From Spartobacteria bacterium (GTDB lineage Bacteria > Verrucomicrobiota > Verrucomicrobiia > Chthoniobacterales > UBA10450), in NCBI GenBank assembly GCA_003134785.1, contig PLCN01000002.1, positions 219 through 64,218 of the forward strand: 64,000 nt of DNA. The letters are read 5' to 3'. This document shows, piece after piece, positions 1 through 64,000 of the stretch; position 1 is the stretch's first letter; the number at the start of each line of letters is the position of its first letter. Position numbers and translations under genes: made by a program. The notes below the pieces were generated by a model. That model was not told the DNA's origin, made no database searches, and saw nothing but the letters and a program-made list of their open reading frames with translations.

Positions 1-1267
1 GCTGAAAATGAACCACCTGCTCCGACCTCCCCTTCAGCTCCCCTTGAAGCAAAACAACATGCTCCGACTTCTCCTTCAGCTCGCCTTGAAGCAGAGCAAC
101 GTGCTTAACCTTCTCTTCGAACTCCTCCTGGAGGTGGAGAACCTGCCTTTCTTTCTCATCTCTGACTCGGTTGAGCTCGAGGAGTTGAACCGAAAGTTGA
201 GCGGGCGTATTACAAGTATCCAGCAGATGCCGGGTTTCCTCACTTTTCGCGATCTTATTAATTAATGAGGCCAGCGGGGCTTCGACAAGGTCGATACGAG
301 GATAGAATAGCTCGCGTGCGGAAATGAATTGTGCCACAAGCGGCTCCATCTTTCCTGCAATCTCACGCGACGTAGAAGCATTTCGGATCGTCTCGTAGAA
401 ATCCAAAGCGAGTTGCGGAACGGGCTCTCTGAGTTTGTCAGCCGTCTTTTTGTTAAACTGATGATGCCGCATGGAGGGATCGAGGAAGTTCCGAAGCCGA
501 GTCCGGACTCGGGATGGAGTGCGAAGATTGACCCCCAATTGTTTCCGCAACTGGCCTAATATCGCGGCCGGATCGTCAACCATCTCGTCGTAGCGAACAA
601 ACGACCGTTGGTGGCTGCGCGTAGCGGTTTCGGCTTGCACGACATGTTCAAGCCAGAGGAGGTAACTCTTCGGATGCTCGATTCCATTGCGCTTCGCGAG
701 CGATTCTGCAACGTCCCACGGATGCCGCACCATCAAGACAAAGTGAGGCTCGGCTCCCAGGGTCTGAAAGATTGGAAACCAAAGCGGCATCAACCGGCAC
801 ATGCGCGGATCCTTCATTCCAAAGAGGGCGCTATCGGCAAAATCGCGTTCCAAAATCCCAACCAAAAGGGATCTGACATTCCGCGTGATCTTCCGCTTGA
901 CCCAATCGGACGGCAGCGGCTTGTCATCGTCCCAATGCGATCCCAGAGAACGGAGCAACTCATCATGCAAGGCGACAATCTCGGGGTGTTCCCAATATCC
1001 CTTTTCGTTGTCCCTCCCGGGCGGAGCCAGACGTTGACCGAAATTCACGCCAAGCAATTGGAGCGCGCCCCCCAAAGCGGAGGTCCCACTGCGGTGCATG
1101 CCGAGAATCACTACGGCCTGCCTTGCGGCGGCTAATCGCTTGCTTGGCGCGCGCGTAGAATTTTTGACCCCGGGGCCGCCAGGCCCGAGATTGGATCGGT
1201 CATTGCGACCGTAATTTATTTGCTCTCGCTTTTCCGACGCGGCATTTTGATCCCGCGCGTAGGCCAT
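1..1267 (-). CDS. Sulfotransferase family protein with coiled-coil C-terminus (partial)
   Basis: The reading frame is open from an ATG at 1267 (upstream AAGGAAG is a plausible ribosome site) to the left edge, so the C-terminus lies outside. About 422 residues are visible. After a 50-residue polar leader comes VVILGMHRSGTS, the 5'-phosphosulfate P-loop of PAPS sulfotransferases, then KGYWEHPEI, GMKDPRMCRL and VLMVRHPWDVAESLAKRNG (3'-phosphate-binding region), all typical of the bacterial sulfotransferase family. The last 100 residues become a heptad-rich coiled coil with a 14-residue (42 bp) repeat around LLQGELKEKSE. Known for the family: transfer of sulfate from PAPS to a carbohydrate or other acceptor. 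Inferred: decoration of a surface polysaccharide, given the glycosyltransferases nearby. The acceptor cannot be told from the sequence, and a downstream fused domain is possible. Confidence 0.85.
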   Translation of the reverse strand, partial: MAYARDQNAASEKREQINYGRNDRSNLGPGGPGVKNSTRAPSKRLAAARQAVVILGMHRSGTSALGGALQLLGVNFGQRLAPPGRDNEKGYWEHPEIVALHDELLRSLGSHWDDDKPLPSDWVKRKITRNVRSLLVGILERDFADSALFGMKDPRMCRLMPLWFPIFQTLGAEPHFVLMVRHPWDVAESLAKRNGIEHPKSYLLWLEHVVQAETATRSHQRSFVRYDEMVDDPAAILGQLRKQLGVNLRTPSRVRTRLRNFLDPSMRHHQFNKKTADKLREPVPQLALDFYETIRNASTSREIAGKMEPLVAQFISARELFYPRIDLVEAPLASLINKIAKSEETRHLLDTCNTPAQLSVQLLELNRVRDEKERQVLHLQEEFEEKVKHVALLQGELKEKSEHVVLLQGELKGRSEQVVHFQ

Positions 1268-1695
1268 AGCTTCCTTTTCGTTTCTGAAATAGCTACGCCT
1301 CCACTTCCCTTCTAGTTTCGCGCGAACAACGAACTTGTATTTCGAATGCGCATATGGCTTGACGCGAAATAGATCTTTCTTGGTCACGCATCCCATCCAT
1401 AGCTATTTGTAGCTTTTTTTGCAAACGTATCCGGTCAATTTTACGCCCTGTCTCGGCGCGCTGTACAAAGCAGATATTCCTTCTTGCCTCTCGTACGTCC
1501 CAAGAAAGGGCCGCGGAGCCGTGCAAGGATGCCTGCGCCGTCCCCATGATCAGACATCGGGTGTGCTTGAGCACCATCAGCCCTGGTCGGCTCAGGCGGT
1601 GTTAATCTGGCGGTTTAAGAGGCGTAGGGCATCCGCCCGCAGAACCGCGCCCGAGAGGTGGACCGTCTTCCTCGGATGGCCGCTGGTCGGGATAA
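1268..1695. other. Intergenic stretch, no gene seen
   Basis: Short open frames exist on both strands, but none has a recognisable motif, a good ribosome site or codon use like the neighbours. It separates the start of the sulfotransferase gene from the broken membrane-protein gene. Confidence 0.5.
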
Positions 1696-2740
1696 TCATG
1701 GTAGCTTTAAGGCGACGAAATCGGCTTTCGGCGCCTCTGTTATTATTATCGCTCCGGCGCGGGCAAATTGATCAACTAATGCGGCGCCTCGGTCACTGTA
1801 TCCATCACGATCTATAGTGATGGCGGCGAACCCTTTTTGACGCAAAATATCGATCGCTGCAGGAGCTGGCACCGTTCCGATCTGTCGTTGCCAGTCAGTC
1901 TGCCTCCTACCTTTGTCGTCACCATATGAGAAACGCAGTGAAATCGTGTACAGAAATGGTCGCAGGTGTTCATAATCTCCCATGCTGCCGATCTGCCGCT
2001 GTTCGGGATACTCCGCAAAAGGTAGCTGAAATATTGCGCTCCCGCTCGGCAACTGGCGCTGTAGAACTGCACAGAATCTGCGGTCCGAATCGACACTTGA
2101 ACGCAAACCCAGTCACATCTTTGGGTGAAATTTGGTCGGCTAATCCTACGCCTAGAATCAGTATAGCCAGTCCGAGTCGAGCTGGAACTGGCCACCGGCG
2201 CGTGTAGAGAGCCATTATCCGGACAAAGAAGAGGAGCGCAACGGTTAAGATGACGACAGAATAGCGGTTTGTCGCACGAAACAGATCAAACCCCCAAATT
2301 GCCACCATCGAATTGATCCCACCCGTTACGGACAACAAGAAGACCCACCCTAGTTGGTAAACTCCCGTTGGCACTCCCATTCCGGCACCCGAGCGGCGGG
2401 CGATCCGAAGGAAAGCAAAAATTGCTAATGTTACCAAACCGAAGATGCCGACAAGACCCAGATACGGGGCCCAGAACTCACCAGTAAAGTAGCCGGTATG
2501 CAAGTAGCGTTCGCTTAGCCGACCTAAAACTGGCCAGGGCGGCGTCCTATAAGGTAAGAACAGCTCGATCGGCTTTAGCGCGAACCGCTCAGTTCCTCCG
2601 TAGTTGCGAACCACCGCGCCCGGATTCGGACCGTAAAACCATTTGTAGGTCAACGGGTCGATGTTACCGAGTAGGAACATCGAGAATAGTATTGCCAAAG
2701 AAGTCAAGCCAATCGCCGCAGTGCGTTCGAGACCGAGAAG
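1696..2740 (-). pseudogene. Truncated and frameshifted polytopic membrane protein
   Basis: Two minus-strand frames together read as the C-terminal part of a large polysaccharide-type membrane protein. Frame one (2740 to about 2100) has several hydrophobic segments such as LVGIFGLVTLAIFAFLRI and YSVVILTVALLFFVRIMAL. Near 2100-2110 the sense shifts by one base into a second frame that continues with IFQLPFAEYPEQ, MGDYEHLRPFLYT, FAAITIDRDGYSDRGAALV and ends DFVALKLP at 1696, a soluble C-terminal domain. An in-frame stop precedes the first membrane segment, so the N-terminal half is also gone. Inferred: dead remnant of a membrane enzyme of polysaccharide synthesis. A sequencing indel would explain only the frameshift, not the missing N-terminus. 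Confidence 0.6.
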
Positions 2741-2810
2741 TCATTGCTGCCACGGACGAGCGCGATATGTCAATGATCTTCACCGGCATTCGCCATTTCC
2801 AGCATTAATT

Positions 2811-3053
2811 TTGAGAATCAACTTGGGTGCTAGTCAAACGAAGCTCGACGGTTTTGTGAATATTGACGTTGTTGCTGGTTGCGATCTCCAATTGGATTTA
2901 AATACACAACCATTTCCATTGGAGAGCGATTCGGTCGAATGCGTGTTCTCCTTTCACACGATTGAACATCTAGATAACTATCTATTTGCACTAGGCGAGA
3001 TCTGGCGTGTTCTGAAGCATGGAGGCCGATTTTTACTTTCTGTTCCTGCGTAA
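2811..3053 (+). pseudogene. SAM-dependent methyltransferase fragment
   Basis: Eighty residues look like the start of a class I methyltransferase (type 11). INLGASQTKLDGFVNID is the SAM-binding opening, VFSFHTIEHL the mid-domain acidic/His motif, and IWRVLKHGGRFLLSVPA the post-III strand. The frame then stops, although the family normally runs another 80-150 residues. No continuation is visible in the next 140 bases. Inferred: truncated remnant. It lies back-to-back with the truncated membrane-protein gene, which suggests repeated breakage of this part of the locus. Confidence 0.6.
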
Positions 3054-3195
3054 CCTTGACAGAGTATAATTTAGTCAACCTTGAATCGCAAATGATGTGC
3101 AGGCCCCGTCGGATTTTCTGACAATGTGATAGGGAGGTTTCACGGAGTATCCTAGGATAAAGCGAGTTTTTCGAGGGCTATCTTGAGAGCATTAA

Positions 3196-3999
3196 ATGGC
3201 CGATAATTATCTCGTACTGCGCGCCAGCCCGGACTGGCGGAACTTTGATATCGAACAAACCCGACCCTTTTGTCGCAATGCGGGTCTGCAGGAGGATTTG
3301 ATCATCCGTTTCGTTGACCGCTGGCAACGGACGCTGGCGCTCGACTACCGCGAGTTTCGGCATCAGATGAAGGAGATCACGCTCCAATCGATCTTCGCCT
3401 GTCGCAATTCTCGTTTCCTGAGATCAATCGAGCTCGGCGATATTCTGAACGACGATGACCTTTTTCTGTTCATGGACGACGACGATTGGGTCGCTCCGGC
3501 GCTGTTCGACGTTTTGAGGGGCTATGAAATTCCCGCCGATGGCTTTCTCTGGAGTTCGATTGGTCTAGGAAAGGATTTCGCCGCCCGGCCGATTGAAAAC
3601 CGCGCTCCCCTTTTGCAAAAACGTCTGCTAAACGACATGATTTATTCCAACAACTATTGTGTAACAGGACAGGCGATCCGGAGATTGGGTATCCAAGCGC
3701 TCTTCGAACACTCCCGGGCTCAAAAATCCTTCAACGACAAACAGTTTTCGCCGCAAAAAATTGCGTATTACTTGAGCTGCGCGAACAAACATCCGTGTAG
3801 CACGGTCTTTATTCAATTCAATTCGGAAACTCCTGAAATTCTCGAACATTTGCGAGAAACGATCGAAGGAATCGCTGACGAGCAGAAAGATGCGAAGTTG
3901 GATGCGGACACGCACTGGATTGCGCCATACCTCCGTCAGTTTGAAACGGTAGTTCGCCGCAGCCTGCTCACCACGACCTCGGCGACGCACGCCGCCTAG
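3196..3999 (+). CDS. Putative glycosyltransferase with a DDDDW acidic motif
   Basis: This 267-residue protein has FLFMDDDDWVAPALFDVL near residue 95, matching the metal/nucleotide-sugar DxD region of GT-A glycosyltransferases, especially the putative rhamnosyltransferase-like group. A TAA sits immediately before the ATG at 3196, so it cannot start earlier in this frame. It therefore lacks the usual long N-terminal Rossmann part seen in GT2 enzymes and may itself be shortened. Acceptor and donor cannot be deduced. Context (sulfotransferases, GT2 proteins) supports a role in surface polysaccharide assembly. There is no strong ribosome site, only GAGAG upstream. Confidence 0.55.
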   Translation: MADNYLVLRASPDWRNFDIEQTRPFCRNAGLQEDLIIRFVDRWQRTLALDYREFRHQMKEITLQSIFACRNSRFLRSIELGDILNDDDLFLFMDDDDWVAPALFDVLRGYEIPADGFLWSSIGLGKDFAARPIENRAPLLQKRLLNDMIYSNNYCVTGQAIRRLGIQALFEHSRAQKSFNDKQFSPQKIAYYLSCANKHPCSTVFIQFNSETPEILEHLRETIEGIADEQKDAKLDADTHWIAPYLRQFETVVRRSLLTTTSATHAA

Positions 4000-4338
4000 G
4001 CCAGCCATCGTAATCGTCTTGTCTGGCGACGGTCGCCAGGCAAATAAGGTACGCGATGACGCTCAATCCACAAGGTACTTGCGGCGGGTCTATCGCGCCG
4101 TCGCCGTTCTGCCGCCACCGTAAGTGGGGAAACTCACAATAACGATGAAGCCTTTCATGATGCGTTGGAATGGCGCATCCTCCAACTCGTGCAGCTTCAG
4201 AAAACCGAAGTCACGCATCGACTGATGATTATGTATCTGGGAGCGCCGCGAAGCCGTTCGTTGACCACTTTTCGATTTTAGATATTTCTCAGTGGACACG
4301 CCTTAGGACTCCACTGTCGTATACTGTTTCGAGTTCAA
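4000..4338. other. Intergenic stretch, no gene seen
   Basis: Small open frames on both strands show no recognisable domain. It probably contains the promoter of the glycosyltransferase/methyltransferase fusion that follows, but no clear -35/-10 pair could be assigned with confidence. Confidence 0.45.
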
Positions 4339-6123
4339 ATGAAACAAGAGCTAAGTAAATACCGAGGAACTGAACACCTGGCTAAAGAGAGCGAACGTAA
4401 ACTGGGCGTGTCGGTGGTCGTGGTGGTTTACAATATGGCCCGCGAGGCACCGCGGACGCTGCATTCCCTCTCAGCCGCTTACCAACGCCACATCGATCCG
4501 GATGACTATGAAGTGATCGTCGTCGATAATGGCTCCACGCCGCCATTCGACCCGCACGTATTTGAAACACTCAAAGGCTATTTTCGGCTCATTCGCATCG
4601 ATCGCGCGCTGCCATCGCCAGCAGCGGCGATCAACCGCGGTCTTGCCGAGGCGCGTGGAAAACTGATCGGAGTGATGATCGACGGGGCGCGTATAGCGTC
4701 GCCCGGAATTGTTGGACTGGCTGCGATGGCGGATAAGTTGACGGACCGCACCGTCATCCTGACCCTGGGCTTTCACCTCGGTTCTGAAGTTCAAATGAGC
4801 AGCGTAATGAAAGGCTATAACCAGCAGCAGGAGGACCTCCTGCTGACGCAGGTGAATTGGACGGAAGACGGATATCGCCTTTTCGATATCTCTGTATTTG
4901 CCGGATCGTCGAACAACGGATGGTTCGGTCCGATCGGCGAGAGCAACGCGATCTTCATGCGTCGGGAGCTTTGGCACGAACTTGGCGGCTTCGATGGGAG
5001 GTTCCAAACGCCTGGCGGCGGACTCGTCAATTTGGACACGCTCGCCCGCGCCGTGGCGTTGCCTGACGTCACCGTGACCACCCTCCTTGGCGAAGGCACC
5101 TTCCATCAGGTTCACGGCGGAGTCGCCACGAACGCGATCCACAGCATGCAAGACGCCTTCCACGCCGAGTACATGAATATCCGAGGCCGCCCGTTTCAGA
5201 CACCGATCTACCAATCTCTCTATTTCGGTTCAGCGCTCTTCAATGCGCTGGCTTCGTTCGGCGATTCGGTGAAAGGGAATTTGTTGCCGGAGCAGAGTCA
5301 GCGCGCCACCTTTCATCTGGAGCGCGCCAAAGCCAGCCGTATGCAGGGCAACACCCGATCAGCGGCATTGGAATATCGCACAGCCCTGACTTTCGATGAC
5401 GATCTGCTGGAAGCGTACATTGGCCTTTCCGAATTGCGCATGCCAGGAGAAGGTTATTTGAGCTGGCTCGCGCGCTTGCAGGCGGCTTTGTCACCCAAGT
5501 TATATCTCGAAATCGGCGTTGGCAGTGGCCAATCATTGGCTCTGGCTCGCCCGCCAACCCGGGCCATCGGGGTCGATCCGCAACCCAAGATCAATGTTCC
5601 GTTTAATACCGAGATCCAAATCTTTTCCGAGACGAGCAACGAATTTTTCGCCCGGGGAAAAATGGCGTCGTTTCTGGCCCACCAGCCATTGAGTCTCGCG
5701 TTCATTGACGGCCTACATGTCTTTGCGCAGTCGCTAAGGGACTTTATCAACGTCGAGACTTTCTGCGGTCCACGTTCGGTTGTCCTGATTCACGACACGG
5801 TCCCATGGGATGAGGTTACGCAGAGGCCAGACCGGCAACGAAAATTTTATACGGGAGACGTTTGGAAGACAGTACTATGCCTCAAGCACTACCGCCCCGA
5901 CCTCGATATCTTCACCATCGCCACTCCATTGAGCGGGCTCACTGTCATCACCGGCTTGAATCCAATCTCGCGCATTCTCGTCGACCGATACCAGGAAGCG
6001 ATCGAACGGTTCGATGCGGTACGTTACGCCGACATTGAAAATTGCATCGACGAGTCGCTCAACCTTGTTGCAAATAGTTGGGATAATGCTGCCGCGCATT
6101 TTGAGAAACACGGCATCTTCTAA
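4339..6123 (+). CDS. GT2-like glycosyltransferase fused to a class I SAM methyltransferase
   Basis: The protein is 594 residues and has two enzymatic parts. Residues 24-265 form a GT2 fold: VSVVVVVYNMAREAPRTL opens it, VDNGS (62-66) is the nucleotide contact, and ESNAIFMRRELWHELGGFD (201-219) resembles the acceptor/'ED' region. Where GT2 enzymes carry DxD, this one has MIDGAR (113-118), so metal binding may differ. Residues about 325-365 look like a TPR-type helical linker. Residues 385-560 read as a Methyltransf_24-like domain, with LEIGVGSGQS (390-399), FIDGLH (455-460) and IHDTVP (484-489). Inferred: one polypeptide that transfers a sugar and methylates a product, possibly capping a glycan. 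The GT half is closely related to the separate protein at 11905-12822. Confidence 0.8.
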   Translation: MKQELSKYRGTEHLAKESERKLGVSVVVVVYNMAREAPRTLHSLSAAYQRHIDPDDYEVIVVDNGSTPPFDPHVFETLKGYFRLIRIDRALPSPAAAINRGLAEARGKLIGVMIDGARIASPGIVGLAAMADKLTDRTVILTLGFHLGSEVQMSSVMKGYNQQQEDLLLTQVNWTEDGYRLFDISVFAGSSNNGWFGPIGESNAIFMRRELWHELGGFDGRFQTPGGGLVNLDTLARAVALPDVTVTTLLGEGTFHQVHGGVATNAIHSMQDAFHAEYMNIRGRPFQTPIYQSLYFGSALFNALASFGDSVKGNLLPEQSQRATFHLERAKASRMQGNTRSAALEYRTALTFDDDLLEAYIGLSELRMPGEGYLSWLARLQAALSPKLYLEIGVGSGQSLALARPPTRAIGVDPQPKINVPFNTEIQIFSETSNEFFARGKMASFLAHQPLSLAFIDGLHVFAQSLRDFINVETFCGPRSVVLIHDTVPWDEVTQRPDRQRKFYTGDVWKTVLCLKHYRPDLDIFTIATPLSGLTVITGLNPISRILVDRYQEAIERFDAVRYADIENCIDESLNLVANSWDNAAAHFEKHGIF

Positions 6124-6199
6124 TCTCCACTTCGTGTCTTGCGCTTTGTAAACCCTTGTCGAGTGATAAAGTAACCTATTAAATTGATGGGGGATTCTT

Positions 6200-6985
6200 A
6201 TGACTGAGGCGAAGCTCGCCGGTGTTCTTGCCGGTAGTTCCCACCTAGTGTCTTTCGGCGTGCCGCTAAAAAGCGAGAATGATCAAACTACCCTGATGCC
6301 CTTGAATGATGCCGAGGAAGATTTTCTTTGTCTCAATGGGCCTTTCCCGCGCGGAGAAAGTTATTGGGCGGAGACCGAAAGACTCGCCTCAGACTACACA
6401 TTGTTTATCTGGTGGCGCGGCAATCAACACATAGCGGACTATATGTTCGCGTCGGATCCACCATTCGATTTTGTCCTCTCGGATCAGATCGGTTTGCCGA
6501 TCATGAAAGATTCAGTCATCGTGCCCGAGCAAATGCTCAGGGAAAAATTTGCTCCTACTTTTGATCGACTGGAAACTCTGGTCAAGAACGTAGCGCAACG
6601 GGCACATCGCGGTGTATTTGTATGTGGCACCCCGCCGCCTAAGGGCGACACCGCTTTCATACGTGCGACCCTTGCCAAGGAGCCTTATTTTGTCGAGCGC
6701 CTTGCCACCTTGGGCAGAAGCGCCGAGACAGTTCCTCTTACTGCACCCGAGACTCTTTATAAATTGTGGCGGCTCATTCAAAATATGTCGCGCGATGTCG
6801 CCCATAGACATGGGGCGAAATTCATACCGATACCGGCGGAATCGCAAACGCCTGAAGGATTTTTGCGTAAAGAATTCTGGTTCGATATTACGCACGCGAA
6901 CGCCAATCTCGGGCGACTGTTCTTGCGGTGCCTTAGAGAACACTTGCAGGAGGCGAGGAATGCATCCGTACAAAACTTTGCCTGA
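6200..6985 (+). CDS. SGNH-hydrolase-like protein of unknown specificity
   Basis: This 261-residue protein has GSSH near residues 12-15 and, close to the C-terminus, FDITHAN with Asp229 and His232 spaced like the D-x-x-H catalytic pair of SGNH/GDSL esterases. A central strand and loop reads VFVCGTPPPKGD. The match is by motif order only. The first block has GSSH rather than GDS, as in some acyltransferase-partner SGNH domains. It overlaps the following GSCFA gene by 26 bases, so the two are probably translated together and work on the same substrate, perhaps adding or removing acyl groups on polysaccharide. No signal peptide is visible, so it is probably cytoplasmic. Confidence 0.6.
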   Translation: MTEAKLAGVLAGSSHLVSFGVPLKSENDQTTLMPLNDAEEDFLCLNGPFPRGESYWAETERLASDYTLFIWWRGNQHIADYMFASDPPFDFVLSDQIGLPIMKDSVIVPEQMLREKFAPTFDRLETLVKNVAQRAHRGVFVCGTPPPKGDTAFIRATLAKEPYFVERLATLGRSAETVPLTAPETLYKLWRLIQNMSRDVAHRHGAKFIPIPAESQTPEGFLRKEFWFDITHANANLGRLFLRCLREHLQEARNASVQNFA

Positions 6986-8033
6986 CCGCAGTTTCTGGTC
7001 GCGATCAGTATCGAAAGGCTTCAAGGCAGGTGACGTAGGCACGCTTCCTTATCCATTGCTCAAAGCCGGTCAGAAGGTGATGAGCGCCGGGAGCTGCTTC
7101 GCGGTGAATCTCGTGCCTTACCTTGAGCGGAGCGGGTTTACATACGTCAGGACAAACGGCCGGCACCCCGATTTCCGAAACATAGGGCCCGAGAACTTCA
7201 GTTACGACATCTTTAGCGCCGCTTATGGCAATATCTACACCGCCAGGCACCTGCTTCAACTTACGCGACGGTGCCTGGGCAAGTTCTCGCCTCAGGAGGA
7301 TCGTTGGCACGGCGACGGAATTGTCATCGATCCGTTTAGGCCTGGATTGCGCTATTTCGCCAGGACAGATCGGGAGTTTGAACTTCTAACGAAACAATAC
7401 CTTGATTCGGTTGTTGCGGCCTTTCAGTTTTGCGACGTTTTCATATTTACGCTTGGCCTCACCGAGGCTTGGCGCTCCACACTCGACGGCGCCGTATATC
7501 CTGCTTGCCCTGGAACGATAGCCGGTGTTTTCGACGGCGCGAGACATGAGTTCGTAAACTTCACTGTCGCTGATGTCGTTGACGACTTGAATTCGTTTGT
7601 CGGAGAAGTGAGAGGCGTCAATCCGAATATCAGAATAATCCTGACGGTTTCCCCGGTTCCACTGGTTGCCACCACGACCAGCGACCACGTGCTAGCGGCG
7701 ACGGTCTACAGCAAGGCGGTGCTTCGCGTGGCTGCCGAGCAGGTCATCTCCGACAATGAAGAGGTTTTCTATTTCCCGGCATACGAAATCGTCGCCGGCC
7801 CGCAGGCGCCCAAGAATTGTTTTGAGGCGGACCTGAGGAGCGTTTCATCTGAAGCCATAAAAACAGTGCTGTCGGCCTTCCTCGATAAATGCGAGGTGGG
7901 CTCATCCGAAACTTCTCGGCCGCAGAATCAAGCGACTCTTCCGCGGATTACCCCACATGAGCTTGCGGCCTTATCTGCTCGCATTTCCGCGATGGAATGT
8001 GAGGAAGCGGGGCAAGATTTCCTATCTCAATGA
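6960..8033 (+). CDS. GSCFA domain protein
   Basis: The protein has 357 residues from the ATG at 6960, which follows an excellent ribosome site (AGGAGG seven bases upstream). The frame stays open further upstream, but that part only shadows the previous gene. MSAGSCFAVNL (residues 41-51) carries the GSCFA signature that names the family. Further blocks FIFTLGLTEAWRS and ILTVSPVPLVAT are conserved positions of these SGNH-related proteins. GSCFA proteins are thought to be hydrolase-like, but their substrates are poorly known. Its neighbour 5' is another SGNH-like protein and overlaps it. Inferred: both modify a glycan or its substituents in the surrounding polysaccharide locus. Confidence 0.8.
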   Translation: MHPYKTLPDRSFWSRSVSKGFKAGDVGTLPYPLLKAGQKVMSAGSCFAVNLVPYLERSGFTYVRTNGRHPDFRNIGPENFSYDIFSAAYGNIYTARHLLQLTRRCLGKFSPQEDRWHGDGIVIDPFRPGLRYFARTDREFELLTKQYLDSVVAAFQFCDVFIFTLGLTEAWRSTLDGAVYPACPGTIAGVFDGARHEFVNFTVADVVDDLNSFVGEVRGVNPNIRIILTVSPVPLVATTTSDHVLAATVYSKAVLRVAAEQVISDNEEVFYFPAYEIVAGPQAPKNCFEADLRSVSSEAIKTVLSAFLDKCEVGSSETSRPQNQATLPRITPHELAALSARISAMECEEAGQDFLSQ

Positions 8034-8131
8034 GCAGTTCGTTCCCACCGCTAAAGGGGGGGCTGGTCGGCAAGAACTGAGTTAAGTAGCAAGATTTATC
8101 GGTTCAATCGCGGCTACTATACACCCGCTAA

Positions 8132-8935
8132 CTATTTCTCTTCGGCTACCGGTATACAGTCATGGAGCGGCCGCTTGCGCCAAAATGCCGCAGTTGGATC
8201 GATGTTTTCCAACGGTTCAGAGATGCTATTACTGGCACGAAAATCATGAATAGCTCGCTGGCATGTCGGGAGACGATAATCGTCAACGACAATAAATCCA
8301 TTTGGAGAGACCTTGTCATAAAGCGCATTCAGCGCATCCATCGTCGATTCATACAAGTCGCCGTCGAGACGCAGCAGTGCTAGTTGTGCGACGGGAGCAC
8401 GCGGCAGCGTATCCTTGAACCATCCTTTTAGAAAAACGACCTGTGCGTCCAACAGGCCGTATTTTGCGAAATTGCGTTGGACCTCCTCGAGCGAAACCGC
8501 CAGGAATGCCGCCTTGTGAAGCCAACTGCCTTTATCTGCCGGAAACCGGTCCGAACAAGGCGGCGGCAACCCTTTGAAGGAATCGGCGACCCAGACACGG
8601 CGATCTCGGATATCGTATGCCGCCAGCATCGCCCGCATGAAGATAGACGCACCACCCCGCCAGACTCCGGTTTCGATGAAATCTCCCGGGATGTTATTCT
8701 TTAGAATTTGATCAATACACTGACGCAAATGACGTAGGCGCGTCAATCCAACCATCGTGTGCGCATGCTGAGGCCAGTCTTGCCCGAGAAGACGTCTCTT
8801 CTCATCATAGTGAGTCAAAAGCTCCGGCTGCTCACCGGGCTGGAAGCCAAGGTCATCCAGGATTGCCCCGGTTAGTGTCTGTTCGAGGAGGTCGAGGTAA
8901 CGATCGATGAGCTGCATTTTGAAACCGGGCTTCAT
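8132..8935 (-). CDS. TylF/MycF-type sugar O-methyltransferase
   Basis: This 267-residue protein carries the macrocin-O-methyltransferase (TylF) layout: FIETGVWRGGASIF (residues 87-100) binds SAM, VWVADSFKGLPPP (114-126) follows, and LRLDGDLYESTMDAL near residue 194 and FIVVDDY near 215 carry the acidic residues that hold Mg2+ in MycF-like enzymes. The family methylates hydroxyls of deoxysugars. Here the likely target is a sugar of the surface glycan. The start at 8935 lies 15 bases after the stop of a decayed reading frame on the same strand, so it may once have been part of a longer operon. A second possible start is the Met at residue 7. Confidence 0.8.
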   Translation of the reverse strand: MKPGFKMQLIDRYLDLLEQTLTGAILDDLGFQPGEQPELLTHYDEKRRLLGQDWPQHAHTMVGLTRLRHLRQCIDQILKNNIPGDFIETGVWRGGASIFMRAMLAAYDIRDRRVWVADSFKGLPPPCSDRFPADKGSWLHKAAFLAVSLEEVQRNFAKYGLLDAQVVFLKGWFKDTLPRAPVAQLALLRLDGDLYESTMDALNALYDKVSPNGFIVVDDYRLPTCQRAIHDFRASNSISEPLENIDPTAAFWRKRPLHDCIPVAEEK

Positions 8936-8950
8936 CTCGCTCGATTCCCA

Positions 8951-9190
8951 TTACGCGTCGAAAAGGATAAACTCAATACAGTTTTTTGGCACGAGCGCGC
9001 CGGCCCCAAGATCGTCGCGCATTACGATGTAGCGCGCCTACGATCCGGAATTCGTTGAATCGTTCTAGATAAGTCCCCGGTCCGTCGCATCCCGGCGATG
9101 TCGTTCGTTGGTCCTGCAGCGTCAATTGCGATAGTCGTCAAACTGAGGACGCCGGCGAGATGCTTCCCGAGTGTTTCCTGTTCGTCGACC
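8951..9190 (-). pseudogene. Decayed C-terminal gene remnant
   Basis: Reading the minus strand with a one-base shift gives a sensible protein tail: TTSPGCDGPGTYLERFNEFR and then, one frame over, ARYIVMRDDLGAGALVPKNC continuing to a TAA at 8951. The change of frame falls near 9035, and another break seems to occur near 9130. I do not recognise the family. A 20-base tract inside it (8997-9016) recurs exactly at 15438-15457. Without alignment this remains a likely but unproven pseudogene. It directly precedes the TylF-like gene. Confidence 0.4.
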
Positions 9191-9346
9191 AACGAACTCA
9201 TTTTGAAGGCTATAAAGTTCTGGAACCCCGCCTCCTGATTCAATATGATCGGCGATTCACCAGTAAAGTTAGTTTTCCGAATCCAAGCTAATGTTGATGG
9301 CGCCACTTCGATCTTTATTGGGCGGAACAGGCGAGAGTCTTATTCT

Positions 9347-11701
9347 GTGATACCTGAGGAAAATTTGCGGCTAAACCGGTTTGGGTACGAGGCCCTCGCC
9401 ATGGCCGGCCTATTATTGCTGGTTGCTTTGCGTTTCTTTCCCTCGATCGCGGATGGTCGGCTTTATGGACCTTACCAAGATAATGTTTTTTCCTACGGGC
9501 CGATGTTTTCGGAAACTGCGCGGCTGGCTCTGCATGGAACATTTCCTTATTATCTACCGAGTTTTGGCACCGGGTTTCCTCTCTATCAAAGCCCGCATTA
9601 CTCCGTTTGTTATCCATTCTATTTTTTCGGTCTGCTCGACTATGGCGGCCCGCTCCAATCTCTCTACACGCTGACGCATTTGAGCATGTTCCATCGTTTT
9701 CTATTCGCGATGAACTTATACATCATGCTCCGCTGCGCTCAGATTTCGCCGTTCGCGGCACTCACGAGCGCTTCGATAGGAGTTTTCGCGACGAACACTG
9801 AATTGTACGCGAACTGGATCACGATGGCTGCCAGCTACACCTGGATGCCTTTGTTTGTAGGCGGTGCAATTTTAGTCCTGCGATTTCCCGGTCGATTTCT
9901 AGGTATTCTGGTGCTTGGCGGCTCCGCCGGAATGATTGCGCTTGCCAGCGCGTCCCAGTCAATCGCACACGCGCTATTTTTTTCTGTGATCTTCTTTGGC
10001 GTTGGAGTTATTTGGATTTTTCGCAACCATGGCTTGGAATCAGCTCTCCGGGTCGCGATGTCGCTCGCGGCGGCGGCAGGCGTTGCCTTCGGACTCGCGG
10101 CGGTCACGGCAATCCCGGTATATCTGGGCATCCGGGAAATGATTCGATTTGTTGGCAACGAGTTCGTGCTCGGCCATCAAAGTCTACCGTGGGGAAATTT
10201 CATCCGTTACCAAATGATGATTGGTGAACTTCCCGGGATTTTGGTCAAACCCGCGTGGATCAATATCGTCGGGAGCCCATATGTCGGCCCACTCGGTGTG
10301 GCGGGCGTGGTTTTCGCGCTTCTATTTTTCCGACGACTTCATCCGATGGAGCGGTTGTTCGTCTGCCTGATCGGAGGCATCGGAATATATGCTTTGTTGT
10401 CCGCCTGCGGGACTCATCTGGGATTCGCCTACCTCAATTATTATCTTCCACTCATCAACAAGAGTCGGGAACCAGGGCGTCATTTGGTTCTCTTTGTGAT
10501 TTCCGTCGTTTTTCTCGCTGGATTCGGATTCGACCAAGTCTGTCAGGTCCTCCGGAAACGCGAAGCCGACTGTAAACAACGCAACCGTGCGTGGCTTGCC
10601 GTACTTGCAATGCTTCTGATTGGTATAGGTGTTGTGGCCTGGGAGTTGTGGGCGAGTTCACCCCTGGCACATGGCGGCTGGCTTGTTCTGATCCTTGCGC
10701 CCGTCGTCGGGCTAATCGGTTTGGTCTTCCGAATCAAGGCAACGCCAATTTTGGCGCTTGCCGCAATTCTTGCTTCGGTCGCCTCCGCTGTTTCCCCACC
10801 ACGAACACGCAATCTTTATCGCTCAGGATATGCGGATCAGGAAAATCTCCGCAGCCTGGAAGTTCTCTCGGCTATTCGACAAAAAATCGAGCCCGGAAAT
10901 TTCCGATTAGATTTTGAGGATAGGAAATTCCGTGTTGACTGGTGGGGGATGAACGCAAGCTATTTTGGGTACGACAGCTTTCATACCTTCCTCGAAACCC
11001 AGCCGTATGATCAGTTCCGTTTCAGTCAGCAGCGCCAAATCCCTTATCTGCGTGCGATGATGGGGGCGCGGTACGTCCTTTGTAGGGAGGAAGAAAAGCC
11101 GACGGACCCCGGGGCACAATTGCGGCTCGAAGTGCAGGGCTGCAAGCTTTTTGAGAATCCAGTATATATGGACCGGCTGGCCTTGGTCCACACATTAGCG
11201 GGAACGTTTAAGAGCGAAAACCAATTCATCGCGGAGGCCGGCCGAGGCTTCGATTTTCTCGGAAGCGCTTATATCCAAGAGAACGATGCGCCACGCCTGA
11301 AGGGATTTCTTTCCACGATACCGACGGAGAGAGGCGCAACGAATGACCGGCTTTACTTCATTAAAAACTCATTGAATCGCGTCGCAGCCGCGATCGAGTC
11401 CTCTCAACCCGGCGTGCTCGTACTTAATGAATGGTTTATTTCCGCGTGGAAGGCGACCGTCAACGGGGACTCAAAGGCAATCGTTCGAATCAATCAATGG
11501 CAGCTCGGAGTACCTGTGCAGGCAGGAAAGAATTTAGTTGAGTTTACTTATCGTCCTTCCGTTTTTTGGGTTTTACTGATGCTTAACCGCGTAACGTGGT
11601 TGCTGCTGGCGTTTTTCGTGCTGCAGCGCACGGTGCGTCTTTCCTATGCTCTGCTTTGGAAGCACGTTGCCAATCTTGGCAACGATGGCCCGAAGAAATG
11701 A
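9347..11701 (+). CDS. YfhO-like polytopic membrane protein
   Basis: The protein is large and strongly hydrophobic (784 residues from GTG 9347). The frame can be extended to 9245 or shortened to ATG 9401. I chose the GTG because the first membrane helix (LAMAGLLLLVALRFF) follows soon after, and the extra upstream part overlaps a remnant on the other strand. About a dozen membrane segments are followed by a roughly 250-residue exterior domain and a final helix (FWVLLMLNRVTWLLLAFFVL). The tail VLVLNEWFISAWKATVNG is the hallmark of the bacterial YfhO membrane family (PF09586). Members are linked to glycosylation of lipoteichoic acid or other surface polymers using lipid-linked sugars. Inferred: transfer of a sugar on the outer face of the inner membrane. 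Confidence 0.75.
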   Translation: MIPEENLRLNRFGYEALAMAGLLLLVALRFFPSIADGRLYGPYQDNVFSYGPMFSETARLALHGTFPYYLPSFGTGFPLYQSPHYSVCYPFYFFGLLDYGGPLQSLYTLTHLSMFHRFLFAMNLYIMLRCAQISPFAALTSASIGVFATNTELYANWITMAASYTWMPLFVGGAILVLRFPGRFLGILVLGGSAGMIALASASQSIAHALFFSVIFFGVGVIWIFRNHGLESALRVAMSLAAAAGVAFGLAAVTAIPVYLGIREMIRFVGNEFVLGHQSLPWGNFIRYQMMIGELPGILVKPAWINIVGSPYVGPLGVAGVVFALLFFRRLHPMERLFVCLIGGIGIYALLSACGTHLGFAYLNYYLPLINKSREPGRHLVLFVISVVFLAGFGFDQVCQVLRKREADCKQRNRAWLAVLAMLLIGIGVVAWELWASSPLAHGGWLVLILAPVVGLIGLVFRIKATPILALAAILASVASAVSPPRTRNLYRSGYADQENLRSLEVLSAIRQKIEPGNFRLDFEDRKFRVDWWGMNASYFGYDSFHTFLETQPYDQFRFSQQRQIPYLRAMMGARYVLCREEEKPTDPGAQLRLEVQGCKLFENPVYMDRLALVHTLAGTFKSENQFIAEAGRGFDFLGSAYIQENDAPRLKGFLSTIPTERGATNDRLYFIKNSLNRVAAAIESSQPGVLVLNEWFISAWKATVNGDSKAIVRINQWQLGVPVQAGKNLVEFTYRPSVFWVLLMLNRVTWLLLAFFVLQRTVRLSYALLWKHVANLGNDGPKK

Positions 11702-11904
11702 AAGAGAATCGACCTGGGACATCGGCGGAAGCGAATGGTGCTTAACTTTCGCATCAATCATCGCAGTGTTTACGATGATCTTTGCGGCCATTGCAGCGTG
11801 GCCAGTGATCCATTGTGGAATTTACCATCCTTTGTGGGCTACTTTGTGGTCCAGCGGGGTTGGCATCTCACCTAACGTGGATCGCTTCTCGTCTAAGCGA
11901 TATG

Positions 11905-12822
11905 TTAGGGCTGTTTCTGGGCGTGCCGCTGCGAAGTCATTTCCGCCGAACTCTTGATTGACGCCAGCGCGTTGTCCGGAACCGAGCCGAAGTAGCATGA
12001 TCGATAAAACGGTGCTTGAAAGATCCACCCGCGAATTGCTTTGTACTCAGCATGAAAAACAGCAATCACATCTTGGCTGGAATTCGTTGCGACTCCTCCA
12101 TGAACCTGATGGAAGGTGCCTTCACCCAGCAAAGTAACCACCGTCACTTTAGGCAGCTGAACAGCACGCAAAAGCGTGTCCAAATTGACGAAGCCCCCAC
12201 CGGGAGTTTGGAACCTTTCGTCGAACCCTCCCATCTCTTTCCACAGCTCCCTGCGCATAAATATGGCATTGCTCTCGCTCATGGGACTAAACCAACCATT
12301 CTTAGAGGAGCCAGAAAAAACGGAAATATCGAAGAGACGATAGCCGTCTTCCATCCAGCGCGACTTCGCAAGCAATTGATCCTCCTGCTCTTTGTTATAG
12401 CCTTCCAATATGCTCTCCATTTGAACCTTAGGCCCAAGATGGAACCCCAGGGTCAATATGACCACTCTATCGCACAGTTTGGAAGCTTGTAACGCGGTCG
12501 AAATGATTCCCGGTGAGACGAGACGCGCCCCGTCGATCAGGACGCCGATCAAGTCACTTCCGGCCTCGGCGATGCCATGATTGACGGCTCGAGCTGGCGA
12601 TGGTGACGGCGAGGCGATTGTTATCACTCTTAGATCGGTAACCCATCTCCTACAGTCCGTCTCGCTGAACGGTTCAGTGGATCCGTTATCGATCACGACA
12701 ATTTCATAGTCCGACTCTTGCACACCTCGCTGCATCGTCGGGGAAAGGGAGCGGATAGTGCGCGGGAGTTCCCTTTGCATGTTGTAGGAACAAAGGACGA
12801 TGCTTGCTTTACGATTCATCAC
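11905..12822 (-). CDS. GT2-like glycosyltransferase, paralogue of the fusion protein
   Basis: This 305-residue protein matches residues 24-300 of the fusion protein at 4339-6123 nearly throughout: IVLCSYNMQRELPRTIRSL, VIDNGS, LIGVLIDGAR, VILTLGFHLG, ESNAIFMRRELWKEMGGFD, TPGGGFVNLDTLLRAV and GEGTFHQVHGGVATN all recur. Like that protein it has IDGAR where DxD is usual. It lacks the methyltransferase half and ends soon after the shared region with a divergent tail. Its ATG overlaps the stop of the sulfotransferase gene by four bases (ATGA, 12819-12822), so the two are co-translated. Inferred: a glycosyltransferase acting on a related acceptor, perhaps yielding the residue sulfated by its partner. 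Confidence 0.75.
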   Translation of the reverse strand: MMNRKASIVLCSYNMQRELPRTIRSLSPTMQRGVQESDYEIVVIDNGSTEPFSETDCRRWVTDLRVITIASPSPSPARAVNHGIAEAGSDLIGVLIDGARLVSPGIISTALQASKLCDRVVILTLGFHLGPKVQMESILEGYNKEQEDQLLAKSRWMEDGYRLFDISVFSGSSKNGWFSPMSESNAIFMRRELWKEMGGFDERFQTPGGGFVNLDTLLRAVQLPKVTVVTLLGEGTFHQVHGGVATNSSQDVIAVFHAEYKAIRGWIFQAPFYRSCYFGSVPDNALASIKSSAEMTSQRHAQKQP

Positions 12823-13721
12823 TTTGCATTAGACTTCAGAAGATCATGTTCGGCACGAGAGCGAAGCGACAACCCAAAGTCTCGTTCCAAGTCATCTATG
12901 CTTTCGGAGGCGAGGGCCCGAATTCGCTCTTCCGTCTTCCAACTTAGCCTCAACGGTTGAGAGGCAAAACCAAGCAGCGTATCGACCTGTCCGATAAGCG
13001 CAACTCCGGCCCGCTTTTTCTCTTCCAGTAGATCGTGCCGATTAAAAATGCGAAGAAGCTCGACACCGGCCTCGCCTAGAGTACGATTTGCATATAAGCT
13101 CGCACCCTCAGCATATTCCACCCCAAGCGAGGTTAGGAAGGCGCGGACGGTATCACCATGGTAAGCGAAGGGTACCGCGGTACCGTGCCCCAAAACACCA
13201 TCCACATCCCTGAGGAAACCGATATAGTCCAAATGCTTTGAAAACCAATGATCATCAAGCATTTCATTAACGGAAAGATCCCGCCCACAGCAGGAAATAC
13301 AGCCGCGCGGATTTTTAAGCATTTGGATGTAACTGCTTCGAACAAACGAAACGGGGTCCCTAAACCAAACCCAAACGCTGACGGAGAACCTGTCGACCAG
13401 TGAGGCAAGCGCGTGGCGACCAGCCGCCGCAAAATCCCACCAGTGATTGAATAGACCTTCTGTAGAAAGAATGATGGTGTGTGTGTCCGGGTTAACTTCG
13501 GCTAGAACTTCCTCCATTTTCCCCCTGAATTGACCCCCGTTGCCGGCTAACAAAGCATCGACGATCCACTGGTGTTTGGGCTTTTGATCTGGGGCCATTT
13601 CGGCTCGCGGATAAAGGATGCCCTCGTGAAGAAGCGCTGCACGGTGTCTATCGAGATACCTTTGCAAGGAGGTCGTTCCTGTCTTAGGGGAGCCTGCGTG
13701 CAAAATTAGTTTCTGAAGCAT
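12819..13721 (-). CDS. Sulfotransferase-like protein
   Basis: The protein has 300 residues. LILHAGSPKTGTTSLQRYL (residues 5-23) is the PAPS-binding P-loop of the sulfotransferase superfamily. WVWFRDPVSFVRSSYIQML around residue 140 is the 3'-phosphate contact (Arg...Ser). It is distinct in sequence from the sulfotransferase at the left edge of the window. Overlap with the downstream GT2 gene (ATGA) argues for an operon of two. Known family role: sulfation of carbohydrates with PAPS. Inferred target: the polysaccharide made by this locus. No signal peptide is visible, so it is cytosolic. Confidence 0.75.
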   Translation of the reverse strand: MLQKLILHAGSPKTGTTSLQRYLDRHRAALLHEGILYPRAEMAPDQKPKHQWIVDALLAGNGGQFRGKMEEVLAEVNPDTHTIILSTEGLFNHWWDFAAAGRHALASLVDRFSVSVWVWFRDPVSFVRSSYIQMLKNPRGCISCCGRDLSVNEMLDDHWFSKHLDYIGFLRDVDGVLGHGTAVPFAYHGDTVRAFLTSLGVEYAEGASLYANRTLGEAGVELLRIFNRHDLLEEKKRAGVALIGQVDTLLGFASQPLRLSWKTEERIRALASESIDDLERDFGLSLRSRAEHDLLKSNAK

Positions 13722-14149
13722 GGTGCTCTGTTTTTGCGATGAGGGTAAGAACGTTTCATGCCGGGAAGCAACATCGAGTGCGAAGTACTGGCGATTCTTC
13801 AGCCATGGGCGGATACGGCATGATACGTCAAACTCGCCTGTTACACCATTTTCGAATCCGATGCCAATTGTGTCTACTTCCTTCGGGAGTCAATGCGAGA
13901 AGTTCACAGTTTCTTCGCAGGTATTCATTCTTCATTTCTGCGTGGTATATCGTCTTAACGATGCCGTGATTGGGTACGGCCAAATTCCATTCATGCCGAG
14001 CGTCGCTTTGCCTTGAATCCCGTTTCTAGTACTTTGACGCTTGAGCACGAATCACTGGTAGTGTAAAAGAGGTCAACATCCATGCTATGGGGAGCACATG
14101 GCCAAACTAACCCGCAACCCGACATGATGGAAATAAAGGGGAGGCTTAC
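13722..14149. other. Intergenic stretch between divergent genes
   Basis: It lies between the divergently read sulfotransferase and 2OG-oxygenase genes, so both promoters should be here. Open frames in it have no recognisable motif. The only feature I can support is the purine-rich ribosome site AAGGGGAGG just before the oxygenase start. Confidence 0.45.
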
Positions 14150-14941
14150 GTGAACGGTGGCGATTCCAGGAAAAAAGCAGCCGAGCCTGTGAAAGAAGCT
14201 GTAGAAACGTCCTATATCATTCAGCCGTTCGATCGGACGAATCTGTCGACTCTGATGGCCATCGAAGACTACGCGAGCGCGGCGCCATTCCCCCATCTTG
14301 TGATCGACAATCTTTTCAACGCAAGGGCTCTCGACCGCGTGTTGGACGAGTGGCCCAATGTCAAAACAGCCGACCTAATCCACCACAACGATGGGACTTA
14401 CTCCAAGGACAAATACGCTTCCACCTACCGCACACAATATGGAGCCTACAGTCGTTTCTTTTTGACGTGTCTTGGGGAGCCTCTGTTCCTGGAAGCTCTG
14501 GAAAGGGTGACCGGGATCGTAGGACTCATCCCCGACCCGTATTGGCGAGGCGGCGGACTTCATTTCACTCGTGCAGGCGGAAGACTTGCCGTCCACGCCG
14601 ATTTCAACAAACACTTCAAATATCAGCTCGATCGGAGGCTGAATTTGATTGTTTACCTTAATCATGGTTGGACAGATGAAAATCAAGGCTGGCTCGAACT
14701 GTGGGACCGCGAAATGAAATCGTGTGTGAAGCGCATCTTGCCCGTTTTCAACCGAACCGTGATTTTCTCGACAACGGATTTCTCGTACCATGGACAACCA
14801 GAGCCGATCCAAGGACCGCCTGATATGTTTCGTAGGTCCCTAGCGCTTTATTATTACTCGAATGGGAGACCGGCCGAAGAAGTGTCCGGTCGTGATCCCG
14901 GCGCGACCCTTTGGCAGCGGAGACCCGGCGTTGGCTATTAG
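14150..14941 (+). CDS. 2-oxoglutarate/Fe(II)-dependent oxygenase
   Basis: The protein has 263 residues from a GTG start preceded by AAGGGGAGG at ideal spacing. The iron ligands are visible: HAD in LAVHADFNKH (His149, Asp151) and the distal His in TTDFSYHGQPEPI (His214), followed by FRRSLALYYYSNGR, whose Arg228/229 would bind the 2-oxoglutarate carboxylate. This order fits the prolyl-hydroxylase-like 2OG-Fe(II) superfamily (PF13640 type). Members in polysaccharide loci hydroxylate sugars or lipid/peptide substituents. The substrate here is unknown. It stands alone on the plus strand with long noncoding flanks. Confidence 0.8.
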   Translation: MNGGDSRKKAAEPVKEAVETSYIIQPFDRTNLSTLMAIEDYASAAPFPHLVIDNLFNARALDRVLDEWPNVKTADLIHHNDGTYSKDKYASTYRTQYGAYSRFFLTCLGEPLFLEALERVTGIVGLIPDPYWRGGGLHFTRAGGRLAVHADFNKHFKYQLDRRLNLIVYLNHGWTDENQGWLELWDREMKSCVKRILPVFNRTVIFSTTDFSYHGQPEPIQGPPDMFRRSLALYYYSNGRPAEEVSGRDPGATLWQRRPGVGY

Positions 14942-15532
14942 CGCACGCATACCTAAAGTCTCTCTTCAGTCTCCCACCACGGCTTCGGGCACGGCGCATA
15001 GAGCTACCCGGGCACGATGAAGCTGGCGTAGAGCCAAGGTCTCCCGTTTCATGGCAGAAATCGCATCACGCCGCCGGCCCGCAATTCGAACCCGGGCGTC
15101 AGAGAACTATGAGGCGTTTGGTTGAATGTAACGGCGCTAGCCAGCAGGCTCTGCATAGGTGTGAAGAACGGCATCATTTGAAATGGTGTTGACGTAGGAC
15201 CCACTCTTAAATTCCTTGCCATTGCCTAGCTTCGGCAGCGGCAAGAATGGCCTCGGCAACTCTCCCAATCTCAGCTGCGCCGATATCGATAAAACGGTAC
15301 CCAACGTCGAGCGAGTGAGCGCATCGGTCGTGGGCACGGTGGCGCGAGGGAACGTGGACCGCCGCGACTGCCGCCGTTGGACGACTTTCCACTGCCGTTT
15401 GAAATCGTTTTGAAGTATCATGGGGAAGGCCGTTCCGGCGCCGGCCCCAAGATCGTCCACTTCGCCGTCATTGGTTATCGGAGCTTTTCCCGGGCACCGC
15501 TTATCGCACTGATCTTTGCGGTTCTTCAATGG
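14942..15532. other. Long stretch with no intact gene; possible decayed coding traces
   Basis: No convincing intact gene is present. On the minus strand a short frame ends ...LDVGYRFIDIGAAEIGRVAE near 15240-15300 and reads like part of a real protein, and a 20-base tract at 15438-15457 is identical to one inside the remnant at 8997-9016. These hints suggest an eroded gene, but its family was not recognised. Confidence 0.35.
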
Positions 15533-16516
15533 TTACGGCGCATGGAGGACGTGGCGTGGAGGAATTTGAAACCGCACCAGATACCAAATGCCACCAGGCA
15601 GACTCCAGAGCAAATCGTTTGCCACCAGGGTAAGGGACCATGCGATCGCGATTTCTCGCGCGCCGCTTTCGGGGTGACCGCTGAGGGTGAGGCCCATCTG
15701 AGTGAAGTAAGCGATCAGTAATAATTCCCGCAGTCCGTGACCGTTGATAGTCACCGGTAACATAACGAGAAAGATCACCACCGGCACGATAACCAGAACC
15801 TGTAGATAAGTGATCGATATCCCGAGGGCCCGGGCGAAAAAATAGGCAATGAGGAAGTTAACGAGATGGATGGCAAAGGCCAACAAGACTGCCGCCAGCA
15901 AACTCCGGTTGAAGGAGAAATTGGTCTTCGCTGCGATGAGGGTTCGGACCAGCCGCCCGCCCCAGAAGGTCGAGCGCAGCATGCGGAACAATAAGCCGGC
16001 GGCCACCGCCACGACTGCCAGAAAAAGAAGAATCCAGGAAAGCGTCCTAACGGACAGAGAGTGCGCCGAAAGCACGCGCAATGGAACGGGATCAATGATC
16101 ATGGCGATAACCGCGAGGACAAGGAGCGCCAGCAAAGCACTGAGCCGATCAACGAAGACGGTTGCGGCGGCGGCGGCCTTTCGATCCGGCACGAGCCGGC
16201 ACACCTGATAAATCTTCACCACGTCTCCGCCCGTGCTGCCAGGCAGGAACGAGTTAAAGAATTGACCAGCCCAGGTCAGAGAAAAGATGGTAGGGAATGG
16301 AAGCTCGATCTCTTGTTCTCGCAGGAAGATTTGCCAGCGCAGGGCCAGTCCAGCGATAAGGAGTGAAGTCAAAGCCCAGCCAGCCAGGGCCCATCCGGGA
16401 TGCAGACGGGTAAAGACCGCTCCGAGCGCGCCCCAGTCCACCTTGCGCAAAACAAAGGCGATCAGCCCGACCGAGATTAGGCCGCGGAAAAGGAATTGGA
16501 GCCGGCGCGCTGTCAG
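15533..16516 (-). CDS. AglD/UPF0104 (LPG synthase TM-like) membrane protein, CTG start
   Basis: About 327 residues with seven or eight membrane helices. DWGALGAVFTRLHPGWALAG, GQFFNSFLPGSTGGDVVKIY and LPVTINGHGLRELLLIAYF are the characteristic blocks of the PF03706 family (lysylphosphatidylglycerol synthase membrane region, flippase-like AglD). The frame has no ATG, GTG or TTG between the end of the upstream gene and the first helix. The best start is CTG at 16516-16514, which overlaps the upstream stop TGA as CTGA and follows AAGGA. A much earlier start would lie entirely inside the GT2 gene. Inferred: moves or helps handle the lipid-linked sugar made by the upstream GtrB-like enzyme, as the last gene of an eleven-gene operon. 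Confidence 0.75.
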   Translation of the reverse strand: MTARRLQFLFRGLISVGLIAFVLRKVDWGALGAVFTRLHPGWALAGWALTSLLIAGLALRWQIFLREQEIELPFPTIFSLTWAGQFFNSFLPGSTGGDVVKIYQVCRLVPDRKAAAAATVFVDRLSALLALLVLAVIAMIIDPVPLRVLSAHSLSVRTLSWILLFLAVVAVAAGLLFRMLRSTFWGGRLVRTLIAAKTNFSFNRSLLAAVLLAFAIHLVNFLIAYFFARALGISITYLQVLVIVPVVIFLVMLPVTINGHGLRELLLIAYFTQMGLTLSGHPESGAREIAIAWSLTLVANDLLWSLPGGIWYLVRFQIPPRHVLHAP

Positions 16517-17448
16517 AAGTTGATACGTTCCTTTTCCACCACGAGCGGGCGCCGGAGAACCTGGGTGTGGATAGCTCCGATATATTCGCCAAGGATGCCG
16601 ATGAAGAAAAGCTGGACCGACGAAAACAAAAAGAGGCCGATAACGATTGGAGCCTGGCCGACCGGAAAGCTGTACCAATTCACGAGCTTGTAGATAAAGT
16701 AACCGATAGCTATCAGCAAACTCAGCAAAGACATCGCGAAACCGAGCATAGCAGCGAGCCGCAAAGGCACCTTGGAATGGCTGGTCAGGCCAAGCATGGC
16801 CAGGTCATAAAGCGTGTAGAAATTATTCTTGGTAATGCCTCGGTAACGCTGCGGCTGGGTAAAGGGGATCTTCGCGCTTTCAAAGCCAATGTCCGAAATC
16901 AAGCCCCGGAAGTAAGGATAAGGGTCATCCAGTCCCCGAAGGATGTCGATGACCTGTTTGTCGTATAAGCCAAAGCCGGTGCTATGCGGAGTCAACTCGA
17001 TATCGGCCAGGCGTTTGACCGTGTTGTAGTAGGCGGTTCGAAGAAGATAGAAGAGGCGGGACTCGTTCGAGTCGGCCTTGACCGCGATTACGATCTTGTA
17101 TCCGGCCTCCCATTTGTCCACAAACTCCCTGATGAGACGCGGCGGGTCCTGAAGGTCCGAGGCCATCGCGATGACGGCGTCGCCGCTGGCCTGGGTCAGT
17201 GCATAAAACCCGGAACGAATCGCACCGAAGTTGCGCGCATTCACGATTACCTTCACCCGCTTATCCTGCGCTGCGAGCTTTCGTAAAATCGGCACCGTGT
17301 TATCCCGCGAAGCATTGTCGATGAAGATCATCTCAAACTCGTAGCGCTCCAGCTCATCGAACACCGCTTTGACCTGCGAGTAGAGTTCCTCAACATTGTC
17401 CTGCTCGTTGTAACAACCAGCAACAACGCTAATCATCTTCGTGGTCAT
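16513..17448 (-). CDS. GtrB/DPM1-like polyprenyl-phosphate glycosyltransferase
   Basis: The protein has 311 residues. The GT2 catalytic half runs from ISVVAGCYNEQDNVEEL through FIDNASRDNT, NFGAIRSGF and MASDLQDPPRLI (the DxD equivalent is D-L-Q-D, as in dolichol/undecaprenyl-phosphate glycosyltransferases) to GFGLYDKQVID. The C-terminal third has two membrane helices (LAAMLGFAMSLLSLLIAIGY and PIVIGLFLFSSVQLFFIG) ending in GEYIGAIHTQVLRRP, typical of GtrB, ArnC and PgaC-like enzymes. Known role: moves a sugar from a nucleotide donor to polyprenyl phosphate on the cytoplasmic face. Its start overlaps the upstream methyltransferase stop (ATGA). Inferred: loads the operon's unusual sugar onto the carrier lipid. 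Confidence 0.85.
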   Translation of the reverse strand: MTTKMISVVAGCYNEQDNVEELYSQVKAVFDELERYEFEMIFIDNASRDNTVPILRKLAAQDKRVKVIVNARNFGAIRSGFYALTQASGDAVIAMASDLQDPPRLIREFVDKWEAGYKIVIAVKADSNESRLFYLLRTAYYNTVKRLADIELTPHSTGFGLYDKQVIDILRGLDDPYPYFRGLISDIGFESAKIPFTQPQRYRGITKNNFYTLYDLAMLGLTSHSKVPLRLAAMLGFAMSLLSLLIAIGYFIYKLVNWYSFPVGQAPIVIGLFLFSSVQLFFIGILGEYIGAIHTQVLRRPLVVEKERINF

Positions 17449-18653
17449 GAGTGGGAAGTAACTGTCTTATACAGTAGGATCACTTCATTTGGTAGCCGAA
17501 GCTGCAGTTTGATCTGATCTTCGATTTCCGCTTGGAAGACTTGCGATGAAATCAGAATCCGTTCCGGACTCCCATTTAAGGCCGAAGGAGCGATCACCCG
17601 CTTGCCCTGAAGCTCCCTTTCTTGATAACCAGGATTTGAATCAATGAAAGCAACAACGTTCATCCGGCCGAAGGCTGTCGTTTCGATAAGATGCAGCGTG
17701 TGAGTTCCAACTCCCCAAACCAGAATCGGTTCCTGGGAGGAGACAAGCGTGTCGATCACTTGGGCAATGCGTCGTTCCGCCTGGGTAGATTCTTCAATAT
17801 ATCTTCGCAAGGCCGGCCCGGTTTCAAGGTCGACCTTGGGTTCGCCCTTCGGCGCAACGTCGGTCTGGCGGAAGAATCCGCAAACCACCGGCATCTTCGT
17901 GTTGGATGTGTGGTCTCGTGCCGTGCGGATGACTTCCACGGCCTCGAATCCTTTCCTCGCCATCAGGGCGATCAGGGAACTGCGGCTGAAGAAGTTAATG
18001 TGCTCGATGCTGAATTGTTGAAACGGCGCCCCGGGCCATTCGGCAAAACCGGCGACATCCGGGACCTCGAGATAAATCAGCCCGCCGGGGCGCAATACCG
18101 AACTCATGGAAGTGAGCGCGCCTTCGACGTCGCGGATGTGTTCGAGCACGCCAACCTGGATCAACAAGTCGAAAGGCTCTTCATTGTATGCAATCTCTTC
18201 CAGATCGGAATTGACTACCCTGATTCCATGCAGCCTGCGCGCTAGCTCGGCTGACGAAGGAGACTTGTCCATGCCCAGGAGTTGCGTGAAGCCCAGGTCC
18301 TTTAGCCGGCGCAATAATCCACCAGAGGCGCAGCCCATATCGAAGATGCGACTCTGCTTACCTGGCAGGTGCTTTGAAATGAACTGGGCAATATCGCGAA
18401 AGCGTTCTGTGTCGGATGCTGACTCTTCGCCGGCGCGCTGGTCGTGGGTGTATTTCGAAATCTCCCGGTAGTAAGCGCCGAACCATTTTTGATCGGGAAT
18501 ATTCTCCGCGTATGCGGTTCCGCATTTCCCGCACTGCGCCACGGCGTAACCGCGAAGTTGAAGTTGGCCGGAGAGGGGAAAAAATTTCTGCCGATAGAGA
18601 ACTTGCTTCCTGTCGCTAAGGCAAACCGGACAGGGTCTGGCAGGAAAGTTCAT
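17445..18653 (-). CDS. Zinc-ribbon class I C-methyltransferase-like protein
   Basis: The protein has 402 residues. The N-terminus holds four cysteines (Cys8, Cys11, Cys41, Cys44) as in the zinc-binding domain that precedes sugar C-methyltransferases. The SAM domain follows: RIFDMGCASGGLLRRL near residue 103, VGVLEHIRDVEGAL and LRPGGLIYLEVPD, then QFSIEHINFFS. The last 130 residues (EPILVWGVGTHTLHLIETT...) form a second Rossmann-like domain as in the Methyltransf_14 tail of TylC3/NovU-type enzymes. Known family chemistry: methylation at carbon of NDP-keto-deoxysugars. Inferred: methylation of the operon's sugar or of the glycan. It is followed by GT2 with an ATGA overlap. Confidence 0.8.
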   Translation of the reverse strand: MNFPARPCPVCLSDRKQVLYRQKFFPLSGQLQLRGYAVAQCGKCGTAYAENIPDQKWFGAYYREISKYTHDQRAGEESASDTERFRDIAQFISKHLPGKQSRIFDMGCASGGLLRRLKDLGFTQLLGMDKSPSSAELARRLHGIRVVNSDLEEIAYNEEPFDLLIQVGVLEHIRDVEGALTSMSSVLRPGGLIYLEVPDVAGFAEWPGAPFQQFSIEHINFFSRSSLIALMARKGFEAVEVIRTARDHTSNTKMPVVCGFFRQTDVAPKGEPKVDLETGPALRRYIEESTQAERRIAQVIDTLVSSQEPILVWGVGTHTLHLIETTAFGRMNVVAFIDSNPGYQERELQGKRVIAPSALNGSPERILISSQVFQAEIEDQIKLQLRLPNEVILLYKTVTSHS

Positions 18654-18663
18654 GATAAGTGAT

Positions 18664-19851
18664 TTAAGCGCGCTTTAGTCGCGAGGCCGGGATCGCGTAA
18701 CACACCAGGTCCCAGCTTTCCAGCAGGTGTGGGCGCAGAAAGAAATGATACTCAGTCGACATTTCATCGATCAACCGCGGGATTTTCCAAACGTGATCCT
18801 GTTGATGATAAACACAAACAGCCAGGACTGGTGCCTGGTTCGCGATAATACCGCGAGCGCCTTGGAGCGCAGCGGGCTCAGAGCCTTCAATGTCCATCTT
18901 AACCCACGTCGGATTTGAGGCCGCGGCGATTTCATCGAGTGGCGCGCAATCTATCTCCAGCGCGCCGTGCCCGACCGCTGATGATTCGGTGCCGGTCGCT
19001 TCGAAGCGCACCTTCTCGTGGCGCTCTCCCACGGCGAGGGGATGAATGGTAATCTTCTTCTGCAGCTTGATTGGCAGCTCCGAAACATTTCTGCGCAATT
19101 TTTCAAAGTTAGTGGGATCGGCCTCAAAAGCGATGTACCCGCCAAAGTCTTCGCCCCGGTGACGGAGGAAGCTTGCCATTGTGTCGCCATCGAACGCCCC
19201 GCAATCGACGAACACTTCATCATCCAAAACGCTGACGAGGTCCTCGGGAAAGTAAGTCTCGTGCTTCACCGGGCGTGGCAGGCCATCGAAGTCCAGGTGC
19301 AGCCGCCAACGAATTTGCGCGACGAATTCCTTGCGCGAAGGCTCGTCTTCCCAGAGGTCGAACGCGCGGCGCACATCGTCCGCCTGCTCCAGCACTTTGT
19401 GCGGGAGGTCGAAAGAATAATGAGGCAGGAAAGCTTTGGGATACTTCCAGAACACGACGCCGAAGTTCAATACCTTCGCACAGCCGAGATCGGTCAAGGG
19501 CTGGCACCTCTCGGCCATCGTATCTGTTCCTTCGCCTCGCCAGACGGTCATGATGAACGCGGCGGTTTTTCCAAATTTCTCAGCTGCCTCGTGCGGGGAC
19601 AACACTGGAATGCCCTCCACCGTTTTTCCCCACAAGCCGGGATTGTTGTCCGAGAAGGCCAGTGGCTCGATCCCGGCGCTCCGCAGGCCTCGCAGAGTTT
19701 TGCGACCAAGGTTGCCGGCGCCGAAAAGGACGAGCGAGTCATTGAATGGCGCCGCCATCTCGTCGAAGGCGGACTGCTCGCGCCGCGTTGCCGCCGCGAG
19801 GTCCTCGCTCAGCAGCGCGTCTAATTCCGCGCGAAGCGAATCCTTCGTCAT
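18664..19851 (-). CDS. FkbM-family methyltransferase with N-terminal Rossmann-like domain
   Basis: The protein has 395 residues. Residues 38-115 form a nucleotide-binding-like fold: SLVLFGAGNLGRKTLRGLRS, then PLAFSDNNPGLWGKTVEGIPV, the same arrangement seen in SAM/NAD-like sensor domains of sugar loci. The FkbM methyltransferase core follows: VFVDCGAFDGDTMASFL near 214, GGYIAFEADPTNFEKLRRN, the strand TIHPLAVG and TWVKMDIEGSEPAALQGA near 317. FkbM enzymes O-methylate hydroxyls of sugars and polyketides. Gap to the upstream SDR is 3 bases and to the downstream methyltransferase 10 bases. Inferred: O-methylation of the operon's product. Confidence 0.85.
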   Translation of the reverse strand: MTKDSLRAELDALLSEDLAAATRREQSAFDEMAAPFNDSLVLFGAGNLGRKTLRGLRSAGIEPLAFSDNNPGLWGKTVEGIPVLSPHEAAEKFGKTAAFIMTVWRGEGTDTMAERCQPLTDLGCAKVLNFGVVFWKYPKAFLPHYSFDLPHKVLEQADDVRRAFDLWEDEPSRKEFVAQIRWRLHLDFDGLPRPVKHETYFPEDLVSVLDDEVFVDCGAFDGDTMASFLRHRGEDFGGYIAFEADPTNFEKLRRNVSELPIKLQKKITIHPLAVGERHEKVRFEATGTESSAVGHGALEIDCAPLDEIAAASNPTWVKMDIEGSEPAALQGARGIIANQAPVLAVCVYHQQDHVWKIPRLIDEMSTEYHFFLRPHLLESWDLVCYAIPASRLKRA

Positions 19852-19854
19852 AGC

Positions 19855-20673
19855 TCACCAGCAGCTTCTGCCGCCGTCGATGACGAGGTTCGCCCCGGTC
19901 ATGTAGGAAGACGCATCGGAACAGAGGAAGAGAAGGGCACCCTGATATTCGCTGATTCCCGCCATTCGGCCCAGCGGGATAAGTTGCGAAATTCGTTTCA
20001 CGAAGCTATCGGGTTGATTGCTGTAAACGCCGCCGGGAGAAAGCGCATTGACCCGCACTCCATCAGCGGCCCAATAGGTGGCCAGGTATCGGGTCAGACC
20101 TATAAGACCTGTTTTGACGACAGAGTAAGAGACTGGCTTGGCTGGTTGCTGCCCGTCCGGCAATCCTTCTTCACGGTAAAGCCGTTGATCCGGTGCAATG
20201 ACAGCCAGGTCTGAAGCTATGTTTATGATAACACCGCGTTTCTTCCGCGCCATTTCGCTTCCTATGACCTGGCTGCAAAGGAACGCGCCAGTTAGACCTA
20301 CCGCCAGGTCGGCGTTCCATTGTTCGAGGGGAAACTGCTCGAGCCGTGACTTTGCGAGATCCCCGGGACTTTCTACCTTCGGATTGTTAGCGGCATTATT
20401 GATAAGGATGTCGATTCTCCCGAAGCGTCGCAGAACCTCAGCGGTGAGTTCTTCGACATCCGCCTTCTTGGTAATGTCCGCAATCAGGGAGCAGGCAGAG
20501 TCGCCCATGCGCTCACGCAATTCATCCGCGTCGAGTGCGCGGAGGTCCACCAAAACTGGAATGCCGCCGGCGGCGCTGATAATCGCGGCATGTTGTTGGC
20601 CAAGCAAACCCGCGCCGCCGGTGATGACGGCAACGCGACCGGTGAGGTCGAACAGCTTTTGTGCTTCGGTCAT
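19855..20673 (-). CDS. Short-chain dehydrogenase/reductase (SDR)
   Basis: The protein has 272 residues with the full classical SDR set: GRVAVITGGAGLLGQQHA (the cofactor glycine motif has an unusual AGLLGQQ form), DILINNAANNPK, the catalytic Ser in IINIAS, YSVVK (catalytic Tyr and Lys) and VNALSPGGVYSNQP, ending FLCSDASSYMTGANLVIDGG. This subgroup with 'GGAGLLG' and 'ALSPGG' occurs beside NeuB-type synthases in sialic-acid-like loci, where it oxidises or reduces a sugar intermediate. Its start overlaps the upstream Gfo/Idh stop (ATGA). Substrate unknown. Confidence 0.85.
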   Translation of the reverse strand: MTEAQKLFDLTGRVAVITGGAGLLGQQHAAIISAAGGIPVLVDLRALDADELRERMGDSACSLIADITKKADVEELTAEVLRRFGRIDILINNAANNPKVESPGDLAKSRLEQFPLEQWNADLAVGLTGAFLCSQVIGSEMARKKRGVIINIASDLAVIAPDQRLYREEGLPDGQQPAKPVSYSVVKTGLIGLTRYLATYWAADGVRVNALSPGGVYSNQPDSFVKRISQLIPLGRMAGISEYQGALLFLCSDASSYMTGANLVIDGGRSCW

Positions 20674-21710
20674 GAGAGTTGCATAACCTTTCCGGTTTCG
20701 AGCGACTCCTTTGCGGCGAGCGCCATGCGCAGACTTTGGGCGCTGTCGCGCAAGCTCACTAATGGCTCTTCCTTGCCTTCGACGCAGGCGAAGAAGTGCG
20801 CTAGCTCGTCCAGGAAAAGCTGATTGCGTTCGAACTTAGCGATGGTTGTCGTCTCCGCCAGTTGCCCGCTGTCATCAAAATGCTCGACCGTGAGCGTGTG
20901 AAAATTAGCGCGTATGTTCCCAGAATCCCCGACAATCTGGAGGGTGCGACTGGGCGGCCGCTGCACATAATCCTGCTGCAAATGAACCGGCACTGGCTTT
21001 TCATTCGCCACAAAACCCATTAAGATGCTAGCTACGTCTTCCACGTCTACCTCCAGACTGCTCAAATGACCACCTAGCGCGAAAACCTGCCGCGGCAGCC
21101 CGAACAGCCAGTAGAGATAATCCATTTCGTGAATTTGCGATAGGATAACACCTCCGCCCAACTCCTTTCGCGAAGCATACATTTGCCGATAGTCTTCATA
21201 GGTGTGCCAGGCGGGCAAGTATTCACCTACTTCGGCACGGACCGCCAGAACCTGGCCGATTGCACTTGCTTCGAGGAGTTCGCGGACCCGCTGCAAGCAA
21301 GGATGGAACCGCATCTGATAGCCGACGTAACCGACACGTTTCTCCTTCCCAGCCAATTCGATCAACTCCTCCACTCCATTCAAGTCATGGGAAAGGGGTT
21401 TCTCGATAAACAGATGACAACCTGCGCGCACGCAGGCCAGCGCCGTCGGAATATGCCGGCTGCTCGGATTGCAGATGAATGCCGCATCCGGTCGGAGTGA
21501 AAGCGCTTGATCGAGATCGTTAAAAACCGTCTTGATACCATATTTATCTTCCAGCTTGCTCCCGGGCTCGATCTGTAAGGTATCGGTCAACGCTTCCGGC
21601 CGGTTGCGAAAGCGGCAAGCTATGACCTCCACCTTTTCCTGGAAGATAGTTCGTATGTTACGAAGATGGCGCTGGCCAATTCCGCCAAGACCAATCATCA
21701 GGATTCTCAT
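20670..21710 (-). CDS. Gfo/Idh/MocA-family oxidoreductase
   Basis: The protein has 346 residues starting at the ATG at 21710, which follows AAGGAGG. The frame could extend 18 codons upstream, but those lie inside the previous gene. MRILMIGLGGIGQRHLRNI is the NAD(P)-binding opening. AAFICNPSSRHIPTA, FIEKPLSHDLNGVEEL (the EKP catalytic Lys) and GGGVILSQIHEMDYLYWLFG complete the family pattern. Known chemistry: NAD(P)-dependent oxidation or reduction of a sugar or inositol carbon. It overlaps the TIM-barrel gene by four bases. Paired with an SDR and a TIM-barrel isomerase, it probably performs an oxidation/epimerisation sequence on the sugar precursor. Confidence 0.85.
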   Translation of the reverse strand: MRILMIGLGGIGQRHLRNIRTIFQEKVEVIACRFRNRPEALTDTLQIEPGSKLEDKYGIKTVFNDLDQALSLRPDAAFICNPSSRHIPTALACVRAGCHLFIEKPLSHDLNGVEELIELAGKEKRVGYVGYQMRFHPCLQRVRELLEASAIGQVLAVRAEVGEYLPAWHTYEDYRQMYASRKELGGGVILSQIHEMDYLYWLFGLPRQVFALGGHLSSLEVDVEDVASILMGFVANEKPVPVHLQQDYVQRPPSRTLQIVGDSGNIRANFHTLTVEHFDDSGQLAETTTIAKFERNQLFLDELAHFFACVEGKEEPLVSLRDSAQSLRMALAAKESLETGKVMQLS

Positions 21711-22540
21711 CGGCCTCCTTCGCTGAATAAACGCTCGACGTAAGCTTTGTTCTGCCGCGCCCATTCAACCTCTTTTCCGCTCTCGCCTCGGGTGACCTGC
21801 AACGCCAGGTTTCCGGCATACCTGTTTTCGCCCAATAACCTAACGAGTGCGGGCAGGTCGGCATCTCCCGAGCCTAGTGGCACGGTGCCGCCGTCACGGA
21901 CGCGATCCTTGAGGTGGACGCTGCCGATGCGCCCTCCGTACGCGCCAAACTCATCGGCGACCTTGTATCCGAGCGAAGCACTGTTACCCGAGTCATAATT
22001 GGCCCTGACCAACCGGTGAGGTATGTGTTCGAGTAATTCCGCGAAAGCTTGTGGCGGCAATGACATCTCGAGATGCACTTCAATATTGGTTTCCTCGGCG
22101 GTCGGGAGGACGGCGCGCAGGATGCTGAGTAACTCTGCTTTCTCCTCTTCGGTTCTTATGCTCGAGGCGTCCACGAATGGCAGGACAACATGAGCAACAG
22201 GCAGTCGGGCCGCCTGATGCAAGAGCCATTTCAATTTCTCGCTGCGCTCATGCCGCTGAGAAGGCTCCGCCCGAACCAGCGGTTGCTCGATAAAGTAATC
22301 AGCGCAAATCGAGCCTATCGCCACCTTGTGCTTGGCCGATAGCTTCTGCATGAGCTCAATACCGGCCGCGGTGGCGAGTGGATTAACATCGGCGCCATGG
22401 GCGTCATAGATCCATTCGATGAAAGCGAGGCCCGCGTGGCTGGCCCGCGGAAATTCGTCACTCCAGTTTTCGCGCGGGAAAGATTGGATCTGATTGCCAG
22501 TTGGCGGCACGAGCCTTCCCTGCATGATTCCAATCTCCAT
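21707..22540 (-). CDS. Xylose-isomerase-like TIM-barrel sugar isomerase/epimerase
   Basis: The protein has 277 residues from the ATG at 22540, whose A is shared with the upstream TGA stop (TGATG). MEIGIMQGRLVPP, FIEWIYDAHGAD, AHVVLPFVDASSIRTEEEK, IEVHLEMSLPPQAFAELL, VRANYDSGNSASLGYKVADE, IGSVHLKDR and GSGDADLPALVRLLGENRYAGNLALQ follow the strand order of the AP_endonuc_2/xylose-isomerase-like fold, with Glu, Asp, His and Glu-like metal ligands at strand ends. Family members are sugar-phosphate isomerases or epimerases. The short opening and the run of codons after it match the family, so the longer upstream frame was not used. Confidence 0.8.
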   Translation of the reverse strand: MEIGIMQGRLVPPTGNQIQSFPRENWSDEFPRASHAGLAFIEWIYDAHGADVNPLATAAGIELMQKLSAKHKVAIGSICADYFIEQPLVRAEPSQRHERSEKLKWLLHQAARLPVAHVVLPFVDASSIRTEEEKAELLSILRAVLPTAEETNIEVHLEMSLPPQAFAELLEHIPHRLVRANYDSGNSASLGYKVADEFGAYGGRIGSVHLKDRVRDGGTVPLGSGDADLPALVRLLGENRYAGNLALQVTRGESGKEVEWARQNKAYVERLFSEGGR

Positions 22541-24342
22541 CACTCTTCCAGGATTGGTATGATCATGTTCGCACGGAACTCGTCGCGATCGAGAAACGGC
22601 CAAAGGTCCTCAAGCGGCCTGGAAACCAGCGAACCGTCCGCTCGTTGCGATGAGGCCAGGCTGGGTATCCTTGCTTCGTCTGGGATGCACCAAACGTCGC
22701 ACACGACGGGTCCCGGTGTGTCAAGCACCGCGCGAACTTCCTGGCGCAGATTGCGCTGACTCTCGATGCGCGCGGTGGGCAAGCCATATGCGGCGGCCAC
22801 CTTTGTAACGTCCGGCAAGGTCAGGCCGCTCGTGCCATCCGCCGCCATCAACCGCCCGAACCAGCGCTGCTGAGAAGTGCGGATGGAAGAGAAGCCGTCG
22901 TTGTTCAGGATGAAAAGTTTAATGGGAAGCTGGAGACGCTGAATGGTCGCTAGTTCCTGAATGTTCAGCTGAATTCCGCCGTCACCATCGACGCACACGG
23001 TCTCTCTTCGCCCGCTGCCAAGACAAGCTCCGATTGCCGAAGGCAACCCGTTACCCATCGCTCCTAGCGCCGTGGTCTGGAATAACCGTTGACCGGCTTT
23101 CAGTTTGAGGGCGAGCTGGAAGATCTCGATGCCGGCTCCGGAACTGCCGGACACAATCATTTCGTTCTCTTTCAGCTCCTCGGAAAAAACCTCAGCAAGG
23201 TAGTAAGTGCTGACTCTTTGGTCGGGGTTTCGGTGTTCGGGTAGGACGACCGGATACTTCGTCTTCCACTCCTGACACCGCGCCATCCACGGCGAACGAT
23301 CGTGATTTTTGAGCTTGTTACTTTGGGCGAGAAACTCGCAAATGAAATCGCCGGCGTCCGCTTGCACAGAGAGATCGAAGTAATCGCCTAGCTTGCGAAG
23401 CTCGGCCGCATCCACGTCCACCATCACCTTCTTTGCGCCGCGGGCGAGCTTTTCGGGAGCGTATCCCGTGATGGTGAAATCTATTCGCGAACCGATGCTG
23501 AGAAGAAGGTCGGAGTTTTGCAGCGCGAAGTTCACGCCGCGCGGCGCAACAGTCCCCGGACGGCCCAGGTAAAGCTTGTGATCGTAAGGCAACAAATCGA
23601 CGGCCAGCCAGGTGGTGAGCACCGGCACCCTCAACCGTTCGATCAGCTCGAGAAAGGAACGCTCGGCTCGCGCCAGACGAATTCCATTGCCGGCTAGGAG
23701 CACGGGTCGTTCTGACCGGTTGAGGTAGTCGATGATCTGTGCGACCTGAGCCGTGAGGTTGGTCCGGTCTGATCCGTTAGGTTCATTTTCCGCAGTGAAT
23801 GAACGAAGTGTTGCAGGCTCGATGGTAGCTCCCTGAACATCGAGAGGTACATCGATCCAGACCGGGCCAGGCCGTCCGCTTTTGGCGAGGTAGACTGCTT
23901 TTTCGAGTTCAAAACGAATACTCTCCGGGTCAAGCACCGTTACGGCGGATTTGGTGATGGGGGTAACGATGGAAACGATGTCGACTTCCTGAACCCCCAT
24001 CTGTCTCACGCCCGAATCGGCCTTGAGGTCGGGGCGCTTGGCCTGTCCTGAAATGAAAAGGACCGGCGTGGAATCGAGCCACGCGCCGGCGACTCCAGTA
24101 ACGGTGTTCGTTCCCCCGGGGCCAGTCGTGACCAAAGCGACACCGAGATGGCCAGTGGCTTTGGCATAGGTCTCCGCGGCCATCGCGCTGGCTTGCTCGT
24201 GGAGGTTACAAACGAACTCGATCTCACTGCAACGGCTACCTAACGAGTCGTTGAGATGCATCGCTCCGCCGCCAGGTAGCATGAAGACGTGCTTCACACC
24301 GTGCTCGACCAGGAAGTCGATAACGTAATCCGAGAGCTTCAT
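22540..24342 (-). CDS. Thiamine-diphosphate enzyme, acetolactate-synthase-like
   Basis: The protein has 600 residues from ATG 24342 (overlapping the upstream phosphatase stop as ATGA). The N-terminal Pyr domain has NLHEQASAMAAETYAKATG with the activating Glu49. GPGGTNTVTGVAGAWLDSTP follows. The middle domain has RPVLLAGNGIRLA. The C-terminal PP domain has VCVDGDGGIQLNIQELATI and FILNNDGF, the GDG...N diphosphate motif. FAD-contact residues of true acetolactate synthases are not obvious, and no ilvN-like small subunit is nearby. In sugar loci such enzymes may join or cleave two-carbon or three-carbon keto units. Inferred: carbon-skeleton step of the unusual sugar rather than branched-chain amino-acid synthesis. 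Confidence 0.8.
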   Translation of the reverse strand: MKLSDYVIDFLVEHGVKHVFMLPGGGAMHLNDSLGSRCSEIEFVCNLHEQASAMAAETYAKATGHLGVALVTTGPGGTNTVTGVAGAWLDSTPVLFISGQAKRPDLKADSGVRQMGVQEVDIVSIVTPITKSAVTVLDPESIRFELEKAVYLAKSGRPGPVWIDVPLDVQGATIEPATLRSFTAENEPNGSDRTNLTAQVAQIIDYLNRSERPVLLAGNGIRLARAERSFLELIERLRVPVLTTWLAVDLLPYDHKLYLGRPGTVAPRGVNFALQNSDLLLSIGSRIDFTITGYAPEKLARGAKKVMVDVDAAELRKLGDYFDLSVQADAGDFICEFLAQSNKLKNHDRSPWMARCQEWKTKYPVVLPEHRNPDQRVSTYYLAEVFSEELKENEMIVSGSSGAGIEIFQLALKLKAGQRLFQTTALGAMGNGLPSAIGACLGSGRRETVCVDGDGGIQLNIQELATIQRLQLPIKLFILNNDGFSSIRTSQQRWFGRLMAADGTSGLTLPDVTKVAAAYGLPTARIESQRNLRQEVRAVLDTPGPVVCDVWCIPDEARIPSLASSQRADGSLVSRPLEDLWPFLDRDEFRANMIIPILEE

Positions 24343-24809
24343 TCCTCGGCGCTTAAGTAATCCAATAGCTCCCGGACCGCGCCGCGCCCCGCTGGACATT
24401 CAGTAACGTAAGTGGCCGCGGCTATCGCCGATTCGTGGGCGTCGGCGGGCGCGGCGGAAAAGCCCGCGATCTTCATCGCCGCCACGTCATTCAGGTCGTC
24501 GCCCATGAAACAGATGTTCGCGAGCGGGAGCTTTTGGGACTCGGCAAAGGAACGCAAGGCGGTCTCCTTGTCCTTACATCCTTGAAACACATTCGTGATG
24601 TTCATCTTCATCGCGTAACGATCGACCAGCGCGTTCTGTTCCCCGGAGATGAGAGCGAAGACCAGGCCGCTCCGCATCGCGCGCGAGATTCCCATGACAT
24701 CGCGAAAGGAAAAGCGTTTTAGTTCCGAGCCATCCACGCCCCACCAGAACGTGCCGTCGGTCAGCACCCCGTCTACATCGAGCGCGACGGCTTTGATTTC
24801 GGGCCTCAC
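24339..24809 (-). CDS. KdsC-like HAD phosphatase
   Basis: The protein has 156 residues. LDVDGVLTDGTFWW carries the nucleophile Asp11 and the acid/base Asp13. LISGEQNALVDRYAMKM carries the Ser/Thr motif. CKDKETAL supplies the Lys, and CFMGDDLNDVAAMKIAGFS the C-terminal acidic motif. Size and lack of a cap match C0-type tetrameric KdsC phosphatases that remove phosphate from 2-keto-3-deoxy sugar-acid phosphates. Its start overlaps the stop of the NeuB-like gene (ATGA), placing it as the next step: dephosphorylating the phosphorylated condensation product. Confidence 0.85.
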   Translation of the reverse strand: MRPEIKAVALDVDGVLTDGTFWWGVDGSELKRFSFRDVMGISRAMRSGLVFALISGEQNALVDRYAMKMNITNVFQGCKDKETALRSFAESQKLPLANICFMGDDLNDVAAMKIAGFSAAPADAHESAIAAATYVTECPAGRGAVRELLDYLSAEE

Positions 24810-25681
24810 ACCTTTAGCCCGACCCGGCGCAACTTTTTCATCACGGCGATCTCACGTTCTTCCACGCGCTTCACGCCATCGCCCATCGATTGTTCGACGA
24901 GGCGAATGTCGCGGGCCAGGCGCGTGATGCCGCTCGGCTCAAGTGAGGCGGCGTGATCCGAACCCCACATCGAACGATCGAGCGTGATGTGACGTTCGAT
25001 CACACATGCGCCGATGGCAGCCGCGGCGACGGAAGAAGGTATCCCAGTCTCATGGCCCGAATATCCGACCGGAACGCCGTAGCGTTTCCGCAACTCTGGA
25101 ATCATGCGCAGGTTCAACTCTGGATAATGAGACGGATACGCGCTGCAGGTGTGGATGAGGATAAGGTCCTCCTTGCCCAGGATATCGACGGCGTGATCGA
25201 CCTCTTCATAAGTGCTCATCCCGGTCGAGAGCATGATCGGTTTTCCAGTCTTTCGCGTGCGTTTCAATAATGCATCATCCGTGAGTGAGGCGGAAGCGAT
25301 CTTGTACGCGGGCACGGGAAACTGCTCGATGAAATCGACGGAAGGTTCGTCCCAGCACGAGGCAAACCATGGGATCTCGGTCTCTTCGCAAAATTCATTG
25401 ACCTTGCGATACTGCTCCACGCCAAACTCGAGGCCGCGTTTCAAGTCGCCGTTGGTTTCGCCGAACGGACTTTCGCGCGGTTTGGCTACTTCCTCAGCGG
25501 TGTAAACGATATCGATCGTGCGCTTCTGAAATTTCACGGCGTTCCAACCGGCGTTCTTCGCCGTCGCGATCAGGTTCTTCGCCAGCTCGATGCTGCCATT
25601 GTGGTTGATCCCGATTTCGCCGATCAGGTAACAAGGATGACCGTCGCCGATGAGTTGGCTGCCGACCTGGACTTCGCTCAT
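24806..25681 (-). CDS. NeuB-family 2-keto-3-deoxy sugar-acid synthase, no SAF domain
   Basis: The protein has 291 residues. YLIGEIGINHNGSIELAKNL, VKFQKR, WFASCWDEPSVDFIE, YKIASASLTDDALL, IMLSTGMSTYEEV, HTCSAYPSHYPELNL, VGYSGHETGI and ERHITLDRSMWGSDHAASLE are the successive barrel motifs of the N-acetylneuraminate synthase family, including the metal-binding His/Glu and the PEP-binding Lys. Typical NeuB proteins have about 340 residues and a C-terminal antifreeze-like SAF domain that caps the sugar site. This one ends after the barrel. Known chemistry: PEP plus an aldose (or its phosphate) gives a nonulosonic-type acid. With the KdsC-like phosphatase next door, a phosphorylated aldose is the likely acceptor. 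Confidence 0.85.
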   Translation of the reverse strand: MSEVQVGSQLIGDGHPCYLIGEIGINHNGSIELAKNLIATAKNAGWNAVKFQKRTIDIVYTAEEVAKPRESPFGETNGDLKRGLEFGVEQYRKVNEFCEETEIPWFASCWDEPSVDFIEQFPVPAYKIASASLTDDALLKRTRKTGKPIMLSTGMSTYEEVDHAVDILGKEDLILIHTCSAYPSHYPELNLRMIPELRKRYGVPVGYSGHETGIPSSVAAAAIGACVIERHITLDRSMWGSDHAASLEPSGITRLARDIRLVEQSMGDGVKRVEEREIAVMKKLRRVGLKV

Positions 25682-25752
25682 ACCTTGACCTGTATCCAGT
25701 TTCTCATGGCGCAGCGCAAACGGTAATCAAAGCCGGAAGAAAAACCCGCGCT

Positions 25753-26388
25753 TCACCCTGGGAAGAATCGTTCCTCCAGCTCGACGCACAAGGCATGGTA
25801 AACAGGAAGGTGCAACTCCTGGATTTCCAGCACCGTGTCCGCAGGCACGCGAATGATCACATCGGCGAACGGAGGAAGCAGCCCGCCGCTGCGGCCAGTC
25901 AGCGCGATCGTTTTCAGTTCCAGCGCTCGGGCCACGATGAAGGCGTTGATCACGTTGCGCGAATTGCCCGAGGTGCTGATGCCGAGCACGGCGTCGCCTT
26001 TGCGGCCGAGACCGTAGACTTGTTGCGCAAAAAGCATCTCCGCATGGATGTCATTCGCCACCGCGGTGTTGAGCGAGACTTGCGAGGTGAGCGCGATCGC
26101 GGGGAGTGCGCCTTGGAGACGCACCGCGACTTCGGCGCCGTGTGTTCCTCCGGATTTCTGGATCTTCGCCGCATCCGCCGCCGGAATTTTTCGCGGCTTC
26201 ATGAACCCTTTCATCAGCTCGCCGACCATGTGCTCGCTGTCGGCCGCGCTGCCGCCATTGCCGCAAACAAGCAGTTTGTTGCCCGAGGAAAAGAGTGCGT
26301 GCAGCAGCGCGATGGCCGAGGAAATGTCGCCCGAACACGGCGCCAGCACGGGATAGCGCTCGATTAGTCGTGAGAGGTGATTGGTCAT
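25753..26388 (-). CDS. GmhA-like SIS-domain sugar-phosphate isomerase
   Basis: The protein has 211 residues from ATG 26388. LLVCGNGGSAADSEHMVGEL is the phosphoheptose-isomerase (GmhA/DiaA) SIS signature, with Glu and Ser ligands. GDAVLGISTSGNSRNVINA is the second phosphate-binding Ser/Thr loop, and ELHLPVYHALCVELEE the C-terminal helix with the catalytic His. GmhA converts sedoheptulose-7-phosphate to heptose-7-phosphate. Here it may supply the aldose phosphate for the NeuB-like enzyme 71 bases downstream. There is an insertion (about residues 75-95, with DAAKIQKSG) near the active-site helix. It is the first gene of the eleven-gene operon. Confidence 0.8.
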   Translation of the reverse strand: MTNHLSRLIERYPVLAPCSGDISSAIALLHALFSSGNKLLVCGNGGSAADSEHMVGELMKGFMKPRKIPAADAAKIQKSGGTHGAEVAVRLQGALPAIALTSQVSLNTAVANDIHAEMLFAQQVYGLGRKGDAVLGISTSGNSRNVINAFIVARALELKTIALTGRSGGLLPPFADVIIRVPADTVLEIQELHLPVYHALCVELEERFFPG

Positions 26389-26548
26389 ACTGGCTGGCGC
26401 GAACGCACGGCTCGTGGGAAGCACCTTATGCGCCTCTGCGCACAGGACAACCTTTGAACTGATAGACGACTCTGGCGCGAGGGCGCGACGGCTCCAACAC
26501 TTTTAAGATTGGAAATTAGAATGGCATCTGTTGAATGCAGCCAGCGCC
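26389..26548. promoter_or_regulatory. Divergent promoter region
   Basis: This 160-base gap separates the first gene of the minus-strand sugar operon from the plus-strand aldolase/dehydrogenase, so it must carry both promoters unless they lie inside genes. No operator or riboswitch was recognised. Confidence 0.35.
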
Positions 26549-28525
26549 ATGAAGAATCTTTGGGACCCAGCGGAAGCGAGCAAGTGTAAGTCCGAGCTGG
26601 AGCTGCGCGTTTATAGTTCACGATTGTTAGGCCGGGACGACACGCTCGTTCTTCACGGTGGCGGCAACACTTCGGTCAAGGTCAGGGAAAGGAATGCCGT
26701 GGGGGAGGAGGAAGAAATCCTCTACATCAAAGGGAGCGGCTGGGACCTGCAAACAATCGAAGCGGCTGGTTTCGCTCCGGTCCGCCTTGCTCCGCTGCTG
26801 AAACTCGCGCGACTCGAGGCGTTGCCGGACCCGCAGATGGTGAACGAGCTGGCGACCCAGGTCACGCGCGCCGGCGCGCCGGCTCCGTCAGTCGAAACCA
26901 TTTTGCACGCGATCCTGCCGCACAAATTTGTCGATCACACTCACGCCGACGCAGTGCTCGCAATCACGAACACCTCCGACGGCGAGAAGCGCATCCGCGA
27001 AATCTACGGAGACAATGTCGTGATCGTTCCCTACGTCATGCCGGGGTTCGACCTGGCCAAGGTTTGCGCGCGCCAATTCGAGGCGGAAGCAAGGCCATCA
27101 ACCATCGGGATGGTCTTGCTGCATCACGGCATCTTCTCCTTCGGAGCGACCGCGGAGGAATCGTACGGGCGGATGATTGAGTTAGTCGATCGCGCCGAGA
27201 AGTATCTCGAGCAGGAGAAAGCCTGGGATCTTGCGACTCCAAACGCGCATGGATCCGAGAAACCGATGCGCCTCGAGATCGCCGCGCTCCGACGCGAAGT
27301 CGCCACGGCCGCGGGCTCGCCGGTAATATTGTCCTCCCATTCGGACGGGAAATTTCTCGCCTTCTCGCAGTCTGCGAATGTGCGTGAAGTCTCGCAGCGC
27401 GGCCCAGCCACACCCGATCACATCCTCCGCACCAAACGCCTTCCCATGTTAGGCCGCGACGTGAGCGCCTACGCGGAAGCCTATCGCGAATACTTTGCGC
27501 GGAATGCCGCTCACGCGAAAGAACCCGAAACGATGTTGGACCCGGCGCCGCGCGTCATCCTCGACGCCGAACTTGGCGTGTGCTGCGTCGGGCGTTCCGC
27601 GAAAGAGGCGGGCATCGTCCGCGACCTCTACTGGCATACCATCGACGTGATCTCGCGAGCGGAAGCGCTCGGCGGTTATCGCGCTCTCTCGGAGAAGGAG
27701 CTATTCGATTTCGAATACTGGGATCTCGAACAAGCGAAGCTGCGCCACGCGGGCCAACCTCCCATTTTCACCGGCGAAATAGCCCTGGTCACAGGCGCTG
27801 CCTCGGGGATTGGTAAAGCTTGCGTAGAAGCTCTGCTAAAACGCGGCGCGGCTGTGATAGGTCTCGATGTTAGTCCTGGAGTTGCAACGACCGCCGGCCC
27901 GCGACAGGATTATCTCGGACTAACCTGCGACATCACTTCCGAGGAAGCCGTGACCGCTGCCTTGGAAAGTGGTGTCCGCGCTTTCGGCGGAGTGGACATC
28001 CTCATCCTTAACGCGGGAGTCTTTCCCGCGAGCGAGCCGATCGCGATCCTCCAGCCTAACGAATGGCGTCGCGTCTTCGACGTGAACCTGGACGCGAACC
28101 TGACGTTGATGCGCGAATGCCACCCGCTCCTGTCCCTGGCGCCAAAAGGCGGGCGCGTTGTCGTCATGGGATCGAAGAATGTCGCCGCGCCAGGACCGGG
28201 CGCCGCCGCCTACTCCGCCTCTAAAGCCGCGCTAACTCAGCTCGCGCGCGTCGCGGCCTTGGAATGGGGCGCCGCCGGCATTCGTGTGAACACGCTTCAC
28301 CCCAATGCCGTGTTCGACACCGGCATCTGGACGGAAGAAGTGCTCGAGGCCCGAGCCAGGAGCTATGGCTTGTCCGTCGAAGCCTACAAGCGGAACAACG
28401 TCCTCAACACAGAAGTCCGAGGCATCGACGTCGCCGAACTAGCAGCAGAGTTATGCGGACCTACTTTCGCCAAGACGACCGGCGCCCAGATTCCGATCGA
28501 TGGCGGGAACGATCGCGTCATCTAG
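26549..28525 (+). CDS. Class II aldolase / short-chain dehydrogenase fusion
   Basis: The protein has 658 residues from ATG 26549 (a TTG at 26531 is possible). Residues 1-400 form a class II aldolase: VLHGGGNTSVKV, FVDHTHADAVLAI (His-x-His zinc ligands) and MVLLHHGIFSFGATAEESY (third His). Residues 415-658 are an SDR: GEIALVTGAASGIGKACVEALL, ILILNAGVFP, VVMGS, YSASKAALTQLARVAALEW and RVNTLHPNAVFDTGIWTEE. This matches the bifunctional rhamnulose-1-phosphate aldolase/lactaldehyde dehydrogenase type. Inferred: cleavage of a deoxy-ketose phosphate with oxidation of the aldehyde, for catabolism or to feed the adjacent sugar operon. Its stop overlaps the convergent reductase gene by eight bases. Confidence 0.85.
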   Translation: MKNLWDPAEASKCKSELELRVYSSRLLGRDDTLVLHGGGNTSVKVRERNAVGEEEEILYIKGSGWDLQTIEAAGFAPVRLAPLLKLARLEALPDPQMVNELATQVTRAGAPAPSVETILHAILPHKFVDHTHADAVLAITNTSDGEKRIREIYGDNVVIVPYVMPGFDLAKVCARQFEAEARPSTIGMVLLHHGIFSFGATAEESYGRMIELVDRAEKYLEQEKAWDLATPNAHGSEKPMRLEIAALRREVATAAGSPVILSSHSDGKFLAFSQSANVREVSQRGPATPDHILRTKRLPMLGRDVSAYAEAYREYFARNAAHAKEPETMLDPAPRVILDAELGVCCVGRSAKEAGIVRDLYWHTIDVISRAEALGGYRALSEKELFDFEYWDLEQAKLRHAGQPPIFTGEIALVTGAASGIGKACVEALLKRGAAVIGLDVSPGVATTAGPRQDYLGLTCDITSEEAVTAALESGVRAFGGVDILILNAGVFPASEPIAILQPNEWRRVFDVNLDANLTLMRECHPLLSLAPKGGRVVVMGSKNVAAPGPGAAAYSASKAALTQLARVAALEWGAAGIRVNTLHPNAVFDTGIWTEEVLEARARSYGLSVEAYKRNNVLNTEVRGIDVAELAAELCGPTFAKTTGAQIPIDGGNDRVI

Positions 28526-29603
28526 TTTCCGGGACGAAGGCTGCGGTCCGCCTGATAGCATCGGTTAGCTTGATCTGCTGGAGGAGCCCTAGCTCTTCTG
28601 CCGCGCGCTGGCAGGAAGGAACATAGCGCTGGGGAGACTTAGTGGGATCGGGTCTTTCTTTCACGTGAACCATGGCGTTGCTACAAATTTCGGCCACGAG
28701 TTTGGCGAGGTCATGGATTGTGTGCGCGTCTTCTGAGCCGATGTTGTAGGCGCGACCAGGCTGGCCTTTGAGAAGAATTGTCCAGAGCCAGACAGCAAGA
28801 TCGGCGGCGTATAGGTAGGAGCGGGAAGGAGTGCCGTCGCCGTTTACCTGAATCGGTCCGCCGTGAAACGCGTCGCGGATGAAGTTGCCGATGGCGAAAT
28901 GAGCGTCCAGGGGAAGAAATGGGCTGACGAAAGCGAAGCAGCGGGCGATGAGCGGCTCCAGGCCATGCTGCTTTTGATAGGCCACGCAAAGTAGCTCTGC
29001 CAGTCGTTTGGCCTCGCCGTAGGCGGAGTTAGAGTTAAGAGGATCAGGGCCGCCCGGGTAGGTTTCTGGAATATGCGTTATTTCGCCGGGCTGGGAGCCA
29101 TAGACTGCGCCGGAGCTGGTGAAGAGAAAGCGTTTCGCGCCGGTCTCGACCGCGAAGTCCAAGGCTGCGTGTGTTCCCTGCGTGATCGTGTCGATCATGA
29201 GCAGCGGATTTTCGGCGTTCATGTTTGCGCTCGATTCGGTCGCGGCGTGGATAACAAACCCAAAGTGCGTGGGTCCTTTCGACCCGAGCCGGGAGCGAAC
29301 GTTGGCGGCCGTGAAACTGCGAACGTCCCCTCGCACGAAACTGATCGCGGGATGTTTGCCCAAGTGCGGAGCCCTGGCGACAAACGATTCCGCGTTACGG
29401 CTGAGCACAACCATGCTCGCGCCCAGACCTAACGAGTCATTCACGTGCACGAAACTCTCGAGGAGCCATCGTCCAAAGAAGCCAGTGCCGCCGGTGACGA
29501 AAATGTTTTGTCCGCGCAGCGGTTCCCACAGCCCCTTCGTATGCTGAAGAATGTGATCCAGGTCCGCGGCGAGCGGATTCTGGAAAGGCGGTGGCGAACT
29601 CAT
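28518..29603 (-). CDS. Extended SDR, CDP-3,6-dideoxyhexose reductase-like (copy 1)
   Basis: The protein has 361 residues. NIFVTGGTGFFGRWLLESF is the NAD-binding motif. FVIHAATESS, FTSSGAVYGSQPGE and YGEAKRLAELL (catalytic Tyr and Lys) mark an NAD-dependent epimerase/dehydratase. IQVNGDGTPSRSYLYAADLA binds the nucleotide sugar. It is a near copy of the gene at 33823-34938, with scattered substitutions and a different last 20 residues (ending in AAFVPETR). It overlaps by four bases the truncated rfbH copy upstream, reproducing the gene order of the intact cluster. Inferred: same final 4-keto reduction. Whether this copy still works, or has drifted to another isomer, cannot be told. Confidence 0.8.
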   Translation of the reverse strand: MSSPPPFQNPLAADLDHILQHTKGLWEPLRGQNIFVTGGTGFFGRWLLESFVHVNDSLGLGASMVVLSRNAESFVARAPHLGKHPAISFVRGDVRSFTAANVRSRLGSKGPTHFGFVIHAATESSANMNAENPLLMIDTITQGTHAALDFAVETGAKRFLFTSSGAVYGSQPGEITHIPETYPGGPDPLNSNSAYGEAKRLAELLCVAYQKQHGLEPLIARCFAFVSPFLPLDAHFAIGNFIRDAFHGGPIQVNGDGTPSRSYLYAADLAVWLWTILLKGQPGRAYNIGSEDAHTIHDLAKLVAEICSNAMVHVKERPDPTKSPQRYVPSCQRAAEELGLLQQIKLTDAIRRTAAFVPETR

Positions 29604-30076
29604 GCCTTATGACAAAACGCGCGAGTCGTTTCCACGATGTACTCGAGCATGGCGCGAGTAAGTCCGGGATAGACGCCGACAAAGATGGATTCGTTCATGA
29701 TCCGGTCGGCGCCGGTCATCTCGCCTACCACACGGATAGCTCCAGGATTTTCCTGACGCAACTGCACGAAGGCGGCCTGACGCAGGAGATTTCCACCGAA
29801 GAGCATTCGATTACCGATTCTGTGCTCTTCTAGATGACGTGCGAACTCTGTCCGGGTGAAAGGCGCTGTCGGTTTCACCAGCATCATGAAACCGAACCAC
29901 GAAGGCGAGCTGCGCGGACCGTTTTCGTTTTGCCATTCGAACCCTTTCGGCGTCCAGCCTTTGGCGTGGGTAGGCAAATGAAAATCGAAGAACTCCCCGA
30001 GACCGGCGAGACCTTGGCGAAGGTATTCCCAGTTAGCGCGGCGCGCTCCGACGAATGCGGGAAGCTTCTTGAGAGG
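29600..30076 (-). pseudogene. Truncated C-terminal copy of rfbH
   Basis: From LKKLPAFVGARRANWEYLRQ to AFCHKA this frame repeats the last 150 residues of the intact RfbH at 34935-36380 with few changes. Homology stops abruptly at about 30074, next to a hairpin (30085-30115). The missing 330 residues include the cofactor and iron-sulfur regions, so the fragment cannot be a working dehydrase. The stop overlaps the start of the reductase copy exactly as in the intact cluster. Confidence 0.85.
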
Positions 30077-30084
30077 GGAGCGGA

Positions 30085-30115
30085 TGGGGTCGTGTCTTTT
30101 TTAGACGCGACCCCA
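30085..30115. repeat. 12-bp stem hairpin at the duplication breakpoint
   Basis: TGGGGTCGTGTC, a seven-base T-rich loop, then GACGCGACCCCA pair over 12 bases with one G-T mismatch. It lies 10 bases beyond the point where rfbH homology ends, and shares its GGGGTC core with the elements at 32402-32486 and 33813-33836. Confidence 0.7.
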
Positions 30116-30141
30116 TTATTTTCCACAACGAGGAAAACCAT

Positions 30142-30768
30142 TTACTCGACTACAGTAATCGAATTGAGTCTGACTCGAATCGCTGTGGCTATTGCATCAA
30201 CGGCCTGAACAAAACCCTCTTTCATTCGTTTAATCTCCTCCCTGCGTCGAAGAAAATCGGTCTCAGGCGCCATCATATCAATAAGTTGGTCGATGGATAG
30301 CTCTGTGATTCCGTGACAGCTTGCGTGGACTGTTTCTGTGTAGAAGGGCTTGTTATCGTCAATGGTGCACCGCAGCGATTCCCACGCTTCAACGAATCCT
30401 TTTCGAAGGTTCTCATAGTATTTATTGCCCTCTTCCGGGGTGGGAAAAGTTGGCTGCACCGTGTGGTACAACCTGAAAAAGCGAGCGCGGACTCCATTAG
30501 CATGTCTCATTAACTCTTGGTAAATAAGAAACTCTTTTTCGAACTGAACCTTGTGGACATGGACTTTCTTTTCGACTTCTCCGGCGAGAAGTTTTTGGCT
30601 GCTCTCCAACTTATCTCTTAGCTGTGTGAGTTCCCGCTGGAGCTTTACATCTTCGCTTCGGGCGATTCGACTCGCCCAAACCTTGCCAAGCCATGCTGAC
30701 AAGGCACACACGATTGCATATGCGATGGCGTTTTCGTTTAGATTGTTGAGCAACTCAGAAACCATCAA
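30142..30768 (-). CDS. Unknown protein with one membrane helix and a coiled coil
   Basis: The protein has 208 residues and was not recognised. A membrane segment (AIAYAIVCALSAWLGKVWAS, residues 14-33) is followed by a charged coiled coil from about 38 to 85, then a helical region with PTPEEGNKYYENLRKGFVEA. The likely topology is membrane-anchored with a cytoplasmic body. It starts 13 bases after the stop of the next membrane-protein gene and looks co-transcribed with it. Base composition is visibly AT-richer than in the polysaccharide genes around the block, so transfer is likely. Defence or stress roles are conceivable but nothing in the sequence shows one. Confidence 0.65.
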   Translation of the reverse strand: MMVSELLNNLNENAIAYAIVCALSAWLGKVWASRIARSEDVKLQRELTQLRDKLESSQKLLAGEVEKKVHVHKVQFEKEFLIYQELMRHANGVRARFFRLYHTVQPTFPTPEEGNKYYENLRKGFVEAWESLRCTIDDNKPFYTETVHASCHGITELSIDQLIDMMAPETDFLRRREEIKRMKEGFVQAVDAIATAIRVRLNSITVVE

Positions 30769-30781
30769 AAATGTTGCCCGC

Positions 30782-31468
30782 CTAACTAGGCGTTGGCTCG
30801 ATTACGATTTTATTTTGACCAGCGACGGCAGCAAAAATTTCCGCTCGGTCCACTAGATTACGCATTGCGAATTTCATTTGCGTGACCTCAGCTAAGATAA
30901 AAAATAAGAATCCCCAAAGGCATGACATCGCCGCGAACGCAAAATTATGTCCGAAGTTGCTGCGAAGCCACCAAGCCGTTGCTAAGCAAAAGAGGGAAAA
31001 TACAACGATGGCAAAAGTGATGGTTGGTGCGGTCGATTTATTGGCTGTGTAATTTTGCGCGGCGAAACGCGATGCTGCAAGAGATAACAAGATGCCTAGC
31101 AACAGCCACCAGTCCCGCTTCACGATAGCGAGAATTGGAAAGAGGACAAAAGGCGCGAATTGATACCCGCAAGCGAGGGTTGCAAACAGCGCTCGCTCTC
31201 GATGATTCGTGATGGTGTAGGGTTCGACAAGCCAGCGGACCTTGGCTGTTTTGTTCTTAATCGCTTCAACGAAGGCTGTATGTCCGTATTGCTGATTTGT
31301 CGCAAATATCCAATCTCGCAGATAATCTGCGAGCGGCTTGAAAGTGTGCCCACCGGCACGCGCAGTCGAAGCTTCGGAAAGCCATTTTTCTACCTGTCTA
31401 TCGAAGGCGGGATTATTCCCATAATCGAAGACCGAGTAGAGCTTAAGCATGTCAACGTCATCACTCAT
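30782..31468 (-). CDS. Unknown membrane protein
   Basis: The protein has 228 residues and was not recognised. A soluble N-terminal half of about 100 residues (LYSVFDYGNNPAFDRQVEKW...) precedes four hydrophobic segments: FAPFVLFPILAIV, WLLLGILLSLAAS, ITFAIVVFSLFCLATAWWL and FAAMSCLWGFLFFILAEV. A soluble tail ends the protein. It sits between two other unknown membrane genes with gaps of 13 and 27 bases, suggesting one transcript. AT-rich composition sets it apart from flanking sugar genes. Confidence 0.65.
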   Translation of the reverse strand: MSDDVDMLKLYSVFDYGNNPAFDRQVEKWLSEASTARAGGHTFKPLADYLRDWIFATNQQYGHTAFVEAIKNKTAKVRWLVEPYTITNHRERALFATLACGYQFAPFVLFPILAIVKRDWWLLLGILLSLAASRFAAQNYTANKSTAPTITFAIVVFSLFCLATAWWLRSNFGHNFAFAAMSCLWGFLFFILAEVTQMKFAMRNLVDRAEIFAAVAGQNKIVIEPTPS

Positions 31469-31495
31469 TGTGGGGCTACCGAACTGGAAATTCGG

Positions 31496-32257
31496 TTAGG
31501 TATTGTCCCGTGCGCATTTCGTCAACGCAATCACAGCCACAAATATTGCTCCAATAACGAGATAGCCTTTTCCGAGTTCCCAAACATATCGCTGCCGCCA
31601 GACAAACGGGCGCAAGCCACGTAAGCGCCTTCTTTCGCGTTCGTCATCTTGGATTGACTGGCGGTATTCTTCCTCACGCTCCGGCGGCGTAAGCTTGGCG
31701 AAGTCATTAGCCCACTCAGCGGGCAAGTCGCTCATGTAGCGACCGTATTCTGTAATCCTCCGTGCAACCTCCTGCTCTTGGTCCGGCGTATAGCCTACCC
31801 TCTCCGTGACTATCCATTCAAACCCATTCCAGTGCCACCCCACATCTCCATCTGCTGTGACCCTCGCAGCCATTTCGAGCAACTGCTGTTTTCGTTCTTT
31901 TAGCCCCGTACGCTTTTCAGAATCGAACCGTCCTGAAATCAACGCGACTAAGAGAAACAGCGAAAATCCATCGACTGCTAACCACTTCCCTCTGCTCATA
32001 TGGAGAGGCAGAATGGGATTGAAAGCCACGGTCAGCAGGGCAAGGACGAATAGCATGACCTTGTGTGCCCGGCGCGAGAACGCGATTAAAGTGAGCAAGA
32101 AAACGGCGAAGCAAAACCATCGCAGCAAGCCGTAAAAACTCCGCGTTCCTTGGCCGATAATCGCCACGCAAAGGAGTACGGCGGAGATTATCCATGCAGT
32201 AAAAAGGCTGAGTTTGTTCCACGGATTTCCGTGACTTGGCTCAGGTTGGCTTTGCAT
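31496..32257 (-). CDS. Unknown membrane protein with charged C-terminal half
   Basis: The protein has 253 residues from ATG 32257 (an earlier GTG-type start would add 11 residues). Four helices occupy residues 18-110: LFTAWIISAVLLCVAIIG, LLRWFCFAVFLLTLIAFS, VMLFVLALLTVAFNPILPL and WLAVDGFSLFLLVALIS. The pair NPILPLHMSRGKWLAVDG resembles small DUF6804-type membrane proteins. A Trp-containing soluble part (DVGWHWNGFEWIVTERVGYT) follows, then a highly charged helix (PPEREEEYRQSIQDDERERR) and a last hydrophobic segment. No function is assigned. It probably shares a transcript with the two genes downstream. Confidence 0.6.
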   Translation of the reverse strand: MQSQPEPSHGNPWNKLSLFTAWIISAVLLCVAIIGQGTRSFYGLLRWFCFAVFLLTLIAFSRRAHKVMLFVLALLTVAFNPILPLHMSRGKWLAVDGFSLFLLVALISGRFDSEKRTGLKERKQQLLEMAARVTADGDVGWHWNGFEWIVTERVGYTPDQEQEVARRITEYGRYMSDLPAEWANDFAKLTPPEREEEYRQSIQDDERERRRLRGLRPFVWRQRYVWELGKGYLVIGAIFVAVIALTKCARDNT

Positions 32258-32401
32258 ACAGGGCCATTGTGCGGCGTTTGGAACAGGCAAAGCAAGAAGA
32301 TAGTGTTACCAACTAACGAGTGAATCGCCAACTCAGCACCGAGCGGTGCGCATTAAAGAAGATGAACTGTTTAAGTCTCGAAGGGGTCCGAAGGTCTCGA
32401 A

Positions 32402-32486
32402 GGGGTCGGTCCTCACTTTCGACACTCACCGCAGAGTCGACTTCCTGAAATCCAAAAACATTGTGTCGATAGTGAGGACTGACCCC
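32402..32486. repeat. Inverted repeat of a GGGGTC...GACAC element
   Basis: A 24-base arm at 32402-32425 (ggggtcggtcctcactttcg then acac) faces its imperfect complement at 32463-32486, with a 37-base spacer. Two mismatches separate the arms. I associate such 'ggggtc...cctcact...gacac' palindromes with REP-like elements moved by Y1 (RAYT) transposases in soil bacteria, but no transposase gene is present here. Confidence 0.65.
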
Positions 32487-32531
32487 CTGTTGATTTCCCA
32501 ATGGTAATTCGGAGTGCCGTTGCCTAAGGCA

Positions 32532-33296
32532 TTATCTAGTCCCGCTCTTTAATTCGTCTAGGAGCGGCTTTAGGTATCCAAAGCTATACGGGCTCGCAAC
32601 CTTAACTCTCAATATTCCAGTCTCTTTTGGGAAGAACCGTTCGAATGAAGCATCCTTTACTAAATTACTCACGAAAATCTGCCAATGAATCCCAGCAATA
32701 ATAAAGCCGTAGGCTTTTGTCGTAACGCCATTGCGAGTCCGTCTAAGTCTTAGCGGTTGCGAAAAGAATGCAGGCAGGGGCTTGAAATCATCGCTGGTTA
32801 CTAGGACAGTAAATACGCAACCGTAGCGGGAATCTCTACCAGGATTGCTGGTGAGCAGCATCTTTCTAAGTTGCTCTAGCTTGCGAGCGTTTAACTTAAC
32901 GTGGCAGTAGTACAGATCCTTTGATACCGCCATTAGCCAGAGGGTAGATAGGATTAGTAGCTTTAGTTTCGGGTATTCTATGTTACCAAACTCAAAATAT
33001 GGATGTCTTGGCGGCTGCCTCGTTGGACTTGTAGCGTGAAAGAACAAGGGAGCACAGTAACTTTCCCACTCGCTGCGTCTTTGCTCACACCGTCTGCATA
33101 ACAAATACTCCTTAAATCCATCTTGGCGCGCAGGTATCCTAACCTCGGGATTATTTATAGCGACAGTGTTAAAGGCTCTTTGCGTTTTGAATAATCCACT
33201 ACCTCGCCAGAAGAACTTAGAGACGATATGCGATTCTTGGAGCTGTGCTGTTTTCAAGCATAGCTTACAAATTCCGATAGGTGCTTTCTTCGCCAT
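32532..33296 (-). CDS. Unknown protein with CxxC...SH zinc-ribbon/HNH-like start
   Basis: The protein has 254 residues. The opening GICKLCLKTAQLQESHIVSK, followed by LLCRRCEQRRSEWE at about residue 65-78, gives two CxxC pairs and an SHI that together resemble the zinc-binding and first-His parts of HNH endonuclease-type domains (C-x2-C ... S-H ... C-x2-C). A matching downstream catalytic Asn/His is not obvious, so nuclease activity is only a possibility. The rest (150 residues, alpha/beta) was not recognised. It is separated from the next gene of the block by 274 bases that hold an inverted repeat, so it may be a separate unit. AT-rich, probably acquired. Confidence 0.6.
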   Translation of the reverse strand: MAKKAPIGICKLCLKTAQLQESHIVSKFFWRGSGLFKTQRAFNTVAINNPEVRIPARQDGFKEYLLCRRCEQRRSEWESYCAPLFFHATSPTRQPPRHPYFEFGNIEYPKLKLLILSTLWLMAVSKDLYYCHVKLNARKLEQLRKMLLTSNPGRDSRYGCVFTVLVTSDDFKPLPAFFSQPLRLRRTRNGVTTKAYGFIIAGIHWQIFVSNLVKDASFERFFPKETGILRVKVASPYSFGYLKPLLDELKSGTR

Positions 33297-33822
33297 CTTC
33301 GCGGTAAGTAAGACAGGCGTGCCAGTTCTCTAGTAGGCCTGTTCTTAAAATCAACCTTCGGGCGGAACGATGGGAGCAGTCAACATATTTTGAAATGAGC
33401 ACCCTAAAGGGTCGTTTTCGAAAGCCGAGGCGAGCGCTGTTTCGGAACCTATCGTTAGATTCCGCAAATGCACTACGGCTTATCCGCCTTGGTCGAGAGC
33501 TTCTGCGGTGCCCAAGTTATCTCGTTCTCCGCTCAGTTCGCCCTTTGGTGCAGGTGCTCCTGAACGCTGCTCGCCGGGACGTGGTTCAGCCTTCGTTAGT
33601 TTCTGTCCCCGACGCGAGAAGCCCGGTTTGCCGACGGTGACGCAAGTGCAGGGGTCGGGTCGAAGTGACAAGTGGCGAGTATGAAGCAACCGTTCCGTCG
33701 AGGTTCAACTCCGAATATCTTCGCGAGCGGGACTGACGGTCATGTTTAACGTTAGCCCCAGTTACTCGATTTTCGTGAATGCTCCCTAGCCGCCTTGATC
33801 GAGGGGGCAGAAGGGGTCAGAG
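33297..33822. other. Intergenic stretch at the right edge of the island
   Basis: No convincing gene. An 81-codon plus-strand frame (33395-33640) has no recognisable feature and no ribosome site. At the end, 33813-33836 reads ggggtcagagctaagtattg then acac, a single arm of the same element type as 32402-32486, directly abutting the second copy of the reductase gene. Confidence 0.5.
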
Positions 33823-33836
33823 CTAAGTATTGACAC
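33813..33836. repeat. Single GGGGTC...GACAC element
   Basis: This 24-base element shares the GGGGTC start and GACAC end with both arms at 32402-32486. It overlaps the last codons of the reductase gene (33823-34938), which may explain why that copy has a longer, different C-terminus from its twin. Confidence 0.55.
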
Positions 33837-34938
33837 TCCTATTCTGAGCTTTCTCTGAATCGTTGGCGGTGAAGGTTGCGGTCCGCCTGATAGCATCGGC
33901 TAGCGCGATTTGGTGGCTAAGCCCTAGTTCTTCTGCCGCGCGCTGGCAGGAAGGAACATAGCGCTGGGGAGACTTAGTGGGATCGGGTCTTTCTTTCACG
34001 TGAACCATGGCGTTGCTACAAATTTCGGCCACGATTTTGGCGAGGTCATGGATGGTGTGTGCGTCTTCGGAGCCGACGTTGTAGGCGCGACTGGGCTGGC
34101 CTTTGAAGAGGATCGTCCACAGCCAGATGGCAAGGTCGGCGGCGTATAGGTAGGAGCGGTAAGGAGTGCCGTCGCCGTTTACCTGGATCGGTCCCCCACG
34201 AAGCGCGTCGCGGATGAAGTTGCCGATGGCGAAATGAGCGTCCAGGGGAAGAAATGGGCCGACGAACGCGAAGCAGCGGGCGATGAGTGGTTCCAGGCCA
34301 TGCTGCTTTTGATAGCTAGCGCAAAGTAGCTCTGCCAGCCGTTTCGCTTCGCCATAGGCGGAGTCAGGGTTAAGAGGGTCGGGGCCGCCCAGGTAGGTTT
34401 CTGGAATGTGCGTCATTTCGCTGGGCTGGGAGCCATAGACTGCGCCCGAGCTGGTGAAGAGAACGCGTTTCGCGCCGGTCTCGACCGCGAAGTCCAAGGC
34501 CGCGCGTGTTCCTTGTGCAATCGTGTCGACCAGGAGCAGCGGCTTTTCCGCGTTCATGTTTCCGCTCGATTCGGTCGCGGCGTGAATGACAAAGCTAAAC
34601 TGGGTGGGTCCTTTCGATCCGAGCCGGGAGCGCACGTCGGTGGCCGTGAAACTGCGAACGTCGCCTCGCACGAAACTGATCGCGGGATGTTTGCCGAGGT
34701 GGGGAGCTTTAGCGACAAATGATTCCGGATTACGGCTGAGCACAACCATGCTCGCGCCTAGACCTAACGAGTCGTTCATGTGCACGAAACCCTCGAGCAG
34801 CCACCGCCCAAAGAACCCAGTCCCGCCGGTGACGAAAATATTTTGTCCGCGAAGCGGTTCCCACAGCCCCTTCGTATGCTGAAGAATGTGATCCAGATCC
34901 GCGGCGAGCGGATTCTGGAAAGGCGGTGACGAACTCAT
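33823..34938 (-). CDS. Extended SDR, CDP-3,6-dideoxyhexose reductase-like (copy 2)
   Basis: The protein has 371 residues from ATG 34938, overlapping the rfbH stop as ATGA. Motifs: NIFVTGGTGFFGRWLLEGF (cofactor), FVIHAATESSGN, FTSSGAVYGSQPSE, YGEAKRLAELL (Tyr/Lys pair), QVNGDGTPYRSYLYAADLA. Position directly after rfbF-G-H argues that it reduces the 4-keto group of a CDP-3,6-dideoxyhexulose, the step done by RfbJ (abequose) or RfbS (paratose) in enteric bacteria. Which isomer results cannot be read. The last 15 residues (ANDSEKAQNRSVNT) differ from copy 1 because a repeat element has joined the end of the gene. Confidence 0.8.
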   Translation of the reverse strand: MSSSPPFQNPLAADLDHILQHTKGLWEPLRGQNIFVTGGTGFFGRWLLEGFVHMNDSLGLGASMVVLSRNPESFVAKAPHLGKHPAISFVRGDVRSFTATDVRSRLGSKGPTQFSFVIHAATESSGNMNAEKPLLLVDTIAQGTRAALDFAVETGAKRVLFTSSGAVYGSQPSEMTHIPETYLGGPDPLNPDSAYGEAKRLAELLCASYQKQHGLEPLIARCFAFVGPFLPLDAHFAIGNFIRDALRGGPIQVNGDGTPYRSYLYAADLAIWLWTILFKGQPSRAYNVGSEDAHTIHDLAKIVAEICSNAMVHVKERPDPTKSPQRYVPSCQRAAEELGLSHQIALADAIRRTATFTANDSEKAQNRSVNT

Positions 34939-36380
34939 GCCTTCTGACAAAACGCGCGAATTGTTTCCACGATGTAGTCGAGCATGGCGCGAGTAAGTCC
35001 GGGATAGACGCCGACAAAGATGGATTCGTTCATGATCCGATCGGCGCCGCTCAATTCACCCATGACGCGGATGGCTCCGGGATTTTCCTGGCGCAATTGC
35101 ATAAAGGCGGGCTGACGCAGGAGATTTCCACCGAAGAGCATTCGATTGCCGATTCGGTGTCCTTCGAGGTGACGCGCGAATTCGGTCCGGGTGAAAGGCG
35201 CTGTCGGTTTCACCAGCATCATGAAACCGAACCAGGAAGGCGAGCAGCGCGGACTGTTTTCGTTTTGCCACTCGAACCCTTTCGGCGTCCAGCCTTTGGC
35301 GTGGGTAGGCAAATGAAAATCGAAGAACTCTTCTAGACCCGCGAGACCTTGGCGAAGGTATTCCCAATTAGCGCGGCGCGCTTCGCCGAACGCGGGCAGC
35401 TTCTTGATCTGTTGCCGGCCGATCGCGGCCTGGATATCGAGCGGCTTCAAGTTATAGCCGAGATGCGAGTAGATGTATTTGTGGTCGTAACCGAAAGGCA
35501 GCTCGCCGAGTTGCCACTCGAAACGTTTGTTGCAGGTGTTCGCTTTTCCGCTCGCGCACCAGCAGTCGCGGCCCCAATCACGGAAGCTTTCGACCAGCAC
35601 GCGCAGATACATTCGGCCCACAATATTGATCGCGCCGCCTTCGCCGAGCGTGAGATGATGCGGCGGGTAGAAGGATTGCGTCGAAAGGTCGCCGAACGTT
35701 CCGGTGAAGCGGGGCCTGGCATTGGCTTCGGCCGAGGTGTAGGTGGCGCCGAGTGCGTCGCAGTTATCTTCGATAAGCCAGAGTTCATGCCGCCGGCAGA
35801 AGTCGGTGATCGTTTCGAGATCAAAGGGATTACCCAACGTGTGGGCCATCATGACCGCTTTCGTTTTTCCAGAGACGAAAGCTTCTTCGAGCCGATCGAG
35901 CCGCGCATTCAAAGTAAGCGGATCGTTATCGAGAAAGACTGGCACGGCGCCGTTCTGGATGATCGGCGCGACCGTGGTAGGAAACCCTGCGGCGCAGGTG
36001 ATGACTTCATCGCCGGCTCTGATCCGGCGTTCTCCGAGCTTATGACTGGTGAGCGCGGACAGCGCGAGCAGATTCGCGGACGAGCCGGAGTTGACGAGGA
36101 TGGACCGTTTGACGCCGAGGAACTGCTTCAACTCCTCTTCGAAAGCTTCACCTTCCGTTCCGAGAGTAAGCCAAAAATCCAGCGTGGAAGAAACAGCCGC
36201 TTCCACTTCGTCTTCGGTAAAGACGCGGCCGGCGTACGGAATCGTTGTCTCACCCGGCACGAATTCCGGCTGCGCGCCATCGCCATCGCCATAGCCGGGA
36301 CGGTTGGCGCCATGCGTCAGCGCGGAATACTCGCGAGTGAGGCCGAGAATTTCGGCTTTCAATTCAGCGGCGGTTTTCAT
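34935..36380 (-). CDS. rfbH: CDP-6-deoxy-D-xylo-4-hexulose-3-dehydrase
   Basis: The protein has 481 residues from ATG 36380. It has the DegT/aminotransferase fold with SILVNSGSSANLLALSAL (phosphate loop), AGFPTTVAPIIQNG, LIEDNCDALGATY (Asp to the pyridine N), and SFYPPHHLTLGEGGA, where His stands in place of the Schiff-base Lys. This His replacement is the hallmark of the PMP-dependent E1 dehydrases. DCWCASGKANTCNKRF supplies clustered Cys for the [2Fe-2S] centre. It makes a 3,4-glucoseen intermediate that an NADH reductase (RfbI/E3) reduces. No such reductase gene is seen in this window. It lies 14 bases after rfbG and overlaps the reductase SDR downstream. Confidence 0.92.
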   Translation of the reverse strand: MKTAAELKAEILGLTREYSALTHGANRPGYGDGDGAQPEFVPGETTIPYAGRVFTEDEVEAAVSSTLDFWLTLGTEGEAFEEELKQFLGVKRSILVNSGSSANLLALSALTSHKLGERRIRAGDEVITCAAGFPTTVAPIIQNGAVPVFLDNDPLTLNARLDRLEEAFVSGKTKAVMMAHTLGNPFDLETITDFCRRHELWLIEDNCDALGATYTSAEANARPRFTGTFGDLSTQSFYPPHHLTLGEGGAINIVGRMYLRVLVESFRDWGRDCWCASGKANTCNKRFEWQLGELPFGYDHKYIYSHLGYNLKPLDIQAAIGRQQIKKLPAFGEARRANWEYLRQGLAGLEEFFDFHLPTHAKGWTPKGFEWQNENSPRCSPSWFGFMMLVKPTAPFTRTEFARHLEGHRIGNRMLFGGNLLRQPAFMQLRQENPGAIRVMGELSGADRIMNESIFVGVYPGLTRAMLDYIVETIRAFCQKA

Positions 36381-36394
36381 CCGGGTGCGGGAAT

Positions 36395-37513
36395 CTAGCC
36401 GGGATGAGCGGACCATGCCATCCCGAGCGTGCGCGCCCTCTCTGCATACGCCTGTATTTGATCGCGCGTAACCTTCAGCGCGTCGGACCCCTGGGCGACA
36501 GCGTTATACCAGTGAATCGTTTCCGCGACGGCTTCCTCGAAATTCCACGCAGGTTGCCAGCCGAGAAGATGACGCGCCTTGTCGGTGGAGAGATTGAGAA
36601 GGCCGGATTCGTGGAGAGCGGCGGGATCGTGGCGATCGATCCATTTTCCGGGCACGTGCTTTAAGATTTCTTCGAGTAACTCTTCGACCGTGCGGTTGGA
36701 TTCCAGTTCGGGACCAAAGTTGAACGCGCTGGTAAACTCCGCGGCTGAGGTTCGTTCCCGGAGCGCCGGATGGGCCAGGACGGCGGCGAGCCACAGGTAA
36801 CCGCTCAATGGTTCGAGCACATGCTGCCACGGTCGGGTCGCATTCTTGTTCCGGACTGGGATGGGTTCGCCGCGGCCTAACGAGCGGATGGCGTCGGGCA
36901 CAATCCGGTCGGTGGCCCAGTCGCCGCCGCCGATCACGTTCCCGGCCCGAGCGCTGGCGATCTTCACCGGCGGGTTTTTGGAAGGATCGAAGAAGGAGCT
37001 GCGATAAGCGGCGATGGCGATCTCCGCCGCGGCTTTGCTCGAGCTATAGGGATCGTGGCCGCCCAGCGCGTCTTCTTCTCGATAGGCGTACTGCTGTTCC
37101 CGGTTGAGATAGCACTTGTCGGTCGTGGCAAAGACAGTGGCGCAGGGTTCTCGCCAGTGGCGCAGAGCTTCCAGCACGTGGACGGTGCCCATTACGTTTG
37201 TCTGATAGGTCTCGACCGGTTCCCGGTAGGAATACCTAACGATAGGTTGAGCAGCCAGATGAAAGACAAAATCGGGCGCGGCGGAACGGATCGATTTCTC
37301 CACCGCCGCCGCATCACGGATGTCGCCGATCTCGTGATCGAGCTGCGACGAAAGGCCAAGCTGCTCGAACAAGCTCGGAGTAGTCGGCGGCTCCAGGGCA
37401 AATCCATGCACGCGGGCTCCGAGCTGGAGAAGCCAGGTGGCCAGCCACGAACCTTTGAAGCCGGTATGCCCCGAGAGCCACACCTTCTTGTTCTCGAAGA
37501 CGCCGCCGAACAT
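36395..37513 (-). CDS. rfbG: CDP-glucose 4,6-dehydratase
   Basis: The protein has 372 residues. VWLSGHTGFKGSWLATWLLQ is the Rossmann motif typical of RfbG (GHTGFKG). HLAAQPIVRYSYREPVETYQ, FATTDKCYLN, YSSSKAAAEIAIAAYR (catalytic Tyr and Lys), ARAGNVIGGGDWATDRIVPD and TRPWQHVLEPLSGYL are all in the order of CDP-glucose 4,6-dehydratases. It converts CDP-glucose to CDP-4-keto-6-deoxyglucose, the substrate of RfbH. Five bases separate it from rfbF and 14 from rfbH, an operon rfbF-rfbG-rfbH-SDR. Confidence 0.93.
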   Translation of the reverse strand: MFGGVFENKKVWLSGHTGFKGSWLATWLLQLGARVHGFALEPPTTPSLFEQLGLSSQLDHEIGDIRDAAAVEKSIRSAAPDFVFHLAAQPIVRYSYREPVETYQTNVMGTVHVLEALRHWREPCATVFATTDKCYLNREQQYAYREEDALGGHDPYSSSKAAAEIAIAAYRSSFFDPSKNPPVKIASARAGNVIGGGDWATDRIVPDAIRSLGRGEPIPVRNKNATRPWQHVLEPLSGYLWLAAVLAHPALRERTSAAEFTSAFNFGPELESNRTVEELLEEILKHVPGKWIDRHDPAALHESGLLNLSTDKARHLLGWQPAWNFEEAVAETIHWYNAVAQGSDALKVTRDQIQAYAERARTLGMAWSAHPG

Positions 37514-37518
37514 TCAGT

Positions 37519-38301
37519 CTACCAAACTTTCCAGGGCGCGCGCCCTTCCTGCCAGAGGGTGTTCAGCAAAGTAAACTCCTGGAAGGTATCCATGGGTTGC
37601 CAGAAGTCGTCGTGTTTGTAGGCGCCCATCTTACCTTCCGCGGCTATCTTGCGGAGAGGTTCCTGTTCTAGCATCACGGCGGGATTGCCTTTCAGGTAAT
37701 TGAAGAGGGACGAGCTGCAAACCATGTAGCCGCCATTGATGTAGCCGCTTTCTGTTTGCGGCTTTTCGTTGAAGCCGGTGACAGTGGAATCATCCTTGAA
37801 GCTCAGCTCGCCGAACCTCCCGGGTGGGTGGACCGCAGTGATGGTGCAGACCTTGCCGGCGGCCCGATGAAACTTGATCGAAGCAGGTATGTCAATGCTG
37901 CCGACTCCGTCACCGTAAGTGAGAAGAAAGGTGTCATCGGCGCCGAGGTATTGCTTGATTCGGTAAACGCGGTCGCCGGTCATCGAGTCTTCGCCAGTAT
38001 CGGCCAGGGTGACCTGCCAGTCTCCTTCATTGTGTTGGGTATGAAACTTCGCTTCAGGATCGGGGCCAAGTTGAAGAGTGGTATCGCAGGTATTCCAAAG
38101 ATAGTTTCGAAAATATTCCTTGATCATCTCGCCTTTGTAACCAAGGCAGAGGATGAACTCCTTGAAGCCGTAGTGCGCGTAGGTCTTCATGATGTGCCAG
38201 AGGATCGGGCGATCGCCGATTGGCAGCATCGGTTTCGGACGGAACTCCGTTTCATCGCGCAGCCGCGTTCCTTTTCCGCCGCACAGGATGACTACTTTCA
38301 T
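37519..38301 (-). CDS. rfbF: Glucose-1-phosphate cytidylyltransferase
   Basis: The protein has 260 residues from ATG 38301. VVILCGGKGTRLRDETEFRP is the nucleotidyltransferase signature with the CTP-binding loop, KPMLPIGDRPILWHIMKTYA is the sugar-phosphate part, and FLLTYGDGVGSIDI the metal site Asp pair. GFNEKPQTESGYINGGYMV and YKHDDFWQPMDTFQE are diagnostic of RfbF. It makes CDP-glucose from CTP and glucose-1-phosphate as the first step of the 3,6-dideoxyhexose pathway. The frame can be extended by 43 codons upstream, but those residues do not look like the family. A Met at MEELAHENTP is a second candidate. Confidence 0.93.
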   Translation of the reverse strand: MKVVILCGGKGTRLRDETEFRPKPMLPIGDRPILWHIMKTYAHYGFKEFILCLGYKGEMIKEYFRNYLWNTCDTTLQLGPDPEAKFHTQHNEGDWQVTLADTGEDSMTGDRVYRIKQYLGADDTFLLTYGDGVGSIDIPASIKFHRAAGKVCTITAVHPPGRFGELSFKDDSTVTGFNEKPQTESGYINGGYMVCSSSLFNYLKGNPAVMLEQEPLRKIAAEGKMGAYKHDDFWQPMDTFQEFTLLNTLWQEGRAPWKVW

Positions 38302-38776
38302 CGGCGTGTTTTCGTGAGCTAGCTCTTCCATGGGATGAGTGCTTAAGGTTGATCTGGAAACACGGATGCCGCTCATGGGTCTCCCGCTCCAGAGTTGTGG
38401 CATGCTGGCTACCGGCGCGCTCTCTGACAAGATTTCTTTGACGGGGATTCAGGGATCTCGCATCCGCCTAAAGGCGGATCACAAAAGACACAAAAGGTGA
38501 AGGGCTTGGACAGCCCGACCTCGGCTGAAGCGCTCCGGCAATAGCCCAGCGTTTTAACGCTGGGGGAAAATGGGTTTGGAGACAACGAGTCCCGTCAGGG
38601 ACGAAAGAATCGCGCCGGTGCCTGGCAGAGTAACAGCCGTGGCGCTGCTCCTGCCGTCCCTCACGGGACTCACCTTTCACCCGCGATGTAACCCAGCGTT
38701 AAAACGCTGGGCTATTCCCCAAGGACGGACGGAGTTTCTGCTTGCGGTCGGCTGAGGCGCTCAACACACTTGATGC
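38302..38776. other. Intergenic stretch between divergent genes, with a compound palindrome
   Basis: It separates rfbF (minus) from the GYF_2 gene (plus), so both promoters should be here. The most obvious content is the nested palindromic element at 38541-38719. Short frames in it are products of that repeat. Confidence 0.5.
38541..38719. repeat. Nested palindromic (BIME-like) element
   Basis: The outer arms are small palindromes in their own right: gcccagcgttttaacgctgg at 38544 and cccagcgttaaaacgctggg at 38692, reverse complements of one another. Inside them, gtcccgtcagggacg (38589) faces cgtccctcacgggac (38656). This symmetric two-tier structure is typical of REP/BIME elements, though I cannot name a known family for it. 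Confidence 0.7.
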
Positions 38777-39331
38777 ATGCAAATCCATATCGCGCGCAAT
38801 GGACAGGCGATGGGGCCGTTCTCGCTGGAAGAGGTGAACCGCCAACTGGCTGCGGGAACACTCAGCGGCTCCGACCTGGGTTGGTATGAGGGCGCCGCCG
38901 GCTGGGCGCCGCTTTCTTCCGTGCCCGGGGTAAGTGTGAGCGGCGCGACCGGCGTCACGCCGTCACCCGCGCCCGCTGCTGCCGCCGCAGCTCCCGCTAC
39001 ACCGATGGTGACAACGCCGGCACCTGGAGGCACGGTTCATTATCCGACCCGACCGGTCGCGCCTACTGAGCCGCTCGCCATCTGGTCTTTTGTTCTTAGC
39101 TTACTCGGAGTGCTGGGCTTTTGCTGTGGACCGATTCCCTTGGTGGCCGGAGTCATTTGCGGACACCTTGCCTTACCCAAATTCCGGGCCAGACCAGAAT
39201 TGCAGGGCCGTGGCCTGGCCATAGCAGGGTTAGTCATCGGATATGCTGTCATAGCGGGCTGGATAATCTGGGTCCTATTCCTGGGCGGCGTTGCGGCCTT
39301 GCAGGGAATCCTTGAGAGTACCAAGAAGTAG
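38777..39331 (+). CDS. GYF_2 / DUF4190 membrane protein
   Basis: The protein has 184 residues. Residues 1-50 match a bacterial GYF_2 domain (IHIARNGQAMGPFSLEEVNR then LGWYEGAAGWAPLSSVP). An Ala/Pro-rich linker (51-95) follows, then two hydrophobic segments: LAIWSFVLSLLGVLGFCCGPIPLV with ICGHLALPKF, and GLAIAGLVIGYAVIAGWIIWVLF, the DUF4190 arrangement. The GYF_2 domain probably binds a peptide or protein partner while the tail sits in the inner membrane. Function unknown. The stop lies inside the yidD gene that follows. Confidence 0.8.
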   Translation: MQIHIARNGQAMGPFSLEEVNRQLAAGTLSGSDLGWYEGAAGWAPLSSVPGVSVSGATGVTPSPAPAAAAAAPATPMVTTPAPGGTVHYPTRPVAPTEPLAIWSFVLSLLGVLGFCCGPIPLVAGVICGHLALPKFRARPELQGRGLAIAGLVIGYAVIAGWIIWVLFLGGVAALQGILESTKK

Positions 39332-39668
39332 GAGCTTCGGAGCCGGCCGCTTCAAAGGCAGAGGCCGCATCGCTTTGATCGGAACGCTCGTGCTCGGAGC
39401 CGGGGCGATTTGCGATTGGACGCGGCCGCCGCGGGAGCAGATCTCCGTGGCCGTCTATGACAAGGTGGTGGTAGGCGGTTACCGGCAGTTCCTGCAACCG
39501 GTGACACATCGTTTCATTCGTTGCCGGTTCCAGCCCACTTGCTCGCAATATTCCGAGGAAGCCATGCGCGCACATGGTTTCCCGAAAGGACTTTGGCTCA
39601 CTACCTCCCGGTTATTTCGTTGCATGCCGTGGGTGGCGACGGGAACGCGCGATCCCGTGCCGCCATGA
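39312..39668 (+). CDS. yidD: YidD membrane-protein insertion efficiency factor
   Basis: The protein has 118 residues from TTG 39312, inside the end of the preceding gene. FIRCRFQPTCSQYSEEAMRAHGF is the diagnostic YidD block with its Cys pair, followed by KGLWLTTSRLFRCMPW. VYDKVVVGGYRQFLQP precedes it. The N-terminal helix (IALIGTLVLGAGAIC) is longer than in the 70-85 residue family norm. YidD is thought to assist YidC in inserting inner-membrane proteins. It is usually found beside rpmH-rnpA-yidC, so its place here, away from those genes, is unusual. Confidence 0.85.
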   Translation: MRVPRSRSFGAGRFKGRGRIALIGTLVLGAGAICDWTRPPREQISVAVYDKVVVGGYRQFLQPVTHRFIRCRFQPTCSQYSEEAMRAHGFPKGLWLTTSRLFRCMPWVATGTRDPVPP

Positions 39669-39702
39669 GCACGAGAAGCTCGCATCATCGGCTCTCTCCA
39701 AA

Positions 39703-39768
39703 CTGTAGCGGCGGTCTATGACCGACGTCTTTCGAGTACGCTTCGGCGGTCATAGACCGCCGCTACAG
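39703..39768. repeat. Palindromic repeat copy A (CTGTAGCGGCGGTC family)
   Basis: The left arm ctgtagcggcggtctatgac and the right arm gtcatagaccgccgctacag are exact complements around a loop of about 26 bases containing cgtctttcg. It is one of five copies in this window (others at 42468, 43135, 43902 and 54960). It could fold into a stable hairpin after yidD. Confidence 0.85.
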
Positions 39769-39855
39769 GATAATGAGGCCGCGCCTTCCAGTTCTTGCGC
39801 ATGGTTTCGCACGCCGGTTTTACAAACGATCCGGTCGCGTGTAGAGAACCGGACT

Positions 39856-40347
39856 ATGAAGAAACTCTCGCTCGCAGTCCTGTTCGCTCTCGCTCTGCTT
39901 ACGCCGGCTTTCGCCAAGACCTTCAAGGTGCCGGATGAAGATTCGTTCGCCTCGATCACCATCCCGGACGACTGGAAATCGAAGGAAATCGACAAGGGTG
40001 TGGAATCACAGTCGAAGGACGACCAGGTCTATTTCGCGGTCGAGGCCAGCGATGCCAAGGGACTTGATAAGACCATCGAGGACGCGATCGATTTCCTGAA
40101 GGAACAAGGGGTGACCATCGACACAAAGACGCAAAAGCAAAGTGAGGGAAAGATCAATGGCATGGAAGGAGTCGACATCACCTGGAACGGCAAGGACAAG
40201 GAAGGCGACGCGATCATTAGCCTGACTATCCTGGCGGTGAGAAAAGACAAGGCGCTGCTTATCACATACTGGGCCTCGCCGGAAGGGACCAAGAGCCACG
40301 CCAAGGAGCTGGGCGAGATTCTCAGCAGCGTAAAGGGGATCATGTAA
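39856..40347 (+). CDS. Small secreted protein of unknown function
   Basis: The protein has 162 residues after trimming to ATG 39856. The longer frame runs through a repeat and is not credible. A signal peptide (KKLSLAVLFALALLTPAFA) is cleaved probably after AFA. The mature part is acidic/lysine-rich: KVPDEDSFASITIPDDWKSK, IDFLKEQGVTIDTKTQ, VDITWNGKDKEGDAIISLT and ILSSVKGIM. The mixed strand/helix pattern resembles small lipocalin/PsbP-like periplasmic proteins, but no motif allows assignment. It stands alone. Confidence 0.7.
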   Translation: MKKLSLAVLFALALLTPAFAKTFKVPDEDSFASITIPDDWKSKEIDKGVESQSKDDQVYFAVEASDAKGLDKTIEDAIDFLKEQGVTIDTKTQKQSEGKINGMEGVDITWNGKDKEGDAIISLTILAVRKDKALLITYWASPEGTKSHAKELGEILSSVKGIM

Positions 40348-40874
40348 GCCCGTCGGCCTTACAAGGCAGAAGGCAGAAGGCAGAAGACCTGTAGCAGCCT
40401 CCGAAAGCTTTCGGGGCTCGGGGAAGACGCTTCGGCACACGCCGCAACACTCGCGCTTCGCACGCACCGCCGCCGAAGCGCTTTGGCGCGCAGGAGGCAG
40501 CGAAGCGGCTACAGGTAAAAATCTTGGCAAGGCCTGCCTCGCGCTGAAACGCTGCGTTGCGGGTGGCCTTGGCGGACTTGGTGCGTGGGGGTTGGAATTT
40601 TTGCCGCGTATCAATTGAGACGCTCTCCCTCTTGTTTCGAAGTATCCGTGCTCTCCGCGTAATCCGCGGTCAAAAAGATTTTTTAAAAAAAGCTGGACAC
40701 GTTTTTGTGCTCCAGATAACAACGAAGTCATGCGTTTCCCCCAAAAGAGGACGCCGCTTCAACCCGCAAGGGAAAAATGTTTTCTGGCTGGAGACACCGC
40801 GACAATAGTAAAGTCAATGCCGGCTAACTCCCTGCTGAAACTTTTCCGCTAGAACCTCAACCTATCTCACCACC
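40348..40874. other. Intergenic stretch with low-complexity and repeat-like sequence
   Basis: It contains gcagaaggcagaaggcagaag (a tandem heptamer), a region framed by cctgtagcagcctccga and ggaggcagcgaagcggctac that could pair imperfectly, and ctccgcgtaatccgcggtc, a variant of the dispersed 'cgcggattacgcgga' repeat. No gene seen. Confidence 0.5.
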
Positions 40875-41378
40875 ATGGCTGAACCATTCCTTTCCGAAAT
40901 AAGAATCATGAGCTTCAGCTTCGCGCCGAAAGGCTGGGCCACTTGCGACGGGCAGCTGCTCCCGATAAACCAGAACCAGGCGCTCTTCTCTTTGCTTGGC
41001 ACGACCTACGGCGGCGACGGGCGGGTCAACTTCGCGCTGCCCGACCTTAGGAACAGGGTGCCGATTCACATGGGCTCGGGTTTCACCCTCGGCGAAAAAG
41101 GCGGCGAGCAAGCGCACACTCTTTCTATTTCAGAGATACCCACTCACGTTCATACGCTGAATGCCACGTCGGTGAACGGTGACCTCATCATCGCCTCCGG
41201 CAATCAGCTGGGGGGCAGCCCTTCCCAGCTCTATCAACCTCCGGATAACAATCTGCAGGCAATGAATCCCGGTTCCATTAGCAATGTTGGCGGCAGCCAG
41301 GCGCACGACAATATGATGCCCTACCTGGTATTAAGTTTCTGCATCGCGCTCCAGGGAATTTTCCCATCGCAAACCTAA
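40875..41378 (+). CDS. Phage-tail-collar (MdpB-like) protein 1
   Basis: The protein has 167 residues. FLSEIRIMSFSFAPKGWATC, DGQLLPINQNQALFSLLGTT, YGGDGRVNFALPDLRNRVPI then GEKGGEQAHTLSISEIPTHV are the classic tail-collar blocks (PF07484) shared with phage tail fibres and the 'microcystin-dependent protein' MdpB. The C-terminal half ends VGGSQAHDNMMPYLVLSFCI and ALQGIFPSQT. It is first of three tandem homologues with 12- and 9-base gaps, so one operon. No phage head, sheath or baseplate genes are nearby, so this is not a prophage. Function in bacteria is unclear. Confidence 0.88.
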   Translation: MAEPFLSEIRIMSFSFAPKGWATCDGQLLPINQNQALFSLLGTTYGGDGRVNFALPDLRNRVPIHMGSGFTLGEKGGEQAHTLSISEIPTHVHTLNATSVNGDLIIASGNQLGGSPSQLYQPPDNNLQAMNPGSISNVGGSQAHDNMMPYLVLSFCIALQGIFPSQT

Positions 41379-41390
41379 GGAGAAAAATTT

Positions 41391-41891
41391 ATGGCCCAAC
41401 CTTATGTCGGAGAAATCAGGATCTTCGCGGGAAACTTCGCGCCCTCGGGCTGGATGTTTTGTGAAGGGCAATTGCTTCCCATCTCGGAATACGATACCCT
41501 CTTCAACCTGATCGGTACAACCTACGGTGGCGATGGGCAGAGTACCTTTGCGTTACCCGATCTGCGGGGCAGAATTCCGCTTCATCAGGGCAACGGATTT
41601 ACGCTGGCCCAAACCGGCGGAGAGGAAACCGTTACGCTGACGGTGGCACAGATTCCCGCGCACACCCACGCGCTTCTCGGCACCACGACGACGGCAACGT
41701 CTCCGAACGCTTCGGGCGACGTCCTCGCACAGGCAACGTTGTTCTTTCCTTACATCAACGTCGCCCCATCGGTCGCCATGGCTCCCTCCGTCGGTCCGGT
41801 CGGCGGCAGCCAGCCGCACGACAATTTTCAGCCCTATCTCTGTCTCGATTTTATCATTTCATTGTTCGGGATTTTCCCGTCGCAGACTTAA
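41391..41891 (+). CDS. Phage-tail-collar (MdpB-like) protein 2
   Basis: The protein has 166 residues, homologous throughout to its neighbours: YVGEIRIFAGNFAPSGWMFC, EGQLLPISEYDTLFNLIGTT, YGGDGQSTFALPDLRGRIPL, TVAQIPAHTHALLGTT and a tail with GPVGGSQPHDNFQPYLCLDF. Preceded by AAGGAGAAAAATTT, a clear ribosome site. The central region between the collar part and the tail is the most variable part of the three proteins, which suggests that they have related but distinct binding surfaces, perhaps forming a hetero-oligomer. Confidence 0.88.
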   Translation: MAQPYVGEIRIFAGNFAPSGWMFCEGQLLPISEYDTLFNLIGTTYGGDGQSTFALPDLRGRIPLHQGNGFTLAQTGGEETVTLTVAQIPAHTHALLGTTTTATSPNASGDVLAQATLFFPYINVAPSVAMAPSVGPVGGSQPHDNFQPYLCLDFIISLFGIFPSQT

Positions 41892-41900
41892 GGAGTAAAC

Positions 41901-42422
41901 ATGGATCCATTTGTTGCTGAAATCCGAATTTTCCCGTTCAACTTCGCCCCAAAAGGCTGGGCCTTTTGCGATGGCCAGATCCTCCCCCTCTCGCAAAATA
42001 CCGCGCTCTTTTCGCTCCTGGGCACTACCTACGGCGGCGACGGCAAATCGAACTTCGCCTTGCCCAACGTTCAGGGCAACGCGCCGATGCATCCCGGCCA
42101 GGGCCCCGGCCTTTCCCTGCATGATCTTGGAGAGACAGGAGGGTCGCAGACCGTGTCGTTGCTGGAATCGGAGATTCCTTCGCATACCCATCAGTTGATG
42201 GCGGCAACGAGCACCTCCACCAAGAGCACGCCGGCGGGAAACTCGCTGACGCGCATCGGCACGGGTGGGACGCCATACAAAGCGCCCGGCAGCGCCCAGG
42301 TGACGATGGCGAACAACGCCCTCACACCTGCGGGCGGCGATCAGCCGCATAACAACATGCAGCCGTACCTGACGCTGAATTTCTGCATCGCGTTGCAGGG
42401 CGTATTTCCGCCGAGGGGATAA
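41901..42422 (+). CDS. Phage-tail-collar (MdpB-like) protein 3
   Basis: The protein has 173 residues. FVAEIRIFPFNFAPKGWAFC, DGQILPLSQNTALFSLLGTT, YGGDGKSNFALPNVQGNAPM, ESEIPSHTHQLM and the closing GGDQPHNNMQPYLTLNFCIA LQGVFPPRG match its two neighbours, with a small insertion (PGQGPGLSLHDLGETG) after the collar motif. AAGGAG precedes the start. It ends the tail-collar trio. A palindrome (copy B) follows 46 bases later and may serve as the terminator. Confidence 0.88.
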   Translation: MDPFVAEIRIFPFNFAPKGWAFCDGQILPLSQNTALFSLLGTTYGGDGKSNFALPNVQGNAPMHPGQGPGLSLHDLGETGGSQTVSLLESEIPSHTHQLMAATSTSTKSTPAGNSLTRIGTGGTPYKAPGSAQVTMANNALTPAGGDQPHNNMQPYLTLNFCIALQGVFPPRG

Positions 42423-42467
42423 AGATTTTGAACCGCGGATTACGCGGAGGTCACGGATATTGGAATC

Positions 42468-42533
42468 TGTAGCGGCGGTCTGTGACCGTCGTCTTTTGAA
42501 CACGCTTCGGCGGTCATAGACCGCCGCTACAGG
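42468..42533. repeat. Palindromic repeat copy B
   Basis: Same family as 39703-39768. Arms ctgtagcggcggtctgtgac and gtcatagaccgccgctacag, loop containing cgtcttttgaacacgcttcg. It lies downstream of the tail-collar trio, preceded by the dispersed motif aaccgcggattacgcggagg (42432-42451). Confidence 0.85.
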
Positions 42534-42679
42534 AATCAATCCGCGCTTACGCTCCCAATTCTCTATTGTTCCAACCCTCGCTCCCATCCCCATCCGTGCT
42601 ATCCGAGTAGTCCGCGGTCGCCCCTCTCAAATTTCATCGTTGTGTCCCGTGGTGACCTTGGTGTGAGATTGCTCCCACT

Positions 42680-43153
42680 ATGATCGCATTACGTCCCATC
42701 ACAGCGGAGGACGATTTGTTCCTGGCCGCCGTGTATGCGAGCACGCGGGCGGAGGAGCTGGCGGTCACGGGCTGGAGCGATGAAGACAAGGCGGTTTTCT
42801 GCCGGAGGCAGTTCGATGCGCAGGCGGCGCATTACCGGGAAAACTATCCGGGCGCATCGTTTCAAGTAATCGAGCGCGACGGAGTTTCGATCGGACGATT
42901 GTATGTCGCGCGGTGGGAAAAAGAGATCCGCATCGTCGATATCGCACTGCTACCCGAACATCGCGGAACCGGCATCGGGACGAAACTATTGCGCGAGTTG
43001 CAGGAGGAGGCGCGGTCAGTCGGCAAGTCCCTCACGATCCACGTCGAGCGCTTCAATCCGGCGCTGCGGCTCTATGAGCGGCTCGGGTTCAAACAGGTGG
43101 AAGATAAAGGCGTGTATTTGCTGATGAGTTGGAACTGTAGCGGCGGTCTATGA
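42680..43153 (+). CDS. GNAT-family N-acetyltransferase
   Basis: The protein has 157 residues. IALRPITAEDDLFLAAVYAS opens the fold, IRIVDIALLPEHRGTGIGTK LL is the acetyl-CoA loop (R/Q-x-x-G-x-G/A), and HVERFNPALRLYERLGFKQV the last strand and helix. Small GNATs often accompany tail-collar trios in bacterial genomes, which suggests a shared locus. The last six codons and the stop (43135-43153, encoding NCSGGL*) belong to palindrome copy C, so the original end of the gene has been replaced. The fold is complete before that point, so activity is probably kept. Confidence 0.85.
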   Translation: MIALRPITAEDDLFLAAVYASTRAEELAVTGWSDEDKAVFCRRQFDAQAAHYRENYPGASFQVIERDGVSIGRLYVARWEKEIRIVDIALLPEHRGTGIGTKLLRELQEEARSVGKSLTIHVERFNPALRLYERLGFKQVEDKGVYLLMSWNCSGGL

Positions 43154-43204
43154 CCGTCGTCCCCGCTCCTGAATGCGGTCGGCGGTCATAGACCGCCGCT
43201 ACAG
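43135..43204. repeat. Palindromic repeat copy C, overlapping a gene end
   Basis: Arms ctgtagcggcggtctatgac and gtcatagaccgccgctacag, loop with cgtccccgctcctgaatgcg. The left arm reads in frame as Cys-Ser-Gly-Gly-Leu-stop and so terminates the GNAT gene. Confidence 0.85.
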
Positions 43205-43213
43205 GGGAGACTC

Positions 43214-43510
43214 TTAATTGAAGACCGCCTCAAACGTACTGTTGGATTGATCGCCGGCGATTTGGACCAGGAAAATTTCCATCTCACCGAGCTGCGCGTG
43301 GCTCATCTTGTAAATGCCCTGGGGCAAACGCAGCTGCGGCGCCCCGCGAAAGGTCAAGGCAAACGGCTCTCGCTCAGTGCCTGCTCCAGAACCCCACGGC
43401 CGCGCCTCAGAAAGTTGCAGGACCAGCCTCCCGCCGCTAGCGGCGATTTCGAAATCCTGATTGACGCAGGCGGCGAATTCCGAGCACTGGACTTTGGCGA
43501 GATCGAGCAT
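43214..43510 (-). CDS. DUF6916-like small protein
   Basis: The protein has 98 residues. CVNQDFEIAASGGRLVLQLS, REPFALTFRGAPQLRLPQGI YKMSHAQLGEMEIFLVQIAG and the end FEAVFN match the small DUF6916 family that typically accompanies MdpB-like tail-collar genes. The conserved features are the PF.L.FRG, LPQG.Y and LG.ME.FLVPI blocks. The function is unknown; a role together with the tail-collar trio is inferred from shared context. It is convergent with the GNAT gene, with palindrome C between them. Confidence 0.75.
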   Translation of the reverse strand: MLDLAKVQCSEFAACVNQDFEIAASGGRLVLQLSEARPWGSGAGTEREPFALTFRGAPQLRLPQGIYKMSHAQLGEMEIFLVQIAGDQSNSTFEAVFN

Positions 43511-43744
43511 GCCGCGACGCTACCAGACTTGGCCACAGATTAGCACGGATAAACACAGATTGGATCGGATCAGGAATTTTTTAACCGCGGATGACACGGA
43601 TGACTCGGATGGGGGATCGGAAGCGAGGGTGGAAGATTGAGGATTGAGGGTAGTAAAAAGCTGCCTGCCATCCTCCATACTCTATCCTCGTTTGCTTCTT
43701 ATCGGAGTAATCCGCGGCTGCCGTTCCGTTCCTTCGTCCGTGTT

Positions 43745-43846
43745 TCATCTGTGTCCATCCGTGGCTGATTTTCTGCTCCTGAAATCGAAATCCTGATTGA
43801 CGCAGGCCGCGAATTCCGAGCACTGGACTTGGGCGAGATCGAGCAT
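43745..43846 (-). pseudogene. Duplicated 5' stub of the DUF6916-like gene
   Basis: A 33-codon frame begins MLDLAQVQCSEFAACVNQDF, identical to residues 1-20 of the protein at 43214-43510 except Lys6 to Gln, then runs into unrelated sequence (DFRSRKSATDGHR*). About 60 bases are nearly identical between the two places. The stub is too short to fold. Confidence 0.7.
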
Positions 43847-43901
43847 GGGATGATGGTAGCGGATTCAGCCACGGATGAACACCGATTAGACACGGACTGG
43901 A

Positions 43902-43967
43902 CTGTAGCGGCGGTCTATGACCGCCGTTTTCGAACAGGCTTTCGGCGGTCATAGACCGCCGCTACAG
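43902..43967. repeat. Palindromic repeat copy D
   Basis: Arms ctgtagcggcggtctatgac and gtcatagaccgccgctacag, loop with cgccgttttcgaacaggctt. It lies between the DUF6916 stub and the following gene. Confidence 0.85.
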
Positions 43968-44052
43968 AAATCCGCCCCTGGCTTTCTTTCTACTCCGCTA
44001 AAAACATTCTTGACTCGGATGGCAGGAATATGGTCCAACACTCGCTGATCTA

Positions 44053-45066
44053 ATGGATTCCGATCGCCGTACTTTTCTTCGCGTCGGGTCAGTGTTGGTT
44101 TGCGGCAGTTTTTTCCGTCCGCAGGCTCTCTTCGCCTTGGAAATGGAAAAAGGTCCGGGCGTTCTCTCGTTCGATGCCGCGGAGCTGAAGTTGCTGGATT
44201 TCGTTTCGAGCTACAGCTCCGTCGCGCGGATCATGGGCGCCTCTGTTCTGGGCCGGATGCAACCGGACAGCGCCTGCGGACTGCACGTGCTCGTGCAAGT
44301 GGCGGATTTTCCACGGCTGGCCGATGCCATCTCGCGCGCGCCTTTCAAGAATATTTATTCCAAGGGGAACGCGATTTCTTTTTCCTCGCTCGGCAGCGCC
44401 GATATGATTGAGAATCTCTCGCCGGACGATTTCGCCGCGCGGCTGGCTGAGGTGGGCGCAAAAGACAAGATCGTTTTTGCCCACGACGCGATCAGCTATG
44501 ATCCGATCGCAAAAACCTTGGAGGATCCGTTCGGCGCCTTGAACGCCGGTGAGCTGAAGCTGATTCATATTCCCACGAAAACGCCCGCGGCGTTGGAGGT
44601 CGCCATGCGCGGAACCGCCGATGCGCGCGCCGCGAGATTGCCGGAAGGAGAGAGTTTCGCGAAATGGAAAGCGCAGTTGGTTAAATCCGAGGCGCATCCG
44701 AAAGCAGCGCAACCGGTCGCAACGGCTTTTGTACGAAAACTCCCGATGTTCGCCGCGCTGGCCGGCACGGAGGATGTGAAGAGCGCGCTCGGAACACCTC
44801 TTATTTCCAGCGCCATCAAGGGGGCGCTCGGATTGAAGAGCCGAAGCGTCATTGGCGAATTCGATCGGGTTCGCGCCATCTTCGGGCAGTCCTACTCCGA
44901 CGGCGCGGTCTGGCTTTACGTGATCCTCGGGAAGCAGGTGAAGAAGGACACGCGTGGCTGGATCGACCCGAATCTTTCGGAAGACGTCCACTGGCGCGAC
45001 GCCCGCACAAACGCCTGCCAGATCGAGGAGGCCTTCCAGTCGCCCGAACTGAAATCACAGGCCTGA
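44053..45066 (+). CDS. Secreted protein with twin-arginine-type leader, unknown function
   Basis: The protein has 337 residues. It begins MDSDRRTFLRVGSVLVCGSF FRPQALFALEM, where D-R-R-T-F-L-R is a Tat-like motif followed by a short hydrophobic stretch. The mature part is rich in Ala and charged residues, with ISFSSLGSADMIENLSPDDF, DKIVFAHDAISYDPIAKTL and VWLYVILGKQVKKDTRGWID. I do not recognise the family. It is followed after 99 bases by the giant secreted protein. They may be expressed together, but no shared domain is seen. Confidence 0.6.
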   Translation: MDSDRRTFLRVGSVLVCGSFFRPQALFALEMEKGPGVLSFDAAELKLLDFVSSYSSVARIMGASVLGRMQPDSACGLHVLVQVADFPRLADAISRAPFKNIYSKGNAISFSSLGSADMIENLSPDDFAARLAEVGAKDKIVFAHDAISYDPIAKTLEDPFGALNAGELKLIHIPTKTPAALEVAMRGTADARAARLPEGESFAKWKAQLVKSEAHPKAAQPVATAFVRKLPMFAALAGTEDVKSALGTPLISSAIKGALGLKSRSVIGEFDRVRAIFGQSYSDGAVWLYVILGKQVKKDTRGWIDPNLSEDVHWRDARTNACQIEEAFQSPELKSQA

Positions 45067-45165
45067 ATTTATTTGGTAACAACCCAATAATTAATCTGGA
45101 CACGTTTCCGCATTCCCTTTAAAAACTACGCCGACCGGTTCCCAAACTGCTCATACCACGTCCCC

Positions 45166-48100
45166 TTGAAAACTCACCCGCTCTCCCCGCTTATCGTGCT
45201 TAAGCCGAACTTCCTTAGAATCGTTCGCCATTGTTTCCTAGCCTGCGCGCTACTCTGGACCACCGCCGGATCCGGGTGGGCCGTCGCTCCAACGGTGACT
45301 GCCAGTTTGAACGACGCATTTCCGAATCACAGCAACGGCGGCTTCGCGTTGCAGGGCGATAACATTACTTACACGCTCACAATCGGGGCCGGCGGCGTGC
45401 CGATAACGAACGTAACTTTCAACCCCAATAGCCCGACTAACCCCACGTCGACGTTCACGACCGACGTGGCGGGATCGCTCGCCGCCTCGCCTGTCGGCAT
45501 TGATGACACCTACCCGCAGACCGTGATCGGCAATGTCTCGATCAATTCCGCGAACATTCCGTACAGCGTCGTAACCAATGATTATTTAGGCCTAAATCCC
45601 ACGGCGACGATCGATTTGGTGCAGGCGGTGTCGACCGTGGTGACCAACACGATCACGGCAACCACCGCGCAGGGTGGCACCGTCGTGATGACCGTTTCCG
45701 GCGCAGGCATGGGACAGTTTACCTACAATCCGCCAGCGGGCTTTCGTGGGCCAAACGACACCTTCACGTATCGGCTCACTGATAACGCCAATGCGGCGAG
45801 CGCGGCCTCGAACCGCACTGCCACCGTGACGATCCCGATCAGCGGCATGGTTTGGTTTATCAATAACGCGGCGGGGGCCGGCGATGGAAGGCTCTCCTCG
45901 CCGTTCAACACGCTGGCCGCATTCCAGGCGGTGAATGACGGCACCGGCAACCACCCCGCGGCCAACGACAACATCTTCATCTACGAAAGCGCCACCGCTT
46001 ATGCCGGACCGGTTACGTTGTTGAGCGGACAAAAATTGATTGGGCAGGATGCGACCGCGAGTCTTTCAACAATCACTGGCCTGAATCTGCCTACGGGCAG
46101 CGCCTCGTTCCCGGCGATGAATAGCGGGAACGGGACTGTGACGAATCTCGGCGGGACAGTAACGCTGAATACGAATACGACCGTGCGTGGCCTCAGCATC
46201 AACTCCACAACCAGTACCGGCATGACCGACCCGGCCGGTGCGATCACCGGCGTGAATGTCAGCGAGGTGGATATTACGACGACAACCGGCACAGCCGTTA
46301 GTTTTTCGAGTATTGGGGGAACGCTTAGCTTTGATGGGTTGACGACGACGGGCGGAACAGGCGCAAGCCTCACAGGCAGCAACGGCAGTGCGACCTTCAA
46401 CTTTACAGGCGTGTCGATCAGTTCGGGCGCTAACGCAGGTTTCGCCGCCACTGGTGGCGGCACTCTCAACATCACCGGAGCTGCTAATACGATCACTTCG
46501 ACTACCGGAACAGGCCTGAACATTACGAGCACAACCATCGGTGCCAATGGCGTGACGTTTAAGAGCATTACGTCCAATGGGGCCGTCAATGGCATCGTGC
46601 TCAACGGCACTGGCGCGAACGCTTTCACGGTCACCGGCGATAATAATGGCAGCACCAACAACGGCTCGGGTGGAACGATCCAGAACACAACCGCCGAAGG
46701 CATTCTTACCAATTCAACCGGAACCATCAGCCTTGGCTACCTAAACGTCAGCAACAGCGGCACGAAGGGTATCAGCGTGACCGGTTCCACCGGCTTCACG
46801 CTCGACCACAGCAACGTGACGGACAGTGCCGGAAACGGAACCAATGGCGGCACGACCGACGAAGGTGTCAACCTGATCAACAACACCGGGACAATCACTC
46901 TGTCGAACGACGTCGTGGATTCTGCCCCGAACAATCAGGTCAACGTCGACAACAACAACACCAACCTGACTGCCATCAACGCGAGCAATTCGACGTTCAA
47001 GTGCACTGCCGGCAGAGCCTGCGATCCGTCGGGGTCCGTAGGCGGGAACGCTTTCCTCGTGCAGATCCGCGGCACGTCGGTGCTGACCTCAGCAAATGTG
47101 CAGAGCTGCACGTTTACTGGCGTGCGCGGCACTGGTCTCCAGGTTTCCGCCGTCGATACGGCGACCATCGGTTCATCGAGCCTTGGCGTGATTACCGCGC
47201 CTGCCGCGAGTCATAGCTTCGTCGTCCAGAACAGCACATTCGGCAATAATAACGCCGGCATGGATTTCGACCAGGGCCAGCATTCGAACAACACGTTCCA
47301 AATCCTCAACAACACACTCACCTTTCACAAATCTTCCTCCATCAACGCTCAAGCAAATGCGGGAGTCGGCTTCAGCGGCTCGATTACCGGCAATATCAAC
47401 GGCAATCAGATCGGTACGCAGGGCACCAAGGACTCTGGTTCCAACTCGAACGGCGCCGGCGTCCGTTTGATCGCTCAAGGCGATTCCACGCAAGCCTACT
47501 TCACGGTCGATAGTAACCAAATCCGCGAAGTGCCGAATTCTGACGTCATCATCGCGTTCAGCCAGAACGGCGCCACGCCAAACACAGGAGGCACGCTCCC
47601 GGCGCGTCGCTTCAAGATCACCAACAACATTCTTCCGCAGCCGAGCGGCACGAACCAGAGCATCGGTTGCGGCGCCGGCGTCCCGTGCGGAGCGGCCGAC
47701 GGCAACATCTTCGTTTATGCGGACGAAAACAACACGAACTGCGCATTGATCACCGGCAACACTGTCTTTGACGCGACCACGATGAACGGCTCCTGGGATG
47801 TTTACCTCGCGGCGCGCACAGGCCCTCCGGCCGGCGCTGCGATAACCGTCCAGACCGGGGCAAACGGCGGCAACTCGGCTGCTGCGATTGCCTTCATCAA
47901 TGCCAACAACACTCTGAACGGCGCGAACAAGAGTCACGATGAGGGTGGAAACGTGACCACAGTGGCCAGTTGCGGATCCTTCCCGCCGCTCATGTTCACT
48001 CCGGGCGGAGTCGAGAAGGCCGACGTAAAGCCGGTCGACTTGGCGACGCGAACATTCGTCCCCAGGTTGGATCCCGTCATTGCGCCTGAGACGAAGCCAG

Positions 48101-51100
48101 TGATTACAGTTAAGGCTCCTTCGGTTGCGCCGGTCTCATCGGGATTACTGACTCAGAGCAGTCTTGACTCGGTTGTTACAGCCGCCACGACGCGCTGGGA
48201 GAAGACCGGCTTGACGACTGATCAGGTCGCAACGTTACGCAAGCTTCAATTCGAAGTAGCTGATCTGCCGGACCTGCGGTTAGGGGAAGCGGACGGCAAT
48301 CGCATTCGTGTAAGCAAGAACGCGGGCGGCAACGGCTGGTTCATTGATGCGAAGGGGGACAGCGATGCGCTCTTCACTAAGGATATTTCAGGCAGCCGCC
48401 GTTACACCGATCCGGCTAACGCGCCGGCGGGTCGAATCGATCTGCTTACCGCGACCATGCACGAGATGGGTCACGCCCTTGGCCTGAACGATTCCTACCT
48501 GCAACAGGATCGCGACAGCCTCATGTATGGTTACCTGACCAAAGGCGAGCGCCGCTTGCCCGCGAAAGACCAGGCGAAAGGCGCAACGCCTCCTACAGGC
48601 GGCGAGATGCACTTCCTTTCTTCGACGCTGAATGTCGGCACGCTGCCTAACGGCAAGAGCGTGGTCATTACCTACGTGGTCACGATCAAGAATCCTGTCC
48701 CCGCCGGCACGACGCAGATCGTTAGCCAGGGAACGGTAACCGCCGACGGAGGCATCAGTGTCCTGACCGATGATCCCACTCCCCCGGGCGCTACCGATCC
48801 GACAGTCACGCCGCTGGGCATTCCGCCAGCCATCGTCACCAACCCAACCAACCAGGCAACCGATGTGACGAAGAACGCGTCCTTTACCGCCAGCGCCAGC
48901 GGTAACCCCGCTCCGACGGTCCAATGGTTCGTCCATAAGACCACCGATGGCGTCGGCGTATTCAATCAAGTTGCCGGAGCTACTTCGAACACGCTTAATG
49001 TGACCAACGCAGCTGCCACCGACAACGGCAACGTCTATCACGCCGTCTATACGAATTCGATCAGTACCGCGACGACGACTGACGCGACCTTGACCGTCAA
49101 TCCATTGCCGACGGTGAGCCCGACTACTTTGCCGGACAGCACGGTCGGAGTTCTCTACAACCAGACGATTACTGCCAGCGATGGCACGGGCAACAAGACG
49201 ATGAACGTCACGAACTACACGACGACCACCGGGCTTGGAGCGCCGACGGCGTCGCCTAACACGCTAACCTTCAACTCTACGCCTACAAGCGCCGGGACCG
49301 TGAGCTTCGACCTGGTCGCGACTGATACCGTCAGCGGCAGCAGTCCGTCGCAGCATTACTCGTTCGTTATCAACCCGGCTGTCACCGTAAGTCCGACCTC
49401 ATTGCCCGACAGCACCGTCGGTGTCGCTTATAACCAGGTTATAACCGCGAGCGGCGGGACCGGGAGTAAGACAATGAACGTCACTAACTACCTCGACAGT
49501 GGAACCGGGCTGACAGCGCCTGTGGTATCCGCCAATACAGTAACCTTCAATTCCACGCCGACCGCGGCGGGAACCGTCAGCTTCGACCTGGTCGCCACAG
49601 ACACCGTCGGCGCTTCAAGCGTATCGCAACATTACTCCTTCACGATCAATGCTGCGGTAACTGTTAGTCCGACCTCTCTGCCGAACGCAAATGTCAACGT
49701 CAACTATACCCAGTCAATCACAGCCTCTGGTGGGACGGGTAACAAGACGATGAGCGTCACGAACTATACCGATAACGGGCCTACGGGTCTGGCTGCCCCC
49801 TCTACGTCAGCCAACACGGTAACATTCAATTCCACGCCGACCGCTACGGGAACCGTCAGCTTTGATTTGACGGCGACAGATACGGCGGGTGCGACCGCCA
49901 GCCAACATTATACCATTACGGTAATTCCCCAGTGCGATAATCCTGCGGTAGTCACAAAGTTGGTTGACGATGGCTCTGCCGGCACGCTGCGTTACGCGCT
50001 TAGTCATGTCTGCGACGGCGGCACGGTTACCTTCCAGGCCGGCCTCACCGGCACGATCACGCTGGCCAGCGCCGACCTTCTCGTGGATAGGAATGTTACG
50101 ATCGCCGGGCCGGGCGCGAATGTTCTCACCGTCGCGGGCAACAACACCTTCAGATTGGTGAACGTAACCCTGCCGGCTGCCGGCACGGCAACCATCCAGG
50201 GTCTGTCATTCACGGGAGGCAGGGCCGATCCGGGCGGCGCCGGCACGAACGGCGGCGCGATCGAGTTCAACAACGTAGGGACGCTCAATCTAAATAACTG
50301 CGAATTTTTTGCCAACTCCATGGCGGGTTCATCCGGGGATGTCATCTTTACCAACGCAGCGGCCAAGTTGAATGTAAGCGGCTGCACGTTCCGAAATAAT
50401 ACGACGAACACCGCTATCCACCTCGGCAGCACGCCTGCGACCGTCGTTAATTCCACCATTTCAAATAACACTGGCCTGGCGATGCTCGTCGATGGTGGCC
50501 CAGCGGTGGGCGTGACTAATTGTACCATCGCGAATAATGGAACGGGCGGCATTGGCCTAGACGTTGGCGGCGGCGGCACTGTGACGCTCACGAACACCAT
50601 CCTGAGTCAGAACAATGGAAAGGACCTGACCCGAACTGCCGGGGATTGCACCGGGAACCAGAAGTTTAATTCGGGCGGTCACAACCTGATTGACGACGCC
50701 TCGAGCTCGAACCTCTGCAACAGTCCTCAACCGGGTGATCTACTCGGTTCGACGTTTGACCCGCAGCTGGGTCCGCTGGCGAACAATGGCGGTCCTACTC
50801 AGACTCGCGTGCCGGCAATCACCAGCCCCGTCATCGATGCGGGCGATAACACCGCAGTCGTCAATCCTCCGTTTAGCGGACCTCCATTCACCGATCAGCG
50901 CGGCTTCACTCGCATCGTCGATGGACCTGATGCGGACGCGACTGCGACGGTCGATATGGGCGCGGTCGAAGCGAACTACACGATCGCCGCTACGGCTGGC
51001 ACACCGCAAAGCGCTGTAGTTGGAACGGCTTTTGCCAATCCGCTGCAAGCGACCGTGTCAGAATCGGGCAATCCTATCAGCGGTGTCTCGGTTACCTTTA

Positions 51101-54100
51101 CGGCACCGGGCAGCGAACCCACTGCCACTCTGTCGGGAACTAACCCGGCGACCACGGATGCGAGCGGCAACGCCACGATCAATGCTACCGCGAGTAACAC
51201 GGTGGGCGGTCCTTATACAGTTACCGCGACCGCGACTGGTTATAACGGCTCAGCGAACTTCTCGCTGACTAATACAGCGGGGCCGGCTACTCACTTTAGC
51301 GTGGCCGCGCCGGCAAGTTCGACCGCCGGCTCGCCGTTCACCATCACGGTGACGGCCCTTGATGCCGCGGGTAACACCGATACGAACTACGTTGGCACGG
51401 CCCATTTCACCAAGACCGACGCAGGCGCTGGCTCGGCGGTGCCTGTGGATTATACGTTTACGCTGGGCGACGCCGGCACACGCACGTTCACAAACGGCGT
51501 GACCTTTGTGACCGCAGGGATTCAAAGGGTGACGGCCACCGACACCGCGACTAGCTCAATTACCGGCGGCGCGAATGTTGGGGTGAGTGCGGCCAACGCG
51601 ACGCACTTGGCGGTCGGTGCACCTGCCAGCGCGACGGCGGCAGTTGGATTTAACTTTGGCGTCACGGCGCTGGACCAGTTCAATAACACGGCTACCGGGT
51701 ATACAGGCACGGTCCACTTCACGAGCACGGATGGGGCGGCGAGCCTGCCGAGTGATTACACCTTCACCGTCGCCAATGCCGGGGCTCAAGTCTTCAGCGC
51801 CACCTTGAATACGGTCGGTAACCAGACGATTACAGCGACCGATACCGTTACCAACACCATTAACGGCACGAGCAGCAACATCTCGGTTTCGCCTGGGGCG
51901 GCGACCCACTTTGCGGTGAGTGCGCCGGCGAGCGCGACAGCGGGCACTGCGTTTAACTTCACGGTGACCGCGCTCGACTCCGCTAATAAGGTCGCGACTG
52001 GTTACCTTGGCACCGCCAAGTTCACCAGCACCGATGGGCAGGCCGTGTTGCCGGCTAACTACCAGTTTGTGGCTGGAGATAATGGAGCGCACATCTTCAG
52101 TGCTACCCTAAAGACTTCGGGCAACCAGACCATTACCGCGACCGATACAGTCAATAGCTCGGTCACTGGGGTCAGCAATCCTGTAACGGTGAGTGCTACG
52201 GCAGCGACGCATTACACGGTGAGCGCGCCCTCCAATGCGACCGCCGGCACTGCCTTCAATTTCACGGTCACCGCGCAGGATCAGTTCAACAATACCGCGA
52301 CGGGCTATGCCGGCACGGTCCATTTCACGAGCAGCGATGGAGCGGCGACGTTGCCAGCCGACAGTACGCTGACCAACGGCACTGGAACGTTCAGTGCCAC
52401 ACTCAAAACAGCGGGCACTCTGATACAACCGGTTCAGACGATCACTGCCACTGACACGGCAGATAATTCCATTACCGGTACCAGCAACACGATCAAGGTG
52501 AGTGCCGCTGCAGCCACGCATTACACCGTGAGCGCACCGGCGAGCGCGACTGCGGGAAGCGCATTCAACTTCAGTGTGACCGCGCTCGATCAATTCAACA
52601 ATACCGCCACCGGTTATGCCGGAACGATCCATTTCACGAGCAGTGATGGGCAAGCGGTGTTGCCATCTGACAGCACATTGACCAACAACGGCGTTGGAAC
52701 ATTCAGCGCCACGCTGAAGACGGCGGGGAACCAGACGATTACGGCTAAAGACACAGCGAACAGTTCCATCACTGGCACGAGTAATACGATCGCGGTCAGC
52801 GCTGCATCAGCCACGCATTACAGCGTGAGCGCGCCCTCCAGTGCGACCGCCGGCACTGCCTTCAATTTCACGGTTACGGCGCAGGATCAATTCAACAATA
52901 CCGCGACGGGCTATGCCGGCACGGTGCATTTTACCAGCAGCGATGGCAGCGCGGTCCTGCCGGCGAATAGCACATTGACCAACGGGACAGGCACCTTCAG
53001 CGCAACGCTCAAGACCTCGGGCAACCAGACCATTACCGCGACCGATACAGTCAATAGCTCGGTCACTGGGGTCAGCAATCCTGTAACGGTGAGTGCTACG
53101 GCAGCGACGCATTACACGGTGGTCGCGCCCGCCGGTGCGACCGAGAACGTGTCCTTTAACTTCACGGTCACGGCCTTGGATCAGTTTAATAACACGGCGA
53201 CGGGCTACAGCGGCACGGTTCACTTTACCAGCACTGACGTCAGCTCGACCTTGCCAGCTAACAGCACGCTAACGAGCGGAGTGGGGACATTCCCTGCTAC
53301 GCTGCGCACGCCCGGCAACCGAACGATTAGCGCCACCGATACAGTCAACGGGACAATTATTGGAACGTCTAATACAATTGTGGTCGGTGCGGCGACCGTT
53401 ACTCACTTTAGCGTAACTGCTCCCGCCAGTGCGACCGCGGGCACCGCCTTCAACTTCACGGTGACCGCCTTGGATGCCGGCAATAGCACTGTGGCGAGCT
53501 ATGCGGGCACGGTGCATTTCACCAGCAGCGATGGAAACGCGGTCCTGCCGGCGAATAGCACGCTGACCAACGGGACACGCACCTTCAGCGCAACGCTCAA
53601 GACCTCCGGCAACCAGACGATCACCGCCACGGACACCGCCAATAACACGATAACCGGAACGAGCGGGCAGGTCGCAGTGAGCGCGGCGGCGGCGACGCAC
53701 TTCCTGGTGGTCGCGCCCGCCGGTGTGACCAAGAGCGTGGCCTTCAATTTCACCGTCACAGCGCAGGATCAATTTAATAACACGGCGACTGGTTATGCCG
53801 GTACGATTCATTTTACCAGCACCGATGGCGCCGCAACCTTGCCAGCTAACAGCACCTTGACCAGCGGCGCGGGTAACTTCAGCGCCATGCTTAATACTGT
53901 GGGCAATCAAACCATTACGGCCACGGATACTATTACGAACGCAATTGCCGGAACGTCTAATACGATTGCGGTAAGTGCGGCGCCTACGCCAACGCCTACA
54001 CCGACACCTACCGCCACGCCCACGCCTGCGCCAACAGCTACACCTGTTCCTACCGCTACACCCACAGCGACGCCTGCATCTACCGCTACGCCCACACCTA

Positions 54101-54951
54101 CGCCTGGATCTACCGCTACCCCCACACCTACGCCGACACCTACCCCCACGCCAAGCGCGACTCCGGCCCAGGCCTTGAACATCTCGACCCGGCTGCGGGT
54201 GGATATAGGCGACAGGGTCATGATTGGCGGCTTCATCGTCACCGGGAACGCATCCAAGCCAGTGGTCTTGCGCGGGCTCGGGCCATCGCTGGCTGGTTCG
54301 GGCATACCAGCGGCCACGGTCCTGGCTGATCCGGTGCTGGAGCTGCGCGGAGCGAATGGCTCGTTGATCATGAAGAACGACAATTGGAAAGACGACCAGC
54401 GTGCGTTGATTGAAGGGACAGCCTTCCAGCCGACGGACGATCATGAGTCGGTCATAGTAGCTACGCTGCCGGTTGGGGCTTACACGGCCATCCTGAGCGG
54501 AAAGAGTCAAACAACCGGCATAGGGCTGGTGGAAGTCTACGATAACGATCAAACGGTCGACTCGGAGCTGGCTAACATCAGCACGCGCGGGTTTGTCCAG
54601 ACGGGGGATAACGTGATGATTGGAGGCTTTACTCTGGGGAACAATCCGACGAGCACGCGGATAGCGGTGCGAGGCGTCGGACCTTCACTGACCGCTTTCG
54701 GACTAAGCAGTGTGTTAGCTGATCCCACGCTCGAGCTGCACAATGCGAACGGGACCATCATGATTTCGAATGACAACTGGACCGATGATGCCGCCATGGC
54801 GGCGCAGTTGACCGCAAATGGTCTGGCCTTAACGGACCCGAAGGAATCGGGCATCTTCACTACCCTGCCGCCGGGGCCGTTTACCGCTATCCTGGCCGGC
54901 AAGAGCGGTGGCACCGGCATAGGTCTGGTCGAGATCTATAATCTGAAGTAG
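45166..54951 (+). CDS. Giant secreted multi-domain adhesin-like protein with metzincin motif
   Basis: The protein has 3261 residues from TTG. A signal peptide ends near residue 41. In order: Ig-like N-terminal part; right-handed beta-helix about 228-930; matrixin-like segment with [11 protein letters not shown] (His1099, Glu1100, His1103, Asp1109) and the Met-turn LMYG; I-set-like Ig 1223-1308; three about 90-residue Ig units ('[17 protein letters not shown]') 1309-1585; a second beta-helix of CSLREA/choice-of-anchor Q type 1588-1945; a Big-1-like unit; nine units of 98-103 residues (2043-2938; [20 protein letters not shown] core); a Thr/Pro linker to 3002; and two about 125-residue C-terminal domains ([22 protein letters not shown]) seen in Verrucomicrobiota surface proteins. 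Inferred: surface adhesin/protease attached through its end domains. Confidence 0.85.
51293..53980 (+). repeat. Nine-unit tandem protein repeat array
   Basis: Nine units of roughly 300 bases inside the giant gene. Units 3 and 6 share 105 identical bases (52117-52221 and 53017-53121), exactly 900 bases apart, including synonymous sites. Other neighbouring units share shorter exact tracts, the sign of recent copying or gene conversion. Confidence 0.8.
53983..54171 (+). repeat. Thr/Pro low-complexity linker
   Basis: About 63 codons of the form (Thr-Pro)n with Ala, encoded by near-repeats of ccgacacctaccgccacgcc. It bridges the repeat array and the two C-terminal domains of the giant protein, and is expected to be extended and perhaps a wall- or envelope-spanning spacer. 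Confidence 0.8.
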
Positions 54952-54959
54952 CTCTTCCT

Positions 54960-55022
54960 CTGTAGCGGCGGTCTATGACCGCCGAAGGATACATCTCGGC
55001 GGTCATTAGACCGCCGCTACAG
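54960..55022. repeat. Palindromic repeat copy E
   Basis: Arms ctgtagcggcggtctatgac and a right arm ggtcattagaccgccgctac with one inserted T, loop with cgccgaaggatacatctcgg. It lies right after the stop of the giant gene and could act as its terminator. Confidence 0.85.
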
Positions 55023-55076
55023 GAAGAGATTCGTGCCGGCGAAAATTGAGAGTCTCGAAGTGGCGGAAACCTGCAG

Positions 55077-55292
55077 TTACAGTTGCGACCGGAAAGGGAG
55101 CATAAGCCATTCGGTGGTTCGGTCCCACCAGGAGCGGTTCTTGAAGTCCTCCAAGGTATACTCGCGGGACCGTTGCAGATCCTTTTCGAAGATGGCTTCC
55201 ATCTCGTGGCCGAACTTCTCGTCGTAGACCACCACATCAAGCTCTTCGTTTATCTCGGACGAGCGGGCATCGAAATTGGACGAACCGAACAT
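55077..55292 (-). pseudogene. C-terminal fragment of a cardiolipin-synthase-like (PLD) gene
   Basis: Seventy-one residues match the C-terminal end of cardiolipin synthases: MFGSSNFDARSSEINEELDV (the Asn/Ser part after the second HxK motif), VVYDEKFGHEMEAIFEKDL and NRSWWDRTTEWLMLPFRSQL. The HxKxxxxD residues and the entire first PLD domain are missing, so it cannot be active. The upstream frame gives only a few unrelated residues (NQRVALFS). Inferred: remnant left by rearrangement next to palindrome E. Confidence 0.75.
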
Positions 55293-55428
55293 GGAGAACA
55301 GAGCGACACGCTGATTGGATGGCAGCCCAGAAAATGATTTCCAAGCGACTAGCCTGGCTGGAGCGGAGTTCCAAGCGCCGTGGCTACAGCTGGCTCATTC
55401 GTTCAGCTCGAAGGAGGAGGGGATCGAT

Positions 55429-55470
55429 CACGAGCACGAGCACGAGCACGAGCAGGAGAACGAGAACGGG
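55429..55470. repeat. Short tandem gagcac repeat
   Basis: Five or more near-perfect copies of the hexamer gagcac (cacgagcacgagcacgagca then ggagaacgagaacg), in the noncoding gap between the PLD fragment and the small unknown gene. Confidence 0.75.
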
Positions 55471-55504
55471 TAAGATAGGACTGGCGATGAGCGCCGAAAA
55501 ACCG

Positions 55505-55816
55505 TTAGTGACCCTTTTGGCCGAATTCTTCCACCGACATAATTACGTCGCGATCTTCGAAGGGAACATGAGTCGAGGCGTTGAACTTATATGCTGTTCG
55601 TCGGGAGCGGATTTCCTTGATGGTGAAATTCACCGCCCGGTCATGAATGGTGAAGAGGAGCGTCAACCCCACCTTGCGAAATCGTCCGTCGATTTCCTTG
55701 ATCCATTCTTTGAAACGTTCCGGATTGAAGGTGGCCATGTCCCGGGTCAGAACTGAGTGGACGAGCTGGCGGATCGCTTCACGCTGCTCTTTTGGGCGGG
55801 AATGCATCAGGATCAT
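55505..55816 (-). CDS. Small unknown protein
   Basis: The protein has 103 residues, not recognised. ILMHSRPKEQREAIRQLVHS forms a probable helix; FNPERFKEWIKEIDGRFRKV GLTLLFTIHDRAVNFTIKEI and RTAYKFNASTHVPFEDRDVI alternate helix and strands. No signal peptide. Reading is smooth and codon use resembles neighbours, so it may be a real gene, but it stands alone between fragments and has no clear ribosome site. Confidence 0.45.
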   Translation of the reverse strand: MILMHSRPKEQREAIRQLVHSVLTRDMATFNPERFKEWIKEIDGRFRKVGLTLLFTIHDRAVNFTIKEIRSRRTAYKFNASTHVPFEDRDVIMSVEEFGQKGH

Positions 55817-55947
55817 ACCTCCGAGTCAGCAGGACGGGTGCCGAACCCGACCTCCCGCAGTGCTCGCCACGAGAGAACGTCGCGGAGGAAGCACCGGCGG
55901 GCTCTCAGTGCTCCGACCGGGTGACGTTCGTCCGCAGCCGGAGATAC

Positions 55948-56331
55948 TTACTTCCTGGCGCCGGCCAGCAGCGTCGCGATCAGATTCTCGATATCGGCGA
56001 TACAGACCGGTTTCTTCAAATAGGCATCGCCGCACTTTGCGAGCGCGCTTTGATGGTCCGTCTCATTTCCATAGGCCGAGTAATACAAAATCGGAATGTG
56101 AGGATTTAGTGCCCGAAGCTTCTGGCACAACTCCACTCCCGTGCCGTCGGGTAGCCGGACGTCCAGGATATAGAGATCGAAAGCAATTTCCTTCGCCAGA
56201 TCGAAACCCTCAGTGACACTGCCCGCCGTCATAACCCCATAGCCGCAGTCCTGTAACAAAGCCGCCATCATCAGCCTGGTATCCTGATGATCGTCGACGT
56301 GAAGAATGCGGGCTTTGGTTTGTTGTTCCAT
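55948..56331 (-). CDS. Single-domain response regulator (CheY-like)
   Basis: The protein has 127 residues from ATG 56331. ARILHVDDHQDTRLMMAALL holds the acidic pair. LYILDVRLPDGTGVELCQKL has the phospho-acceptor Asp (in LDV). YYSAYGNETDHQSALAKCGD AYLKKP has the Thr/Ser switch region and the conserved Lys-Pro. No output domain, so it probably signals through a partner kinase or receptor. It faces a second receiver-only gene across a 259-base gap. Confidence 0.85.
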   Translation of the reverse strand: MEQQTKARILHVDDHQDTRLMMAALLQDCGYGVMTAGSVTEGFDLAKEIAFDLYILDVRLPDGTGVELCQKLRALNPHIPILYYSAYGNETDHQSALAKCGDAYLKKPVCIADIENLIATLLAGARK

Positions 56332-56590
56332 GGCGGCGGTTGGTTGTGAGAGCTTGAGCTTATCAGCGTGGAGTATGATCGCAATTTCCGATCGATTTTT
56401 GAATTGACAGATTTGGCGTATCAACGCCTTACTGAAGCACCCGCCGCGTCGTCTTAGTTTCGCGGCGAACCGCTTTGATCTCATTTGTCGTTCGCGACCA
56501 GACCCCTTGTTCGGCACCGGAAATTTTCGCCGGTGAACCGTTGTGTCGCAAAATGAACCGCCACGGCAGCGAAACAGAAATAGCCACGAG

Positions 56591-56977
56591 ATGATCAATC
56601 CGCAGCCACTCCGCGTCCTTTGTGCCGACGATAATCTCCGAGTGCTCGATATGCTGGCGAAAAGGCTCAAGTCCGCTGGTCACCTCGTGGAAGTGGCGAG
56701 TGATGGGCGCGCGGCCGTCACCAGAGTCGCGAATGACCCGAACTACTTCCATGTGATCGTCACCGACACACGCATGCCGCGCCTGGATGGTTTCGGCCTG
56801 GTCGAAGAAGCGCGATCGGCTGGTTACCAGGGTAAGATCATTGTTTTCGCGAACGCGCTGACCGCGGAGGACCGGCAACGTTACCAGGAATTGCGCGTGG
56901 ACCGGGTGATCGATAAGCCCGATAAAAACGGCGAGCTGGTCGGCGCTATTAGCGAATTGAAAGCGGGCCTCAGTTAG
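56591..56977 (+). CDS. Single-domain response regulator (CheY-like)
   Basis: The protein has 128 residues from ATG 56591. RVLCADDNLRVLDMLAKRLK carries the Asp-Asp pair, IVTDTRMPRLDGFGLVEEAR the acceptor Asp, FANALTAEDRQRY the switch Ala/Thr area and DRVIDKPDKNGEL the Lys-Pro. Divergent from the other receiver-only gene, and different in sequence, so not a recent duplicate. No histidine kinase is in the window. It ends 19 bases from the convergent nifS-like gene. Confidence 0.85.
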   Translation: MINPQPLRVLCADDNLRVLDMLAKRLKSAGHLVEVASDGRAAVTRVANDPNYFHVIVTDTRMPRLDGFGLVEEARSAGYQGKIIVFANALTAEDRQRYQELRVDRVIDKPDKNGELVGAISELKAGLS

Positions 56978-56995
56978 CCTTCGGCGGGTTGTCTG

Positions 56996-58183
56996 TTAAA
57001 CGGCCGCGGATTCGCGGACCGCTGATGCCACCGACAAGCCGCGGAGTTTCGCGATTGCTTTCGGCACAATCTCGAGAGCTTTGTCCACGTCGCGCTCGGT
57101 ATTGAACCGGCTAAACGAGAACCGCATGCTGCCTCGCGCTCGCTCATCGCTCACCTTCATCGCGCGCAACACGTGGGAAGATTCGAGCGAACCGGTGCGG
57201 CAGGCCGAACCGGCCGAGCAACAAAGCTGATGGCGATCCAGGATCATGAGCGCGGCCCCCGATTCGACGCCGGCGAAGGAAAGGTTCGTTGTGTTCGGCA
57301 GCCTTGCCTTGCGATCTCCATTTACAAAAGCGTCCGGCACTTTCTCGAGCAGGATTGTTTCGAATCGATCGCGCAGAGCGCGGACTCGCGTGGCTTCATC
57401 CTCCAACGCGGCCGCCGCGCATTCCGCGGCTTTCCCCAACGCCACGATGGACGCCACGTTTTCAGTTCCAGCCCGGCGATTATCCTCCTGGCTGCCGCCG
57501 ATCAACGACGCTTTGAAGGCCGATCGCTTGTTCACGTAAAGTGCGCCGACACCTTTCGGTCCATGCAGTTTGTGCGCGGAAAGCGAAAGCGAATTGATCG
57601 TCGAATTCGCCAGCCGAATCGGAATTTTTCCAGCAGTCTGGATCGCGTCAGTATGAAACAGGACGCGTTTTCGCCGGGCGATCTCGGCGATTTTTTCCAC
57701 GGGAAAGAGGACGCCGGTTTCGTTGTTGGCCCACATCACGGAGACGATTGCCGTTTGCGCCGTGATCGCGCGCTCCAGTTCCTCCAGGTCGAGATTCCCT
57801 TCGCTATCGACACCGAGGGTGGTCACGGAGCAGCCTCGTTTCGCCAGGGCATCGCAATGACGCCACGTCGCGCTGTGTTCGACCGCGGTCGTGACGATGT
57901 GCTGCCGCGCGGGATCGAGCTGGAGCGCGGAATTTACCGCCGCATTGTTTGACTCCGTCCCGCAACTGGTGAAAACGATTTCGCCCGGCTCGCATCCGAG
58001 CAATGCGGCCACCCGCTCACGCGCGAGATTGATCGCGCGCCGCACTTGCGCGCCGAATCCGTAGCCGCTCGAGGGATTGCCGTAATACTTCGTCAGAAAC
58101 GGAAGCATCTCCTCGAGCACGGCGGGGTCGAGTTGTGTGGTCGCGTTGTTATCGAGATAAATGATCTGCTCGTCTGAGATCAT
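56996..58183 (-). CDS. Cysteine desulfurase (NifS/IscS type)
   Basis: The protein has 395 residues. IYLDNNATTQLDPAVLEEML is the usual opening. FTSCGTESNNAAVNSAL binds the cofactor phosphate, SLSAHKLHGPKGVGALYV has the PLP Lys, RRAGTENVASIVALGKA follows, and LCCSAGSACRTGSLESSHVL is the catalytic Cys loop typical of the IscS/NifS group I. It takes sulfur from cysteine for iron-sulfur clusters or tRNA thiolation. It stands apart from isc or suf genes. A tRNA-thiolation or Fe-S role cannot be separated by sequence alone. Confidence 0.92.
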   Translation of the reverse strand: MISDEQIIYLDNNATTQLDPAVLEEMLPFLTKYYGNPSSGYGFGAQVRRAINLARERVAALLGCEPGEIVFTSCGTESNNAAVNSALQLDPARQHIVTTAVEHSATWRHCDALAKRGCSVTTLGVDSEGNLDLEELERAITAQTAIVSVMWANNETGVLFPVEKIAEIARRKRVLFHTDAIQTAGKIPIRLANSTINSLSLSAHKLHGPKGVGALYVNKRSAFKASLIGGSQEDNRRAGTENVASIVALGKAAECAAAALEDEATRVRALRDRFETILLEKVPDAFVNGDRKARLPNTTNLSFAGVESGAALMILDRHQLCCSAGSACRTGSLESSHVLRAMKVSDERARGSMRFSFSRFNTERDVDKALEIVPKAIAKLRGLSVASAVRESAAV

Positions 58184-58240
58184 GGAGTGTGTCCAGTTTA
58201 GGTATTCGCGCGGCCGGCGTAAAGCGCGCTGTGGCGGCGG

Positions 58241-58582
58241 CTACTCCGGCGGTCTCGGTTCGTTTCCGGGATGTTGAGGCGCGCGGTGGGTGTAGCGGAA
58301 GTAAAGATTGCGTAGGTAAATCGGCAACGGCATCGCGGTGCTCAAGACGCCGACGGAATCCCGTTGGTAGATCGCAAAATAACTGAGCATGAGCAGGCTG
58401 CCGAGCGCGCTGCATTCCCAGAAACCGAAGGGAATCACACTTTTTCGCGCGCGTTCCGAAGCGATCCATTGAATCAAAAAGCGCAGACCGAAAACGAGGC
58501 TGCCACTGAGCCCCACGATTTTCCACGGATGAATCAGGATTCCGAAGATGTGGGTCTCGGCGAGAAACTGAAGGCTGTTCAT
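58241..58582 (-). CDS. LAB_N (lipid-A-disaccharide-synthase N-terminal domain) protein
   Basis: The protein has 113 residues with three membrane helices: IVGLSGSLVFGLRFLIQWIA SERARKSVIPFGFWECSALG SLLMLSYFAIYQRDSVGVLS. This matches the stand-alone LAB_N family (PF07578): FxxRFxxQW, SE..+KS..P..FW..S, GS..L..Y. Such proteins are often near lipid A or glycosyltransferase genes and may help a lipid-linked sugar transfer, but the reaction is uncertain. It lies 57 bases upstream of the start side of the cysteine desulfurase, on the same strand. Confidence 0.85.
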   Translation of the reverse strand: MNSLQFLAETHIFGILIHPWKIVGLSGSLVFGLRFLIQWIASERARKSVIPFGFWECSALGSLLMLSYFAIYQRDSVGVLSTAMPLPIYLRNLYFRYTHRAPQHPGNEPRPPE

Positions 58583-58701
58583 AAGGGAGAGACGTTCCGA
58601 CAGTTCGGCAAAGCCGACCAGCTTTTTTGTCCAGGGTGTGGCCCAACCCTCGTCGTCAGACCCCGCGCTTGATCTCGTCGCCGGGCGGGCGATGAAATTC
58701 C

Positions 58702-59148
58702 ATGTCCACCGCGAAACCGCCAGCTCGAAAAATTAGTTTAGCGCGCACCTCCGAGCAGATCGGCCGCTGTTGCTCCGTCATGCGTGAACTGCGTCCCCAC
58801 ATCGAAGCGATCGACTTTGCCGCGCGAGTGCTGAACCAGCAAAAAGAGGGATATCAACTTGCCTTCCTCGAACAGGACGGCGTCGTGCGATCGGTGGCGG
58901 GCTTTCGCATCTTCAATCTCCTTTTTTCGGGCCGCACGCTCTATATCGACGACTTGGTCACGCACGATTCCGACCGTTCTCGCGGCTTCGGCGCCGCGCT
59001 TTTCGATTGGCTGATCGAGCACGCCAGGAAGCAGGGCTGCGAGCACCTCACTCTGGATTCCGGCGTGCAACGATTCGCCGCCCACCGCTTTTATCTGAAC
59101 CGCGGCATGGACATTACGTCGCACCATTTTCAGCTCAAGCTCGCCTAG
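58702..59148 (+). CDS. GNAT-family N-acetyltransferase
   Basis: The protein has 148 residues. LAFLEQDGVVRSVAGFRIFN is the first sheet, LYIDDLVTHDSDRSRGFGAA LFDWL the acetyl-CoA-binding loop (Ser-Arg-Gly-Phe-Gly), and LDSGVQRFAAHRFYLNRGMD the final strand and helix. Substrate unknown. Divergent from the LAB_N gene, with a gap of about 120 bases that must hold both promoters. It is followed by a long inverted repeat. Confidence 0.85.
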   Translation: MSTAKPPARKISLARTSEQIGRCCSVMRELRPHIEAIDFAARVLNQQKEGYQLAFLEQDGVVRSVAGFRIFNLLFSGRTLYIDDLVTHDSDRSRGFGAALFDWLIEHARKQGCEHLTLDSGVQRFAAHRFYLNRGMDITSHHFQLKLA

Positions 59149-59214
59149 TAATCGTGCTCGCTCCCCACGCGGTAGCCCATCCCGGGCAGAGGTGGGTGCT
59201 CGTAGTCGACCGCT

Positions 59215-59367
59215 GTCATCCCGAGCCGCGCAGACGGCGAGGGACCTCACACTCGCAGTCCCGTCACGCGAATTAGATCACGCGTCATTCGATGTTTACG
59301 CCACCAGTAACGCGGTAGCGTCTGACCAATTGTGAGGTCCCTCGCCGTCTGCGCGGCTCGGGATGAC
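59215..59367. repeat. 37-base inverted repeat (MITE/REP-like) between genes
   Basis: The left arm (59215-59251) starts gtcatcccgagccgcgcaga and the right arm (59331-59367) is its exact reverse complement, ending tctgcgcggctcgggatgac. A 79-base spacer separates them. 'gtcatcccgagc...gagggacctcac' sequences are a widespread class of dispersed bacterial repeats. The perfect arms suggest a recent insertion or strong selection for the hairpin. Confidence 0.8.
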
Positions 59368-59440
59368 CCCATTTCCTTGCTGCTCCTCGCTTCATCCCCA
59401 CGCTGTTCATCTTTCAAATTCCACCTAAGATTCCACCCGC

Positions 59441-60547
59441 ATGTCATCCATTTGGGATACGGCCAATCCGCAACTGCGCGAACTCGCCGTTTACGAACCG
59501 GGCAAGCCGATCGAGGAAACCGCGCGCGAACTCGGCGCCGACGCGAGCAAGATCATCAAGCTCGCGTCGAATGAAAACCCGCTTGGCCCCTCTCCCAAAG
59601 CTTTGGCGGCTATGCGGTCGGCGTTGGACTCCACTCATCTCTATCCCGACGGCGGCGGCTTCTATCTGCGCGAAGCGCTCGCGGCAAAGCTCGGTCTCAG
59701 CCGCGAACACATCATTCTCGGCAGCGGCTCGAATGAAATCATCGAGTTTCTCGGGCACGCCTTCCTCAATCGCGGTGACGAGGTCATCACTTGTGAGCAC
59801 GCCTTCATCGCCTACAAACTCGTCGCCGCGGTTTTCGGCGCACACACGATCGAAGTCCCGAGCCCGGATTTGCGCCACGATCTCGACGCGATGATTGCCG
59901 CCATCTCGTCGAAGACGCGCCTCATCTTCATCGCGAACCCAAATAATCCGACGGGCACGCTCGTGGGCCAGGATGAGATCGACCGTTTCATCACGTGTGT
60001 GCCGGAAAACGTGGTCGTAGTTTTCGATGAAGCGTATTTCGAATATCTCGACGACCCGCCGGACACGCTGCGTTTCATCCGCGAGGGCCGGAATGTCGCT
60101 GTGCTGCGCACGTTCTCAAAAATCCAGGGCCTGGCTGGGTTGCGCATTGGCTACGGCTTGGCGCGACCTGAGCTGATTCAAGTTCTGCAAAAAACGCGAC
60201 AGCCCTTCAACGTGGGCAGTCTCGCCCAAGTCGCGGCCCTGGCTGGTCTGGCCGATGAAGAGCATCTCCTCGAAACAAAACGCCTGACGGACGAAGGCCG
60301 CGCCTACCTGCAGGAACAATTCGCCGCGATGAATTTACGCTTCGTGCCGAGCGCCGCGAATTTCGTCCTTGTTAACGTCGGCGACGGCGCGAAAATTTTC
60401 AGGGCTTTGCTTGGCCGGCAGATTATCGTGCGCGCACTGAAAGGTTACAGCTTGCCAAAATGGATTCGCATTTCCGTCGGCACGATGGAACAAAATCGAC
60501 GATGCATCGCAGCGCTTCGGGAAGTTCTGAGCAGCCCGCCGGCTTGA
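59441..60547 (+). CDS. hisC: Histidinol-phosphate aminotransferase
   Basis: The protein has 368 residues. KLASNENPLGPSPKALAAMR, GSGSNEIIEFLGHAFLNRGD, FIANPNNPTGTLV, VVFDEAYFEYLDDPP, RTFSKIQGLAGLRIGYGLA (PLP Lys in FSK) and WIRISVGTMEQNRRCIAAL are the HisC blocks. It transaminates imidazole-acetol phosphate in histidine synthesis and, in some bacteria, aromatic 2-oxo acids. It stands outside a his operon and overlaps mnmE by 46 bases. It is downstream of the 37-base inverted repeat, and its promoter must lie between that repeat and the ATG. Confidence 0.9.
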   Translation: MSSIWDTANPQLRELAVYEPGKPIEETARELGADASKIIKLASNENPLGPSPKALAAMRSALDSTHLYPDGGGFYLREALAAKLGLSREHIILGSGSNEIIEFLGHAFLNRGDEVITCEHAFIAYKLVAAVFGAHTIEVPSPDLRHDLDAMIAAISSKTRLIFIANPNNPTGTLVGQDEIDRFITCVPENVVVVFDEAYFEYLDDPPDTLRFIREGRNVAVLRTFSKIQGLAGLRIGYGLARPELIQVLQKTRQPFNVGSLAQVAALAGLADEEHLLETKRLTDEGRAYLQEQFAAMNLRFVPSAANFVLVNVGDGAKIFRALLGRQIIVRALKGYSLPKWIRISVGTMEQNRRCIAALREVLSSPPA

Positions 60548-61905
60548 CCGCTCCCGGCCCAGGCGTGGCGGCCGGGGAGACGATCGCGGCGATCTCGACT
60601 CCCGCGGGCGAAGGCGCTATTGCCCTGATCCGCATCTCAGGCGAAGGCGCGATTGCAGTCGCCGATCGGGTTTATCGCGGCAAAGGGACGCCGTCGGAAT
60701 TTCCTTCTCACACCCAGCGCCTGGGCGAAATCGTGGAGAGTGATCGAATGATCGATCAGGTCATGCTCACGGTGCATCGCATGCCGGGAAGTTATACCGG
60801 CGAAGATCTGGTGGAGATTAGTTGTCATGGTGGAATTCTGGTTACGGCGCGCGTGCTCGAAGCCTGTCTGCGCGCGGGAGCGCGCGCGGCGCGACCGGGG
60901 GAATTCAGCGAGCGCGCTTTTCTGAACGGCAAAATGGATTTGACCCAGGCCGAAGCGGTCATGGATTTGATCCGCGCCCAGAGCGATCTCGCGCTTCGCT
61001 CCGCGAACGAGCAGTTGGAAGGTCGGCTTGGCGCCGAGGTCCGGGAAATCCGCGCGCAACTGGTCGAGATGCTCGCGCATGTGGAAGCGGCGATCGATTT
61101 CCCGGAGGAAGACATCGCGCCGGATGAGGGCCGGAAGTTGCAGGCGCGCCTCGATTCCGTGCGCGAAAAAATGAGCGCCTTGCTCGCGACCGCGGAACAG
61201 GGACGGATTCTGCGAGAGGGGATCCGCGCCGTCATTTACGGTCCGACCAATGCCGGGAAGTCGAGCTTGCTCAATCGGCTGCTTCGTTATGATCGCGCCA
61301 TTGTCAGCGAACGACCCGGCACGACCCGCGACACCATCGAAGAAGTCATCAATCTGCGGGGCATCCCGATTCGCTTGCTCGATACCGCCGGGCTGCGCGA
61401 TTCCGTGGATGAATTGGAACGCGAGGGGATGGCGCGCACCGAAAAGTCGCTCGAGACCGCCGATCTGCTTCTGCACGTTCTCGATCGCAATGCGGCGAAG
61501 CCCGCGCGTTTTCAGGAAAACTCGACGGATCAAATCGCGCTCGTCCTTCTGAACAAGAGCGATCTGCCGGAACATCCCGACTGGCAAAATCATGATGCGC
61601 TCCGGATATCCTGCCTCGAGGAAAATGGACTGCGCGGTGTGGAAGATGCCATTTTCGAGAAAATCTCACAGCATCACCTGCGGCCGGAGAGCGCTCTCGC
61701 GATCAACGCGCGCCATCGTGATTGCCTGAGACACGCGCTCGAATTCTGCGGCTTGGCGCGCGACACGATGAATAACGGGCTCGCACCCGAATATGTGGCG
61801 GTCGATTTGCGCGCCGCGTTGCGCGCCGTCGGCGAAATCACGGGAGAAGAGAACGCGGAGGAAATCCTCGATTCGCTTTTCGCGCAGTTCTGCATCGGCA
61901 AATGA
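60502..61905 (+). CDS. mnmE: tRNA-modification GTPase MnmE
   Basis: The protein has 467 residues from ATG 60502, inside the end of hisC (a GTG at 60564 is the other candidate, and would remove a Ser/Pro-rich start). TIAAISTPAGEGAIALIRIS is the MnmE N-terminal fold, PGEFSERAFLNGKMDLTQAE AVMDLI the folate/helical part, YGPTNAGKSSLLNRL the P-loop, GTTRDTIEEV G2, LLDTAGLRDSVDELE G3 and LLNKSDLP G4. The final FCIGK holds the conserved Cys. With MnmG it modifies the wobble uridine of tRNAs. Its stop overlaps pyrD (ATGA). Confidence 0.95.
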   Translation: MHRSASGSSEQPAGLTAPGPGVAAGETIAAISTPAGEGAIALIRISGEGAIAVADRVYRGKGTPSEFPSHTQRLGEIVESDRMIDQVMLTVHRMPGSYTGEDLVEISCHGGILVTARVLEACLRAGARAARPGEFSERAFLNGKMDLTQAEAVMDLIRAQSDLALRSANEQLEGRLGAEVREIRAQLVEMLAHVEAAIDFPEEDIAPDEGRKLQARLDSVREKMSALLATAEQGRILREGIRAVIYGPTNAGKSSLLNRLLRYDRAIVSERPGTTRDTIEEVINLRGIPIRLLDTAGLRDSVDELEREGMARTEKSLETADLLLHVLDRNAAKPARFQENSTDQIALVLLNKSDLPEHPDWQNHDALRISCLEENGLRGVEDAIFEKISQHHLRPESALAINARHRDCLRHALEFCGLARDTMNNGLAPEYVAVDLRAALRAVGEITGEENAEEILDSLFAQFCIGK

Positions 61906-62915
61906 AGGGGAATGCTTACAAACGTCTCGTTAGGCCAATCTTGTTTTCACTCGATGCGGAGACCGCACATCACCTGGCGCTGGGTTGTTTCCGGGTCGCG
62001 TCGAGTCTGCCCTTCGCCCTTCACCCGCTCCGACGATTTCAGCCGCCACCCAAACCGAGAACGGTGTTCGGTCTTACCTTTCCCAATCCGATCGGATTGG
62101 CCGCTGGCTTCGACAAAAATGGAGTAGCGCTTCCCGCTTGGGCGGCGCTTGGCTTCGGTTTCGTCGAAATCGGGACGGTGACGGCGCGGGCTCAACCTGG
62201 AAATCCGAGGCCCAGGATTTTTCGTTATCCACCACAAGAGGCGCTGATTAATCGGCTCGGTTTCAACAACGACGGCGCGGAAGTGGTCGCGGCGAGGCTG
62301 CGCATTTTGCGCGCAAATGGTGGCTGGCCCGGAATCCCCGTCGGCATCAACCTCGGAAAATCGAAAATCACGGCGATTGACGACGCGGCCGACGATTATC
62401 TTTTTTCGTTTCGGCTCCTCCGCGAATTTGCCGACTACCTTGTTCTTAACATCAGTTCGCCGAACACACCGGGCCTCCGCACCTTGCAGGAACACACCGC
62501 CCTCGAGCACCTGCTGAGTGTGATCCAGAAGGAAAGCCAAAGCGCTCCGAAACCGATCCTAGTCAAGATCGCCCCCGATCTCTCGCCCTCGGATCTCGAG
62601 CAAGTCCTGGCGACTTGCCAGGAGAACGGCATCGCGGGAATCATCGCCACGAACACTACGCTGGATCACTCCGCCATTCCTAAAGCGCTCGATCAAAACG
62701 GAGGGCTTAGCGGCCGGCCTCTGCGAGAAAAATCGACCGAGTTCGTGCGAGCGATCGCGAGTCACTCGCACTTGCCGGTCATCGCTTCCGGAGGAATTTC
62801 GGATGCGGAGAGCGCGCGAGAAAAGCTCGAAGCGGGCGCGCAGCTTCTCCAAGTTTACACCGGTTACGTCTACCGCGGTCCCGGCTTGCTGCGCGAGCTC
62901 GTCGAGAAATTGTAA
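61902..62915 (+). CDS. pyrD: Dihydroorotate dehydrogenase, quinone type
   Basis: The protein has 337 residues with the class 2 layout: a short N-terminal membrane-associating helix pair (LVRPILFSLDAETAHHLALG), then NPIGLAAGFDKNGVALPAWA, VEIGTVTARAQPGNPRPRIF RYPPQEALINRLGFNNDGAE, the catalytic Ser in LNISSPNTPGLRTLQ, ILVKIAPDLS, GIIATNTTLDHS and IASGGISDAESAREKLEAGA QLLQVYTGYVYRGP (FMN phosphate). It oxidises dihydroorotate to orotate and passes electrons to quinone at the inner membrane. Start overlaps the mnmE stop. Confidence 0.95.
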   Translation: MKGNAYKRLVRPILFSLDAETAHHLALGCFRVASSLPFALHPLRRFQPPPKPRTVFGLTFPNPIGLAAGFDKNGVALPAWAALGFGFVEIGTVTARAQPGNPRPRIFRYPPQEALINRLGFNNDGAEVVAARLRILRANGGWPGIPVGINLGKSKITAIDDAADDYLFSFRLLREFADYLVLNISSPNTPGLRTLQEHTALEHLLSVIQKESQSAPKPILVKIAPDLSPSDLEQVLATCQENGIAGIIATNTTLDHSAIPKALDQNGGLSGRPLREKSTEFVRAIASHSHLPVIASGGISDAESAREKLEAGAQLLQVYTGYVYRGPGLLRELVEKL

Positions 62916-62937
62916 GCCGTTGGCCTTTAAGGAGAGG

Positions 62938-63642
62938 CTACCGGCTGACCCACCGGGCGTTCGTCCCAACAATGACCGGCAATTCGTCGAGCATATATTG
63001 GGTCTTCCCGATCACGCCCCACATCTGCGTTCCGGTCGCGGCATACCATTTTTTCGACATTTCTTCGCCGGTGTGACAGCCCCAGCTCTTGATGAAAGCA
63101 CCTCGCGCGAAAACGCGGCCGTTGATCTGTTTCAATTCATCCTGGTGCAGCCAGGATTTGCAAGCGCTCTCGATGTTGCTGCTGTAATCGAACATGAAGC
63201 AGGCCCGGTTCGAATGACCAAAGTACTCGAAGTCGGCGACCTTCAAGCTATCGCGCGGCTGGCCGTTATTCAGGTAATTGATGACTTCGTTGCCCTTGGA
63301 AAAATAGATGAGTTTTAGGTTATACTTGTCGCGGACGGTGCCGATGACGGCGAACAAATCCTGTTTCTCCTGCACCGCGCGATCTTTATAGCCCGGGCCA
63401 TAAACCAGCCAGGTGATCTTGACGTCCGGGCCGGCCTCCGTGCGAATTTGTTCGGTGCGAATGCGCGCCGCCCGGATAAAATTTGCCCACCAATGATCGT
63501 GCGGTTGAGCTTTATATTTTTCCCATTGCATCAAGGAAGGGCCGCCGACCAAAATGACGTATTCGCCCGCCGGCCGAGCGGCGAAGGCGCGCGAACCCAG
63601 CAACAGGCCGAAAAGAAGGAGGATGGGGAGCAGTCGTTTCAT
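62938..63642 (-). CDS. Secreted protein of unknown function
   Basis: The protein has 234 residues from ATG 63642 (the longer frame adds 25 unlikely residues). A signal peptide KRLLPILLLFGLLLGSRAFA is cut near AFA. The mature part has YVILVGGPSLMQWEKYKAQP HDHWWANFIRAARIRTEQIR, ITWLVYGPGYKDRAVQEKQD, KLIYFSKGNEVINYLNNGQ, and FGHSNRACFMFDYSS followed by KSWGCHTGEEMSKKW. The strand-helix order and the His/Cys residues in YFGHSNRA and GCHTGE hint at a caspase-like hydrolase fold, which is only a suggestion. Convergent with pyrD. Confidence 0.75.
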   Translation of the reverse strand: MKRLLPILLLFGLLLGSRAFAARPAGEYVILVGGPSLMQWEKYKAQPHDHWWANFIRAARIRTEQIRTEAGPDVKITWLVYGPGYKDRAVQEKQDLFAVIGTVRDKYNLKLIYFSKGNEVINYLNNGQPRDSLKVADFEYFGHSNRACFMFDYSSNIESACKSWLHQDELKQINGRVFARGAFIKSWGCHTGEEMSKKWYAATGTQMWGVIGKTQYMLDELPVIVGTNARWVSR

Positions 63643-63707
63643 CGAAATTGTAGGAGCAGTATTTATGCTGAGGATGGTTGGGTTGCAAGTCGCCGCACTC
63701 GAAACGC

Positions 63708-64000
63708 CTAGTTGCATTCGCCGCGAACAAGATCCTCCATCGTCTGGCGGCGGCGGACGAGGGAGAAACTTTCACCCTGCACCAGCACTTCGGCCGGGAG
63801 CGGTCTCGAGTTGTAATTTGAAGCCATCACAAATCCGTAGGCGCCCGCGCTCATCAATGCGGCCAGGTCGCCCTCGTGCATTTTCGTCAGCTCCCGGTCT
63901 TGGGCGAAGAAATCGCCGCTCTCGCAGACCGGTCCCACGACATCGACTAGTTCGCGGGCCGAATCGTCCGGCTCCCGCACCGGCACGATCTCATGGTAAC
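63708..64000 (-). CDS. lysA: Diaminopimelate decarboxylase, C-terminal end (partial)
   Basis: The frame is open from the right edge to the stop at 63708. About 97 residues are visible: VDVVGPVCESGDFFAQDREL, GDLAALMSAGAYGFVMASNY NSRPLPAEVLV and LVRRRQTMEDLV, the C-terminal motifs of LysA, where the Cys-Glu-Ser-Gly-Asp block contributes to the partner subunit's active site. It makes lysine from meso-diaminopimelate. The N-terminal TIM-barrel is outside the window. Upstream of the secreted protein gene on the same strand, 65 bases away. Confidence 0.92.
   Translation of the reverse strand, partial: YHEIVPVREPDDSARELVDVVGPVCESGDFFAQDRELTKMHEGDLAALMSAGAYGFVMASNYNSRPLPAEVLVQGESFSLVRRRQTMEDLVRGECN

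What the first reader, a model, noticed from the sequence alone, without database searches (positions are those of the whole stretch)
30142..33296. Four unrecognised genes forming a possible undescribed module
One gene encodes a membrane-anchored coiled coil, two encode polytopic membrane proteins, and one has CxxC...SH...CxxC spacing suggestive of an HNH-like nuclease. Three are within 30 bases of each other. They are compositionally foreign and sit between repeat elements, the usual setting for accessory or defence genes. No known system has this combination to my knowledge.
Basis: inference. Interest (0 to 1): 0.55.

Follow-up and report, generated by a model that had tools for sequence, protein, structure and literature searches.

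The report
Lone accessory genes, one probably anti-phage
Four small foreign genes that look like one system are four unrelated accessory genes inserted between two copies of a sugar-gene segment; one belongs to an undescribed family that sits in phage-defence neighbourhoods of many bacteria, so it is a good candidate anti-phage gene.

Summary
The four ORFs are real: A membrane-anchored coiled coil; B and C membrane proteins; D CxxC-SH-CxxC. They are AT-richer than their surroundings and lie in a 3.8-kb insert. The 'repeats' around it are a 1,537-bp, 91% direct duplication of the host's own epimerase/aminotransferase segment.

The four-gene module is not supported. In samples of 288-387 genomes of the phylum no genome but this one holds A with D, or D with C; B has no homologue anywhere I looked. 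None of 24 D loci has A, B or C nearby, nor any shared neighbour.

Single genes: C is a DUF6804 protein. D is a widespread lone gene (unnamed phage families), with a confident predicted fold that matches no solved structure. A (phrog_26391) is the interesting one. Its relatives lie beside CBASS, Avs4-like plus AbiE, TIR/GmrSD, type III methylase and type IV restriction genes (5 of 9 distinct loci, the other four not or only partly scanned), and in the P2-phage gpA-portal defence hotspot of E. coli (6 of 8 inspected). No Pfam, NCBIfam or PADLOC model names it. A is most likely a single-gene, membrane-associated anti-phage protein; that is inference from neighbourhood, not a test.

The parts
30142..30768 (-). 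Gene A, 208 aa (207 from the ATG): N-terminal hydrophobic helix, long coiled coil, C-terminal helices; member of phrog_26391
   Evidence: (E 1.7e-8, profile 18-202 of 203)
30782..31468 (-). Gene B, 228 aa: soluble N-terminal part plus 3-4 hydrophobic segments; orphan
31496..32290 (-). Gene C, 264 aa (253 from an alternative ATG): DUF6804 membrane domain with a C-terminal extension of its own
   Evidence: (PF20619, 48.6 bits against cut-off 27)
32532..33296 (-). Gene D, 254 aa: CxxC-SHIxP-CxxCE family (phrog_19960, phrog_26326, phrog_7075)
32385..32490 (.). Strong hairpin between D and C; separates D from the A-B-C cluster
   Evidence: RNA fold -46 kcal/mol; no other copy in this genome
30075..30130 (.). 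Hairpin at the left edge of the insert
   Evidence: -33.5 kcal/mol
30073..33870 (.). Insert of 3,798 bp between the two copies of the duplicated host segment
   Evidence: absent from same-genus genome G007
28536..30072 (.). Left copy of the duplicated host segment: NAD-dependent epimerase gene plus the 3' part of the aminotransferase gene
   Evidence: 91.0% over 1,537 bp
33871..35407 (.). Right copy of the duplicated host segment; runs on into the complete aminotransferase gene (34935-36416); epimerase gene lacks its own 3' end
33480..33689 (-). 5'-truncated remnant of a small Cys-rich protein gene that is whole in same-genus genomes

Best explanation
The locus is an accessory insert that brought together four genes of independent origin; it is not a conserved four-gene module. 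Shown: the insert lies between two direct copies of a host sugar-gene segment and is absent from a same-genus genome; A, C and D belong to different, patchily spread families that do not travel together. Inferred: it came in by one crossover of a DNA circle that carried a piece of the epimerase-aminotransferase segment, or by insertion at a tandem-duplication joint. Each gene acts alone. A is most likely a single-gene anti-phage protein: its N-terminal helix anchors it at the inner membrane, the long coiled coil makes it an oligomer, and the C-terminal helical part senses a phage product or event at the membrane and stops the infection (exclusion or abortive infection). A as defence gene: about 0.6; this membrane mechanism: about 0.3. 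D is most likely a zinc-bound, HNH-like nucleic-acid protein with an S-H...E in place of the usual D-H...H/N (about 0.35). C and B are membrane proteins without a known partner; C's relatives also ride on prophages.
For: Duplication and insert. No co-inheritance: only G000 in both the A and the D list; 24 distinct D loci without A, B or C; 264 neighbour proteins, no cross-locus pair at E<=1e-4. A next to defence genes: L048 type III methylase, L050 Avs4-like and AbiEi/AbiEii, L051 TIR-STAND and GmrSD, L062 type IV restriction, L116 a full CBASS set NucC-cyclase-HORMA-HORMA-TRIP13. A in the P2 gpA-portal hotspot: phage Cartapus and 6 of 8 inspected E. coli loci, a place shown to carry anti-phage systems (PMC9122126, section 10 read). 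The other 2 of 8 are degraded copies beside DprA, in one with an annotated phosphoribosyltransferase. D: confident model (pLDDT 86.5, pTM 0.87), invariant C, C, S, H, C, C.
Against: Window A is only 20-33% identical to its relatives, so function may have shifted. 'Beside a defence gene' was scored for 5 of 9 distinct loci; L049 lies at a contig end with no recognised neighbour, neighbours of L063 and L064 were not scanned, and L117 gave no hit in the two neighbours scanned. No matched background rate was computed. Prophage hotspots also carry genes with other functions (said in PMC9122126). PADLOC methylase models are broad. In the window itself A has no known defence gene beside it. A-B-C lie 13 and 27 bp apart on one strand, so they may be co-transcribed and could work together here.
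Confidence: 0.62

Rival explanations
1. A-B-C (with or without D) is a genuine operon-encoded system, perhaps young and found in few lineages: membrane coiled coil, two membrane proteins and a zinc nuclease acting together against phage.
For: Same strand, gaps of 13 and 27 bp for A-B-C; shared AT-richer composition; A's family is defence-associated.
Against: No second occurrence of any two of the genes side by side; A, C and D relatives live alone; D is 241 bp away behind a strong hairpin.
Confidence: 0.12
2. The genes are integron cassettes: small promoterless accessory genes captured by the genome's integron.
For: This genome has an integron-integrase gene (465 bits, above the curated cut-off) with attC-like sites near it; cassette genes are typically unrelated lone genes (recalled).
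Against: The same attC scan found nothing in 29901-34000; gaps A-B and B-C are too short for an attC; the integrase frame holds a stop and lies on another contig.
Confidence: 0.06
3. Prophage or other mobile-element cargo left after decay of the carrier.
For: Relatives of A, C and D occur on viral contigs and, for A, phage records.
Against: No phage structural, integrase or transposase gene was seen among the ORFs of the insert (read by eye); only a truncated Cys-rich gene remnant.
Confidence: 0.15

Closest known systems
phrog_26391 (phage protein family, unknown function)
   Same: Gene A matches it over nearly its whole length; so do the prophage relatives L062 and L063 (132.9 and 172.5 bits)
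   Different: Window A is a distant member (35 bits) and lies in a chromosome outside any visible prophage
Single-gene systems of the P2-like phage gpA-gpQ hotspot (Rousset et al. 2022, PMC9122126)
   Same: A relatives lie in exactly this place in phage Cartapus and in 6 of 8 E. coli loci inspected
   Different: No evidence that this gene was tested there; its supplementary tables could not be read
DUF6804 (PF20619)
   Same: Gene C matches above the curated cut-off
   Different: Gene C has a long C-terminal extension that the short relatives lack
phrog_19960 / phrog_26326 / phrog_7075
   Same: Gene D matches all three
   Different: All are of unknown function; D is not on a phage here
HNH endonucleases (zinc-bound)
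   Same: Order CxxC - xHIxP - CxxC(E) and the predicted strand-strand-helix order resemble it (likeness recalled)
   Different: Ser for the usual Asp/His before the His; no profile or fold match

Membership tests
Conserved four-gene module | The genes recur together in other genomes | tested here: not met
   no other genome or locus with A and D, or D with C; one genome (G364) with A-like and C-like genes on different contigs; B nowhere else
Known anti-phage system (PADLOC 2.0.0) | Match to a model of a known or candidate system | tested here: not met
   Searches (four window proteins; 10 relatives): 0 matches
Defence-associated gene family (for A) | Relatives repeatedly adjacent to unrelated defence systems or in defence hotspots | tested here: met
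   5 of 9 distinct loci; P2 hotspot; no matched background rate was computed
Defence-associated gene family (for A) | Protects cells against phage | not testable with these tools
   needs a plaque assay
Defence-associated gene family (for D) | Relatives repeatedly adjacent to defence systems | tested here: inconclusive
   L077 inside a type I restriction operon, L042 beside methylase, helicase and TIR genes; of 21 loci scanned I placed hits only in these two, and others lie by housekeeping genes
phrog_26391 | Full-length profile match | tested here: met
   E 1.7e-8, protein 20-207, profile 18-202 of 203
DUF6804 | Score above Pfam gathering cut-off | tested here: met
   48.6 bits against 27
HNH endonuclease | Profile match to an HNH family | tested here: not met
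   none for D; no real similarity to one phage protein taken as HNH by eye
HNH endonuclease | Fold match to a solved HNH structure | tested here: inconclusive
   no PDB match at E<=0.001 and none at Z>=2; a small motif inside a larger fold can be missed
HNH endonuclease | Catalytic D/H-H and N/H residues | tested here: inconclusive
   His23 and Ser22 invariant, Glu71 and Glu78 at least 90%; classic residues (recalled) absent
Integron cassette | attC site after each gene | tested here: not met
   none in 29901-34000, while the same scan finds two in the genome's integron contig (L095)

The most novel reading that the evidence does not exclude
Gene A's family (phrog_26391 and relatives) is an undescribed anti-phage family spanning several phyla: one gene for a membrane-anchored long coiled coil, carried by P2-like prophages, small integrative elements and defence islands, that stops other phages at the membrane.
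Probability: 0.5. Interest if true: 0.55.

Novelty: new member of a known kind. Interest (0 to 1): 0.4.

Why it matters
The module claim falls, which keeps a false 'system' out of the lists. In its place stands a testable family: A is found in 52 of 5,426 complete E. coli genomes, some copies labelled 'valyl-tRNA synthetase', in a hotspot where single genes were shown to block phages. If A protects, it adds a membrane-linked defence gene that present catalogues miss, and ready laboratory material exists (phage Cartapus).

Tried and rejected
Four-gene system: rejected for lack of co-occurrence. Integron cassettes: rejected. B homologue in G080 (E 5e-4): rejected, it lies antisense to a long ORF that looks like malate dehydrogenase. 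A match in G371 (E 2.7e-4): treated as chance; it holds a stop, overlaps long ORFs on the other strand and is not among the profile search's hits. D match in G208 covers only part of an 855-aa ORF and was not used. An Rfam search of 28000-37000 gave only one hit, far below its cut-off. PDB sequence searches with A and D profiles gave nothing. Fold search with the A model was not run: mean pLDDT 73, pTM 0.53, mostly one long helix. Plasmid searches with window A, B, C gave no match, with D one weak match; phages with D none. Literature: DUF6804, three A accessions, two phrog names and PF20619, coiled-coil/P2 terms and a DefenseFinder/P2 query gave no paper on A, C or D. In PMC9519451 I saw only two passages; the membrane-anchored coiled coil named there is a DUF4041 protein with a DNA-cleavage domain, which A lacks. 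Supplementary tables of PMC9122126 could not be read.

Rows dropped: the neighbour scan of D used 103 of 133 listed neighbour ORFs (viral loci L059-L061 and several short ORFs left out). Loci L041/L066, L043/L074, L058/L073 and L064/L065 are the same or nearly the same place and were counted once.

Full report
What is there. Four minus-strand ORFs occupy 30142-33296. Going downstream in their own direction the order is D, C, B, A. The gaps are D-C 241 bp, C-B 27 bp and B-A 13 bp; the D-C gap holds a strong hairpin. They lie in 3,798 bp (30073-33870) between two direct copies, 91.0% identical over 1,537 bp, of a segment with an NAD-dependent epimerase gene and the 3' part of an aminotransferase gene (gene names are mine from the translations). 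The right copy continues into the whole aminotransferase gene; the left copy continues into the host's left flank. Same-genus genome G007 has one copy and no insert. Between the copies more changes fall on third codon positions (27, 10 and 60 changes at positions 1, 2 and 3 in the epimerase part), so both have been kept as genes. This layout is what one crossover of a circle carrying an internal piece of that segment would leave; a tandem duplication with an insertion at the joint would look the same. Inference.

The insert also holds a truncated remnant (33480-33689) of a small Cys-rich protein gene whose whole form occurs in G004 and G007, with a matching stretch in G006. No phage or transposon gene was seen in the insert by eye.

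Do the genes belong together? With the single proteins, 288 genomes of the phylum gave, besides this one, 8 with D, 5 with A, 6 with C and none with B, and no genome on two lists. With profiles, A was in 6 others of 386 and D in 10 others of 317, again with no genome on both lists. One genome, G364, has an A-like gene and a C-like gene, on different contigs. In 24 distinct D loci neither A nor C by profile nor B by single sequence was found, and an all-against-all comparison of 264 neighbour proteins (window A, B and C included) found no shared neighbour. So D is a lone gene, and the module is not supported. B remains an orphan, so co-inheritance with B could not be tested.

Gene D. Relatives occur in bacteria of several phyla, one archaeal MAG and viral contigs and match three phage families of unknown function. 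Across 24 rows C10, C13, S22, H23, L65, C67, C70 and Y108 are invariant. The model is confident (pLDDT 86.5, pTM 0.87) and matches one uncharacterised phage protein (E 2.9e-10, TM 0.67), but no solved structure. Motif order and strand-strand-helix order resemble a zinc-bound HNH, with Ser for the usual acid; that reading is inference. One relative lies in a type I restriction operon, between the specificity gene (with one gene in between) and the restriction gene (L077), another beside methylase, helicase and TIR genes (L042). Others lie by housekeeping genes, so a defence link is weak.

Gene C is DUF6804; relatives lie on viral contigs and in arrays of small genes (by eye).

Gene A. It matches phrog_26391 end to end. 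Model: a helix of residues 2-100, then shorter helices, moderate confidence (pLDDT 73, pTM 0.53). Five have a PADLOC-recognised gene directly beside A: L048 type III methylase (E 1.1e-202), L050 Avs4-like (1.1e-12) on one side and AbiEii (2.3e-81) with AbiEi (3.3e-34) on the other, L051 TIR protein (ThsB-like 2e-30) and GmrSD-type genes, L062 type IV restriction enzyme (2.7e-58), and L116 NucC, cyclase, two HORMA and TRIP13. Of the other four, L049 lies at a contig end, L063 and L064 sit in prophages next to an integrase-like ORF (by eye), and L117 lies in an element with an integrase-like ORF; neighbours of the first three were not scanned with PADLOC, and two ORFs of L117 were scanned without a match.

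In annotated records A relatives are the last gene of P2-like phage Cartapus, after gpA, a gene next to the repressor region of Pseudomonas phage Riah, and a gene near an integrase on an L. plantarum plasmid record. Cartapus A has DNA matches in 52 of 5,426 complete E. coli genomes. Of eight inspected, six lie between the replication endonuclease and the portal gene of a P2-type prophage; in one of these the next gene, a DUF4145 protein, weakly matches PD-T7-4 (E 1.2e-6). Two (90-91% identical, degraded) lie beside a DprA gene, in one with an annotated phosphoribosyltransferase. Rousset et al. (PMC9122126, section 10 read) describe this gpA-gpQ place as a hotspot with anti-phage systems, and a DprA-phosphoribosyltransferase pair as protective; they also say that some genes there have other functions. 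Window A against Cartapus A: 20% identity over 191 residues, E 5e-13 for the pair.

Mechanism. Shown: family, hydrophobic N-terminus in most members, long predicted helix, neighbourhood. Inferred: membrane anchoring, oligomerisation, phage sensing and arrest of infection. Not shown: any activity.

Novelty. A, C and D are members of sequence families already clustered in databases, without function. A's defence link is, as far as my searches go, not in print or in the libraries used; the libraries date from 2023 to 2026 and subscription papers are not held. I file the locus as a new member of a known kind (accessory and candidate defence genes), with family A as the lead worth testing.

Noticed in passing
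L095 (G000:C10:1-20000), 3321-3442, 3806-3929, 4489-5496: The genome carries an integron: integrase gene 465 bits to TIGR02249 with a stop in the frame, and two attC-like sites of 122 and 124 bp.
   Followed up: partly
L096 (G000:C22), 2609-2953: A second, partial copy of the integron integrase with nearly the same N-terminus.
   Followed up: no
window 39700-39770, 42464-42534, 43134-43204, 43902-43967, 54952-55028: Dispersed palindromic repeats of about 70 bp, several copies 80-91% alike.
   Followed up: no
window 45166-54951: ORF of 3,261 aa with internal tandem repeats (51582-53982 region, 63-70% alike in DNA), probably a secreted repeat protein.
   Followed up: no
E. coli records H23, H26, H28 and others: Copies of the A homologue in P2-like prophages are annotated 'valyl-tRNA synthetase', which this coiled-coil protein of about 203 aa plainly is not.
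   Followed up: partly
window 26531-28525: 664-aa ORF whose two halves look like an aldolase and a short-chain dehydrogenase fused; conserved in G007, where the phosphoheptose-isomerase-like gene lies on its other side.
   Followed up: no
L048:6033-10392: An A relative sits in an operon-like row between a type III methylase and a 604-aa protein without any PADLOC or Pfam match.
   Followed up: no
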